Source: Coffea arabica
Lineage: Eukaryota; Streptophyta; Magnoliopsida; Gentianales; Rubiaceae
Direction: 5' to 3'
Assembly: GCF_036785885.1 (NCBI RefSeq)
Contig: NC_092326.1
Span: forward strand, 42,060,287 to 42,124,286
Length of the DNA stretch: 64,000 bases
How positions within the stretch are numbered: the first letter of the stretch is position 1; each line of letters begins with the position of its first letter. The translations under genes were made by a program, and so were the position numbers. Below are positions 1 through 64,000 of the stretch, piece after piece. The notes below the pieces were generated by a model that made no database searches, was not told the DNA's origin, and was given only the letters and a program-made list of their open reading frames with translations.

Positions 1-1493
1 TTTGTTAGCATTATTGGGCTAAACGCTCATGATACAACAAAATTGGGCCAAGCCTAATACATTCTCCTACTCTAAATGGGCTGGCTAACTTGGTGACCCA
101 TTTAGTCCCAGGTTCATACGTCCACACACATGTGAGTTCTGACCCAGGCGATATACTTACTCGGAGTTCACCCCTGTTGTTGGTTTTGCATCACTCCAGA
201 ACCTATTGATACATTTCCAGAGGTACAAGAATGAAAAAAAGCCCAAAACACAAAAAAAGAAAAAAAAAAAGTCAGATTGATTATTATTATTTTTTTGGTC
301 TTTTTTTTTTAGGAGACTGGAAGCTGGTTGGTTGTAAAATTATAAAACTTTTTTGAATTGAAAAACTTATTACAATGCAAACATAGACCTCGTCTGACGT
401 GTACGTGGGGAGATGGACGATGTCTTGACGACTGGTTGAGGAATTGAAGTTGGTCAAGCATTGAATGTTTCGGGTCATGGTACCGGTCCCGTCTGGGGAC
501 CGCGATCAATTCAATTTGACCAACCCGCGGCACGGGCTGAGAGTTGAGACCATTTCACGCGCGCTCTTGGCCTCTAAGCTTCGCACTTCTTGGAACTTCA
601 GCTGCTGACACTGACCCCGTCGACTGCCAATCTAAGAAGACACCAGTAAATCACAAACGCTCTAGGGAGGGTCAATACGTGATCATACTACAATCCATTG
701 ATATTATTATTATTATTATTGGTAATCAAATAGCATTTCAATAAATTCATGAACATTTTGGAAATCTTTTCCTCATCAGTTGATCACCAACTGCTTTGGA
801 GGTGCTCCTGACTTGGTTGTCTGAAACCCTCATTTGTTGCAATTGGAGTGGAGGGTCTGAATTATTGTCTAAGGGCTTTTCGTTTCACATTCAAATTGAG
901 TGTTAGGAGAAAAAAAAAAAAAGCATTAATGGTCAATGAAGAAATTCCAAACTAGCATTTAAGATTCCTGATATTATTTGTTCACCATTCGTTTTCTGGT
1001 CTGAATATGCCGTCACTCATCTCATACATTGAGCTATTTATTCATTTATTTTTTACTTTGAAATTGAGACCGCATAATCCACATCGTCTTCGGATTGCCT
1101 GAGGATAATGATGGGATGATTTGGTCTATATTTACTGCCAGGACTTGATGTTATCTTCGGATTACTGCCAGGATTGGTCTATAATCAATCTTTTCTATGT
1201 TTTGTTATCTTGGACTCTGGATGCTTGTCCAATGTTGCAAATCTTGTGTGGTGTAAAAGATCCCAATTTCTCTCCGTCAAATTCATTTGATAATTAGCAA
1301 TATGATTTTTACCTATTTAAGGGCAAGCAAATGGTAAAATTATCTGTTTAGTTAATGAATATAACAAACGATTGTGACCAATATGTTTACATGGAGATAG
1401 TATTAGTTTCAATAGGGTCACAGGTGATAGCAAACAGAGAAGGTGGGATAAGACGTGAGATAGAAATTAAAGAGGAATTCACAAAGGAATTTA
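1..1493. other. Intergenic, no gene seen
   Basis: AT-rich sequence with homopolymer runs and a short ATT microsatellite near 703-720. Open frames here are short, lack splice-compatible partners and resemble no protein I know. Nothing else could be supported. Confidence 0.6.
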
Positions 1494-2139
1494 ATGTTTT
1501 AAAAATCGAATTGGACCGGCCGGTTCGACCGATCGAACCAGGAATCGGACAAGTTTTCGATTCAATTCACTATTAGAGTTGATTTATCATAAAAATTGCA
1601 AAAAATCAATTGGACTGTTTTACCCAAATTGACCCATGAACCGCAGTTTTTCATTTTTCCCATTTTTTTAAAAAAATGAACCTATAGTTTTAAACATAAA
1701 ACTCATATGTTGAACCTTCTATTCTCACCCTCAAACTCAAAGATCACCGTTTTATTTTGTAGTTCTATTACATTTTGTTTAATTTCAAAAGTTTCAATGC
1801 ATTTTGTTTAATTTCAGAATACGGTTATGGTTTGTGTAGGATTTAAAATTTTTTTCCTAGTAGGTACAAATTGAGATGAATTTATTTGTTTGAATTTACA
1901 ATTTTAAAAATTTATTTGTGCTTAAAAATATATAACTTTTTATTAGATGATGTCTTAGATTGGTCCATGGGATATCTTATTTTGTACACAAGTGTGTACA
2001 CACACACACACACACACATATAAATATATATATATATATTTTTATATAATCATCGAACCAGGGTTGAATTGGTCCGATCAATTGAATCTCAATCTGATCA
2101 CTTCACCGATTCAATTAACGATTCGGGTTTCAAAACAAT
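1494..2139. repeat. Non-autonomous TIR element (MITE-like)
   Basis: The left end (TGTTTTAAAAATCGAATTGG) and the reverse complement of the right end (ATTGTTTTGAAACCCGAATC) are recognisably related, and GGACCGG/GGTCCG motifs recur near both ends. The interior is non-coding and holds a CA/TA microsatellite at about 1995-2040. A similar terminal design occurs at 52645-53223, so the two may be one family. No clear target-site duplication was found, so superfamily is left open. Confidence 0.5.
1995..2040. repeat. (CA)n(TA)n microsatellite
   Basis: Alternating CA then TA dinucleotides inside the MITE-like element at 1494-2139. Confidence 0.85.
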
Positions 2140-2914
2140 GCTTAGCATGAGATCTTCTCTCACTTCCCACCCATTTCCTATCCCATGTTTCATTATCTTG
2201 CCATTTCTCTTTAGAAAGAATCATATTCTTTTTTTTCGGTTTCTTTAAGTTCCAATAACTAATTTCAAGGTAAAAAATAAAATATTAAACCAACACAATA
2301 AAATAGAAAATTATAAAATACAACGGAACATTTTCATAAATTCTATTTTTCTCCACTTTTTTTAGTTTGTTACTATCTTACTGTAATTTTTTTACCCTGC
2401 TATTAGTTATTAGAATTGAGGGAAAAAAAGAATTAATCAGATGTTTGTGAAGGTCAAATAACAATGTGACAAAAGGTGGCATAGAGAGTTGGATAAGAAG
2501 TGGGACACAAGATCTTTTGCATCATTTTACTTTCTTTCTTTCTTTTTTTTTTTTTTTAATTTTGCATTTTTAGTGTAGAATATAAATCAAGAATGGACTT
2601 AATTTACATTTGTCACTTAATAACTCTGGGGCTGGATATATGAATTTTTTTTTATTGCTAATAGATCGAGAAATTTATTCTTCAACTGCCGTAACATATT
2701 TTGCATGGCAATAATCATCATAACTAAATAGACTAGCCATGCCATTGTCTTGTTACTAAGAAATAGTCTTGCCCTGTCTCCTGGCCTCGTGGGCCGTTTC
2801 AAAACGGCACACTAGTATAAGAAAAGTTACAATTTGTGACTTTATTTTGGTAGTTTTACGTTGAAAGTCAATCAAGCAGCCAATTATCAGAGGGAGAGAT
2901 CCAACCTTAGAAAC

Positions 2915-2958
2915 AGTCTAACAACGATGAATCAATTCAAAGGTTGAACTTTATTACT
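2915..2958 (+). promoter_or_regulatory. Shared upstream block, tandem gene 1
   Basis: AGTCTAACAACG at 2915-2926 followed by TTCAAAGGTTGAACTTTA. The same two pieces occur upstream of tandem gene 3 (8400-8438), and the first also upstream of tandem gene 2 (5850-5862). TTCAA-AGG-TTGAA is an inverted repeat. In genes 1 and 3 the block lies 73 and 75 bp before the TATA box. A cis-regulatory role is inferred from this conservation of sequence and spacing. Confidence 0.5.
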
Positions 2959-2987
2959 GCATGTCCCTCTTACGTACTGTTCTCTAT

Positions 2988-2996
2988 CTATATATA
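2988..2996 (+). promoter_or_regulatory. TATA box of tandem gene 1
   Basis: CTATATATA about 200 bp before the ATG at 3193. No ATG lies between the expected transcription start (near 3020) and that codon, which supports the chosen start. Confidence 0.6.
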
Positions 2997-3192
2997 CGTA
3001 CGCCACCTTCAATCCTCTCCATATCACAACATATTTTTGTACTACTTCACAGTTCAAAATCTCCATATTCTCAATTCATAGACACATTAATTGTAGTCAG
3101 ATATCCCTAACTAAGCCTTCAATCTTCAGGCGATTTTAATTGTCTAATAGATTCAATTTATCTATAAGAGTTCCTTTAGAATCACCAATTAC

Positions 3193-4440
3193 ATGGCAAC
3201 CCTTCAATCTTCAGCCTTATTGCAATATTCATCACCTAAAATATGCAGAGAACGCACCACCTCAGCGATTCTTGGTATCCCAAAATCAAGGACTAGTAAT
3301 ATCCCCCTCCACAATCTCCAACAAGCTGGACCATTGGTGAAGGAGATGGAGTTGGCTAGAGGTTTCATTGGCCACAAAAAATTTACAAAGAAAAATGATG
3401 AAAATGTGCTAGCGGATTCATTAGTGATGGCAAAGCTTTATGCAGTGTTGGAAGCAGTTGCAGATAGAGTGGAAATGCATAAGAATATTGGAGAGCAGCG
3501 AGCCAACTGGAACAGCCTACTTTTGACGTCTATCAATGCAATTACTCTTGCAGCTTCAACAATGTCCGGTATTGCGGCCACAACTGCGGTTGGAGCCGGC
3601 ACTCCCTTGGCGGCTTTGAAGCTATCTTCCACGATGATGTTTCTCGCAGCAACCGGGATGTTGTTCATAATGAATAAAATCCAACCATCACAACTAGCAG
3701 AAGAACAGCGAAATGCTGCAAGATTGTTCCAGCAGCTGCAAAAACAAATCGAAACAACGATAGCCATAGGCAAACCTACAGATGATTATGTAGAGGAAGC
3801 AATGGAGAGAGTTTTGGCACTTGACAAGGCCTATCCACTTCCTCTCCTTGGTGTCATGCTCGAGAAATTCCCATCTAAAGTAGAACCAGCAGTTTGGTGG
3901 CCTCAACAAGCAAAAGAGTCCGCCCACAAGACGGGTTCAAAAGCGAATGGCTGGAACTCGAAGCTTGAGAAGGAAATGAGATCGATTGTGGAGGTTATAA
4001 GAAGAAGAGATAAAGCAGACTATTTGAGCTTGGGTGGAAAAGCCTTGAAGCTGAACAAATGGTTAGCCATAGGTGGTCCTTTATTAACAGGGCTAGCAGC
4101 CGTGGGCTCTGCTTTTGTGTCTTCTTCTTCTCAAGTTGGTTTCTTGGCAGCCATGCTTGGAGTTGTGGGCGGTTCATTGGCAAGCATTGTAAACACGTTA
4201 GAGCATGGAGGACAAGTTGGAATGGCGTTTGAGATGTACAGGAGCAATGCCGGTTTCTTTAAACTCATGGAAGAATCTATAGAGTCTAACTTGATGGAGA
4301 GACGGGAACATGGTGAATTGTTTGAGATGAAGGTGGCATTGCAATTAGGGAGGAGCGTATCAGAGCTGAGAGATCTCGCAGCTTCTCCAGAAAACAAAGA
4401 AGGAGGTGCTAAGGAGGAGTTTGCAAGCAAACTTTTCTGA
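3193..4440 (+). CDS. At4g22030-like protein, tandem copy 1
   Basis: Intronless gene, 415 aa. It belongs to the plant family usually catalogued as 'probable F-box protein At4g22030-like'; I see no F-box motif, so that name should not be read as function. The N-terminal 40 residues are rich in Ser/Thr and basic residues with few acids, like a plastid transit peptide (inference). Two long hydrophobic, Ala/Gly-rich segments lie at about 108-160 and 289-335, suggesting membrane association. Between them are the conserved stretch NKIQPSQLAEEQRNAARLFQ (161-180) and LPLLGVMLEKFP. The C-terminus EEFASKLF is nearly identical in all three copies. It is the first of a same-strand tandem trio with copies at 6103-7413 and 8598-9878. 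The start is the first ATG after a TATA box at 2988. Biochemical function is unknown. Confidence 0.85.
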   Translation: MATLQSSALLQYSSPKICRERTTSAILGIPKSRTSNIPLHNLQQAGPLVKEMELARGFIGHKKFTKKNDENVLADSLVMAKLYAVLEAVADRVEMHKNIGEQRANWNSLLLTSINAITLAASTMSGIAATTAVGAGTPLAALKLSSTMMFLAATGMLFIMNKIQPSQLAEEQRNAARLFQQLQKQIETTIAIGKPTDDYVEEAMERVLALDKAYPLPLLGVMLEKFPSKVEPAVWWPQQAKESAHKTGSKANGWNSKLEKEMRSIVEVIRRRDKADYLSLGGKALKLNKWLAIGGPLLTGLAAVGSAFVSSSSQVGFLAAMLGVVGGSLASIVNTLEHGGQVGMAFEMYRSNAGFFKLMEESIESNLMERREHGELFEMKVALQLGRSVSELRDLAASPENKEGGAKEEFASKLF

Positions 4441-5849
4441 TAGGTTGTTGTCAAAATTTGACAAACTCTTGTAAATTTATCCTGTACACACATGAATAGC
4501 AAACGTAATCTGTATATTTTCTGACTTGGATTACTAATATCAAATGTGGTAAAAAATTTTTTAATTCTTTACATTTCTGAATAGGAAATGTAATCTGTAT
4601 AATTTTTTGACTAGAATTATTAATCAAATGTGGTGATTCTTTTAATTCTTTCTAATTGTTAATTTTGACTTGTTGGCATGAATTGCTTCAGTTCAAACAA
4701 GATACAACCAGATGTCTCATTTTTATTTTCGTTTTGCATCGACTTTCTCAGGTTATTGGTTTATCCTATTGCCATTGTCGGGTTTCCTTCCTGTAATTAA
4801 TATATATTTCAAGTCACTGTGACATCGTACGATTTGACCAAAACAACTCGGAGACCATTTCACTCGAGCTCTTCGTTAGGCTGCATGCATCTTCAAACTT
4901 GAATTCCCGTCTGATTAAGCGTCCTTTCGAAACCAGAATTTAATTGACATTCGGACCTGCTTGCATTAATTATGCAATGAAGCCAAGTTTCCTCCACAAC
5001 CATTAGGTGAACTTAAAAAAGTCATAGGTACTGTGCACACGAATGCTTAGTTCCGTAAAATCCTGTTGAGCTTTAGGTGCATTCAAATGCCTAAATCTTG
5101 TATAATTCATGAGTAAGAATAGTAATTAGCACATGTATTACATATGTGCATCGAAGCTCTATGCCTTAACCAAACGTTTGCTTCAAGTCTAAACTGCTCA
5201 ATTTTTGTTTAAGGGCTATACTTAAATTTTCAGCCATTCTTTTCCATTTTATTTCTAGTTAAATTCAACTCGAAAAATATACTACTTTAGAAAAAGCATT
5301 AATCCCTTATACATCTTAAAACGGAATGCTTTAAGAGATGGATTGAAATACTGAAGAAACGTGAAATGCTAATGTAGATCGGATTGTGAGCCTAATTGTA
5401 GACCACGAATTAGATCTAAGAGATACATGCTTATGATGATAAAGAAAAATGATACCGATTACGTTGAATAATGTTATTAGAAAATTTAAGTGATTCTTGA
5501 ATATTCCACATGAATCAAAAGTCAGCCAGTAAATCGTACCTAACTATTTTATAAACGAATACCAGGTTAATCAACAAGAGTATTTTGTATGGCACTTGTT
5601 GCATCCTTGGGATGGTGTTCTGAGATATGCATCACTATTTCTTTCTTTTGATGAAATACTGAAAAGACTTGTAATCCCATTAAAATAATGTTGCAGGATA
5701 ACAATCGAATGGTCTTGCCTCGTGGGTAGGCTGTTTCAAAGTTTTCATATACTAAAATACTAATACTAGTTGATTTCTCTCGTATTATGGTTATACTCAA
5801 TCCAAGCGGCTCAGTCCATTCATTAGGAAGTCTTTCAATGAGGAGAAGT
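4441..5849. other. Spacer between tandem copies 1 and 2
   Basis: No gene seen. The first part is probably the 3' UTR of copy 1. It contains a diverged direct duplication of about 75 bp: 4494-4570 and 4579-4651, both reading AATCTGTATA ... CAAATGTGGT ... TTTTAATTCTTT. Confidence 0.6.
4494..4651 (+). repeat. Tandem duplication in 3' flank
   Basis: Two adjacent, diverged copies of about 75 bp share GTAATCTGTATA, CAAATGTGGT and TTTTAATTCTTT in the same order. They begin just after the stop codon of tandem gene 1. Confidence 0.7.
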
Positions 5850-5862
5850 AGTCTAAACAACG
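5850..5862 (+). promoter_or_regulatory. Shared upstream block, tandem gene 2
   Basis: AGTCTAAACAACG, 253 bp before the ATG. It matches the blocks at 2915 and 8400. The second half of the module (TTCAAAGGTTGAAC) is reduced to CGTTCAACC here. Confidence 0.4.
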
Positions 5863-6102
5863 TTCAACCAATTCTACTGTAACAGCTTATTGCGCTACTA
5901 TATCTGCTCTTATGTCTATTGTCCTCTACAGAGACTACAATTACATATATTAAAGTATCAAACACCACCTTCGATCTTACTTCAAACTCAATCAAGATAT
6001 ATATTGTCTGATTTCAGTCATCTACTTAAAATTGTTCACATCACAAAAATACTGCATTGGATTGGGTTGGACAGCCACAAGAGGTTTGCTTTAGAACAAA
6101 CA

Positions 6103-7413
6103 ATGGCATCTCTTCAAGCTTCGGCTTTTATATTCCACTCAACATCACCCTCTCCTTTGTTCAGGCTTCACCAGAAGCGAACCGTAAAGGCGATTCTTAA
6201 TCATGTCACTCAACCGGGGTCATCAAACGGCCACAATGGACAATCGGGGGCGGCGAAGCTGGCCAGGGACTTTATGTCTTTGATCACTGCAACTACTCAT
6301 GATCAGAAACATGAGGCCAGCTCCAATAATAACAGAAAATTGAACAACATCCATGCTGATGCTGATGGCTCTGATGATACTATGATAGTAATGGCAAAGC
6401 TCTATGTAATTGTGGAGGCAGTTGCAGATAGAGTGGTGATGCACAATAATATTGGCCAGCAGAGAGAAAATTGGAACAGCCTACTTTTGGCATCCATCAA
6501 TGCAATAACTCTTGCTGCTGTAACAATGTCCGCTATTGCCGCAACAAGTGCGGATGGTGCCGGTGCTCCTGTTACAGCTTTAAAACTGTCGTCTACTATT
6601 ATGTTTGTTGCAGCAACTGGGATGCTGTCGATAATGAATAAAATCCAACCATCCCAACTTGCAGAAGAGCAACGAAATGCTGCAAGATTATTTCAACAGT
6701 TGCACAATCAAGTCCAAATACTTATAAACATTGGAAATCCTGCTGAAAATGATGTGAAGGAAACAATAGAGAAAGTTTTAGCTGTTGATAAGGCATTTCC
6801 GCTTCCTCTCCTTGGTGTCATGCTTGAAAAATTCCCACGTATGGTAGCACCAGCAGTTTGGTGGCTTCGACAGCAGCCAGGGCAAGCTGAGGAGCTGACC
6901 ACTAAGATGGAATGTTCCAATGGCTGGAACGTAAAACTCGAGAAGGAAATGGAAACAATTCTTGAGGTTATAAGGAGAAAAGATAAAGCAGAATATCTGA
7001 GGCTGGGCGGGAAAGCCTTGAAACTGAACAAAGTGTTGGCTATAAGTGGTCCTGTATTAACAGGGCTAGCAGCCATTGGTTCTGCTTTTACGGGATCTCC
7101 TTCTCATGGGTTTTGGGCAGCTATGCTAGGAGTTGTAGGTGGTGCGTTGGCAAGCATTGTTAACACAGTAGAGCATGGAGGACAAGTTGGAATGCTTGTC
7201 GAGATGTACAGGACCAATGCTGGTTTCTTTCAACTTATGGAACAAACTATAGAATCTAATATGATGAATAAACAGGAAAACGGTGAATTATTTGAAATGA
7301 AGGTGGCATTGCAATTAGGAAGGAGCCTATCAGATCTTAGAGATCTTGCATCTTCCTCTTCTTCTTCCAATGGAGAAGAACATGTCGAGGAGTTTGCTTG
7401 CAAACTTTTCTGA
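6103..7413 (+). CDS. At4g22030-like protein, tandem copy 2
   Basis: Intronless, 436 aa from the ATG at 6103. The frame stays open upstream to 5890, but those 71 residues have no counterpart in the sister copies. The start MASLQASAF aligns with MATLQSSAL of copy 1, so 6103 is preferred. It has the same architecture: a transit-peptide-like N-terminus, then a copy-specific low-complexity insert rich in Asn, Asp and Ala, two hydrophobic Ala/Gly-rich segments, the NKIQPSQLAEEQRNAARLFQ motif and the C-terminus EEFACKLF. It is more diverged from copies 1 and 3 than those are from each other, for instance WWLRQQPGQ where the others have WWPQQA. No F-box is visible. Function is unknown; membrane or plastid location is inferred only from composition. 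Confidence 0.82.
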   Translation: MASLQASAFIFHSTSPSPLFRLHQKRTVKAILNHVTQPGSSNGHNGQSGAAKLARDFMSLITATTHDQKHEASSNNNRKLNNIHADADGSDDTMIVMAKLYVIVEAVADRVVMHNNIGQQRENWNSLLLASINAITLAAVTMSAIAATSADGAGAPVTALKLSSTIMFVAATGMLSIMNKIQPSQLAEEQRNAARLFQQLHNQVQILINIGNPAENDVKETIEKVLAVDKAFPLPLLGVMLEKFPRMVAPAVWWLRQQPGQAEELTTKMECSNGWNVKLEKEMETILEVIRRKDKAEYLRLGGKALKLNKVLAISGPVLTGLAAIGSAFTGSPSHGFWAAMLGVVGGALASIVNTVEHGGQVGMLVEMYRTNAGFFQLMEQTIESNMMNKQENGELFEMKVALQLGRSLSDLRDLASSSSSSNGEEHVEEFACKLF

Positions 7414-8342
7414 AGTTTTGCGAACTTGTGCGTTAGACTAAGATAACATATCATTTTTTAGGTAATAGACCTTTGTTGTAGTTGAAAAATGGTTTTAAAA
7501 TGGAAGTCATGTATTCGTCATACTCACATGTTCAGCTTTTACAACGCTGGATATTTCTGGACTCGGTTCTTGGTTTTGAATATGTCCTCAGGTTGAACAG
7601 TATGAGATAGCCCTAAGGGCTTCATTCATTTAGAAAAATTTAAATGTGGGTGAATTCAGTTTCAATCAGTACCATGTGTTAGAACATGTTTTTGGACCAT
7701 AGGTTGTCCACCAACAAAGTCGATGTGAGGGTTCTTACATATTGTCCACCAATATAACTCTCACATTAACAGTTGTATCCAAATTCGAACATATATTCTT
7801 TTTTTTGTGGGAAAGTGGTTGACTCTTATCAATTGAATCAACTTATGTTGGTACTGCAAATATATGTTTTAAGACAAATGCTGAAAGTCAAAAGTTTGAA
7901 GATTAATAAGGGACTTCTTTTTTTTTTTGGTTTGAAAGTAAACATTAGAGAGTACAAATTTATTTTGATGTCTAAGTTGAGATTATACAAACAATCTAAA
8001 ATTTATAAAAGTTGTGCTTGAATTGTATGATCGCCAACATGTATTCATGAAACCATGAAACTTGTTGGTAAAAATATTTGAGGTTGCTATTACCGCAGCC
8101 CTAATTCTTTAAGATAAAATTTTGAGCATTCCCACCACAATATTTTGCAAGAGCATACACATTATCCTCGCAATACCACCATGCAAAAGATAATGAAGTA
8201 TTAATAATCTAGACAAATTGATGAACGGCAGAATTTGGCAAATTAATTCTACCTTGCCTCTTTGCCCAATTGGATTTTCAAATCCATATTTCTTGGATTC
8301 ATAATTTTGAGAATCAATAGATTCAGCAACCAATTGGTGGGC
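7414..8342. other. Spacer between tandem copies 2 and 3
   Basis: Non-coding, AT-rich, with poly-T runs. No gene, RNA or clear repeat end recognised. Confidence 0.6.
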
Positions 8343-8350
8343 TGACGTCA
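8343..8350 (+). promoter_or_regulatory. TGACGTCA bZIP-type site
   Basis: Perfect 8-bp palindrome TGACGTCA, the core bound by TGA-class and other bZIP factors (known motif). It lies 132 bp before the TATA box of tandem gene 3. I did not find it before copies 1 or 2. Function here is inferred. Confidence 0.4.
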
Positions 8351-8399
8351 TTGGTTCAGTGACTTGGTCTAAATGTCTAATAAACCAAAGACCAGAAAC

Positions 8400-8438
8400 A
8401 GTCTAAACAAAGAACCGATTCAAAGGTTGAACTTTAGG
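8400..8438 (+). promoter_or_regulatory. Shared upstream block, tandem gene 3
   Basis: AGTCTAAACAAAG followed by TTCAAAGGTTGAACTTTA, nearly the same as 2915-2958 before tandem gene 1 and at almost the same distance from the TATA box (75 versus 73 bp). Confidence 0.5.
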
Positions 8439-8474
8439 AGCACATTCAAACCTTTCATTGTCAACAGCCCCCTC

Positions 8475-8482
8475 TATATATA
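8475..8482 (+). promoter_or_regulatory. TATA box of tandem gene 3
   Basis: TATATATA 123 bp before the ATG at 8598. It lies inside the upstream extension of the open frame, which argues that the in-frame ATG at 8373 is not the start. Confidence 0.6.
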
Positions 8483-8597
8483 CCATATTGGCATATTCCT
8501 CTTCTCCACCCCTTTGTATCATATCATTTCAAGTTTTCAACAAATACAATTCTCAAAAAAACACTTTGCAACCTCTTCTTCAATCACAAGCACAAAT

Positions 8598-9878
8598 ATG
8601 TCAACACTTAACTCTTCTGGCATCCTACACTCATCTCCCTATTCTGCAGTATCCCCCAGTCCATGCAAGAAAGGCACATTTATGTCTATCTCAAAATCAC
8701 GGACTACAAATATTCAAAATCTCCAAACTAGAGTTTTTGGAGATGAGCTGGAGTTGGGCAGAGATTTGATAATCAAATCTTTGACCGGTACCCTTCTCAA
8801 GAAACAGGCAAACACCATTAGACCTGGTAGAGACAGTGCTGATGAATCAGCTGATTCATTGGTGCTGGCAAAGTTATACGCCATCTTGGAGGCAGTTGCG
8901 GATAGAGTGGAGATGCATAAAAATATTGGGGAGCAGCGAAAAAACTGGAACAGCCTACTTTTGTCGTCCATTAATACAATTACTCTTGCTGCCGCAACGA
9001 TGTCGGGAGTTGCAGCCACAACTGCTGTTGGCAGTGCTCCTGTGGCAGCCTTAAAGATGTCCTCTACTCTAATGTTTCTTGCAGCAACTGGAATGCTATT
9101 GATAATGAATAAGATTCAACCCTCCCAACTTGTAGAGGAGCAAAGAAGTGCTACAAGATTGTTCCAGCAGTTGCATAATGAAGTCCAAACAGTTATAAGG
9201 ATAGGTCATCCCACAGACAAGGATGTAAAGGAAGCAATGGAGAAAGTTTTGGCACTTGACAAGGCCTATCCACTTCCTCTCCTTGGTGTCATGCTCGAAA
9301 AATTCCCATCTAAAGTAGAACCTGCAGTTTGGTGGCCTCAACAGGCAAACGATTCCTCCCACAAGACGGGTTCAAAATCGAATGGCTGGAGCTCGAAGCT
9401 TGAGAAGGATATGAGATCAATCGCTGAGGTTCTAAGGATTAAGGATGAAGCAGAATATCTAAGGCTGGGTGGGAAAGCCTTAAAATTTAACAAATTGTTA
9501 GCCATAAGCGGTCCGTTTTTGACTGGCATTGCTGCCATTGGTTCTGCTTTTGTGGGCTCTTCTTCTCATATTGGTTTCTTGGCGGCCATGCTTGGAGTCG
9601 TGGGCGGCGCATTGGCAAGCATCGTCAACACATTCGAGCATGGAGGACAAATTGGAATGGTGTTTGAGATGTACAGGAGCAATGCCGGGTTCTTTAAACT
9701 TATGGAGGAATCCATAGAATCCAATATGATGGAGAGACGAGAAAATGGTGAATTATTCGAAATGAAGGTAGCTTTGCAACTAGGAAGGAGCTTATCCGAG
9801 CTCAGAGATCTTGCATCTGCTTCTTCTTCTTCAAACGAAGTTGAAGATGTCAATGAGTTTGGTAGCAAGCTATTTTGA
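8598..9878 (+). CDS. At4g22030-like protein, tandem copy 3
   Basis: Intronless, 426 aa from ATG 8598 (MSTLNSSGIL). The frame is open back to 8373 but crosses the TATA box, so the downstream ATG is chosen. It is closest to copy 1: long stretches of the second half are almost identical, including KAYPLPLLGVMLEKFPSKVE and the MYRSNAGFFKLMEESIES region, which points to recent duplication or gene conversion. It shares the Ser-rich, basic N-terminus, two hydrophobic Ala/Gly-rich segments, the IQPSQL motif (here followed by VEEQRSATRLFQQL) and the C-terminus NEFGSKLF. No F-box motif is seen. Function is unknown; a stress-type promoter is hinted at by the TGACGTCA site upstream, which is inference only. 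Confidence 0.85.
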   Translation: MSTLNSSGILHSSPYSAVSPSPCKKGTFMSISKSRTTNIQNLQTRVFGDELELGRDLIIKSLTGTLLKKQANTIRPGRDSADESADSLVLAKLYAILEAVADRVEMHKNIGEQRKNWNSLLLSSINTITLAAATMSGVAATTAVGSAPVAALKMSSTLMFLAATGMLLIMNKIQPSQLVEEQRSATRLFQQLHNEVQTVIRIGHPTDKDVKEAMEKVLALDKAYPLPLLGVMLEKFPSKVEPAVWWPQQANDSSHKTGSKSNGWSSKLEKDMRSIAEVLRIKDEAEYLRLGGKALKFNKLLAISGPFLTGIAAIGSAFVGSSSHIGFLAAMLGVVGGALASIVNTFEHGGQIGMVFEMYRSNAGFFKLMEESIESNMMERRENGELFEMKVALQLGRSLSELRDLASASSSSNEVEDVNEFGSKLF

Positions 9879-10509
9879 TAGATCAGGATTTTCTTACCCG
9901 GACGAACTCGAGTCAATGATTGTGTGTATATACTTGTATAACTGACTTTTTTTTAATCTGTAATTCTATTGACCAGATCTATTACATTCAATTATTTTAT
10001 TCTTTTAAGTATGTTGATTCTGGGTATAGATATAAGTAATTGGTTTAGACTCAACAGCAACTTCTTAATAATTGAGATATCAAGAAGTTAAATTGAAAAC
10101 AGCAACTTCTTAATAATTTTCTTATGAAATACTTTTCCACATTATTTGTCAAATCTCCTATCCAATTTAATTTGCAACATCAATACTTACGTGGGGTCCT
10201 AGGCAGCTTGAAACTTTTCAGCTAATGTGGGACGGTGCTATTCAATTATATTGTGAATTGTGAAGTTAAACATCAAGAAGTTAAACTTTTCATCAATACT
10301 TCTTTTGTTTATTCATCTCCGCTAGTTCTAATTTTCTTATGATTATCAATTGTAGTAATCATCCATCTTGTTGAAAGCGTGTTTGTGTACATTTGAAGAC
10401 AACTTTTTAGATTCCATCTCTAAAGAGCTCTCAATCTCCCATCCTCTTTTCTAAGAATTTTGATCTATTTTAATTATATGAAATACATTAAATGCTTCCA
10501 TTACATACA
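9879..10509. other. Intergenic after tandem array
   Basis: No gene seen. A 20-bp string ACAGCAACTTCTTAATAATT occurs twice (near 10049 and 10099), and AACTTCTT/AAGAAGTT pairs around it can form a short hairpin, perhaps the remains of a small element. Confidence 0.5.
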
Positions 10510-10511
10510 TA

Positions 10512-10835
10512 CTCCCTCCCTTTTTTTATAACTGACGTTTAAGAAATTTGCTCTTAAGTACTTTTATCTGTCGTTTTATTATTCTCATGCAGCATTAATT
10601 ATTTTTTCACAATTTTACCCTTTTATCTCTCTTTTCATAATTGGTGGGAGTTAGTTTGCATTACTTTTGGCCTAGTAAAACAACACCATTTAATACTCTA
10701 GTGAGAAAAAACATGGGTGAATTGGACAATTAATGAGGGTACAAAAGGAAAGTAGTGTATAGATTTAAACAATGAAAATTTTTTCTTAATTGGTGTGCAA
10801 AACCTTAAACGTCAGTTATAAAAAAAGGGAGGGAG
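10512..10835. mobile_element. Stowaway-like MITE (Tc1/mariner type)
   Basis: 324 bp bounded by inverted repeats: left CTCCCTCCCTTTTTTTATAA, right reads the same on the other strand, both running into a shared ACTGACGTTTAAG-type extension. A TA dinucleotide flanks each side (10510-10511 and 10836-10837), the expected target duplication. The interior is non-coding. Stowaway elements are non-autonomous and moved by mariner transposases (known). Confidence 0.8.
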
Positions 10836-11080
10836 TATATACTATGTACATTTATTAATTACCACCATTTTTTTAAATTAATTTAAGTTCCACTGGTTGT
10901 TCCACAGCAGGGTGCAATTTATTGACCTGCTTCCACGCCAATTGAGAAAGAATCTCAAAAGCTTCAAGAAAAGTTGCAAATTATTGAGCTCTAGACATCA
11001 ACTATCCCTTTTGTGTGGTAGCCTGTAGGCACCAAATATGTTTCAAGTGTTGCTGGCAGACTATGGCTTGCAACCTGAAA

Positions 11081-11082
<2 letters not shown>

Positions 11083-11126
<44 letters not shown>

Positions 11127-11138
11127 CGCGCGCGTGTG
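11083..11138. repeat. (TA)n(TG)n(CG)n microsatellite
   Basis: TA repeats pass into TG and then CG alternation, all purine-pyrimidine alternating DNA that can adopt Z-form when supercoiled (known property). Confidence 0.9.
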
Positions 11139-12717
11139 CGGCGTTGCATAAGCAATAACTAAACAATATAAACAATGAAAAATTCAAAATAATCTCCAGT
11201 TAAGGTAATGAAAATTCATTTCAGAGAAGACGCAATATAAGTGAATTTTGCATTTGCTTGTGGCAGAATCCTGAAAAGGGATGCCGCTATGCTGCTGGAT
11301 GAAATGTTTCTTCGTTTGAGTATCTTTACAGGAGTTCAGAACGCAAAATATAGTGACCCCTGGAGAGATTTTGCTGGTTGATTTAGGATATGATGACCCT
11401 ATTACTCAAAAATAAAAAGAAAGAAACGAAATGCCAACGACTTAAATTTCACTATTTAAAGACAATTAATCTCAATCTTAAATAATAACCAGATCTCTTC
11501 AAAATTTTTCCAGTTCAATTATTATCACTGGTACTATATACTTGTTGGAAACTTTAGCTACGTATCATCCATGATTCATGATTCGCCACCCCTCCGGTGG
11601 CAGCTCCTCCTAATAACTTATTCTATCAAATCCCAAATTCCGAATTATAAAAAGGCTTCTGCCTAGCCAGCAATGAGTGGTAGCCATGATTCTTCGTGGA
11701 CCCATTTCTCTGCATCTGTCTATTTATTTTTCTTTCATGGTCTGTTCAATTTAATTCTCCTTTTTTTTTTTTTGTTGCAGTAGGGCAAATGATGATGAGG
11801 GCTAAACGAAGGTGCCCGGAGGGGAAGGGAAGTGGGACGGGGAGATGGGTAATTTGAAGATACGAATCGTTGCCAGTTGCTTAAGTTTGAGGATCGTAAA
11901 AACGAAGGATTATCTTATCTTATCTTATTTGAAGCAATAATTAAGGACCAACCACTATGCAAAATCTCTAACGCATCCAACGTGTTAATAACTTAATATT
12001 GTACTAAAATAAAATGAACTATAAAACACAAAGCATAACTTGGTAGATTACCCAACAAATCAAAAATTAATGCAACGAAATGGAGAAAGGTAAACCAAGC
12101 AATCTATCAAACTTGAACTGATCAACCAAAATCCATCTGACTTTGGACTGCTTTAGCTGTTGGGTAGGTAATTCTAAAGTCTAACCCTTTATGTGCTGTC
12201 ATTATCATAAAGCGTACGAAATATACAACGTAATTAGGGTTGAAAGATGAACCAAATTACTCGATATTCGAATGGAGTTTGACTTGATAAGAGCTAGTTC
12301 AAACTTGATTTGCTAATTAGTCAAATCAAGTTTAAACAATGTTTTCTATTCGATAATTTCAAATTCGATAAAAAAAAAATCGTTCAAGCTCGATTCAATA
12401 ACTAAATAAATCAAATTTGAACAAAATTTCAAAATTGAGGGTGTCAACTGGTGATGTTGATGTTGATGTTGGCTTATAGCATAAAGAAACTCCCAAATAT
12501 ATCCTATCGTGTTAAAGAAAGAAGACTTCCTGAACCTACAATCTTTAATTCGAGGACAATGCCATTTTTATATTGTTAATGAATACACTCACGATCACTG
12601 ATGATGACAACCATATGCAGTTGCATGTGAAAGTAAAATGAATTCTCTGAATGCAAGAAATTTCCAATTCTACGTTGCCAAAAGTGAACAGTTGTGTGAA
12701 CGCTCTTTATCTGCAAA
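11139..12717. other. Intergenic, no gene seen
   Basis: AT-rich with poly-T at 11759-11773 and a short CTTAT repeat near 11913-11930. Around 12240-12440 are diverged strings related to the GAGCTCGAGT-rich elements at 19882 and 40689, possibly an old copy. No coding signal. Confidence 0.5.
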
Positions 12718-13599
12718 TAGGACTGTCAATGGGGCTGGGCCAGCCCGAGCTCGGTTCGTTCGGCCCGACAGAAAGCCCGATGAGCCCGATCATTTAGTGA
12801 GCCGGTCTGAGCTTGAGCCTAAAAATTAGGCCCGAATTAAATGTGAGCCGAGCTTGGGCCTTATTAGGCTCATACCCGATATAGGCCCGGCCCTTTAATT
12901 ACACATATATATAATATTTATATTTTGATATTATGTATAATTATATATCCAAATATATTTTTGCTAAATACTAAATATATATATAAATTACAAAACACAA
13001 AAACACATCTAAAAACTCTTTCATGAGCTTTCTTGAGAGCCAATATTAGTAATGCATAACTAAATCTCTAATTTTTCTTATTGGTTGAGTAACTTTTTGT
13101 ATTGGCATATTATTGGTTGATTTTTTTTTTTGGTCTACAAACACAAAAATCATCAAGCATATTTGGATTTAAATCACAAGATTATAAAAAAAAGTTTCAA
13201 CTTTTAAAGATGTATTGGCTTATGATTGCATGTTTTATTACTATTTTTCATGCATTTTAAACGGATTACATATAAATATTGTTGAAAAAATTTTGGTTTA
13301 TATACTTTTTAAGAACTATTATTTGTTCATGTTTAGTTTTAATATTATAGTCTTGTAAATGTTAAATTAGTTTTACAACTTAATAGTTATAGTAATTATA
13401 TTAAGAAAATTCAGGAGTAATAAGTGAGCTTGGGCTAAGCCCGATTAAGGCTCACAACCCGAATATTATGTGAGCTGAGTATGAGCTTCACATTTACGAA
13501 CCCGAAACTCATAGCCCGAAGCCCGAAAATGTCTCAAATTAAATGAGCTGAGCTTGAACACATCAAAGCCCGGCTCATTAGGCCCGATTGACAGGCCTA
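12718..13599. mobile_element. Non-autonomous hAT-type element
   Basis: 882 bp with ends TAGGACTGTCAATGGGG and, on the other strand, TAGGCCTGTCAATCGGGCC. It is flanked on both sides by the identical 8-bp TCTGCAAA (12710-12717 and 13600-13607), the target-duplication length of hAT elements. Both subterminal zones are packed with GCCCGA and GAGCTTG motifs in inverted order, probably transposase-binding repeats. The interior is AT-rich with no transposase. The perfect duplication suggests a moderately young insertion. Confidence 0.82.
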
Positions 13600-13607
13600 T
13601 CTGCAAA

Positions 13608-14158
13608 TTCCACCATGCGTGTACCAAGGCGTAGAGAGAAATGATCTATGTGTAGTCAAAAACAGCAATGGTAAGAATATCTTCTCTTGAAAGGGCTATA
13701 TATACTACTGTCATCTGAAATACAAATTTGCACCTAAAATGAAACCGAACATCAAAGTTTCCCCTTATATTTCATATGGAAAAAAATTTGCCTCAAAATT
13801 ATAATTGGAGCAAAATCGACAAGGGTTTTAACTTGACCCTTAAACTAGCTAGTAAAGAAGCCTCATATTGAAGGAAAGAGAACACTTTTGCACATTCTTC
13901 ACACGAGTAATGCCTTTCCATGCCTAGTAACTTGTTCAATAATTTCTCACACTTTATCCCACGTTGTGCGCAAAATATTGGCCAAGAATAGCCATATACA
14001 TTTTTTTCTTTCATTCGAGCAAGTCTTTTCTTACCCTAGAATTGAAATTTTTGAGAGAAGGAATAAGGAAAAGGAAAAAAAATAAAACAGCTAAAGGAAA
14101 AAGAAAAAAGAAAAAACTAGACGCAAAAATAATACTAATAAAGAAATTATGTGTAGAG
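13608..14158. other. Intergenic, no gene seen
   Basis: Open frames here are low-complexity (Lys-rich from a purine run at 14056-14116). No recognisable gene or RNA. Confidence 0.55.
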
Positions 14159-14814
14159 TAGGGATGGCAACGTAGCGGATTTGAGGCGGGGGACCCCACC
14201 CCACTGCCCATTAATTTCCCTCACCCCTCGCCCTGCCGTGTTTCCCCAGCGGAACTAATAAAAATTTGTTATATAATTTTATTATAGTCAAATTTTAATA
14301 AATAATCAAGTACTTAAATATCAACACTTTACAAAGTTATTATCCATTGTAATTTCACAATTGAAACTCATAAAAACAATCAAACAAAAGTTATTTGAAT
14401 ACAATCTAACATGATGAAACAAATACAACTAAAGTAGTCAAGTTTTTACTTTTGATACAAATATAATCACTAAATCATTATTGTACTTGTGCCAAAAGTG
14501 ATTGTGTTTGTGCCAAAAGTGAAAACTTGACTACTTTAATTGTATTTATTTCATCATGTTAGATTGTATTCAAATAACTTTTGTTTGATTGTTTTTGTAA
14601 GTTTCAATTGTGAAATTATAATGAATAATAATTTGATGATGTGTTGATATTTTAGTACTTAATTATTTACCAAAATTTAACTATAATAAAATTATATAAC
14701 AAATTTTTATTAACCCCATAAAAAAAAGGAACGGGGTGGGATGGGGCGTGAGGAGTGGAGGACGAGAGACAGGGGACGGGCACTCCGCTCTAACCCGACC
14801 CATTGCCATCCTTA
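14159..14814. repeat. Long fold-back (palindromic) element
   Basis: Two arms of roughly 300 bp, near-complementary along their whole length, surround a spacer of about 60 bp at 14460-14515. Outer ends are TAGGGATGGCAACG and, on the other strand, TAAGGATGGCAATG. Outer 90 bp of each arm are GC-rich and more diverged; inner portions are AT-rich and nearly identical (for example ATTTGAATACAATCTAACAT in both). TAGGGATGGCAA-type ends resemble hAT MITEs, but the 8-bp flanks (GTGTAGAG, GGAACATT) do not match. It ends 383 bp before the BAP31-like start codon. Confidence 0.8.
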
Positions 14815-15197
14815 GGAACATTATGCAGGGTCAATAAAATGCCTATCAAAAAGTTGAGGCGGATAAAGTTCAACCCACCCAAAAGTTGATAGAGGTTTAG
14901 AGTAATTAAAAAAGTTCCAAGGTAGCAGTTGCCAAATACAAACCTCCTACTTGTCTTTAATTCTCAAGAGGCACACATCACTATGATGACCAAACACCAA
15001 AAGCCAATAGAGCTTCCATCTTCTTCCTCCCCTGCTGATGTCCATCTCTCTTCCTCTTTTTGAATAATTCTTCTGATTCAATTCTTAAGAAATCCTTGAA
15101 TCCAAATCACTTAACAAATCCCTTCGTTCATATGATCTAAAGTCGAGAAAAAAGTGGAAAAAAGAAAGAGAAGAAAGAACAAGGAGAAGGGGAAAAG
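14815..15197 (+). other. Upstream region and 5' UTR, BAP31-like gene
   Basis: Pyrimidine-rich stretch around 15010-15060 and a purine-rich leader directly before the ATG. No clear TATA box was identified. The chosen ATG at 15198 opens directly into the first membrane segment of the family. Confidence 0.45.
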
Positions 15198-17190
15198 ATG
15201 ATTCGATTACTGTTTAGTTTGATATTCGCAGAGATGGCCTTGATCGTGATCTTCGTCTTTAAAACCCCCTTGAGGAAGTTGGTGATAATGGGCATCGATC
15301 GGGTCAAAAGGGGTCGCGGTCCAACCGTAGTCAAGGCTGTTGCCGGGACCCTTTCTGTGGTTATGATGTCCAGCGGCTACAATGCGGTGGCGATCCACAA
15401 CCGTTGGTCTCAAGATGCCGATATAAATCCGACGGATCAGATTCTTTTTGCGAACTACCTACTTGAAGCCTCTCTTATGGGTAAATTTTACCTTACAACC
15501 TTGCAATATGCATATCTGTGTAGGGTGTATGCTGTAGAATTTTGGTAACGAAGGGAAAGCGATTGTGAATTTGACTCTGAGGAAAAAATAATGAAGTGTT
15601 ACTCAAGTAAGAAGGTGGTAATGTTGGGTTGTAGATTTCGCCAGGGAACTTGTGAACATGTTACTATCTTTATATAATGGTCTCATGTTTTTGTTATGCA
15701 ATGCTTTCTGATTTCTGATAATGTGATTTTTCCCCTTTTATCACTATAAAAATGTGATCTTGTTCGTATTAGTTTTTATGACCTTAAATTTTTAAGAGTA
15801 AGGATTATACTTGATTATCTGGTGTCTGATGGTGTTGAAGTTGGATAAATCAAATCTGCTGTTGGCTGCGGTCTTTCTATTTTTTTCTTTATCTTTTTAA
15901 TTCTTTTCGGCCTCATATGATATATTTGTGCAGAGTGTCTTAATCAAGTGATTTAGTGTGTGCTAGTGCTCTGCGATGATTACTTAGTATTTGGTTATAG
16001 TGGTGGGATTAAGATGTGAAGCTTAAGAAAAGGTTGGAAGAAGAGCAGGGGAATTACATGTCAGGCCTTTTAGGATGGCCTCTGACTTAAACAAACATTA
16101 TTCATGCAGGGAAAAAGAAAAGAAGGTAAATTTAGTATGCTTTTCTTGGGAGACCTAGCCAGGATGCAGAACTTTCCTCTTTACTAAATCCATTATAAGT
16201 TTATAAAACACGTCTGCTTCTGAAGTTTTTTTAATTGTGTAATTGCATGCATTAAGTTGCTATATAATTCAAGTTATGCTGTTGTAGGAAAAACACGAGT
16301 CACAAGTTGTTAAACATTATTGAGGTAAGCTATCAGATCTACGCACAAAGCTATGATGATATTTGCATAAATCGAGGTCATTTATGATTCATAAATCCAA
16401 CTTCTGAGGCTTATCTTTGACTTTTCAATTTTCATGGTAGATTGAGATGCATTGTACTTGATAAGATTTCCTCAGAACTCCTATGTGTTTTCTACAAGTT
16501 GGAAGGACTAGTAATCCTTGGTTCTTTTATGTGTGAATTACAATTCTCCAGTTCACAAACTTTTGTTGCTTTTTGAAGCTGCATGATTGTAAATTTGAAA
16601 GTTGACTTTTTCTTTCCTGAACTTGTTAAAACCCAATAAACACAGACATACTAGCCAATGTAATTTTTTTTAAGGTAGAATCAGAATAAATGTGAGGATT
16701 GCAATTCGCTTTATATTTGCTGCACCTCCTGTAATTTTCCGGCAGCGTTCCAATTTTCAACTGGCCTTTTTTTCTGGTCTTGATGTGTACTTAAATTATC
16801 CATGTTTTTGCTGCAGGGTTTTCCCTTTTCCTTGCATTCATGATTGACAGGCTACACCATTATATCAGAGAACTGCGGATACGAAGGAAAAGTATGGAAG
16901 CTGGAAAGAAGCAAAACCGGATTTCTGATGATGGGAAGAATGGTGACTTTAAAGCATTGGAAGAAGAATCAGCTGCATTGCGGGCAAAGGTTAAGAACTT
17001 GGAAGCAGAGCTTGATGAAAAGACTAAAGAAGCAAGTAGTGCTGAAGCCAATAAATTGGCTTTGAAAAAGCAATCAGAAGGTTTTCTCCTTGAATATGAC
17101 CGGTTGCTTGAGGAAAATCAAAGCCTTCGAAGTCAGTTGCAATCCTTGGATAGGAGAATCTCACGCTCAGATAGCAAGAAGATTATGTAA
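15198..17190 (+). CDS. BAP31-like endoplasmic reticulum membrane protein
   Basis: Two coding exons, 15198-15480 and 16817-17190 (GT-AG intron of 1336 bp, phase 1), giving 218 aa. BAP31/BAP29 proteins are ER membrane chaperone or export factors that handle newly made membrane proteins; plants have short forms of about this length. Three hydrophobic segments lie at about 5-22, 42-66 and 84-108; a charged coiled coil of Glu/Lys/Leu heptads covers about 141-208. The protein ends in KKIM, matching the KKXX ER-retrieval signal at the last four positions. The intron falls inside the third membrane segment (SLM|GFSLFLAF). Without splicing, translation would stop at 15548, leaving a truncated form without the coiled coil. 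No frameshift or missing part is seen. Confidence 0.9.
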
Positions 17191-18103
17191 CAAACAATGA
17201 CTAATGCGATTCCTTGAGTATCTAATAGTTTCTACATTTCTTACAGCTTTTTGCTATAGGTTCCCTGATACTTGAAAAAGCCGGGAGACAGGTTGAAAGG
17301 GGAAGACATTGAATGTGTTGGATCTTTGGTGTTGTCACATTAGCTAATTTTTCTAGACAAACGAGTCAGTACTGGTTGCGTTCTTTCTTTCTGAAAGACT
17401 GATTCACTGTTTTGTATTGCTCTTAGTTAGACTTGAGAAAATTTGACCACTAAGGCTAGGATTCAAGACTTTGTCATGGGTCCTATTTCGCAAATTGGAT
17501 TAGGCGTGACAATACAACCAGGAATTGAGAATTCTGTTGGTATTGATAATCTTCTTCTCTTTGGATTTTCTGATTGGAAATTCTGGATTGATTCTATTTG
17601 ATATCTGAATGGAAGACAATGAAGGGAGGTAACTGGTTTATCTACCATGTTATTCCCTTGACCAGATGTCTTAATGTAATCCAATTTTATATAACGTCTC
17701 TTAAGCTAGGCAACAACTGACATGGTGATTCCCCTGGAAATCACTATTTTTTGTCTTCCTGATTATAAGATTGATTGCGGTTGCCAAGAAAAAGTTGTGG
17801 TTGTGACCAGTAAACGGGGTTATATTATCTCTGGTGAAATGCGATTCTTGTGGAAAGTATGGAAATTGTTCAAGAATCAATTATAAACCTTTCTCTTTCT
17901 TTTGTTTATTTCGATACAAGGTTAAAAGGAACAAAATGGGAAATTGGGAACAACACGCATAATTTACAACTCAATACAACAAACTAACATATCCATGGTA
18001 GGGTGTGAACGCTACCATATGGTCAGAAGAAAGTCACCCAAAATCAAGATTTGAATTCAAAACGTTCAGCACTTAAAATTTCAAACTTGACCGCTGGTAA
18101 ACC
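17191..18103. other. 3' flank of BAP31-like gene
   Basis: Probable 3' UTR followed by non-coding sequence. No gene recognised. A small minus-strand open frame at 17463-17684 looks random. Confidence 0.5.
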
Positions 18104-18960
18104 TTAGGTAAGGGTCATTTTCCCAGGCAGCGGTCCAGTTTGGAATGCAGTAATGATCATCAAGCCTAGAAAAATAAGAACTGAGGTGGCTGACAAGAAG
18201 AGCATCAAACCAGAAGCCGTCACGCCTTCAATCTGCCGTGCATACTCTTCTGAGGCTAGTGCTAGGAAGGTTACAGGAAATGAGTAAACCCACCAAAGCA
18301 ACATAGTACCTTTTCATTGATTTCTTGAATAGTGCAGGTCGAGAAGCCTGAATATAAAGAAGAATAAGGATTAGACATTATAGCAGATGTTGGAATGCAA
18401 ACTCTAGCGAATTTTTGAAAAGCAATTCGAACAAAGACCATTGGGTTAAAAATAAAATGATCTTTACAGCCTTAAGCTTTTAAGTTTCTTCATTTCTTCT
18501 TGTCTATCACCATTTGCATTAAATTATTTCCGAGGTTTTTTCTCTAGCGTATCAAGATATGAGCCGGACTGACTTACTAATGAAACAAGTAGGAGCATTG
18601 ACAGAAAAAATAGCATTTTGCATGATATGTTGAATGTCCCCGAAATAGAGCTCCAAGCTAGGCTAGCAGCGCTTGTTGCAGCAACGAACAGAAAAAAAAA
18701 ACATGTCGTAGTATTGCTGCAAAACGATCAGCGCCCGGAAGCCTCTAATAAAGTGTGATGAACACTACTAAGTAGTGTATTGCACCAACTGTGAACAAGC
18801 AAGCTGCACTTTCTTTCCACCCCATATCAGCTGCTGCCCAAGAAGCCACCATGTCCTTATCACAGACATCTGGCTTGTGCGATTCACCACCATTGACAGG
18901 GAACTTTTCTGGGAAGCGTCTATCATAGAGTAACATATTCCATCTCACTTGGTAAACTGA
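18104..18960 (-). pseudogene. SLAC1-homologue (SLAH) anion channel relic
   Basis: The minus strand carries the C-terminal part of an S-type anion channel of the SLAH1/SLAH4 type. Recognisable in order: KDMVASWAAADMGWKESAAC and a membrane segment ending FITLY (18745-18948), LFVAATSAASLAWSSISGTF with the next membrane segment (about 18569-18690), a donor GTAAGT, then after an intron SRPALFKKSMKRYYVA and WWVYSFPVTFLALASEEYA (18104-18340). It is broken: the Gln expected after FITLY is a TAG stop, a run of T before LFVAAT shifts the frame, and another one-base shift lies between KRYYVA and WWVYSF. The N-terminal half of the channel is absent. A dead fragment of a host gene. Confidence 0.8.
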
Positions 18961-19459
18961 ATCTTATAACCTTCTGTAGCAGCTAAGAGTTGTGATATGC
19001 CTATGTACAACTTATTTAGGTAAGTTTCCTCAAAATAGGAATAGTTTTACTCTCGTTTTTCATATGAATTGAAATTGACCTGCTCCCTTGTTTGGAGCTT
19101 TGTGCCTCACTCATTTCCTCCCTTTGTCATGGCTGTTCATTGCCATCTGATGCATAAGAGAATGTGCGTAAAAGATGCATGACGGATTGGTATTTATTGG
19201 GCTGCCAGTTTCACCACTCATTTGGAGGCTTTATTCACCGTTTCTGCAAATTGCAGATTATTTGAAGCTCAACCATATATGCAGTCAAGTAATTTCGGTT
19301 TATATATGATACTACTATAAATTATTTGATTAGAAGAGAAAATGAAGATCCAATATTTTCTACGTCACCGAGAGATCAGTGTTATAATCACATACCTCAT
19401 ATACTGTTTTTTCAACAAATGGCAATATCATTATATATATTAACACTTGATAATACAAG
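18961..19459. other. Intergenic, no gene seen
   Basis: Non-coding sequence upstream of the SLAH relic. No further channel exons could be recognised. Confidence 0.5.
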
Positions 19460-19881
19460 AGTTAATTACAAAAAGGGGCAACAGCACTCTCATCCTTCTT
19501 AGCTGCTTCTATTAACCATATTGGGAAATCATTTACCCATTCTATGTCATTAACTAGTTTTGTTGCAAAATGTGCTAGCATATGACTTGCTACATTAGTT
19601 GTTCTAGGAACAAAAAAAACTGTGCAATCCTCAAAACCTTGTGTTAATTCCTCAATGTCCTCCAGTATGGTTGCTAGATGACTATCCTGCACATTGTTGC
19701 TTCTGATTTGGTCGGTGACTGTTTTGCAGTCTGATAGGATTGCAATTTTCCTCCAACCTGCTTCTCTTGCCATTTGGAGTGCCAATCTAATGGTTAAGGT
19801 TTCTTTCTTTAGAGCTTCTCCCTTCTTCCTTTCCACTACTCCCTTTGCTCTTAGAATCTATCCTATCCAATGCCTTGCAAT
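19460..19881 (-). mobile_element. LINE relic, RNase H domain
   Basis: Minus-strand open frame of 124 aa with the signature of the plant RNase H-like domain (RVT_3) at the 3' end of L1-type LINEs: ALQMAREAGWRKIAILSDCK, then a region ending NVASHMLAHFATK and a closing FPIWLIEAAKKDE. Upstream the frame continues to about 19881 through HWIG and an in-frame stop (ILRAKGVVERKKGE), then is cut off by the repeat at 19882. Only the extreme C-terminus of the element remains. Confidence 0.75.
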
Positions 19882-20311
19882 TAGGGCTGTTAAACAAAGC
19901 GAACAGCTTGAAAACTTGATTGAGTTCAACTCGATAAGGCTCGAACTCGGCTCATCAATTTTAGTAAACGAGTCGAGTTTGAACTAGAAATTTACTCAAT
20001 TAATTAATGAGTCGAGTAAACTTGAATCGTTTGTTATTCGAGTTACTCGATAAGGAATGACATATATGTCATTTCACAAGTCAAAAGAATAGAATTTGAC
20101 AATGACAGATTTCTATTGTGATCAATTTGCACGACCTGGAGCTCGGCTCGTTTGTGATAAACGAGTCGAGCTTGAACTGAACCTTGAGTCACATGTCCCA
20201 TTTGGCGAGTCGCGTTTGAACACACTTTAAAATTCTTTCGCTTAGTTGAGCGAGTTTGAGCCTGACTCGAGCTAAGCACAAGCTCGAGTCAAATTCGACA
20301 GTCAAATACTA
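19882..20311. mobile_element. hAT-type MITE, GCTGTTAA-end family
   Basis: Begins TAGGGCTGTTAAAC and ends, on the other strand, TAGTATTTGACTGTC. Both halves are full of CTCGAGT/GAGCTCG-type motifs in opposite orientation. The same design, with better ends, is at 40689-41106. Flanking 8-mers (CTTGCAAT, GGCTCAAT) agree in only half the positions, so limits are approximate. It abuts the 5' side of the LINE scrap and probably inserted into it. Confidence 0.5.
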
Positions 20312-20970
20312 GGCTCAATTATCAGAACTACTTACAACAATTCCCTTCCCTGTTCTTATATGACAATGCATCAGTTGTGTAACATGTACTAGTTAGGTAT
20401 TTGACTTTCTTAGTTTTCAATATGCGCTGATGATATGCAGCCCACCAGTTGTGCAACTGGTTGTGTCACAACTCAAATCCAAGGATGGATCCAAGTAATT
20501 TTTATACAAGGATGGTCCAAGTAATTTGTAGGCACAATTGAAGGGGCAGTTGTAGACATGTAATTTTACACAATTGAGCAGACAAAAAATTTACAGGCGT
20601 TAAATCTTTTTTTTTTTTTTATCCTTCCGTGGCAGCCAGTATTTTGACCATCGTGATCACTGACTCTGACTGGTTTGGAACAAGATAGACATCCAAATGG
20701 GATGTCCAACCATTGCGCACGCAGCAGCACACATCAAACAAGCACATGAGAACATGATGAAACAACGAAGATAACAACACAACGAAGGTGCAATAAGAAC
20801 ACAGCACAAAATATATACAAGCATTCTCCACCAAGTCTAAAGCCTTTCGACTTCCGGTTTATGCACCATGTTCCTTGGTGTACTCAAAACGAGTCATACA
20901 GATAGATATATTTAAGAAAGGCAACAAGCAAACCAGAAGACCATGGAAGACTATGCTGGTAGATCACATT
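20312..20970. other. 3' flank of aspartic protease gene
   Basis: Non-coding region downstream of the minus-strand protease, including its probable 3' UTR near 20970. It contains the palindrome CCAGTTGTGCAACTGG near 20446 and a poly-T run at about 20608-20621. Confidence 0.5.
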
Positions 20971-24866
<3,896 letters not shown>

Positions 24867-25760
24867 CTACAAGAAGTGCACCAAATTACCATCTCATTCA
24901 TAATATTCTACAGAGTGTTTAAAGAAGAATTTAGTACTACCAAGTTTATTATTTCTCCAACGAAAAGAAATACTATCAAACCACAATTAGGTCCATTTCA
25001 ATCTTAAAATTTACTAATTTCCCATCGTTTTCCTCAAAAAAAAAACAATTTTCTTCGTTAAAATTCACCTCCTCCTTTTTACAGAACTCATGCTGCATGA
25101 AAGAAAAATTTAAGCAAAAAATAAAAAAAAAAAAAATTTTTGTTATCATTCAGATAAAAATATTTGAAAACTGAAAAACAAATGCAACACAAAATTCATA
25201 AAAAAAGAAAAGAAAAGAAAAACTTTGTTATCATTCAGATAAAAATTTTTGAAAACCAAAAAAATGCAAAAGAAATAAATAAATCAAACCATAATATCAA
25301 GACATAGCTATAATACATTTTTGGCACGAGTATCAGCTTTCAATTTCTCAAACTTCAACAATTTCTGTTTCAGTCTAGCTAAATAAGCTGGCTGCATCCA
25401 ACCAAAAGATATTCGAAGAAATAATAAAATAAAAATATTTTAAACATCGCAAAAAAAGGTCAGTGATAAAACCATAATAAACCCTTCATATTCCTCACAA
25501 AAATAATAAGAGCGAAAAATTCACCAACACTCAATAAATTGCAAAACCCAAAAGCCTAGTCAAATATATATCATCCACAGAATCAAACAAACACAAACAT
25601 TAATAACATACACAAACGTCAAACCAAAAACATTCTATAAAAAAAAAGGAAAAAGAATCCAGATAATTATCCGATAAACCTCAAACCACAATATAGTATA
25701 ACGAGGAAGAAAGTAACAACATGAACAAAATTAATTGATTAAAAAAATGTAAAACCTTAC
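24867..25760 (-). other. 5' UTR intron of aspartic protease
   Basis: On the minus strand a donor CCG|GTAAGG at 25760 and an acceptor CTTGTAG|GTC at 24867 place an 894-bp intron seven bases before the ATG. Leader introns at this position are common in plant phytepsin genes (known). The sequence is strongly AT-rich, with two diverged copies of a TTATCATTCAGATAAAAAT string (25143, 25228). Confidence 0.65.
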
Positions 25761-26337
25761 CGGAATTTAACGAGGAAGAAAGTTATCCAAATTTCAGAGT
25801 GGAAACCGATGAATTGTTTTGCCAAAAAAAAAATATGGAATGCGTGAATTTTATATTGCTGAACTAACTTTCCGAACAACCATTCATGAAAGATCTGCAG
25901 CCGTTGGATCTTGATCAAGAGATTCTTAATCTGAGCCGTTGATTCTCGTGAGCAAGTCGCTTTCACGGGATGCTCGTGTGCGGGAGTGGGAAGTTCAAAC
26001 AGAGGAAGCAAAGAACATTTGAGAGCGGGATTTTGTGCGACGTGACTTATTTGATTAAGATGGGTTGACGAATCTGGATCGTCCGATTTTCATCGGACGG
26101 TGAAGAGAGGGTGAGGTGGGGAAAGCAAGGAGAGTGACGGATAGATTGAGGTAGGTCGGTGACAAGGATTTAGTAGCGTGACGGAAAATGACACCTGGGG
26201 AGATGAAACCGTAACAGACTTAGTGCTTACGTGTCAGCAAAGCAAACAATTGTGGAGTGGATGAGGCTTGCTTGCACGCGACACCTGGCTCTGTTTTGCC
26301 TCTTTTCTGTGTTTTCTCAGCTTCTGGGGTTCAACCG
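25761..26337 (-). promoter_or_regulatory. Leader exon and promoter, aspartic protease
   Basis: Sequence upstream of the leader intron. On the minus strand AACGGCT occurs twice about 40 bp apart (plus-strand AGCCGTTGG near 25898 and AGCCGTTGA near 25936), each next to a GATC- or GATT-type string. AACGG is a MYB-type core. No unambiguous TATA box was found, so the transcription start is not fixed. Confidence 0.4.
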
Positions 26338-27146
26338 TTTTTTTTTTTTTTCCAACCGATAACAGATTCCACTCAAATCATAAAATGTTTACATCACTTT
26401 GAGCAACTGCTCCTACATCAATGTTGGTTAACCGAAGCAGCCAGCTAGGAAAAGAATTTCTCCAATCAATATCAACAACTAAGTTTAAGGCAAACCTTAC
26501 CAAAGAATGAGACACCACATTGGCATTCCGTTTGACAAAAAAAAAAATGCAATTCCGAAACTCTTTCTTCAGATGCAGGATGTCAAATAACACAGCACTG
26601 GCCTGAGGATCCTCCACCCTTTCCAATTTGATCTTCTCAACCACACTTTTACAATCGGATTGTATAATTATGTCCCTCCACCCACTCTTCATGGCTATGG
26701 GCATACCCTTCCTAATAGCTCGAGCTTCCTCCACCGCAGGATCCCCACACCTTTGTTCACTCCCTGCCCAGGCTCCTAGTAGCTTACCCCTACTACATCT
26801 GGCTACCACACCCTAGCCAATTTTGCCATCCTTATGACTCAACGCGGCATCAGTGTTCAGACAAATGAAGTGTTGGGGTGGTGGTGACCACTTCCCTGCT
26901 CCATAGACTTCCTCCTGTTCATCATACTCCTGCCCATCCACTTCATTGAATACCTCAGCATATTCCCGTCACTCTTGCATAGTCTTACCCACCACAATTC
27001 CAGGACATTTCCGATCATTATTAAACTGAATTTGATTTCTAGATTTCTAAATTTGCCACAGTATATTAACCATCAGTTCAATATGGGTCCTATCTTCCGT
27101 TCTTGCCTTAGCCTCCACCAAAGTAGTCCACCAATGCCAAAAATTA
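26338..27146 (-). mobile_element. LINE relic, 3' part (to poly-A)
   Basis: Minus-strand remains of an L1-type LINE. Reading 5' to 3' on that strand: NFWHWWTTLVEAK, NILWQI then a stop, KSRNQIQF, a spacer, KWSPPPQH, CLNTDAALSHKDGKIG, and the RNase H domain (GVVARCSRGKLLGAW, IIIQSDCKSVVEKI, FFVKRNANVVSHSLVRFA). Several stops interrupt the frame. After the last stop it ends in a run of A (T at about 26339-26353 on the plus strand), the expected LINE tail. The 5' side is cut at 27146 by the Helitron, and the same LINE resumes at 32454. Confidence 0.85.
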
Positions 27147-27289
27147 TCAACATATATAGAATAAGAGCGAGTTGGTCTGAGGCTCTTGTTTTCGTCGACC
27201 CTCGTTTTCGTCGGCCCTCGTGCTGTTCCGCGCGTGCCATCGTCGTCCTCACGTGACCTTTAGTTCTCGTTTGTTTAGCACCTTGCACT

Positions 27290-27870
27290 GGCTTCTCCTC
27301 TCTTCTCGTTGTCATTCTCTCTATTTCTCTTTTCCTCTTCCTCTAGGGTTAGATACATTCTCAGACTTTGTTTCCTCCTCCGCCGCCGCATCGTCTCCCT
27401 CTCCTCTCCTCTTCTATATCGGCTCGTTCTCTACCGTTTCTTCTTCTGTTTTCTTATTTTTTAGTTTTCCCGTCTTTTTCTTTTCTCGTCTCTGCATCCG
27501 TTCACTCCTCCTCCTCCTTCTCCACCGCCACACCGTCTCCTTCTCCTTATCTGTTATTTCTATTTCTCTTCTCTCCTCTAGGGTTAGATGCAACTTCAGA
27601 GTCTGTCCCTCTATTTCTTGTCTCCTCCTCCGCCGACACACTGTCTCCGTGTCCTTTTCTATCGGCTTCTTCTCTACCCAATATCAGAGATCTATTTTGC
27701 TCAACCAGCCCTAGGATTCCCCCCCTTCGCCTTCCTCCGCTTTTTTTAACCGTTTTTTCTTCTGTTTTTCCCATTTTTTTCCTTTTTCCGCTTTTTCATC
27801 CGTTCACTCCTCCTCCTCCTCCACCACTACACCGGCTCCCTCTCCTTTATCGGCTCCTTCTATTCTACGC
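27290..27870 (+). repeat. Pyrimidine-rich diverged repeats in Helitron
   Basis: C/T-rich DNA in which CTCTAGGGTTAGAT recurs (27342, 27577), and a longer piece with CATCCGTTCACTCCTCCTCC recurs (27496, 27798). The composition resembles a plant 5' UTR that has been amplified. Long open frames exist on both strands but are only Ser/Leu- or Arg/Glu-rich low complexity. Confidence 0.65.
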
Positions 27871-28186
27871 CCAGGATTATGGGTTTCCCTTCTCCTACCA
27901 GTCCTAGGATTTCTCTTCTGCCTCCCTCCTGTTCAGGTTCATTCTCGCCGGATCCTCTCTCAGCCATTGGGAGCACTTTGAAATCCGCTGCAAGCTCTTC
28001 ACTATCCTCGGCATCTCTTACTGCATTATTTTGAAGTATTTGCTTCTGTGAAACGTTGAAGAAAAAGTTAAAGATATGTTGACTACAACTCGGTTTCAAA
28101 TTATATGTAATTGGATTTTTTTATTTGTTATTTGTAATATATTAAAAATTAATTGCTTCCTGATTATTTTGTCATGCCTTGAGTAG

Positions 28187-28269
28187 ATTGAGGCAATTTT
28201 CAGCAACAACAAGGTGTACAATGCGGAGATGATTGTTGTGATGGCCAGTCGAAGTTCAAATTACTGCTT
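28187..28269 (+). pseudogene. Exon-like piece A in Helitron
   Basis: 83 bp between TAG and GTAAG splice signals, open in one frame: IEAIFSNNKVYNAEMIVVMA then SRSSNYC. Not recognised. Phase does not connect cleanly with the next piece, so it may come from a different gene than the others. Confidence 0.35.
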
Positions 28270-29579
28270 GTAAGATTTTTCTCCAAATATATTTTTTTAT
28301 CTGGTTTTCTTTTAATTTGCAGAATTAGGTAACATTTTCCCAACGTATATCTACAAGCTCATTACTCATTTCTTTTTTCTTTCTCTAATTTCTGTCATCA
28401 TAAGAAAAGGATTATTATAACAATGACTGACAAACCGTCCTTGCTTAGAGGAAACAGAGAAAGGAAACAGTTAAAGCAAAAAAAAAAAAAAAGTTGAAAA
28501 AATTATACACTTTTTTACTCTAGGCTGACTTATGATGTACTTCCTGCGCCTAAGTGTACCAACCTGAGACTAAGTGTATCAACATGAATTGATATAGTTG
28601 ATGAACATGTTCTGTTATTCAATCAAAGCAGCTTTTAAATGTGATTGGATATACCTTTCCAGCAAAATGAAGTTCTTTCATGTCAAGAATTGAATGAGAT
28701 TGAAACAGGTAGACCTTGATAATTGTCTACTACATGAGGGTTTATATGTGTAGGTATGTTTTTGAATGTCATCCGAAACCTGGAGGTGGAAGGGACATTG
28801 TCTACTTCGTGAATTAAATTGGATTTCATCTTATTTAAGTGCTGCATATATATTTATCCACAACAAAGAGATTATTGTTTACCAGTTATTTATTGGAAGT
28901 TGGCAACTTTGGCCTTTATGTGTTTTTCAGGTTTTGTTAAGAAGGAAAATCAATGCCAAGAATCATTACTGGTGGACCTATCTTTTCTTGATTTATTATA
29001 TGTTGAATGATTGAGTTGGATCTATTACAATTATCTATTGATTGAATACCTTTAGCTTTTTGCCAGGTTCTGTGTCAAAACTGATTTTAATTTGTAGCTA
29101 TGGTACATTTGCTACTTGAGGTTGTGATGGTTATGTCTATGTGTGGGATGGAAGCAATAAAAAAAGCTGTATCAATTATTTTTCCTTAACTGAATTTGAA
29201 ATGTCTTCCGCTCCATGATGACAATGTTCACTCTTGTTCAATGTACAGTGCTCAAAATGCCTAATAAGCATCGCAGTCTTGTCATTCAGCAGAGAAACCA
29301 TAGATAGTGTGTACAAACTAGGAATTCATTGGTTATTTATATCCTGTAAATTTCTTTTTTCAGAGAAAAAAAAATTAATTAAATTTTTCAAAAAAAATTA
29401 ATGGTCCCTCTATCCACTTTGATAACAAAATTAATTAATTTTTCCTAAATTGTTGGGTTGCAATCACTTGTTTGTGCCAAGTTCTAAATAATTATATAGT
29501 GTGTGTACAGACTAGGAATTCATTGGCTAAGCAGTAGGAATTCACTGGCTAAATTTATACTCTATGATTTACATTGTAG

Positions 29580-30331
29580 GTTCAACAAGCCTTTGCAGAC
29601 TTGGAGAGGTGATTTTCCATTTGAAAAGATTGTCTATCCTTAGTTCCAGCTTTATTTTATTATTGCTAACTGTTAACTAAAATTTTCATTTGATTTTTTT
29701 TGGGTTTCCAATGGCTTCCTTGAAGATCTGTAATTTATCTTCCTTCATTCTTGGCTATTATTCCTTTCCTTGCATGCTGCTTATTAATTTTTTTCTGTGC
29801 TGCCTTTGAACTTTGGATGGTATAAAAATTGCTGAAAGGCTTTCTTTTGAGGAATGTTTGTTTGGCTAAATAATATATTGTTGCTGGGAATTGGCCAGAA
29901 CTGTCAAATGAATTTCTTTTTAACATTTTCTTCTACAAATATTCTTGATGAGAGCTAAAAAGTTTGTCAGCTCGAAACTAACTGATCTTTCAGCAAAGTA
30001 GTTGTTTTAGTATGCACGATTAGGATTGATCATTAGATATTAGCAAAAGTAACTTATTTGATGCAGTACTGATAGGTCAAATCCTTGCATGTGTTATTAT
30101 ATGTAAAACATCTAACAATCGAAGCATATTTGTTTTGCTGCCTAAGATATACGGTCATGTTGACATCTTGCATAGCACGTATTCAGGTTGAGTTATTGGG
30201 TCAAATGAATGTTTAAGTTTCACAGTTTGAGGTACCTCCTCTTATATGCTCTGACCCAAGGGCTAATCATGATATTTTATCTATTTACCTGCAGGGGCCG
30301 TGGATATCTTGTTCCAGACGATGTCTACAAG
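29580..30331 (+). pseudogene. Exon-like pieces B and C in Helitron
   Basis: Two short pieces with flanking AG and GT: 29580-29608 and 30295-30331. Joined they stay in frame (GAGAG plus GGGCC) and read VQQAFADLERGRGYLVPDDV then YK. The phase match across 686 bp of intron-like sequence supports a shared origin in one captured gene. Source gene not recognised. Confidence 0.4.
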
Positions 30332-30870
30332 GTTATAGTACTGTTTACTATGATTGTTAGGTGTAAGTTTCACAATACAATTGGATAAATGTTTGAGTTC
30401 TGGTGATATTCTTTTATTTACTCATGAGGTGATCTGAACTGCACCCCCCCCCAAAAAAAGTTAATTAAGATGGAGATTGAGCAAACTTCATGTATGTTAC
30501 CTTCTATTTTATATACAATCTCCAGTTTCTCTTAGAATGGTGAAGATTTATATGCATATAGCAAACCTGTTACCTTTGAAGTACTCTGATGCTCAACTGA
30601 TTTGTGTTTTTTAATGATCTGAACAGTGTGTGTTTCGATGATTTGACACTCAACCGATTTGTGTCTTAATGATCTCACACTTTGACACTCAACTGATTTG
30701 ACATGTTATCTAAATCTCCAGTTTCTGAACACTTATCATGATCTGTGTTTTAATGATCTGAGGGTTCGGAGCCAACTTGCATTTGATGTGCTCTGACTAA
30801 TTTTTACCTAGAGTTTACTTGTGCTTTATGGGCTCTGCCTAATTTTTCCCTTTTCAATTGTAATTTGTAG

Positions 30871-30947
30871 AGTTTTGATCAGAAGAGGAGTGGAAGATTC
30901 AGACTGGATGGCTTCATATCACTCTGTATATTTGTACAGTCTGCGCG
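30871..30947 (+). pseudogene. Exon-like piece D, EF-hand-like, in Helitron
   Basis: 77 bp after TTGTAG and before GTAGG, reading SFDQKRSGRFRLDGFISLCI then FVQSAR. The pattern (Asp-x-Lys/Arg-Ser-Gly-Arg followed by a DxFI helix) resembles the EF-hand and linker helix of penta-EF-hand proteins (PDCD6 or sorcin type). It is one exon only and cannot make a working protein. Identification is by memory of the family and is moderate at best. Confidence 0.4.
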
Positions 30948-31574
30948 GTAGGTGGAATCTTAATTTCTTATACGGTGTATTTTGATTGACCAATTAGAGT
31001 TATTAGCTTCATGAAAATGTCAGAAAAGTACCTTGCTGAAGGTATTAAAAAATGTTGTGCTCATAAATCATTTATCATTGATGTAGTCAGTTGCTTGTAA
31101 ATCCCTTGCTTACTTTAAGCTGTGAGGGCTGGATTCCGAAATTTGTATCTGTTTGTGAACTTCTTTAGAGACCATTAGACTATGAATCTAGGCTGTTTTT
31201 CTTTCTTATTTCTGATTATTTGATTGTCTAAACCAGCAAAACCTATCCATTCACTATATACAGTGTGTACAGACTAGGAATTCATTGGTTATTTCTTTTT
31301 GTTTCAGGTTTTGACAAATGCTGTTTTATATCCTGTAAATGATGTTCTTCTGCGTTTGGTTCTTTCTGCAAGATGTTACTTTTACTTCGGTGTGTTGTGT
31401 ACCAAGGCATCTTTATAAGTTACTTGTGTAAGGGCTGTTTTAAATGATTACACTTATTCTTCTTGAATGATTTTGAATGCTTTTGACTGAATAAATAATG
31501 TGTACAGACTAGGAATTCATTGGTTATTTGTGCTTATGCATTTTATGATTATGTTTCTGATTTTTTTGCTGCAG

Positions 31575-31610
31575 AATGCTGAACTGAGTGCTCATGTGGC
31601 TAAGCAGTAA
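31575..31610 (+). pseudogene. Exon-like piece E with stop in Helitron
   Basis: After TGCTGCAG the sequence reads NAELSAHVAKQ and a TAA stop. This looks like a last coding exon. It does not join piece D in frame (that join gives a stop at once), so a missing exon or a second donor gene is implied. Confidence 0.3.
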
Positions 31611-32424
31611 AGAGGAAGGAATCTACTGTCCCGTGTTAGGCATGCATGTCGTTGGATTATGAGTACAGTTTCGTTGGATATTTTTTAGTTAATGTGTATT
31701 ATGTAATTATAGTTGTTGGAGGACTCAAGCACAGAAATTATGTAATAGCTAGGTTGTTACTATTGTTTATCGCTTCAAGCTTTGATAATGGACTTATCAA
31801 GCTTTAATAATGAATGTACTTCGGTTACCTTAGTTTGATGTTAAGCTTTGATAGTAGATGTTTGAACGGAATGTACTTATTAGCTTTTGATGTTTAGCAA
31901 TAAAGTTCATGCTAACTTTGGTTACAAAAAAACACGCGGCTGCTTTTTATCCATTTTGACTACAGGCCTGAATAGCATTTTGATTAGTTCATAACTTTGG
32001 TTACATCAGAAGCCACGGGTGATGAATCTAAAAAGATATAGCACCAACTTACAAAGCTTCAACCTGCAAGTTATTAGGTTTTCTGAAAATGTAGAGAATA
32101 CCTCGCTTTATAGTTTGTGATTTTACTATCCAGTGCAGCAGCCAGGTACATTATCATCATCGTTGCCAAATTCATGTAATGCAATGGATTTGAAGTCTTT
32201 GCATTGCCTTGAAGTTTAATGGACTTTTGGATTATCAACCTTAATCTATATAGCTCAATGATATTTTTCTCTCTGTCAACTGCCATGCATATTCATACTG
32301 ATGTACAAAAAAAAAAAAAAAAAAAAAGAACTTGCATGCAATGTTGGATAAAAGAAAAATGCACCAAAATTCAATCACTTCCTTAATTCGCATATTTGGC
32401 AGGGCATATTATCTTTAGTCGCCT

Positions 32425-32453
32425 ACGCGCATCGCGCGTTTTATACCTCCTAG
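32425..32453 (+). other. Helitron 3' hairpin and CTAG terminus
   Basis: Six-bp stem ACGCGC/GCGCGT with ATC loop, 10-nt spacer, then CTAG and host T. This is the replication terminator structure of Helitrons (known). Confidence 0.85.
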
Positions 32454-32710
32454 TTCCTATAAACGTTGAGACCGTCCCAACAGATGGGAGTTGCCTTCCA
32501 AATTTGCTTTGCATGCTGGCAAAAAAACAACATGTGTTCCAACATGGGTTCAACCGTTTTGATCATGCTTCTTCATGCCACGACCACGACATATCTTGTT
32601 TAGTATTACTAATAGGTTTTCCAAAATAAGAAAAAAAAAATATTGCCAGATGTGTGTTTGGTTGGGGGAATCACCTCTCCACAATTTTTGTTTTTTAATA
32701 AATAAAAATG
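32454..32710 (-). mobile_element. LINE relic, 5' part (zf-RVT region)
   Basis: Continuation of the LINE at 26338-27146 on the far side of the Helitron. On the minus strand one reads LWRGDSPNQTHIWQ, NLLVILNKICRGRGMKKHDQ, then after a frame change VEPMLEHMLFFCQHAKQIWK and WDGLNVYRN at the Helitron junction. This is the zinc-binding region between reverse transcriptase and RNase H in plant L1-type LINEs. The reverse transcriptase itself is not visible further on, so the LINE was 5'-truncated. Confidence 0.75.
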
Positions 32711-34550
32711 ACGTAAAATCGATTTTCGTCACCACTACATATCAGAATATCTTTGGAATCATAATCACATGTCTATCAACACAGTTCTCGCTTTTGAAAA
32801 ATGATCCGTCCTTATCAATTCATTCAACTTATGTTAATATTCCTCTCCATCATCAGTTTTAACTTTTCTGCAAATGTCTCGGAATTATAGTCGCTTGTCC
32901 ATCAGCACAGTTTTTACATCGAAAACAAGATTCAGGTACATCACTATCACTTTTTATGAGAAATTGATTCCAGCTTACGAATTAATTCAACTTCTTCTGG
33001 CATCCCAGCTCTACCATGGGCTTTGAGCTTTGGCAGCCGATACATGGTGTTGGTAGGTACCTGTGGGTACGTATCTATTACTACGGACAATCCAAAAGTT
33101 GGTATTGCTCAAACAATTTGGACATTTTCATCCCATTCCTGAATTTTACATTAGCGAGAGCCAAAACAAAAATCAAAACAAGAAAACACTAGTGCAAGAG
33201 ATCCAGCAGTTTCTTCGTCTTTTCTTCATTCTACCCCGTTCCATCCTATTTTCATGCCTCTTGATTTGTTTGGTGCAGTTGACGGTGGTGCCACCCCAGT
33301 TGACGGTGGTGCTTGAAGATTAACAAACTGAGGGGAAAATGCTCACAATTGCTGTACAAATTACATTTTTCAGCGGTGAGAATCAAGAGCAAGTGAGGTT
33401 CCTGGAAAATAGTTGCTATACCTCTGCATTTCTTGTTAAGATAAATTGAATGGCAAGACTTGTATATAGTTACAGCTCCAAATTGCATGCAACCGAGGAG
33501 TAAATATAACTTGCCAAGAATCAAATTCAAAAGCTCCTAGGGAAAATCTCCTACTGCGAAACCAATTGGAGCGGCAGTAGTCTCAGTGCTGCTGCAATTG
33601 GTGGTGCTGGTTGAAGAATAAGAAATTGTGGAGAAGAAAAAGAAGTTAAAAAGGGAAGGAAAAAAATTTAAATGTAAAAATCCATTCCTTATAATCTCAA
33701 TACCAAACAACTGCAAAGGTTTTGGTAAAATCCATTGTGATCGACGAATTTTTTATTGTCATTGACATTGACATTGTCATTCGATGGTGAATGCCAAACG
33801 GTTGGTTTAGTATATTAGCATTGATGCATTATGCTTGCGATTTGAGGTAAAGATGCCACTGCCCTCACTATTTCCCCTATAAGGTTGGATAGACTGGTGA
33901 TGCACGCGGTTCACTTCTGTATCTTCCAAAAAAAGATAATTGCAAAGTTCATCAGATAGTAAGAAGGATTCGCCTTTCGTTCTTACATCGCGAGTTTAGA
34001 TGCATAACAACAAATTTCAATTTAAATTTGAAGTTTAAGTTTTAAATATTTAATATATGTATATATATATACATATAAACTTGTTAGTACATATAATGTC
34101 AGTGTAGAAAAAAACTAAATCTAGTAACAAGTAGAAAAAACAATTGCTCATATATGGAAGAGATTTTGCTCTAATAGTTAAAATTGAAACTTCATGATCT
34201 AGAGGTCCTAGTTTCAGATTCTCTTTTCCCTGTCCGGTTCTTAAATCTCGCTCATTTCTTACTAAAAAAATTAAAGAAAAAGATAAATAATTGCTCACAA
34301 TAAAGGTATAAATTAATCTTTATTACATTGTTACAATAAGCCTTTTTTTTTATATGTACTAGAGATATAGGTGTATGTTATATGTAAAATGAAAGAATTG
34401 TAAATTTGAATGAAAATGAAGTGTCATTCATCTAAATCTATTAGTGAAAAAAATTATGTGTAGTAAAATTTCATTCTAAAAAGATTACTAAAATAAAGGT
34501 ACTTCTCTCACAATCTATTGTTAAGGTTAGAACTTAGAACTCTTATAAAG
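32711..34550. other. Intergenic, no gene seen
   Basis: Non-coding. AGTTGACGGTGGTG is repeated in tandem near 33279-33310. A weak tRNA-derived SINE-like string with B-box-like GTTTCAGATTC lies near 34200-34220, followed by an A-rich end near 34260; too degraded to call. A short AT repeat lies at 34057-34076. Confidence 0.5.
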
Positions 34551-35345
34551 GGATAATTTGAGAAACCTCCTGTGAGGTTTTTGACTATTTCATTTAACTT
34601 TCTCAAAGTTTTAAAAATGACACTTACCTTTTTTGATTGGACATTTTTGGTAACCAAACATTAAAATAGGATCGAAAATTCAATGAATACCCTAAAATGC
34701 CCTTATTTTATAAAGCTTATTTTATTCTTCTGAACAATTATAAAGTATTTTGGCACAATTACAAATGGAATGAGTGTCAAAATTTTTATGCCAATATTTA
34801 TTGTTTGATAATTAACTATAATAATAAATCTATCACTACAATCGGCTACTTTTCATAGTGTTTTATTGAGAATATGGATTCTTTTTGAGATAGAGAAGAA
34901 AATGTCTTTTTTTTTTTAAGTTTGTGGACTATTTCAATGATAGAATTACCATAGTTTGATAGTGATTTTATGCCTTTGTTTTTCAGTTATTGTTGATTTA
35001 TTCTTGATTTTGATACAAAAAAAAAGAGTTCAAAAAATTGGATGATATTAAAAGTTTTTTAAAAAAAATGTTACTACTTTGATGTTTGATCAACATAGAG
35101 GTTGAGGATAACATTGATAGTTTTTTGGATTGTCTGATAAATTATAAGAGAAATGAATAAGAATGAGAAAGGAAAAAAAATTATAAAACCCATCCTTTGT
35201 ATAATGCAAACAATGGAATTTCCCTATAATGTTAAGGCTTGTATTATCATTTTAAATGGCTAAGAGAGGTAAATGTAATTTTTAAAATCTCAAACATACT
35301 AAATGAAATCATTAGAAATCTCAAGAGAGGTTTCTGAAATTATCC
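34551..35345. repeat. Non-autonomous TIR element (MITE-like)
   Basis: About 795 bp with ends GGATAATTTGAGAAACCTCC and, on the other strand, GGATAATTTCAGAAACCTCT; similarity continues inward through a TTTCATTTA string. The interior is non-coding. No matching target duplication is seen (flanks ATAAAG and AATAGA), so its superfamily is not assigned. Confidence 0.6.
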
Positions 35346-36386
35346 AATAGATATTGTGTTTGTTTGCGTAGTAAAAGCATCACAGTCATTACCTTTGTAG
35401 TAACTATGAAGATTGGAAGTGTAACAAGGTGATTAGTGATCTAGACCATGGTAGAAGAAGCCAGTCAGCTACAGCAAACAAACTGAAGAAAAGAGTGAAG
35501 TGAAACGAGCTGGCACATCGCTATCAAAAGCTTTAATCCATTGTCGGTGCTAAGCGGCAAAGTTAAGTATCAGAGGATGAAGAAAAGGGTGAAGTGAAAG
35601 GAATGAAGATTAAAGACTTTTCGCCGACGGAAGTCAGTCGCCCACCTTCGTCGTAGCTTTTGTGTCACCTTTGCGCATCATCTCTTAAGTTAAATGCTTA
35701 CTGGTACATTTTGGCTTGCAGTTTGGAATTATAACCAAGCTAAAGCATTAGAAGATAAATAACCTAACAATTTATGGTAGCATGCTTTGTATTAGTTGAT
35801 GTATCAAAAGGTATATTAAATTGGATGCGTTGGATTAATCTATCATAATCACATTTTAGTCGCAAAAGTGTTTGGATTGCAATTTTCTACCAAAAAATTT
35901 TTACGTTTTCTACGAGCACATTTTCTAATCGCTTTTTAACCTTATAGATATCAAATCGTTACAGTATATTTACCAACAAAAAAACTTCAAAAAATAGCAA
36001 TCCAAACAGAATTGTCAATTGGTTCAATGATATCTGTAACTTTGATGTTATTATAATATATTTTGACATATACAACAATACTAGAGAGTTTGACGTTCAT
36101 TAAGAAATTTCTTACGAAAATTAGATACTCAAATATGTTCGTGTCGAGTGTTTGGAAGGGAGATTATTTGAAATATTATTCAAAATAATTACTATAATAC
36201 TTTTTATGATGTAATGCATGTGAGATAAAATAGTTGATGGGAAGATAAAAAGTTGATTGAAAATCATAATTGTGATGCTAGTAATATTTAAGAAAATTTT
36301 TCTAACCAAACTTGAATAATATTTTGAAAGTCCACACACACACACACACATATATATACATATATATATATATGTATATATATGTG
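35346..36386. other. Intergenic with one small MITE
   Basis: No gene seen. Contains copy 1 of the GTGTTTGGATTGC MITE family (35868-36008) and ends in a CA/TA microsatellite at about 36333-36394. Confidence 0.55.
35868..36008. mobile_element. Small MITE family M1, copy 1
   Basis: GTGTTTGGATTGCAATTTTC at the left, AGCAATCCAAACA at the right. The interior carries the family core ATCAAATCGTTACAGTA. Related copies: 39380-39513, 41603-41750, 46794-46941 and 50258-50380. Confidence 0.75.
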
Positions 36387-36394
36387 TGTGTATA

Positions 36395-36537
36395 CAATGA
36401 TGGAGCCAAGGGGAGACAGAGGGGGGCCATGGCCCCCCCTAAGTTTTGAAAATTTTAATTCATAATATGTAAATATGTGTGTAAAATAAAATTGGCCCCC
36501 CTAAATTTTTACAATTTTAGTTTATATTATGAGAGTT

Positions 36538-36575
<38 letters not shown>

Positions 36576-37502
36576 TTAGTCATCTTTGAATTAATTTTTT
36601 TCTTCAGAAAAAGTTATTTATTTTTTATTGTACTAATTATTTAACTTTCAAAAATTAAACATATAATGTGATGTTCCATAGTAAATTGACCCAATGTGAT
36701 GTATTAGAATAAAAATACCCAATTCATAATTGTTAAAAGCAAGAACTAGTACGTCTAAGAATAGAACTTCAATATTTTGAGTTCGACATTCCAAATCATC
36801 ATGAATTGCAAGAATTATCTGGTATTCATGAGTTATGTCAAGACTTAGTGAAGACAAGAAAATCAGTGATATGTCCTCTTATTGACAGATTTATTAGACT
36901 TGTTGTTAGTCTTTCTATATCAACTGCAACTACAGAGCGGGCATTTTCAATTATGAAAATAATCAAGACAAAGCACTGAAACAAGATGCAAGATAATTTC
37001 TTGAATGATTGTCTAACTGTGTATATAGAAAAGGAAGTTGCTGAAAAATTTAGCAGTGATTCAATCATAGATGAATTTAGTTCTATAAAAGAGCGTAGAG
37101 TTCAATTTACTTCTAAGAAAAGATATCGAAATTTCAAATTATGTTAACATAACTTTTATCTTTTTTCAATTGAAAATAGTTACATTTATATTACATGGTT
37201 ATATATATATATATATTGCATAGGTGATATATTGGAGAGCATCTTCTCATAATGTGTAAATTGGATGGTTTGTGATGTTATAAGATATTTAATCAAAAGT
37301 TATCTTTTTTGTTAATTTTTGTTATGACTATACCGCATATTTATGAATAAACATACCTTTATAATTAAATTTAATATTTGATATTTTTAGATTTCATATA
37401 TTTAAATAGAAGAAAATTATTTTGAACACAATATATTAAGATAATTTTATTAGGAAAAAATTTTGGCCCCAAAAAAAAAAAAAAACCCTGGCTCCGTCAT
37501 TG
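36395..37502 (+). mobile_element. hAT element relic with transposase end
   Basis: 1108 bp. Ends CAATGATGGAGCCA and, on the other strand, CAATGACGGAGCCAGGG; flanked by the identical 8-bp TGTGTATA (36387-36394, 37503-37510), as hAT transposition leaves. Plus-strand sequence at about 36840-37145 encodes the hAT dimerisation domain of the plant TTF/zf-MYM-type group: SISTATTERAFSIMKIIKTK, then a stop in place of the expected residue, NKMQDNFLNDCLTVYIEKEV. The rest of the transposase is gone. Internal (AT)n repeat at 36541-36572. Confidence 0.88.
36541..36572. repeat. (AT)n microsatellite
   Basis: About 16 AT units inside the hAT relic. Confidence 0.9.
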
Positions 37503-38452
37503 TGTGTATACATCTTGAGATATGCTTTTGAGGCAATTGTGGAAAAAGAGTATTCACAAAATTGAGGGGCTCAGTTGTATGTAGGTTTGCCTCACACTCT
37601 ACTTTGTAAGAGATCTTATCCACCCTAAGAAGTTGAGAAAATTGCAATTTTGATCCCACATTTTTTGGACATGATAAATTTTATGCACTAACAATATAAT
37701 AATATTTTTACACTAACAGTTTTGGATGTATGCTACATATATATAATTTAAATTTGATATGTGACATAATCTAAATCTGTTTGTATATAAAAATTTTTTT
37801 ACTAATGTATTAAAAAGTTATCCGATAAACAATAGGCAATACCTGTAGCCATTCTGGCAAACGTTTGGATACTTGGGCTCAAAGCCCATTTAATGTGTTA
37901 GTGGACTCCAACTTGGAGAATTCTTCTTCAACTGTTTCTGATGTCCTAAGTTCCGCCTTTTAACCTTCCAAAAAAAAAAAAAAAACATGTTAGGATGTCA
38001 ATTATTACGAATTGTTAACAGTTTGGTAGTTTATAGCTTCAACTTCTATGTGGTGTGACTGGATATAAATGACTAGGTCGACTTGTACAGTTGGAATATT
38101 AGCAGAATTGCTGTATAGTTCTCCAAAACTTCCATCATTCTTTTTCTTGCCCTTCAAACTTAAAGTAGAATGATAACCTAATCTCTGAACTTTTACAAGC
38201 ATATCAATTTTGAGCGTATACTTAGGTATTAGAGCCATTCCCTAGATAATTAAGCTAGCCTGACCCAACATTACAGCTTAAACACGTATGTTTCCACCAA
38301 ATGATAATCCTTTTACATTATCACAGCCAAATTTAGGTTGAATTCTTGACACTCGTACAAATATTGTGATGTCGCTAGTCCCTCACCCCAAAAACAAAGG
38401 ATAAAGAGAAAAAGAAAATATCGCTAAAGAACAATACAACAATAGTAAATCT

Positions 38453-38587
38453 TATATATATTGACGGTGTATAAACTATCACGATTGGATATACGACACA
38501 TATATAAAATTTGAGTTTCAAATTCAAATTCGAATTATGCGTCATGCATCTAATGGCGAGAGTGCATACACTGTCAGTATATAGAAG
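38453..38587. repeat. Small inverted-repeat element
   Basis: TATATTGACGGTGTATAAAC at the left and, on the other strand, TATACTGACAGTGTATGCAC at the right; similarity extends inward to ATTGGATATACGAC versus ATTAGATGCATGAC. About 135 bp, non-coding. A related but weaker string lies near 37683-37820. Confidence 0.6.
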
Positions 38588-39379
38588 ATTAATTCATACA
38601 ATAATTATGTTTCAGAATGCACCATTACTGCTAATTGGCAACAAGGCGCGTTCGCATCAATATGCTACACATTTATGAAGATATATAATTCAATAGAAAC
38701 AAATCTAAGTTGAGATTCTCATATTTTCCTTTGCATTTCTACTAATCATCTTTCCCCTAATTTCAGACATGCATCCTAGAGGATAGACATTATTCCATAT
38801 TTTAATTTGATATTGTCCATCCAAATAGTGGATTAAAAAAAACTATGTAACAGCAGTCTTAACTATATATCTTCTTGAAGCTACTCAATCTTGTCAAAAA
38901 AGAGAAAATCAATTAGCTAAGAGCTACTAAAAGTGAAATTAATTTTGTATATTTTAGTACCTTTAGATGGATGTCACTTTATTCCAATTAAAATTTAAAG
39001 TCCATTTTTAACATATCGAACTTGTATCCAAAAGTATCAGTGTAAACGTCATTGGTAGATGCAAAATTAATTTATAAAAATAAGTAATGGTGGACGATGG
39101 ATGCGCGACCAAATCACATGGAAGCATGTGGGACTTGGACTTGGTGCTAAGGCCGTTGGTTTGGTCAACATTGCTGTACGGCGGATCAAGTACGGTGCGA
39201 CCCACAAAGTCACAAGTTGGGTTGTTGTCAAAATTTTATGCCCCATTTGAACAAACATGATTGGTGGAAGCATCATGTGCCCAAAGTCAATTTTATATTG
39301 CCCAACAACCAAAGTCGCCAAAGCAGCCCTTCTGTGATTGTGATGATCCCATTCCCATCCCAAGAAAATGTTAATGAGG

Positions 39380-39513
39380 TTGTAGTTTTCTACTAAAAAT
39401 ATTTTTATGTGTGAATATATTTTTTAATCACTTTTTTTTTTATCTTATATACATTGAATTATTACAATACATTTTTTTTTATAAAAAGTTAAAAAAAAAA
39501 TACCAATCCAAAC
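39380..39513. mobile_element. Small MITE family M1, copy 2 (degraded)
   Basis: The right end CCAATCCAAAC and the interior ATTGAATTATTACAATACA match the family; the left end is largely lost. Confidence 0.5.
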
Positions 39514-40688
39514 GAAGTTGATATTGAAATTCACGGGACTGTAGATCCATTACCATTCACAATCCCAAGGAAAGGAGATGTACGTTAACAAATAAACAAA
39601 TAATTCTTTTTTTTTTTTTAAATAGCAAGGATCATTTCATCGATCCCAGGAGATCATCAATATTAGCAAATACATGGATAAGATGCAGCAAATGGAAAAA
39701 GATCTTCTTCCAAGCCCTAAATTTAACCAAAAAATAGTAAACATTTTCAACCTTCAAATATTCAATTTTCAAATAATATTTACAGCTCTAATAGTATGTG
39801 CATTAGAGCTATGCATCGACTAGAAGTGTCTGTGTCCCCTGAATTTTTCTTTCTAAATTACATTTAGCTTATCATGTGAATATACATGCTCGCATTTATT
39901 GCCTCCTGAATTTAGATACTCCCTCAAATTAGTTTCACTCTTGTCAAACCTATAAATAAAATAGGAGATATCTAAAGGAAATTTGATAACAAACAAGTGA
40001 ACAATTCAATAAAGATTAATTTTCAAATTTTCTTTTAAGTTGAGAGTTAAGTATAAAAGATTGCAAAATTATGGAATTAATGATTGTTGGGATTTAGACG
40101 CAGAACAAATTATTATTGATACATTGAGTACACAAAATTTAATAACAAATAAGTCACAGGTATAAAAGATAAACGACACACAAGATTTAATATGATTTGA
40201 CTCCATCATTGAACATATGTCTGTGGAGAGAAACCTATTTTTTATTTAGAGAGAATAAATTCCATAGAAAATATAAGTCGAACCCAAATCCAACTCTTAT
40301 ATAATTTCTCTCAACTCCTGAAAATCCTTTTACCCTATGTATAAGGCTATATATCGCTCATTATGTGCTGTATGTCAACCCCCACCTATTTATAAGCCAC
40401 ATTACTTGGGTGTTGGCCCAAGTAATAATAGGAAATAACTACTAATTTCTAAACTTATAGAAAAGAGGAAATAACTTCTAATTTCTAAACTCATATAAAT
40501 AGAAATTTTTTTGACTATTACTTTAAGTAATTAAAATAATTAGAAAACTAGCTATTTCCACACAAATTAAGATTCCTATCTAAAAGAAGCCAATTTCCTA
40601 ACAATGAATTTTTAACATTTTTGTGTAAATTTTGTCAATATTAAAATTCTTGTACATATAGAAACTTTCTACTTGTAGTGCTTATAAG

Positions 40689-41106
40689 TAGTGCTGTTAA
40701 GCTAGCCGAATATGTGGCTGCCGAGCTTTACTCGAGTTTAATTCGAGCCTAAACTTGAGTCAAGCTCAATCTTGCTCGACTAGGCGGACAAGCTTTGAAA
40801 TGTGTTCGGACTCGGCTTGCCAAATAGGACATGTGGCTTGAGCTCGTGTAAATTGACCCTAATAAAAATCTATAATTTTTAATTTTTATATTTTTGAATT
40901 GTGAAATGACATATATACCCTTCCTTATCAAGCCTAATCAAGCTACTCGGATAACAAACGAGTCGGGCTTATTCGACTTGTTAATTAAATGAGCATATCT
41001 CGAGCTCGAACTCGATTCGTTTATCACAATTAACGAGTCGAGCTCGAGCCTTATCGAGTCGAGCTCAATCGAGCCTTCGAGTTGCTCGTTTCATTTAACA
41101 GCTCTA
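40689..41106. mobile_element. hAT-type MITE, GCTGTTAA-end family
   Basis: 418 bp beginning TAGTGCTGTTAAGC and ending, on the other strand, TAGAGCTGTTAAATG. Flanking 8-mers CTTATAAG and ACTATAAG agree at six of eight positions, a slightly decayed target duplication. Subterminal CTCGAG/GAGCTC motifs are dense. Same family as 19882-20311. Confidence 0.72.
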
Positions 41107-43293
41107 ACTATAAGATGACTTAAAATTACGAAGTTAAATACTTGGGCTTGAAGAAGCTAGAGAAATTTACTCTATGAAGAAACACAATTCAGAACCTTAA
41201 TTCCTGTTATATTTGATAACTTTGGCAATGAATTTAAGAGCATAGGAAACAGAACTATATCGTGATGTCCAAATCATAAGGTTTCAAGTAAATAAATCAA
41301 CGTTCCGCTAACCTTATTTTATTGTGTTTCCTCCCCTCTTATGGAGAGATATTTTCTTGTGGTTTTTAGTAAACCAGAGCACTCATTAAGATACATGTTT
41401 AAGTTACACCTAATTTATCATATTTACCAGTTGAATACACATATTTAGATTTATTAGGAATGCTCTCCTACAATTGAATACATTCTCAAATTAGTTTTGC
41501 TCTTGTTAAAATATTAACACTTGAATTTATGTAACCTGAATGCCAGGGAGTACTTGATTAGCCAAGCCCTAACTCCTTAGCCTGACAACTTAAGGAAATT
41601 TCGTGTTTGGATTGCAATTTTTTTAGAGTTTTTATAAAAAAAAAAACGTACTGTACCGATTTGATATATGTAAAATAGAAAGATAATTAGAAAATGTGTT
41701 CACGAAAACATTGAGTTTTTGTTTTTTTGTGGAAAATCCCTTTCCAAACAGGGAAGAAAAAGCAGTTCCTATCTCCATTTGGATTAAAAGGGGGAGATGA
41801 GATTGACTTGCAAATGAAGGACAACAATGACCGCTAACTTGTTGGCTAAGCAATGGCATGGTTACCCAATTATCAGCAATCCTTGTTAAGCCAAAAGAAT
41901 TCCACATTCAACTTCACCAAAACTGCTTTTCGATTGATCAATATAAAGAGTTTTTATCTGATACCATAGCTCTTGATGATAGGAAGCATCAAAGGCTTGC
42001 AGCAGCCATAGGGCGACTCTTATCTTGGAATTACACGGGAAGTAGCTTTTTAGGATCGAGTTGAAGAACATAAATAGACGGGGTCCCATTCCGAAGAAAG
42101 AAGAGAACTTAATGGTAGATTTTTTTTGCGCACATATCAAAATCATCAATTACGTGTCACGATACTTTTCCACGCATTGTCATTTGAGTTACAGTGATCA
42201 TTTTGATATTTCCCCTTTCCGGAGAAAATGAATCATAACCCCTTCACTTACACAAGGATAGTTGCAAACAAGTCAAAGAAGATGATCTTTTCAATTTCCA
42301 ACTTTATTATTAGGAATTGCGGCATTAGTTCTTTCTTTTCAAGGCATTAGAAGTATAGTTCTTGATGATGATCTTATCAGATAAAATTTTGGTCCCCTCG
42401 CTGGTTTGGCCAAAGTAGGCCATTCACTTTTCCCTTGTTTTTTTCCAACCAAGATTTCTTATAGCGTTGATTTCAGGCATTCCTTGGGAATGAAATCTCG
42501 TAAAAAATTAAAAGTTTTGCGTTCAAATCTTTGATCCCTCTTCTCTACTTTCTTAAATCTCATTTTTTTTTCTTTTATTAAAAATAATTTTTAAAGAAAT
42601 TCAAAACTTTTTTTAAAATTATTCATTATTGTGGGATTGATAATACAGCTCAACCATTGTCTCCATTCAGAGACGTAAACCTAATCAACGAGATGCATTC
42701 ATTATCCCCCCACGAGAATCGTGCTTTAAAGAATCATCAAAAGGAGCTGCCATGAGGTCTCTTGTGGTCTACTCCATCTCCGTCAAGTCTATCCAATTGC
42801 GTGTCAAAAATAATGGCCGTAGTTATTGACCGGCGACCACTCCTCCTACCGAATCAGAATATACCTGTCGCTTTTCACGCGTCTGATTATCCGTTTCTTC
42901 TTCGTCGACTACTTCTTCACACAGTATTTTCTTCGCCCGCAGATATTTAATAAACCAAATAGAAAGCTGAAATAACATAATTCAAATTCACTCCGAGTAA
43001 CGCGCAATTGCTCTTGGCGCTTCATTCTTCCTGGGTTCTACGGTACTTACTGAAATTCAAATAAAATTTTATCACTACAGAAAGTGGCAAAAAACGAAAT
43101 GAAGAAATTTTTTTTAATATGTTCCAACATTTTCCTCTGCAGGCCCGGACCTAAAAAACTAAAAAATATGAACATGTTAACTATGTTCAGCCAAAATACA
43201 TGTGAGGGAAAAAGGAACAAGAAAGATTAGACAAAATTAATTAACATTAAATATCTCCACAAAAAAAAGCAAGAAAATGGAAGCCTCTTGAAA
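41107..43293. other. Intergenic downstream of WRKY gene
   Basis: No gene seen. Contains MITE M1 copy 3 (41603-41750). A SINE-like string with GCGTTCAAATC near 42519 followed by T-rich DNA is too degraded to call. The last part is probably the WRKY 3' UTR. Confidence 0.5.
41603..41750. mobile_element. Small MITE family M1, copy 3
   Basis: Begins GTGTTTGGATTGCAATTTTT and ends TTTCCAAACA. The interior has ACCGATTTGATATATG, i.e. the family core in the opposite orientation. Confidence 0.65.
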
Positions 43294-45590
43294 TTAATTC
43301 CCAGGAAAATTGGCAGTTGGCGGTGTTGATGTGGTTGGATTACTATTGTTGCTGCTGCTGGGATGAGAACCACCAATGATAGAACTGATAGCAGCTGCAA
43401 GGGCCGCGGTGAAGTTGGGATCAGCCGTGATCGCGGCCGTGGCAGCGCTAAGCGTGTCAGCGAATGATGGCTGGTGCTGTCCTTGTTGCACCTGTGGATG
43501 TTGCCCTTGGTTTTGCATTTGTGCTGCTGCTGCTGCTGCAGCTTCAATGTCCTGGGACACTTGGAGACCAGAAAACTTGGATTGATTGTACAATGCTTGG
43601 CCAAAAACCTGATGCATTTGTGGGTTAGCCACCGGAGGAAAGTTCTGGGGAGGGGTTCCAAAAGGAAGCTGAAATGGGGTGGAGGGTTGTCTTTGGAATT
43701 GTAATGGATTTGGAGTTTGAGTAAGGTCTAGTGTGACTGTTGGAAATGGAGCCGAGGCTGAAATTGTTGCCATGTTAGATGAGCAAGGTAGAATGGTTCT
43801 TGCTAGAAAGTTGGGATTCATCAGTCCATCGGCACTTGACATGGAGCCCGAAAGTAGCATATTCGCGGCTGCAGACGTCGTCGAAGCCATCGCCATGGCC
43901 GCCGGAGGAAGCGGATGGTTGTGAGTACCTTCGTATGTTGTTATTAGGACAGTTCGGTCCTCAGCACACCTCTGAACCTGGAATTGAATATATAATTCAT
44001 TCATAAATATTATAGCCAGTGCAGATCTTGAAATTGGAAACATGCTTGCTTATCGTTTGATCAAAATAAATGCTTTCTTGGTGTCTAAATTCTAGTAATT
44101 TTTTTTACGTACCTGTTTGCGCACTGGACAACCAACAGCCATGGTGCACCGGTAGTAAGCACGCGGACACGGATTTCCTTTGGCCATCTTTTGTCCATAT
44201 TTTCGCCATTGGCATCCATCAGTAATCTGTATTCCATTTTGATCAAATTGGTTTAGTAAACAAATCAATCCTCACATGTACTTAATATCATCAGCTTGAT
44301 CATCGTTAAGGATTGTATCATGAATTACCATGGGAGCTTCTGATCGGGCTCGAACAGAAACACGAGCTTTCCTCATGGTAGCTTCGGCTTGAGCATGATC
44401 AACAGTCTTCGATGGTGCGTTTAGTTTGGCAACTTTGTTGGGAGCCCAGCCTTGTGACTCGGGGCTTTCTTCCCTACCAACTCCTTTATTCCTAGACAGT
44501 TCCATATTATTGCGGGGTGATCCGGAAAGGGTTCTCTCCTCAGACGAAGAATTGGTTGGCTCGTCCATCTCGGCTGTGCCACTAGGGCCCAAGTCCAAGA
44601 ATTGTCTTGGAACTACAACTCCTCCATTTTCAGGTTTATTTTCTTCAGATTTCCTCTCTCCAATCTGAATGATGCAAAATTTATTCAGCATCCCAAAATT
44701 AACAGTGAAAAAAAAAATCCATATCTGATTGAATATTATATCGAATTAACAGTAAGACAAATCTACCTCATGGTCCTGTGTGGTTTGGGGTTTGGCATTC
44801 TGTTGTTGCTGGTGCATCAATGTCATGAGGTGCATTTGCAGGGCAGTGTAATTGTTGCTAACCTGACTTAGCATCTCTCTCAACCTTCGATTTTCAGCAT
44901 TCATTCTTTCAAGCTCCACTTGAAGCTGAGCCAGCTGAATTAATTATGCAAAACAGGAAATTATTATCCAAACGTGAAAGCTAATATAACTAAATCACCA
45001 AATTAGACTTGAAACATCATTCAGTCGATAAGAAAGTTAATTGTCACCCTCTTACCTCAAGCTTAGCCCTTTTATCTTCAATATCTGATGAAACTCCATC
45101 ATCCACCGTGGATTGATCACTTCCAGTGTTCGCGATAACAAGTTGGAGGCCAGTCTATACAGGGCAGAATATATCAGATTAATGGGATTGGATAATAATT
45201 TCACCAGATATATCAGATTAAGACAGACAAAAAAAAAAAAAAAGTACTACTGTCTTGTGGGATGCTTACATTTACAACATCCATGTTAGTCTTCATCTTG
45301 TCTTCACCATGACAATCTTCTTTCTTGATCAGGATATCATTAGCCTTCTTCTTGTCCGAAAAGAAGTCAACTTCGCCTACAACAACCCTCTTCTCACCAT
45401 CGGACGAAGCAGCAGCGTGCGAGTCTTCCCGGCGGTTCTGATTGGCCAAAAACTCGGTGGCCGGAAACATACTCAGACTACCCTTGCTAGGATTCAACCT
45501 AGGACTCAAATTGAATCCAAAAACCGGCTTATTTCCAAAAAATCCTATTTTGTCAGGATTATCTACGGTTACGCCCCATCCTTTGTCCAT
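43294..45590 (-). CDS. WRKY transcription factor, group IIb
   Basis: Six coding exons: 45590-45270, 45154-45056, 44934-44767, 44664-44329, 44226-44113 and 43977-43294. All introns are GT-AG and in phase; product 573 aa. WRKY factors bind W-boxes (TTGACC/T) in defence, senescence and nutrient-stress genes. The motif WRKYGQK is at 315-321 and the zinc finger C335-X5-C341-X23-H365-X-H367 is complete. The intron after VRKQ (346) is the 'V-type' position of groups IIa/IIb; the length, [14 protein letters not shown] before the domain and [18 protein letters not shown] near the end fix IIb (AtWRKY6/31/42 clade). A leucine-rich coiled coil lies at 141-176 and a seven-Ala/Gln tract near the C-terminus. 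The ATG at 45590 (MDKGWG) is preferred over one 18 bases upstream because the family starts MDRGWG or similar. Intact. Confidence 0.95.
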
Positions 45591-45758
45591 AAATATCAAG
45601 TTTATCAACCCCAGAAACTAGTAGTGTTTTTGCACAAAGAGAGAAACAGTAGTAGTAAAATACTACTCCGATGAATCAAGAAGATTGTTGTTAATCAGGC
45701 TGCAGTATTCCAAAGAGGAGAGAGTCTGAGAAGTTTTTCACAGGTGGAATGGGGAGGG

Positions 45759-45768
45759 GTATTTAAGG
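45759..45768 (-). promoter_or_regulatory. TATA-like element of WRKY gene
   Basis: CCTTAAATAC on the minus strand, 169 bp before the ATG and within a GC-rich purine tract. The best TATA candidate in the upstream region. Confidence 0.4.
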
Positions 45769-46011
45769 AGGTGGAAGTGAGGCGAGGGTGTCTTGATTTC
45801 AAGGTTACGTCGACTGAAAATTGTTCAGATTTGATCATTTTTTGATAAATTTACGTAAGGAGATGCGTCAGAAATGGTGCCAGATGGCAATAAAGTCCAC
45901 TTCTACTGGAATAAATAAAGTAGTAATATCTCAGCAATAAATAGAGTTGAAAAAAAGGGGGAAATCGGGAAAATGAGGGAAGGTTTCGTCTGTGCTTCGT
46001 CAAGACTAAGT

Positions 46012-46193
46012 TTGACTGGTTCCTATTATAAGGAAAAGAGGAAAAAGCTGGTACTAGTTACTAGAATTCAGCGAAAAAACAAAAAAAAAAAGAAATATAG
46101 AGAGAGAGAGAGAAATCCACCGGCCCGAAGGGTGCGGCGCGTTCCACGTGATGAAAATGAAAAGGTAAGAGGAGAAAGTCAACCGATTTGACG
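46012..46193 (-). promoter_or_regulatory. W-box and G-box cluster upstream of WRKY gene
   Basis: TTGACT at 46012-46017, G-box CACGTG at 46145-46150, AGTCAA (W-box core on the minus strand) at 46177-46182 and TTGACG at 46188-46193. Two more TTGACT lie at 46475-46480 and 46621-46626. WRKY genes are often auto- or cross-regulated through such sites (known); occupancy here is inferred. Confidence 0.5.
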
Positions 46194-46793
46194 GCCAAGG
46201 TTTCTGGGGGAGAGAGACGATGATGGATGAGGTGGGGTGTGTTTTTTTTTTTTTTTTTTTTTTAATATTATATGTATATCCTGAGTCCTGACTTAAAGGT
46301 TTGGTTTGGTTTGGTTTGGTTTGGTTGGTTGCTTAAAATTAGTAGTAGTGTGTGAGTGCGTGAAAAATGAGAAGCGTGTGCACGGACGGGCGGACGCAGC
46401 AGCCACGTCTCCGGATGGATTATTGTTATTGGGAGGGACGGATCTGTGACATCGTGTGGGTTTGGAACCAAGTGTTGACTGTTCTGCTTCGGGATTGGGC
46501 GGTTCCCAGACTTTGTAGTTTTGCCTTTGCCTCCGTGGGACCTGGTCCTTAGACTCGCACACAGACTATTTCTATTTACTGAGATTCTACGCCCTTTGCG
46601 TGCAATTTTAATGGGTTTCTTTGACTTCTTTTTTCATGTCGAAATTTTTAGTCAGTAATTGTGTGACTAAGCATATACTCCAGATTATTGAACCATTTTA
46701 ATTGTATGTAATGCACTGCTGTCTCTCTCATTTATGGCATCAGTTTTACCTAGTAATTAAACTGGTTGCTAATTAACATCACTAGCTAATAAT
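46194..46793. other. Distal upstream region of WRKY gene
   Basis: No gene seen. Has a poly-T run (about 46242-46263) and tandem TTTGG units at about 46301-46325. Confidence 0.55.
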
Positions 46794-46941
46794 GGCCTTG
46801 TTTGGATTGCAATTTTTCGCCGAAAAATTACGTTGTTTTCCGTGATCACATTTTTCTATTACCTTTTTTTCTCGCATACATCAAATCGCTACAGTATTTT
46901 TTTCCATGAAAAATCATGGAAAATGCAATCCAAACACAGCC
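46794..46941. mobile_element. Small MITE family M1, copy 4 (best ends)
   Basis: GGCCTTGTTTGGATTGCA at the left and, on the other strand, GGCTGTGTTTGGATTGCA at the right; 148 bp. Contains ATCAAATCGCTACAGTA. The ends resemble Tourist/PIF-type MITEs, with TAA on the right flank, but a clear 3-bp duplication is not certain. Confidence 0.75.
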
Positions 46942-47810
46942 TAAATTTTTAATTTTATTGTTTGAGAATTTAAAAATCACGCCAACAAGATTCATATCAT
47001 TCTAGGTGAACAATTTTAGAAGGAATGTGAGATAGGGAAATATTTGCCGAGTAGGAGTTTTTTGATCGATGAATAGGAGTAATACAAATTACTTCCCCCC
47101 CCCCCCTTGTATAAAATCAAATCATTACATAGCTTGATGTTTTTCATTCAATGGGTGTGGTGCAGTCATGATTTCAAAATCATCGGTTTTGATTTCTTTG
47201 AAAGGTGGAATCGGAATCGGTCCTTGCAGGGACAATTACTACGGTGACGATTTTGGAATCTTCAATTCCATTCTAGGCTCTAGTTCAGTTCTTTCCGGTT
47301 GTTGTTTTCAATTTCTGTTAGTTAGTTTTTCGATTTTGGGCAGATTCTGTTTCCCAAAGCCAATTCCATTTCTAATTTGCCAAATCGCCAATCCAATTCT
47401 GACCTTTTTCCTGTTTGAACCTAAATCGTGACCATGTCGGCCACACATCTTATTTGAAAGTCAAATTCATTCACTTTGAGACTTTTTTTTTTTTTTTTTC
47501 AAAATGTCAATATTCACATTAAGGAAATAAAAAACATTACAACTCCTACCTTGTTTAAGATAATAATATGTGAACCATTCCTACGAGAAACTTCCATCAA
47601 ATACAGATTTTCTGATTTTGTTATTATATTGAACTTAAGAAAATGCTTAAGCGAATACTATTTATTAAACATTCAAAACATAAAATTACGTGAGGAAGTA
47701 CACTAAGGGAAATCTACGCAGTGCGCAAAATGCAACACCAGCTAGCTTACTGTATAGCCACTAGGCCTTTGATCCGAGGGTTCAATCCTTGCTTTTCACC
47801 AATTTATCAT
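46942..47810. other. Intergenic, tRNA-like remnant
   Basis: No gene seen. Includes a poly-C run at 47095-47106. CCGAGGGTTCAATCC near 47775 looks like a B-box or T-arm and may be a SINE remnant, but no full tRNA fold could be drawn. Confidence 0.45.
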
Positions 47811-48598
47811 TAGGGGTTTGTTTGGTTGGAAGTAAAATATTTTCCGTGGGAAAATATTTTTCGTGGAAGTAATTTTCCATGAAAATCATTTCCCTTTCAT
47901 CATTTTCAGGTGTTTGATTAGTTTATTGAAAATATTTTCTTACTTCATTTTTCAGGTGTTTGTTTAACTTTTGAAATATTTTCACTTTTATCTCTAGCTT
48001 TACTTTATACACATTATAACTACATACTTCTTCCCATACAAAATAAGAAAATTTATCTTATTGTTTAACTTTAAAAAATCTTGGAGAAATGTATATATGA
48101 ATAAAAAAATATCTCCTTAAGCAATAAACAAATTGCTGGCCATTTAATGTCAACTATCAATCACATGCAACGCTTATTGTGACATATATCTTGCACTCTC
48201 ACTGCTAAAAAATTCTCTAGAAAAGAATGTCCCTATTATACATAATTAATTACTAGCATAGGATGAGCAGGATGGGGGTTTTTTTTTTTATTTTGAATAT
48301 ACTAGGGGGAGGGTTGGGTGGTACGGGGGAGGGAGTGTAAGGAAGAGGTCTTGGGTTCGACTCCTCCTGTTTACACTAAAAAAAAAAGAACATACTACAA
48401 GATGTTTTCAGTAAGTTTGGAACATACTACAGGCGAGATGCATGCATTTCGGAAAACAACTTCAGTAAGTTTGGAAGGGAAGTTGTTTTCCATAAGATGA
48501 GTGAAAATATTTTACATAGAAAAATGTTTTCAGTAACTTTTGTGTAACCAAACACGGAAAATTAGGAAAATATTTTCACCCGAAACAAACGGACCCTA
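47811..48598. mobile_element. TIR element with a nested SINE-like insert
   Basis: Ends TAGGGGTTTGTTTGG and, on the other strand, TAGGGTCCGTTTGTTTCGG; both continue into AAAATATTTTCC. About 788 bp, non-coding, with many AAAATATTTTC/GAAAATATTTT inverted strings. No clear target duplication (TTTATCAT versus GATGCGTA). The insert at about 48300-48391 interrupts it. Confidence 0.65.
48300..48391 (+). mobile_element. tRNA-derived SINE-like insert
   Basis: TGGTACGGGGGAGGG (A-box-like) is followed by TTGGGTTCGACTCC (B-box-like) and a short unit ending in a run of A at 48379-48388. This is the layout of a plant tRNA-derived SINE. Limits are approximate. Confidence 0.5.
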
Positions 48599-51248
48599 GA
48601 TGCGTAGTTTTGCGGAGAAAAAAAAAAACTAGCTTACAGTGCCATTCAGACCTTTCCTTCCTGTCTTCCAATTCAGTCAGATACTACTAAATATCTGCCA
48701 ACTTGCTCTTGCATTTATTTTTTTGGATTTCTTTAAACCCCAACAGATGATGAACCACCAAATAGGAGAGAAATGTGACTTGTGCTATGAGGCACTTTTA
48801 TTATGGTAGGTTCCCTTCTAGATAGACGAGCGAGTTACTCTGCAATTACTCTTGCACCGAAAAAGCCAACGCACAATACGAGTATACAAAGACTTGGAGA
48901 GACAAGACAAAAAATGAACATTTATGGTAATTAAACGGACCACAATCTCTAATTAACGAAACAAGACGAAGGAGAAAAAAAAAAGGGAGCAAGTGGGAGC
49001 CAGAATAGACAGAGAGTCGATGGCTTCTGAACAAGTATGACCAACCAGGGCGTCTCGTGGAAAAAGTTTCACGTTAATTTGACCTTTCAATAAGTACTAG
49101 CATTTTGCCGTGACTAAGACGCGATAATTTGCCTCAATTTGACAATTTGGATGACAGTCAGGAGAAGCTGCTGTACCAGTCGCCATTAAGTTCAGACGGA
49201 AACATCAACGTTCATTAAGTTATGAGGTTTTGAGATCAAGAAACTCCTCCTCGATCTTCAGACAGGAAATGCCTTAAAAGATAGTAAAAAAGACTCGAGT
49301 TTTAGATATATCATCTGATCTTTGGTCCTCGGCAAAAGAAACATATTTTGCCAAAGTATTCTTTTGTTTATGGCCATCCAAAGCGTGCTCTCCTGTCGGC
49401 TGGATCCTGTGTAGTGTGTACTTTGTATCCTTTTCGGGATCTTCAAAGAAAAGGGCCCCGACCAAAATGTGGAAAAGTTAAAAAAGAAAACGAAAACAAA
49501 TCTCCTTGTCTTGTTTGCACGGTGAACAGAATAACAAGGCGCCGCGCCTCGCCTCACCTACTTAGTTGGAGGATTCTACTGCCCGCCTTAGTTTATGTTC
49601 TTTTAATCTTTTCTTGATTGCTTAGGTTTGAAAATTCTCTCCACTGTCAAGTTTGGAAATCGAATTTTGGGTTTATCTTCGGCTGATTTGGGTAGGAAAT
49701 AGAGAATCGTGGTTTGACAGGCTATAGAATTCATAGGATTTGAGTTTTATTAGCTTTGCTGCAACCAACCAAAAAGCAACTGCGGCCATCAGGCACACGC
49801 GTTTTCATGGGATCAGGTTAATAATAATACTAGTTTGTAAACACCGCTTGGCCCTTTATTTTGATTATATACTCCAGAAGCAATGGACAAAAACTCTCGG
49901 GTGACCCAATCTCTTGTCGTAGTATTGAAAACTATTATTCAAGAAGTAGCTGGCGGTTCTTTGTTTTTGAATGTGGAAACATGATATGATCTCGCGGTCA
50001 GCAGATGCAGGTAATAGGTTGTCTGGCTGTGACCATCGTGGGGTTTCTTACGTCAAAGATGTGAGGCTCCCTTTTTCTTCCTCCATCCAACTTTCAAGTC
50101 AAGCACAATGACCCTACACGGCTCCGGCGGTCTCCATTTGCAGCTATTGTGTGAGGGAAGTCTTTCTTGGTCATTTGTCTTCCTCTTTTTCCACGAATGC
50201 TCCAAAAATAGTACTAGTATTTGCATTTAAAAGAAAACTGGAAGTACCGAATTAAACTTGATTTTTTGTCGAAAAATTGTGTCGTTTTCGTGATTTTATT
50301 TTTTTATTATCTTTTTTCCTCACATATATTAAATCGTTACAGTAATTTTTTTACAAAAAAATTCAAGAAAATCCAATCCATCAAAAAAGGGAAACAGGAG
50401 AGAAAGACTAAGAGGGAGGATCTCTTGGTGCGATTTAGATGTCGGTTCAAGTAGCAAAAATTTTTAATGCATTTTTTAAAATATAAATTGACTTGTTTGA
50501 AAAAAAATATGTTGAATTTCTTCCTTGTAATGAAAAGAAATTTTAAATGAAAAAGTCTTTATAGGAAGTTTCCTCCAATAATCTTCTCAATATATGTAAC
50601 AAGCTACAAATTGAAGGACCGGATGATAGTAGCAGGATTATTTTACAAATACATTAGATGGAGAATTTAACTGCTGGATCAATTATTTCTCTGTTCTTTA
50701 AGTCCTGCCTTTGAATTACTTTTCGATTTTTTCTTAAGATGGGTCAATATGCCAGGTCTTCATCATACGATGTCATGAGTTGATTACCCGTTTTCAAGTG
50801 ACGATAACGCATGAAATCAGTGTCCAGATTTTCAAGAACCGCAAAAATTTCTTGCTGGTGGGGCTTATCTAAGCTCATCATCTATCTACATAATTGCTTA
50901 TTCACCAGTTGATATATTTTAAAAAGTTTCTAATATTTTGACGTGTCATTTTTTAAGATTATTGAATTATTTTATTCCTTAATAAATTTAATTCATTATT
51001 ATCTACTGATTATATGTTATTTAAATCCCTATATAGCACGTACGGGACATAAGTTCAAATGTCTAAATCCTTACCCTTTTTTTTTTTCTAAAATTTAATT
51101 TGTTTTTGATCACTTGTAATTTTCGTCCATAAATAATTGGATATAAATAAAGCTAGTTAGTGTATAAGGTAATGTGTTTTTTTTTTTTTATCAAAAAAAA
51201 AATCAGTTAAGACGTAAGAGAATAATCGTGCTAATTAAGTAACAAAAG
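48599..51248. other. Gene-free stretch
   Basis: No gene recognised. Small open frames at about 49258-49617 overlap on both strands and match nothing known to me. Contains MITE M1 copy 5 at 50258-50380. Confidence 0.5.
50258..50380. mobile_element. Small MITE family M1, copy 5 (partial)
   Basis: The interior GTCGTTTTCGTGATTTTATT and ATTAAATCGTTACAGTA match the family core; right end AAATCCAATCCA. Left terminal repeat weak. Confidence 0.6.
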
Positions 51249-51675
51249 ATCGTGGGGTAGTTACTCTGGGTTTAAGGTTCTCAGCCGCACCTCCTGTCAC
51301 CAATTGGCTGGATGGTGTTGGTTTGTGGGTCCTTCTTAGACTAACTTTAGGGTCCGATTTGGCAATGACTCCTGAGTGTTTCTAACCTAATTGTGTGTGT
51401 TACTTCTTCTGTCTATGGAAAAAAGAACCATGTAATTGGAGAGGGTGTGCTCGGGGGGCGGGGGGATGGGTGACTCCGTCCCACATCGAAAGATCGTGGG
51501 GCAGTTACTCTGGGTTTAAGATTCTCAGCCGCATCTCCTGTCATCAATTAGTTGAATGGTGTTGGTTTGTGGATCCCCTTATACTGACTTTAGGGTCCGA
51601 TTTGACGATGATTCCTAAGTGTTTCTAATCTAATTGTATATGTTACTTCTTCTGCCTGTGAAAAAAAAAAAAAAA
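51249..51675 (+). repeat. Tandem pair of a SINE-like unit
   Basis: Two copies, about 51249-51428 and 51490-51675, alike over about 180 bp (GATCGTGGGG, AGTTACTCTGGGTTTAAG, TTAGGGTCCGATTTG, TTACTTCTTCTG in the same order). Each ends in a run of A, short in the first and 17 bases long in the second. GTGGGGYAGTTACTCTGG and GGGTTTAAGRTTCTC look like decayed A- and B-boxes. Confidence 0.6.
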
Positions 51676-52644
51676 AAGAAGTAACAAAAGAAGTACTACT
51701 TTTAATGGGAGACCTTGACTGTCGGTATGAAATGCGTGCTGTCATTAGCATGAATGGAGAAGATTGAACCACGATTTCTTGAAGCTTTAAACTTTATTTT
51801 AACTTTAAAAATGTAGGGCCATCTGATCAAAGCAGCTGTGGAAAAGAAAATTAAGCAAGATGGAGAAGACAAAAGGAGGGTTGACTGAGACTCATTTCCC
51901 TTGACCATACACCAACTCCAACGTGGCTTACTTGCATGGCATAGAAAATTTGGCATAAAGATTAGGTTTTGATTGGACCACGGAGATCAAGGTTCAAGAG
52001 TTTGGAAGGAAAAGCTGCAGGCACACGATTCTAACAAGAGGTTCATTAGGTTATTTGCCCCTTAGGGAAATGTTTTTCTCATTTCACATGGCAATAAGAA
52101 AGTACCAAAAATCGATAAGAATACTATGGTCAGGCAAATTACCTTTTAGATATCAGTTCTTCTTTCACTAGAGATTTATCAGTTTCAAAATGTAGTAGAA
52201 CTAACGTGATAAATTTATATACTATTCCATGCATTGACTCAAGAACTACAGAGACTTTACTAAAACTCGTAACGTATCAATTCTACCCTTTTTTTTGCGT
52301 ACTTTACATTATTATGGTATTTTGCAATTGTATCATGAGGCGAAGTACCTAAGCATTGCTATCTTTAACGACATGAGACTGTAATAGTGCACCTGTTTAG
52401 TTTGGTAGTTCACTCTTCTATTCATATACATACGTGTTTAATTAGGCTTCTCCTTCTCTTCTTCCATACTGTAGAAATAGTGTAGATTGTTGCTGTCGCT
52501 GAGAAAAAAAAAATGTTGACATGATGATGGAGATTGGGGGGAAAGTCCAAGGTATGCTGAGTCATTACGGACGCTAAATTTTGGATTTTGCATTTTGGCA
52601 TAAATTCGGGGCTCCGGGTTGCTCATGCTTTGGAATCATGCTAT
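51676..52644. other. Intergenic, no gene seen
   Basis: Non-coding AT-rich DNA. No recognisable feature. Confidence 0.55.
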
Positions 52645-53223
52645 GTTTTTAGAACTGGACTGGGTATCGACTCTGTTAAACTCAGGGGTCAATGGGTTCA
52701 ACCGTATTCGATAGAGATTGAACCGGATGACGTCATAAATAAAATTTATTTAAAAATTAAAATATTATATGTAAAATATCTAATAACATGTTTATATTAA
52801 TAAAGGTATATTCATATATATTTGATGTTTTAAATATATTTAACAAGAACATACAAAGAAATTAGAACAATCAAGTAACAATTTATATTATTTAATAAGC
52901 ATTAACACGTTTAGAATTAAAATTATGGACTTAATTGAAAAATAATACCAAACTTTAAGAAAATATTGATAAAGTATGAAATATTTGAGGTATATTAATA
53001 ATTTTTAACAATTTAGGGGTCAAAACATAATATTGAAAAAGTTTGAGTTTTTTTTTTTTTTTTTTTAAAACTGTTTGAATCGGAAAATCCGGTTTTTCCC
53101 GATCAAACCCAGTTTTTGATCGGATTTGACCGAATTTTTACTTACCCAATTTTGAAGCACGACTCGGACCGAACACTTGGCCGGTTCCCGATTCGACTGG
53201 CCAGTCTGTCCGAGTCTGAAAAC
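52645..53223. repeat. Non-autonomous TIR element (MITE-like)
   Basis: Ends GTTTTTAGAACTGGACTGGG and, on the other strand, GTTTTCAGACTCGGACAGAC; GGTTCAA, CCGGTT and GATCGGA motifs flank an AT-rich centre. About 579 bp. The design resembles 1494-2139. No clear target duplication. Confidence 0.5.
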
Positions 53224-56200
53224 ACAGGAATCATGCCGAAGCTCTACGGCGCATGGCTGGTCTCTGTCGAAGTGCCCGTCATGACCAAACCTTTCTAAAT
53301 TCTCCAATTTAGAGCCAGTTTTCTTGCAACTTTATAAAATTTCTTCGCTGTTCATTTTTGAACGCTTAAGGTTTTGCTTGCTTCTGTTTCTTTTTTTCGT
53401 TTTCTTTTTCGAGCAAACTAACCTCCTTTTATTGACCTACAAAAGAAACATATTCCTACTACATTAGAAACTCTAGTGTAAAAGCAACACCATACAACAA
53501 ATAAAATATTTGCTTGCTCGTGGAAATGGTGGGATGTTTATTAGTAAAATTGATTAGTGAGCATGCTTGTGTAGTTATGACATGAAATTGGTGATAGGCA
53601 CGAAAATTATAACTTTTAATTCACAAGCAATAGCATGAAATTTATTTACGTGTCACAATTGATTTTGTAACTTATAAATGAGGGTCACCGTCTACATAAT
53701 GTGAAGAACCTGCATCTCAAAAATAGTAAGTATTTGTCACTGAACAATCATAATTTTTTTTTTTTTGTGAGTTACACCCATCGAACAAATTAAATCGCGA
53801 AAACTTAAATATCTTGTCGTGGATGAAGAAGGCATGTCTTCATCTTTGCTATCTTCCCGGTGTCATTAAGGATTTTGAGACCCATACAATTCTTTTCTAG
53901 AAACCATCATAATTTGTCTTTATCCATGCTTTTCCTAGAAATTTCCTGTAGCTTTATGCAGAGAGTCTTTTCAGGGAAATTAGAGGGGGCGTTTTCCTCC
54001 TAAAAAGGCCGCCCTCAACTTTTGCATTTTTGTCAAAGAACGTTGGCTTACGTTCCAAATTAATCTTTCAAAGTTCAAAATGGTTTCTCCAATTTTCCAA
54101 AACCTCCCGAGACCGACAAAACGAATCGCATTCAAACCCATGCTCGCTCTATTCCTTTTCAACCTGTTTCGTTTGGCTAAAGTTTGGCGTCAAATTTCTT
54201 TTCCACCTGTATCCTTTATTGTCTCTTAATTTATTTATGAATCGAATACCACTTCCACGCTGCCAGTTGTTCTTTCTTCAATTGGACAGCAGCACCAAGC
54301 TTCTTCCTCCAAAAAAGGACGAGAAGAATAGAAGAATGTCAATTCTTTTGACATTGGAACTGCGAAATGACACTCTCAACACAACAGGCATATATGCCTT
54401 GGATTCTCTTGACAAGGTATTTAGCACGTATGACTGCTCTTTAATTAACATAATCAGGAGTTTGGTCAATCGCACCGGAAGATACAAGCTACTTTTGAAA
54501 TTACCAAAAAATTTGTGTGTACCAAAATGTTTAATCTTTCGGGATTAAATGAAGCAACATATAATTTGTATGGACCATTCGATCTATTTTTTTGGTTATT
54601 GAGAAGTAAGGAGGTTTCTAGAAAATATTTGTCATCTTATTTTTCTTTTCTCAAGATTTTCTGTTTGTTGTTGGATTACATATATATCTACACTAGAGTT
54701 GCGATTTAAATTCGTAATTTTTTATTTTTATGAATGTTAATCAATACAAGTTACTCTTATCCTATGAGACAATTATCCAACATTTAGAACCTTTGAAATA
54801 TTATTCTTAAATAATTGTAGAGCTTTTGATCTCTAAAGCACTTTTAACACAAGCCCAAAATTGATGCTTTTATAGCAACTTTTAGGTGTCAAAAAAATAA
54901 AAAATGAATTCTAAGTATTTTCTTATAAAATTTGAACTAAATGAAGAGATAAATATATTTTAGAAATTTAAATTACATATTATGAAATCACTTTCCATTC
55001 ATTTTTCACGTTATATAAAATCACACGGGGTTGATCATTTTTCACTTTAACCAATCATTTTTCACTTTATATAAAATCATTAGGGGACAGGACATAAATT
55101 AAACTGTGAAACCAAAGGGGGTTGAAAGCAATTCACCCATAATTGTACGTACATTTATCGTCATCATGTTTTGGTACGAATTCAAGACATATTAGTTATT
55201 TTGTGATACATATGATACCAATAAAATCATGCAGGTAGTAGGATACGAATATGAATCTGATAGAGTACTGTAAACAGCAATTTAATCTGTTACTGATTTG
55301 ATCCTAAGTTGATCGGCTTCATTGCATTGTCTAAGTGTTCAAGGGAAGTAAATTCCCTTTCATGACATCGACATCCATCAGTATCATGCAAGCGTGCACC
55401 GTCTCTGAGATGGACAGCAATCCCTAGTGTCAAAAAAAACCACAAATTTTCCATACCTAACCTTCAGGTTAAAAATTGAAAATGAAATGAGAGAAAACTG
55501 CACGCATGCATGCATGCAATTGGTCTGAACCTGATTGAGAGATCAGAAAACTTTTCCTTCGTGCCTGGTAACCTTTTTCCACATTTTCAAGTTTCCCCGA
55601 GACATCAAATTCTGAAATCTGTAATGTTGAAAACCGCAACAAGCATGGCGATTTGTTGAAAACCGACGGGGTCTTAATCAACGGAAAACGGTGGACTTGT
55701 TGTATCATCAATGACGCCCGCAAGCACCCCACTACTACGCCAGGGGCAGGGAACGAAAACCATATATTAATTCCGCACAGGTTGCCAACTGCAGGCTGCA
55801 GTATGCGTGCCTAAGATACCTTTCACACTCGATCGACTCTGCATTTCTGCCATCTTCAGACTTCAGAGGGGATTGAATTGATACTTATCAAACTCCTGCG
55901 GGCGACGTACGGTTGATAACTTTTGAATTTCATCTGATTCTCTATACACCTTTTTCAAACGCATACTATTCATTTCTTGAGGAAGACCAACTTAACAAAA
56001 TTTTTTTTTTTTTTGTCAAAAAGACCAACTTAGCAATTGCTATACTAGCTTTTCTTTACTTTTTTTTTTTTTTTTTTTGGCGTTTCAATCCGTTTCATGG
56101 CATACTTTTCTCTTGGTCAAGGAGACGTAGTCCACAAATCTTCTCAAACAAAATATTCTGAAATCAACCTACAAGCAGCACTCCATCTCACATTGCAATC

Positions 56201-56388
56201 ACTTTTTTCACCATCCATATGAAGTGTTTTTAGCTGCAAACTTTGACTGGTCGGTTTTGCCGTTGGTATTTATTGAAACAATAGGCATGCTAGATGGCAT
56301 ACGAGATGCCACTAGGTTTAGGCCCCGTGACCCAGGGCATGGTCTTATACACTGAACTTGGCCTCCGGCCCATTACATCAGCTACATG
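53224..56388. other. Gene-free stretch
   Basis: No gene recognised. Open frames around 54030-54548 are low in complexity support and match nothing known to me. Poly-T runs near 53750-53766, 55999-56015 and 56060-56078. Confidence 0.5.
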
Positions 56389-56749
56389 CAGGGACGGAAT
56401 TAACTTTTTCTTTTTCTTTTTTTTTTGGTTTTTTTGTGGTGTCTTGGGGGGCCGGGGAGGGGGGGGGTGTTTGGGGGGAGCGAGCGCGTGGAGTTGCATG
56501 GGCAGCAGCCTCTGAAACTTTTAAAAAATATATATAGGGTCTGTCTAACGGGTGTTTATAGAACATTTATTAAGATATATTTTAGGTGTTATATTTTTGA
56601 AAATATAAGATTAATTAGAGAAAATAAATAAATATGAAGGAGGGTAGTTAAGATTAATTAGGAAAAGTAAATAAATATGAAGAAGGGTAGGTAACATTAA
56701 ATATGGAAAGTATATAACTACAAAGAAGAGTAATAATTAGTAGTATATG

Positions 56750-56789
<40 letters not shown>

Positions 56790-57918
56790 AGGTTAGGTGC
56801 ACGTTAAGATTAGAAAACCCTTAAGCAGGCTTTTGAAAGTTTTCTAAACTTATATATGAAGTCTTAAGTTCTAAATCAAAATTTATCACTTTACCCCTCC
56901 CTTTCAACATGTTTATCATTATCATATTTAGATATCAATTAGAAAATCTACTTAAATGTCACTATCTAAACCAACTCTCAGTTTTTTCTCATATTAGCAT
57001 AAGATATAAATTTATTATAAAACTAATCTTAGTATATAATTAGTATTTGATTTTGGTGTATTCTACTTTTAAATGCAAACTAAAGAATCGCCTTTAATTT
57101 TTCTTTGTAAAATATCCTATATATAGCAATTCAAGTCTTAGTTTCCTTATATTAGCATACATATCAGTTTCACTTTAATATTTTTATAGCATTAGTAGCT
57201 AGTATAACTTTTAAATAATAAATAAATAAATACTATATTCTTTATGGGTTTTTCTAGCCGGTGTACCATGCGTATTAGTTAATAAGTTATATTATACTTA
57301 GCTTAGCTTACCATATGAATAAACACAATCATAATTATTTTAACCCTTGCATTTCGACACTCACAAATTAATTACGCCTTTTAAAAGAATTCTCATCTGA
57401 GGCCCCTCTTAACTAGTCTCTCATTCGACACTTGCTATCCAAATCATTCCTTTATTAGATATGATTATTATAACTTTAAAATAATAACTTAAGAAACTAT
57501 ATCGGTAAGCAAAATAAAATGAAAAAGAAAGACAAGACTAAGAGAAGAAATCAAACTCAAGCACAAGAAGATTTAACCACAGGGATCAATTATTAATGGT
57601 AAATTTACTTAAGCTAAAAAAAGAAAAAAATAGGAGTATTAATTAAAATAAATATAAAAAATTTCAACTTTTGTTTCTGTTTGATCAAGCATCGATCTTT
57701 GCTAACAAGCATTGATTCTTTTACTAAGCTCCAATTTTTAAAGGCAGTTTTATATTACTTTATAATTTCTTTCGTTATATCATAAATTCTAGTTATTAGA
57801 GATTTAAAGAATTATTCTTATTCTAAGTTTATAACTCAAAAATTTACGATGAGTATTAACTTATAATATGTTTGTGTAATGGTTGCCCCCCTAAAGCAAA
57901 ATTCTGGTTCCGTAATTG
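56389..57918. mobile_element. hAT element relic (no transposase visible)
   Basis: 1530 bp with left end CAGGGACGGAATTAAC and right end, on the other strand, CAATTACGGAACCAGAA. The left subterminal region is G-rich (GGGGGGCCGG and similar), and the right has CCCCCCTAAAG, as in the hAT relics at 36395 and 60217. Flanking 8-mers GCTACATG and GCTGTCTG agree at five positions. The interior is AT-rich without readable transposase; (AT)n at about 56753-56786. Older than the other two, judged by its ends. Confidence 0.6.
56753..56786. repeat. (AT)n microsatellite
   Basis: Perfect TA repeat inside the hAT relic. Confidence 0.9.
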
Positions 57919-59373
57919 GCTGTCTGCTAAGTAGCCAGGTACTATTGCACCAGCAGCCTGACCGGGTGTAGCAGCCGCTCTAAGGTTAAATTACGTATGC
58001 TAGCGGCAGGTCTTTAGAACTGAATGCTAAACCCAAATTTCGCTCTATTAAGCTCGTTCTGGTTCATTGGATGATCGAATAAGCCAAAAGCTCAAAATCA
58101 TAATTTTGTGCTCTTTTGTTCTTTTCCGAATTTCCTATCCTGTATCATATTTAATGAAAAAAGAGGACATTTTTGTGTTATATTGCTAACAATGAAACTT
58201 CTAAAAAGTTGCCAAAAACATGAGAAGATTGTTTGATCGGTAATAATCAAGATTGTTGGGCGCTACCAACCGGACTGGGGCTCTTAAAAGGTGTTAGGTC
58301 ACCCCTTTATCTAGTCAGATCAGTAGGCCAAAAGGGTTTATTGTAGATTGGGTGCACACGCCATCTCGCAAGCTTGCAAACCAGACCGAGATCCTCCTCT
58401 GTAATCATAGTAGTTAATGGTACTTGGCTGTTTCACTTTCTGCGGTCGAATTATTAAAGGCGCCCGGGGAAAGAGTATTATAGAACGGAAGGCGTTGTTT
58501 TTCATGCAATTTATATATGTTTTCATCCTGAATATTCTTTACTGAAATTCAATCTCTCCATTTGAAGTATTTCTCCTTTCATTAACGTTGTGTTCTGCTG
58601 ATGTTAGTTCTGTTCAATTGGTCCTTGATGCATGGCCTGTCAATTGTACATTGAACAACTTCTACTATGTTTGCTCGTCTTATGTTCATGTCGAGCACTT
58701 CAGTGGAAACGTGGGTAAAAACAAATGAAGAAATTGCAGAGGCTGAGGACGTACGATGAAGAAGAGGAATAAGCTTGAAGCCAACTGCTTCTGATCCCAA
58801 AAGAGGCTCATAATTTGCTTAGTTTTGGTACCTGAGAGTTGGTAGTGCAGGCTGGCTAGCTGAGCTTTTGCACTAACATATATTGGCATTCTGTGTTTGC
58901 TGCATTGGCTTTTCGACACATTTTTCTGTCTTGGGTTAGTTTAACATCGAACAAACAAGATTGTGTACTTCTTTTGGTGCAAATAAAATTGAATACGAAT
59001 GTTGGATTATATGAAGATAGATATATATTTCTCTTCCCGCAAAGGTAATCATTTCATGAGTGATAGTTAACATTACTAGTGTGACTATTTGTTTCTAACT
59101 GAGCATTGAGGAATGCGAGGTTGAACATCAGAAGGTTAGGAAGATGAAATCAGCGTACCAAACTAATTTATTAAGATTAGGAGAAGTACAAAAAGGTGAT
59201 ACAATTTTCCATTAAAAAAGGCGCATAATTTAGACATAAAATGAATAAGATTCTGTTAATTGGTATCTAGGTCGAATTGGTATGTTATTGGTTTTAGTAT
59301 CCATATTAAAAATTAAAATGGAATGCAAAACAGGTCATGTGTGAATCTCTTTCCTTTCATACACCCTACACTG

Positions 59374-59431
<58 letters not shown>

Positions 59432-59662
59432 ATATATGCAAATAATGTAATATCAATTATTTTTTAAACGTCGACACAGATATGCAAAAAATACAATATC
59501 AATGACTTCTCGTCCTAGATACGTATATAATGGAATTAATAAAACGGCTTCCAGTCTTCTACTATTGGTAATGCTATCAAATCAATATCGATTCTTATAA
59601 GCTAAAAGTTCTAATCGATAATTAGGGCAAAGAAAAATTTTAGTTTAATTAAACCTTTTTTA
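57919..59662. other. Intergenic, no gene seen
   Basis: Non-coding. Contains a long (AT)n microsatellite at about 59379-59423 extending into ATGT-type units to 59437. Confidence 0.55.
59379..59437. repeat. Long (AT)n microsatellite
   Basis: About 22 TA units, then mixed TATG units; likely length-variable between individuals. Confidence 0.9.
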
Positions 59663-60132
59663 GGGCAAATTACACTTTACCCCCTGTAGTTTAGTTTTTT
59701 TCAACATAATCTCTCTATGGTTTCAAAAGTTACACATAACCCCCTCATGATTTAAATTAAGCTGTCAAAGTGGCGGGAATGATAATTCGTAACGGAGTCA
59801 CCTAAAATGTCAAAAATACCCTTATGTAAAGTTGAAAATTATTTATTAACCAAGGAGGGTTATGTGTATATTTTGAAAATTATAAGAGAATTATATGGTA
59901 AAGCATTAAACCATAATGTGGATATATAGTAAAATATAAAATCATATGGGTTTAGTGTGTCATGTATTTATAAGGGCAATTTCGATATTTTTAAAGGTTC
60001 CGTTACGAATGATCATTTCCATTATTTTGACACTTTAATCAAAATCATGAGGGGATTATGTATACCTTTTAAAACCATGAAGGGTTATGTAAAAAATCGC
60101 TAAACTATAGGGGGGCAAAGTGTAATTTGCCC
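59663..60132. mobile_element. MITE with long inverted ends, family M2
   Basis: Left GGGCAAATTACACTTTACCC, right on the other strand GGGCAAATTACACTTTGCCC; similarity continues through TAGTTTAG and TACATAACCCC. The interior repeats phrases such as CCGTTACGAAT and its complement. Length 470 bp, non-coding. A second, diverged copy begins at about 63778 and runs off the window. Confidence 0.78.
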
Positions 60133-60307
60133 CTTCCTTTATCTGCCCTCTTGTACAACCAATGCACATGATGTCCAACAATATTTTTTTAGCACGGCCT
60201 CTGTTGATGCGCGACCAGCCACGGATTTAAGGGGGGGCTGGTGGGGGCTTAAGCCCCCCCCCAAGCCGCCGGAAAACCCCCTATATATAGGGGATTCCGG
60301 CGGCCAG

Positions 60308-60826
60308 CCCATTGCAGGACCGCAGACTCCAAATTCTGCTCCCTCTTCAGCTTGTCTTTTAAAAACCAATCACAAACTCTCCCCGCATTCAGCTCCTCAA
60401 TCGCACACCCTTCCTGCTCTGCTATCACTTTTAGCAGATTCAGTGACGATACCTGCACCATTTCATTTGTAAACTAAATAAATTACTGCTAAAACTTAAA
60501 ACACTCAGAGCTCAGATTAAATGAATCGCATGGACACCCCTTTTTTTTTTTTTTTTTGCTTTTTAACTTTTGCGTAATTGTACCAAGAGAAGAAGCATTC
60601 CGTTAACCGACATAGAAAACGCTCATGAGGGCTGAGGCCGGATACTTCCACTAAACCCGCTTCTTCTAGAGACAAGAAGCTACGCCTTGCAGTCTTTTTC
60701 TCTCCGCCACTGCTACTAGGACTGCATGCTTTTACTGATAGTTCTCTTCTTGAATAAGCAGTGGTGTAAGCGTAATTCGCTTGCCCTTTTTTGATGCAAG
60801 CTTTTGGAAGCTTGAAATGATTGGAA
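60308..60826 (-). pseudogene. Reverse-oriented host-like exon pieces in hAT
   Basis: Minus-strand pieces inside the hAT relic. One (about 60826-60600) reads CISNHFKLPKACIKKGQANY, later SFLSLEEAGLVEVSGLSPHE then RFLCR before a GT. A second, after an acceptor TGCAG at about 60455, reads VSSLNLLKVIAEQEGCAIEE then LNAGRVCDWFLKDKLKREQ and stops resembling protein where the hAT end begins. Composition and splice-type flanks look like ordinary host exons rather than transposase. I do not recognise the parent gene. Between them is a poly-T run and non-coding sequence. Confidence 0.45.
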
Positions 60827-60830
60827 ATAC

Positions 60831-61143
60831 ATGATGGTCTTTTACAAACTTCCATTGGTTTATCGTCTGATCCAGTTGGCATTAGTTTTACCAGTTGCGA
60901 CTGCTTCTGTTAAAAGAGTATTTTCTGCAATGAATATTGTCAAGACTGATTTGCGCAACAAAATGGGAGACGAGTGGATGAATGACTGTCTGGTTGTATA
61001 CATCGAGAAGGATATTTTTGCAACAATTGAAAATGAGCAAATATTGCAGCGTTTTCAACGGATGAAGACTCGCAGAATGCAATTGCCTCCTCTTCGTTAT
61101 TCGAGTGCAACAACTACCAATACTTCAAGTGTTAATCAATAAC
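60831..61143 (+). pseudogene. hAT transposase C-terminal fragment
   Basis: 103 aa ending at a TAA: FYKLPLVYRLIQLALVLPVA, then SVKRVFSAMNIVKTDLRNKM, DEWMNDCLVVYIEKDIF. This is the hAT family dimerisation domain of plant TTF/zf-MYM1-like transposases. The catalytic core is missing, so the element cannot move itself. More intact in this domain than the relic at 36395-37502. Confidence 0.85.
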
Positions 61144-61296
61144 AAATTTTTGGGTATGTATAATTATATGTTTTTATTATTTTTATAATTATTTATTCTA
61201 AATTTTACTTATTAAATATATTTATTTCGTCACAAAAAAAATTTTTTAATACACTTCAGCCCCCCCAAAAATAAATTTCTGGCTCCGTGTCCCTGT

Positions 61297-61668
61297 GCGC
61301 GACCCCAGGCTTATAATATCAAACTTCATTCACCTCACGTGAATGCTTCTCTGCTCATGACTGTTGTTATAGGATGTTTCTTTCTAGGTTAAATCAAAAT
61401 TATTCCAGTGAAAATACAGTTAAAGTTTCCCATGTTGGAAAGCAAAAGCAGAAGCACTCAATTACATGAAGTGGGAACAAAGTCTTAGTATTGGGAAAAA
61501 GAAAAAGGTAAAGCATAAAGTATAAAAAGAAATTCTCAGAGAGATTCCTCCCAAGTAAATGGTTAACTTTACTCATTACTCCCCTAAGCAATGTTGTACT
61601 ATACAGAACTTGCTAGAGAGTTGAGGTCATCGCCCTGAAATTTTTGCATCGCCTAATTCATATCCAAG
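61297..61668. other. Upstream region of GUB_WAK gene
   Basis: Short non-coding stretch after the hAT relic. It should contain the promoter of the gene at 61669; no clear TATA box was picked out. Confidence 0.4.
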
Positions 61669-63207
61669 ATGGTTTCTACATACATGGGAAGATCCAGATG
61701 GGATATGATCAATTTACTACTCCCTGGTCATCCCTGCTTTATTTTTTTGCTTCTTTCTTTACTTATAATTCCATCTTTAACAGGTCTTACAGAAGCACAA
61801 TCAAAGCTCTGCAGAACATCTTGTGGTGATATACCAATCAACTATCCCTTTGGCATTGATGATGGCTGTGGCAGTCCATACTACAGACACCTCTTTGTCT
61901 GCTCAACTTCAGGACAGCTTGAGTTCATGACTCCTTCAGGGAGATATCCAATTCGAAATATAACCTATTCTGACCCTCATATTCTTTTAACAGATCCTTT
62001 CATGTGGAACTGCCAAGATGGCAACAACTTTCGTCCCACCAGGCCGTTCAGTCTAGACACCAGCACGCATTTCACACTTTCATCCCAAAATGACTACCTC
62101 TTCTTCAATTGTAGTGAAAACTATGTGATAATGGAACCAAAGCCTATGTTCTGTGAGCGATTCCCTGAGCAATGTGATTCTGCTTGTGACAGTTCCAGTT
62201 ACCTCTGCCGACACCTTCCAGAATGTGCATCCGCATTGAGGAGTAGTTCATGCTGCTCTTACTATCCAAAAGCTACCGAATCGTTAAGGTTGATGCTGAG
62301 GCATTGCTCAACTTACACGAGCGTCTACTGGAGAAATCTTGGTGTAACTCCACCATTTAATCAGATCCCTGAATATGGTATACGAGTTGATTTTGAGATT
62401 CCGGTGACAATGCGTTGCCTTCAGTGCCAGGATACGGCTAAGGGTGGTGGTATTTGTGGGTTTGACACAGAAACACAGAATTTCTTGTGCCTCTGTCAGA
62501 AAGGGAATGTTACCACTTTCTGTAAAGGTATGTTTAGTTATGGCCCTTCCAGAAATCTTTGTTTTCCCATTCTGTTTGTTCAAAAAAAATACTCATGGAG
62601 AATACTACTTGAACTAATTAGCTATTATTGAGATTCTTTTTTTTTTTTTTTTAAAGAAGCTATTATTGAGATTTAAATTAAGTAGATTAAATAATATTCG
62701 CTAAACAGATACAATATAAGATGTCAGGAACTCTGGATTAACATTACGTTAAGGGCAAATTTATACTTAAAACTGTATTAGATCGTTTCTTGTATTTTTA
62801 TTGGCAAAAGTTGCACCGCTTGATCACCTCAGTATTTGAAATTTCAAAAGCTATCAGGCCTATGGACTGCTATTTGACATTGTTAAATTCGTTCCATCAT
62901 GCAGATCGCAATAATTCTCAGCATTCGAGAGTAGTTGCAGGTCAATACATTCTCAATCACCTAATCTCGTTATACTATAGAAATGTTGTGAGCTGAGCAT
63001 TCTGGTACTGTTTATGCTGCACCTGCACCTTCTAACAAGGCAAGTTTACTCTCCCTGATAAACATCTGAACTGTATCAGGTACGGTAACAGCAGTTTCAG
63101 TTGCTGGAGCGATTGGAATCGGCGCTGGCATATGGTTCTTGAGGAAAGTGAGGACAAAAGCTCCTGTAACCCACGGCGTGCAGAGCAATGAAAATAGACT
63201 CTTTTGA
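61669..63207 (+). CDS. GUB_WAK-domain extracellular protein, no kinase
   Basis: Three coding exons: 61669-62527, 62905-62940 and 63080-63207, phases matching, giving 340 aa. The GUB_WAK domain of wall-associated receptor kinases binds pectin (galacturonan) in the wall; here no kinase follows. After a signal peptide, C48-x3-CGDIPINYPFGIDDGC starts the domain; many paired cysteines follow, with a second cysteine-rich part (CLQCQDTAKGGGICGF). N-glycosylation sites include NIT, NCS and NVT. A single membrane helix lies at about 301-319, followed by basic RKVRTK and the conserved tail VQSNENRLF. The first ATG is used, but 61684 or 61705 would give a more usual signal peptide. The donor of intron 2 is the weak GTCAAT. 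Without splicing exon 1 reads on to a stop at 62631. Probably a small sensor or wall-linked protein (inference). Confidence 0.85.
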
Positions 63208-63333
63208 ATAATCATTTGTTTCCAAGCCAAAACATATGATGTATTGTCCGAGATTGTCAATTGTAGCATTCGCCATATAGGTAACTCGTGGAAGCGCATG
63301 TCAAGTTATAATCAACCTTATGATGCACTTTGT

Positions 63334-63506
63334 CTATCTTTTACTGCTATTGTTGCCATTTGGAAATTTTGCAGAAATACCGTCATAGTATGCCAGTAAT
63401 ATCATTGCTTTGTACTCTCTATATTGGCTGACAAATTGTACTGCCAAAGCAATGACTTCTGGATTTTCAGATAATTTGAGCAATGAAAGAGATACCTTTG
63501 CCTCTT
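63334..63506 (-). CDS. Possible terminal exon, unidentified gene
   Basis: On the minus strand, after an acceptor ATTCAG, a frame of 57 residues runs EAKVSLSLLKLSENPEVIAL, QFVSQYREYKAMILLAYYDG and ends SAKFPNGNNSSKR, then TAG. It has helical, natural-looking protein composition and a plausible splice acceptor, but no upstream exon could be recognised to the window end. It may be the last exon of a gene beginning outside the window, or a gene fragment. It lies 127 bp from the end of the GUB_WAK gene, tail to tail. Confidence 0.35.
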
Positions 63507-63777
63507 CTGAATTTTCAGATGTCACACCCACGTTCCTTCAGAAATGATCCAAGACCTTCAGCACAATCAATTAAGGTTTCGCTATGATCATTGCATTCAC
63601 ATCACTCTCTTGGGGGTGACTATAGTTTGCCAAAAGTTACCGGATCACAGCCTCGCAGTCTTTTACAATTATTAATCCCAATTGCGTGTTGTAGTATAGG
63701 CACAAATATAACAGATGTAGCCATTAAGACATAAATAACATACCAAAACTCAATAAATTTTAACACTCCTTAAAAAT

Positions 63778-64000
63778 TAGGGTAAAGTATGCATTACCGC
63801 AAATTTTCACATAACTCCTCTGTAGTTTTAAAAGTTATATATAACCTAATCATAATTTGGATTAAAGTATCAAAGTTACAGAAATAATTCTTAGTAAAGG
63901 AACCTACATTAATGTGAGATTTCCCTTATTTAAAAACTAAAATGGTTGAAATGACCAAAATATATAAACATAATATGCATGATATTTTAACTTCTTATAG
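63778..64000. mobile_element. MITE family M2, partial copy at window end
   Basis: TAGGGTAAAGTATGCATTAC, then TCACATAACTCCTCTGTAGT and AAAAGTTATATATAACC repeat in order the left half of the element at 59663-60132, in diverged form. The right end is outside the window. Confidence 0.55.

Follow-up and report, generated by a model that had tools for sequence, protein, structure and literature searches.

A probable non-autonomous Helitron nested within an older, 5′-truncated LINE in Coffea arabica

The L1-type LINEs of plants are a class of elements with a C-terminal RNase H domain. Plant Helitrons, as described in PMC6591975, begin with 5′-TC and end with CTRR-3′ (mostly CTAG), insert at 5′-AT-3′, lack terminal inverted repeats, and carry a GC-rich hairpin 10–15 nt upstream of the 3′ end. 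PMC2575219 reports a markedly strong 3′ hairpin for no more than 9 of 35 maize Helitrons, and doubts the role of this structure; average Helitron lengths are given there as 441 bp in rice, 950 bp in Arabidopsis, and 4,616 bp in maize. Here, we describe a locus in 64,000 nt of Coffea arabica (assembly GCF_036785885.1, NC_092326.1, positions 42,060,287–42,124,286, forward strand; hereafter the window), where the minus-strand reading frame of a LINE is interrupted by a 5,307 bp piece (27147–32453). The best reading of this locus, with a probability of roughly 0.93, is that of a Helitron nested in an older, 5′-truncated LINE with a poly(A) tail.

The inserted piece (forward strand), probably a non-autonomous Helitron, has the form A/TC…CTAG/T. 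The left junction (27146/27147) reads …AAAAATTA/TCAACATATATAG…, with an A followed by TC, while at the right junction (32453/32454; …TTTTATACCTCCTAG/TTCCTATAAACG), the terminal CTAG (32450–32453, forward strand) is followed by the T of the LINE. Joining the two flanks yields a continuous minus-strand frame (…GLNVYRN/NFWHWW…). In a slide test, the insertion tolerated a rightward shift of 1 bp and no leftward shift, leaving a joint ambiguity of at most 1 bp, and with a slide freedom of only 1 bp, a Helitron target duplication longer than 1 bp is absent. A terminal inverted repeat is also absent: comparing the first 30 bp with the reverse-complemented final 30 bp gave agreement at 11 of 30 positions and a leading run of 0. 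A transposon with terminal inverted repeats was rejected given the lack of both such repeats and a target duplication, and an LTR element was rejected given that none of the 20 direct-repeat families listed (of 23) spans both ends of the element.

Near the right end lies a hairpin (ACGCGC-ATC-GCGCGT; 32425–32439, forward strand), separated from the terminal CTAG by 10 nt and from the end of the element by 14 nt, comprising a perfect 6 bp stem (83% GC) and a 3 nt loop. Folded as DNA, the 41 nt 3′ end of the Helitron has a stability of −7.1 kcal/mol (z −2.8), which was equaled in 2 of 200 shuffles. When a 3′ end was defined as CTAGT preceded at a spacing of 5–13 nt by a hairpin with 6 bp or more and a GC content of 50% or more, only 2 of the 96 CTAGT sites on both strands of the window qualified (the other at 44582, minus strand, with a 50% GC hairpin); 40 first-order Markov simulations gave an expectation of 0.35 such ends per 64 kb, counting both strands. 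Within the Helitron, on either strand and irrespective of the following base, its own 3′ end is the sole CTAG accompanied by a hairpin of this kind. It is very unlikely that a hairpin-CTAG end would fall by chance exactly at one break in the coding frame, with A/TC at the other break. The hairpin is nonetheless weaker evidence than it appears, because strong hairpins are seen in only 9 of the 35 maize Helitrons in PMC2575219, and its span of 15 nt is just below the 16–20 nt range stated in PMC6591975. The original prediction had placed a hairpin 10 nt from the end of a piece that starts with TC after A and ends with CTAG before T, and whose removal (27147–32453) would bring the two LINE parts into frame. 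The perfect stem, both junctions, and the uninterrupted VYRN-NFWHWW frame agree with this, and its appeal to the Helitron rules holds, as the termini, the AT target, and the hairpin fit those given in PMC6591975.

The LINE copy, read on the minus strand, comprises 887 bp and is 5′-truncated with a poly(A) tail. The tail is seen as 14 T on the forward strand (26338–26351), the first four of which overlap a target-site duplication, and is adjoined by the 3′ part of the element (26352–27146, minus strand), comprising an RNase H-like domain and a short 3′ UTR. In the joined conceptual protein, residues 128–250 matched Pfam RVT_3 (PF13456) across the entire profile (1–123 of 123; E = 1.8e-23). The normal stop codon has its first base at 26380, and three premature stops have theirs at 27049, 26971, and 26815. 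On the other side of the Helitron, the truncated 5′ end of the LINE (32454–32545, minus strand; MLEHMLFFCQHAKQIWKATPICWDGLNVYRN) is open and in phase with 26352–27146, with its last codon lying across the joint, and abuts a target-site duplication. We take the upstream piece containing …LEHMLFFCQHAKQIW… to resemble the zinc-finger region that precedes RNase H in plant LINEs; Pfam gave no confirmation of this, returning no family up to E = 10 for either the 31 LINE residues on the right-hand side of the Helitron or the 75 residues across the joint. A homologue spanning the joint was also sought within the window, where a second RVT_3 relic (19477–19887; 40% identity) covers only residues 143–279 and misses the joint. 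Searches for LINE relatives in viral contigs (one stretch fitting the pattern, none confirmed) and prokaryote genomes (16 fitting, none confirmed) gave the outcome expected for a plant element.

Identical 15 bp target-site duplications (GGGTTCAACCGTTTT) lie at 26327–26341 and 32546–32560, the only two occurrences of this repeat on either strand of the window; a 15-mer match is expected 2.5e-7 times in 250 bp (first-order Markov). These duplications were absent from the original prediction. The order of events, like the in-frame joint and the duplications themselves, is read directly from the anatomy of the locus: because the duplications bracket the whole nest, the LINE came first and the Helitron second, and given that both the duplications and the poly(A) tail lie outside the nest, this order is shown independently of the reading frame. 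The reverse nesting order was rejected, as the target duplications of the LINE lie outside both elements. The earlier interpretation of a Helitron nested in an older LINE is thus supported, and is strengthened by the duplications and the poly(A) tail. The LINE had, however, been drawn up to 32710, and its right end is instead at 32545, at the 15 bp direct repeat.

The Helitron starts with a pyrimidine-rich region (27147–27896, forward strand; C+T of 69–80% in 250 bp bins) that also contains imperfect repeats and a pair of TAGGGTT motifs; its composition and repeats are suggestive of captured 5′-leader DNA. Further inside, a splice-site and frame check on the forward strand delineated three exon-like pieces: one at 29580–29608 (VQQAFADLE and part of the next codon; gtag before, gtgatt after), one at 30295–30331 (GRGYLVPDDVYK; gcag before, gttata after), and an EF-hand-like piece at 30871–30947 (SFDQKRSGRFRLDGFISLCIFVQSA; gtag before, gtaggt after), which are mutually consistent in splice sites and frame. 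Joined, the three had no match in a Pfam search, and their best match among solved structures was a PDCD6 homologue (E = 0.037 for the whole sequence, 9.4 for the best single stretch), with PDCD6 or its homologue in 10 of the 18 matches listed, hinting at some resemblance to a PDCD6-like EF-hand protein. We found no literature match for Helitrons with captured EF-hand gene fragments, which is not evidence of novelty. Further exon-like pieces lie near 28187–28269, 28754–28817, and 31575–31610, the first two of which, joined, had no Pfam match. A DUF5788 match in one interior stretch was taken as chance (E = 0.063; 13.4 bits versus a cut-off of 25).

The interior thus appears to carry gene-like fragments with introns, presumably of captured origin. 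Rep/helicase was not found in the 9 open stretches scanned (of 66 with at least 35 codons, the longest being 184 codons), nor in four interior peptides. As Rep/helicase marks autonomous Helitrons only, its absence from the scanned part points to a probably non-autonomous element and not to a non-member. Rfam returned no matches in the window at the gathering score. The last 27 bp of the Helitron are single-copy in the window (up to three mismatches allowed), and the exact 29 bp 3′ end had no matches in viral and prokaryote collections, where none would be expected. The element presumably belongs to a multi-copy family. A bolder proposal, which we regard as doubtful, is that the Helitron is a transcribable chimera present at many loci, in which the leader with TAGGGTT would be a captured promoter/5′ UTR driving a spliced multi-gene transcript that includes the EF-hand exons.

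The absent target duplication, the gene-like interior with introns, and the presence of the last 27 bp only once in the window would also suit filler DNA that entered a double-strand break of the LINE by copying or ligation, with Helitron-like ends arising by coincidence. We consider this extremely improbable, as A/TC at one break would need to meet a 6 bp GC-rich hairpin and CTAG/T at the other in precisely this place, with the 3′ configuration alone expected to turn up 0.35 times among 128,000 strand positions and ATC occurring at a frequency of 0.016. The frame also bears no sign of lost LINE bases. Break repair without base loss at the target is unusual. Rather than a LINE, the RNase H-bearing relic could be derived from a host mRNA that LINE machinery had retrocopied, given that the RNase H-like domain is the only one identifiable and that the poly(A) tail and target duplication would be in keeping with any retrocopy produced by L1; the likeness that we see between the LEHMLFFCQHAKQIW piece and the plant LINE zinc-finger region, together with a second RVT_3 relic (19477–19887), as expected of a repeated family, makes this very unlikely.

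A further alternative, compatible with the nested Helitron, is that its interior is composite, having received later insertions or nested elements. The interior is heterogeneous (the first 750 bp being pyrimidine-rich), a 42 nt repeat occurs in four scattered copies (29297, 29491, 31253, and 31488), and a single-gene origin is not obvious from the several exon-like pieces. Against this, the repeats listed (20 direct-repeat families out of 23, and 20 inverted pairs) revealed no internal element boundary, a second CTAG end with a 6 bp hairpin is absent from both strands of the element, and maize Helitrons with multiple captured pieces are known from PMC3288121, leaving a composite interior somewhat unlikely.

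Under the favored reading of a Helitron nested in a LINE, an L1-type LINE would have been copied into the site by target-primed reverse transcription, as its anatomy suggests, and truncated at its 5′ end to give 887 bp and a poly(A) tail between 15 bp target-site duplications. A non-autonomous Helitron would later have entered the LINE by splitting an AT dinucleotide, likely via rolling-circle or peel-and-paste transposition with a RepHel protein acting in trans and the 3′ hairpin and CTAG as the putative terminator, lengthening the locus by 5,307 bp with no target duplication. The capture of its host-gene-like, intron-containing DNA would have occurred at the DNA level, before its arrival here.

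The general view of Helitrons or LINEs is unchanged by this finding. It is a clean and internally ordered case, where frame continuity and the outer target duplication set the Helitron ends within 1 bp without recourse to other copies. Examples of this kind can help to calibrate Helitron annotation, in which 5′ ends are frequently uncertain, as noted in PMC6591975.

Compared with known systems, the element shares 5′-TC, 3′-CTAG, a GC-rich hairpin ~10 nt before CTAG, A/T insertion without target duplication, and gene-like pieces inside with canonical non-autonomous gene-fragment Helitrons of plants (maize helA/helB, and those of rice and Arabidopsis). As in these, a transposase gene was not found in the scanned part. 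Neither end conforms to any of the four maize helA/helB patterns shown in PMC3288121, and its 5.3 kb is long relative to the rice and Arabidopsis averages and near that of maize in PMC2575219. The LINE shares RVT_3 near the C-terminus, a short 3′ UTR, a poly(A) tail, a 15 bp target duplication, and 5′ truncation with plant L1-type LINEs; unlike these, it retains only 887 bp with three premature stops and lacks a reverse transcriptase or endonuclease by which it could be classified more finely. Both the Helitron and the LINE obey the known rules, and the finding is real but ordinary.

A LINE relic on the minus strand is split by a 5,307-bp Helitron (27147-32453, +), which leaves LINE sequence at 26352-27146 and 32454-32545. 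The minus-strand segment 32545-32454 encodes MLEHMLFFCQHAKQIWKATPICWDGLNVYRN, the last codon of which straddles the joint where the LINE flanks meet once the Helitron is taken out. As originally predicted, the same frame resumes at 27146 with NFWHWWTTLVEAKARTED and runs downward to a stop codon with its first base at 26380. Pfam places an RNase H-like domain in this continuation (RVT_3, profile positions 1-123 of 123, E=1.8e-23), and the 3′ end comprises a poly(A) tail, visible as 14 T on the plus strand (26338-26351), behind a short 3′ UTR. Three premature stops (first bases 27049, 26971, and 26815) mark this copy as a relic. A second LINE relic (RVT_3, E=1.2e-16; 40% identity to the first over 137 residues) lies at 19477-19887 (-), its match starting beside a repeat (19881-20137) with a 76% identical inverted copy at 40841-41107.

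A 15-bp direct repeat, GGGTTCAACCGTTTT (direct-repeat family D19), is present at 26327-26341, adjoining the poly-T, and at 32546-32560, directly past the last LINE base. These were the only two occurrences on both strands of the whole window, with a chance expectation of 2.5e-7 per 250 bp under a first-order model. We read the pair as the target-site duplication left by an insertion of L1 type; the LINE copy accordingly measures 887 bp without its tail, is 5′-truncated, and excludes 32561-32710, which was already present before it inserted. The right end of the LINE, initially placed at 32710, is thus moved to 32545. The duplication is 15/15 identical, a length insufficient for dating the insertion. 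Given that the LINE duplications bracket both elements and the Helitron breaks the LINE frame, the LINE inserted before the Helitron, the same nesting order as first proposed. The original prediction of a Helitron within a LINE is real and correctly interpreted, with this one boundary amended.

The Helitron starts with TCAACATATATAG following an A and terminates with TTTTATACCTCCTAG ahead of a T. The insertion can be slid just 1 bp rightward and 0 leftward and therefore lacks a meaningful target duplication, and the two ends are not mutually inverted repeats (11/30 positions alike, leading run 0). A hairpin at 32425-32439 has a perfect 6-bp stem and 3-nt loop, with CTAG 10 nt further on, so that the predicted termini (TC after A, CTAG before T) and hairpin spacing are borne out by the sequence. 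Folded as DNA, the 41-nt 3′ end reached -7.1 kcal/mol (equally stable shuffles, 2/200). Of the 96 CTAGT sites in the window, counted on both strands, two are preceded at a spacing of 5-13 nt by a hairpin of ≥6 bp with ≥50% GC, compared to a mean of 0.35 in 40 simulated windows; within the element, the 3′-terminal CTAG is the only such end on either strand. The other qualifying site, at 44582 (-), has a 6-bp hairpin (50% GC) 8 nt upstream and is possibly a Helitron 3′ end or a chance occurrence.

The Helitron is probably non-autonomous, given that a scan covering 9 of its 66 open stretches (≥35 codons) and four interior peptides gave no match to Rep or helicase. Its longest open stretch (184 codons) is pyrimidine-rich. 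Three exon-like pieces on the plus strand (29580-29608, 30295-30331, and 30871-30947), each with AG before and GT after, join in frame as VQQAFADLERGRGYLVPDDVYKSFDQKRSGRFRLDGFISLCIFVQSA, and the element holds further exon-like pieces. The join had no Pfam match; its top solved-structure match was a PDCD6 homologue (whole-sequence E=0.037, best single stretch E=9.4). PDCD6 or its homologue accounted for 10 of the 18 structure-match rows (up to E=10), the others being S100A10 (2), a calmodulin-related protein, sesquiterpene synthase (4), and a ribosomal protein. We take the join to be a captured piece of an EF-hand gene, introns included, given its likeness to such a protein in plants and with weak database support. 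The first 750 bp of the Helitron (C+T 69-80%), with TAGGGTT motifs at 27344 and 27579, look like a captured 5′ leader. Imperfect internal repeats spaced 108-316 bp occur at 27315-27847 in this pyrimidine-rich start. A 42-nt repeat around GTGTACAGACTAGGAATTCATTGGTTATTT occurs four times in the Helitron (29297-29338, 29491-29532, 31253-31294, and 31488-31529), always outside the identified exon-like pieces, the three later copies being 76-90% identical to the first.

Elsewhere in the window, three tandem related open frames (+; 3193-4440, 5890-7413, and 8373-9878) share 78-83% DNA identity over ~1 kb; the two scanned, 3193-4440 and 8373-9878, matched 'Petal formation-expressed' (PF14476, E 1.6e-150 and 1.9e-152, respectively). 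The window also encodes a wall-associated-kinase-type protein and contains a partial WRKY match slightly below the curated cut-off. Taken together, these genes suggest a flowering plant as the host. A dispersed short repeat family (35869-36008, 41603-41750, 46799-46937, and 50300-50380; matched copies 70-76% identical) is possibly a MITE.

Both the LINE and the Helitron are of well-known kinds. According to PMC6591975, canonical Helitrons have 5′-TC and CTRR-3′ (mostly CTAG) termini, a GC-rich hairpin of 16-20 nt that lies 10-15 nt before the 3′ terminus, 5′-AT-3′ as their insertion target, and no terminal inverted repeats; our element agrees in termini, target, spacing, and absent inverted repeats, whereas its hairpin (15 nt) is one below the stated range. 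Bat Helitron experiments in PMC4778049 indicate a preference for AT in AT-rich surroundings, with which the insertion site here (AAAATTA^TTCCTAT) agrees, and a 3′ hairpin acting as terminator. Contrary to this hairpin picture, of the 35 maize Helitrons described in PMC2575219 only 9 had a markedly strong 3′ hairpin, with scant evidence of a role. By a printed end-pattern test, the element is neither maize helA nor helB, since its ends fit none of the four patterns given for them in PMC3288121. As PMC2575219 describes gene capture as common among the Helitrons of maize and less frequent among those of rice and Arabidopsis, a 5.3-kb Helitron that carries gene-like DNA may be somewhat unusual in a plant other than maize, yet is unsurprising.
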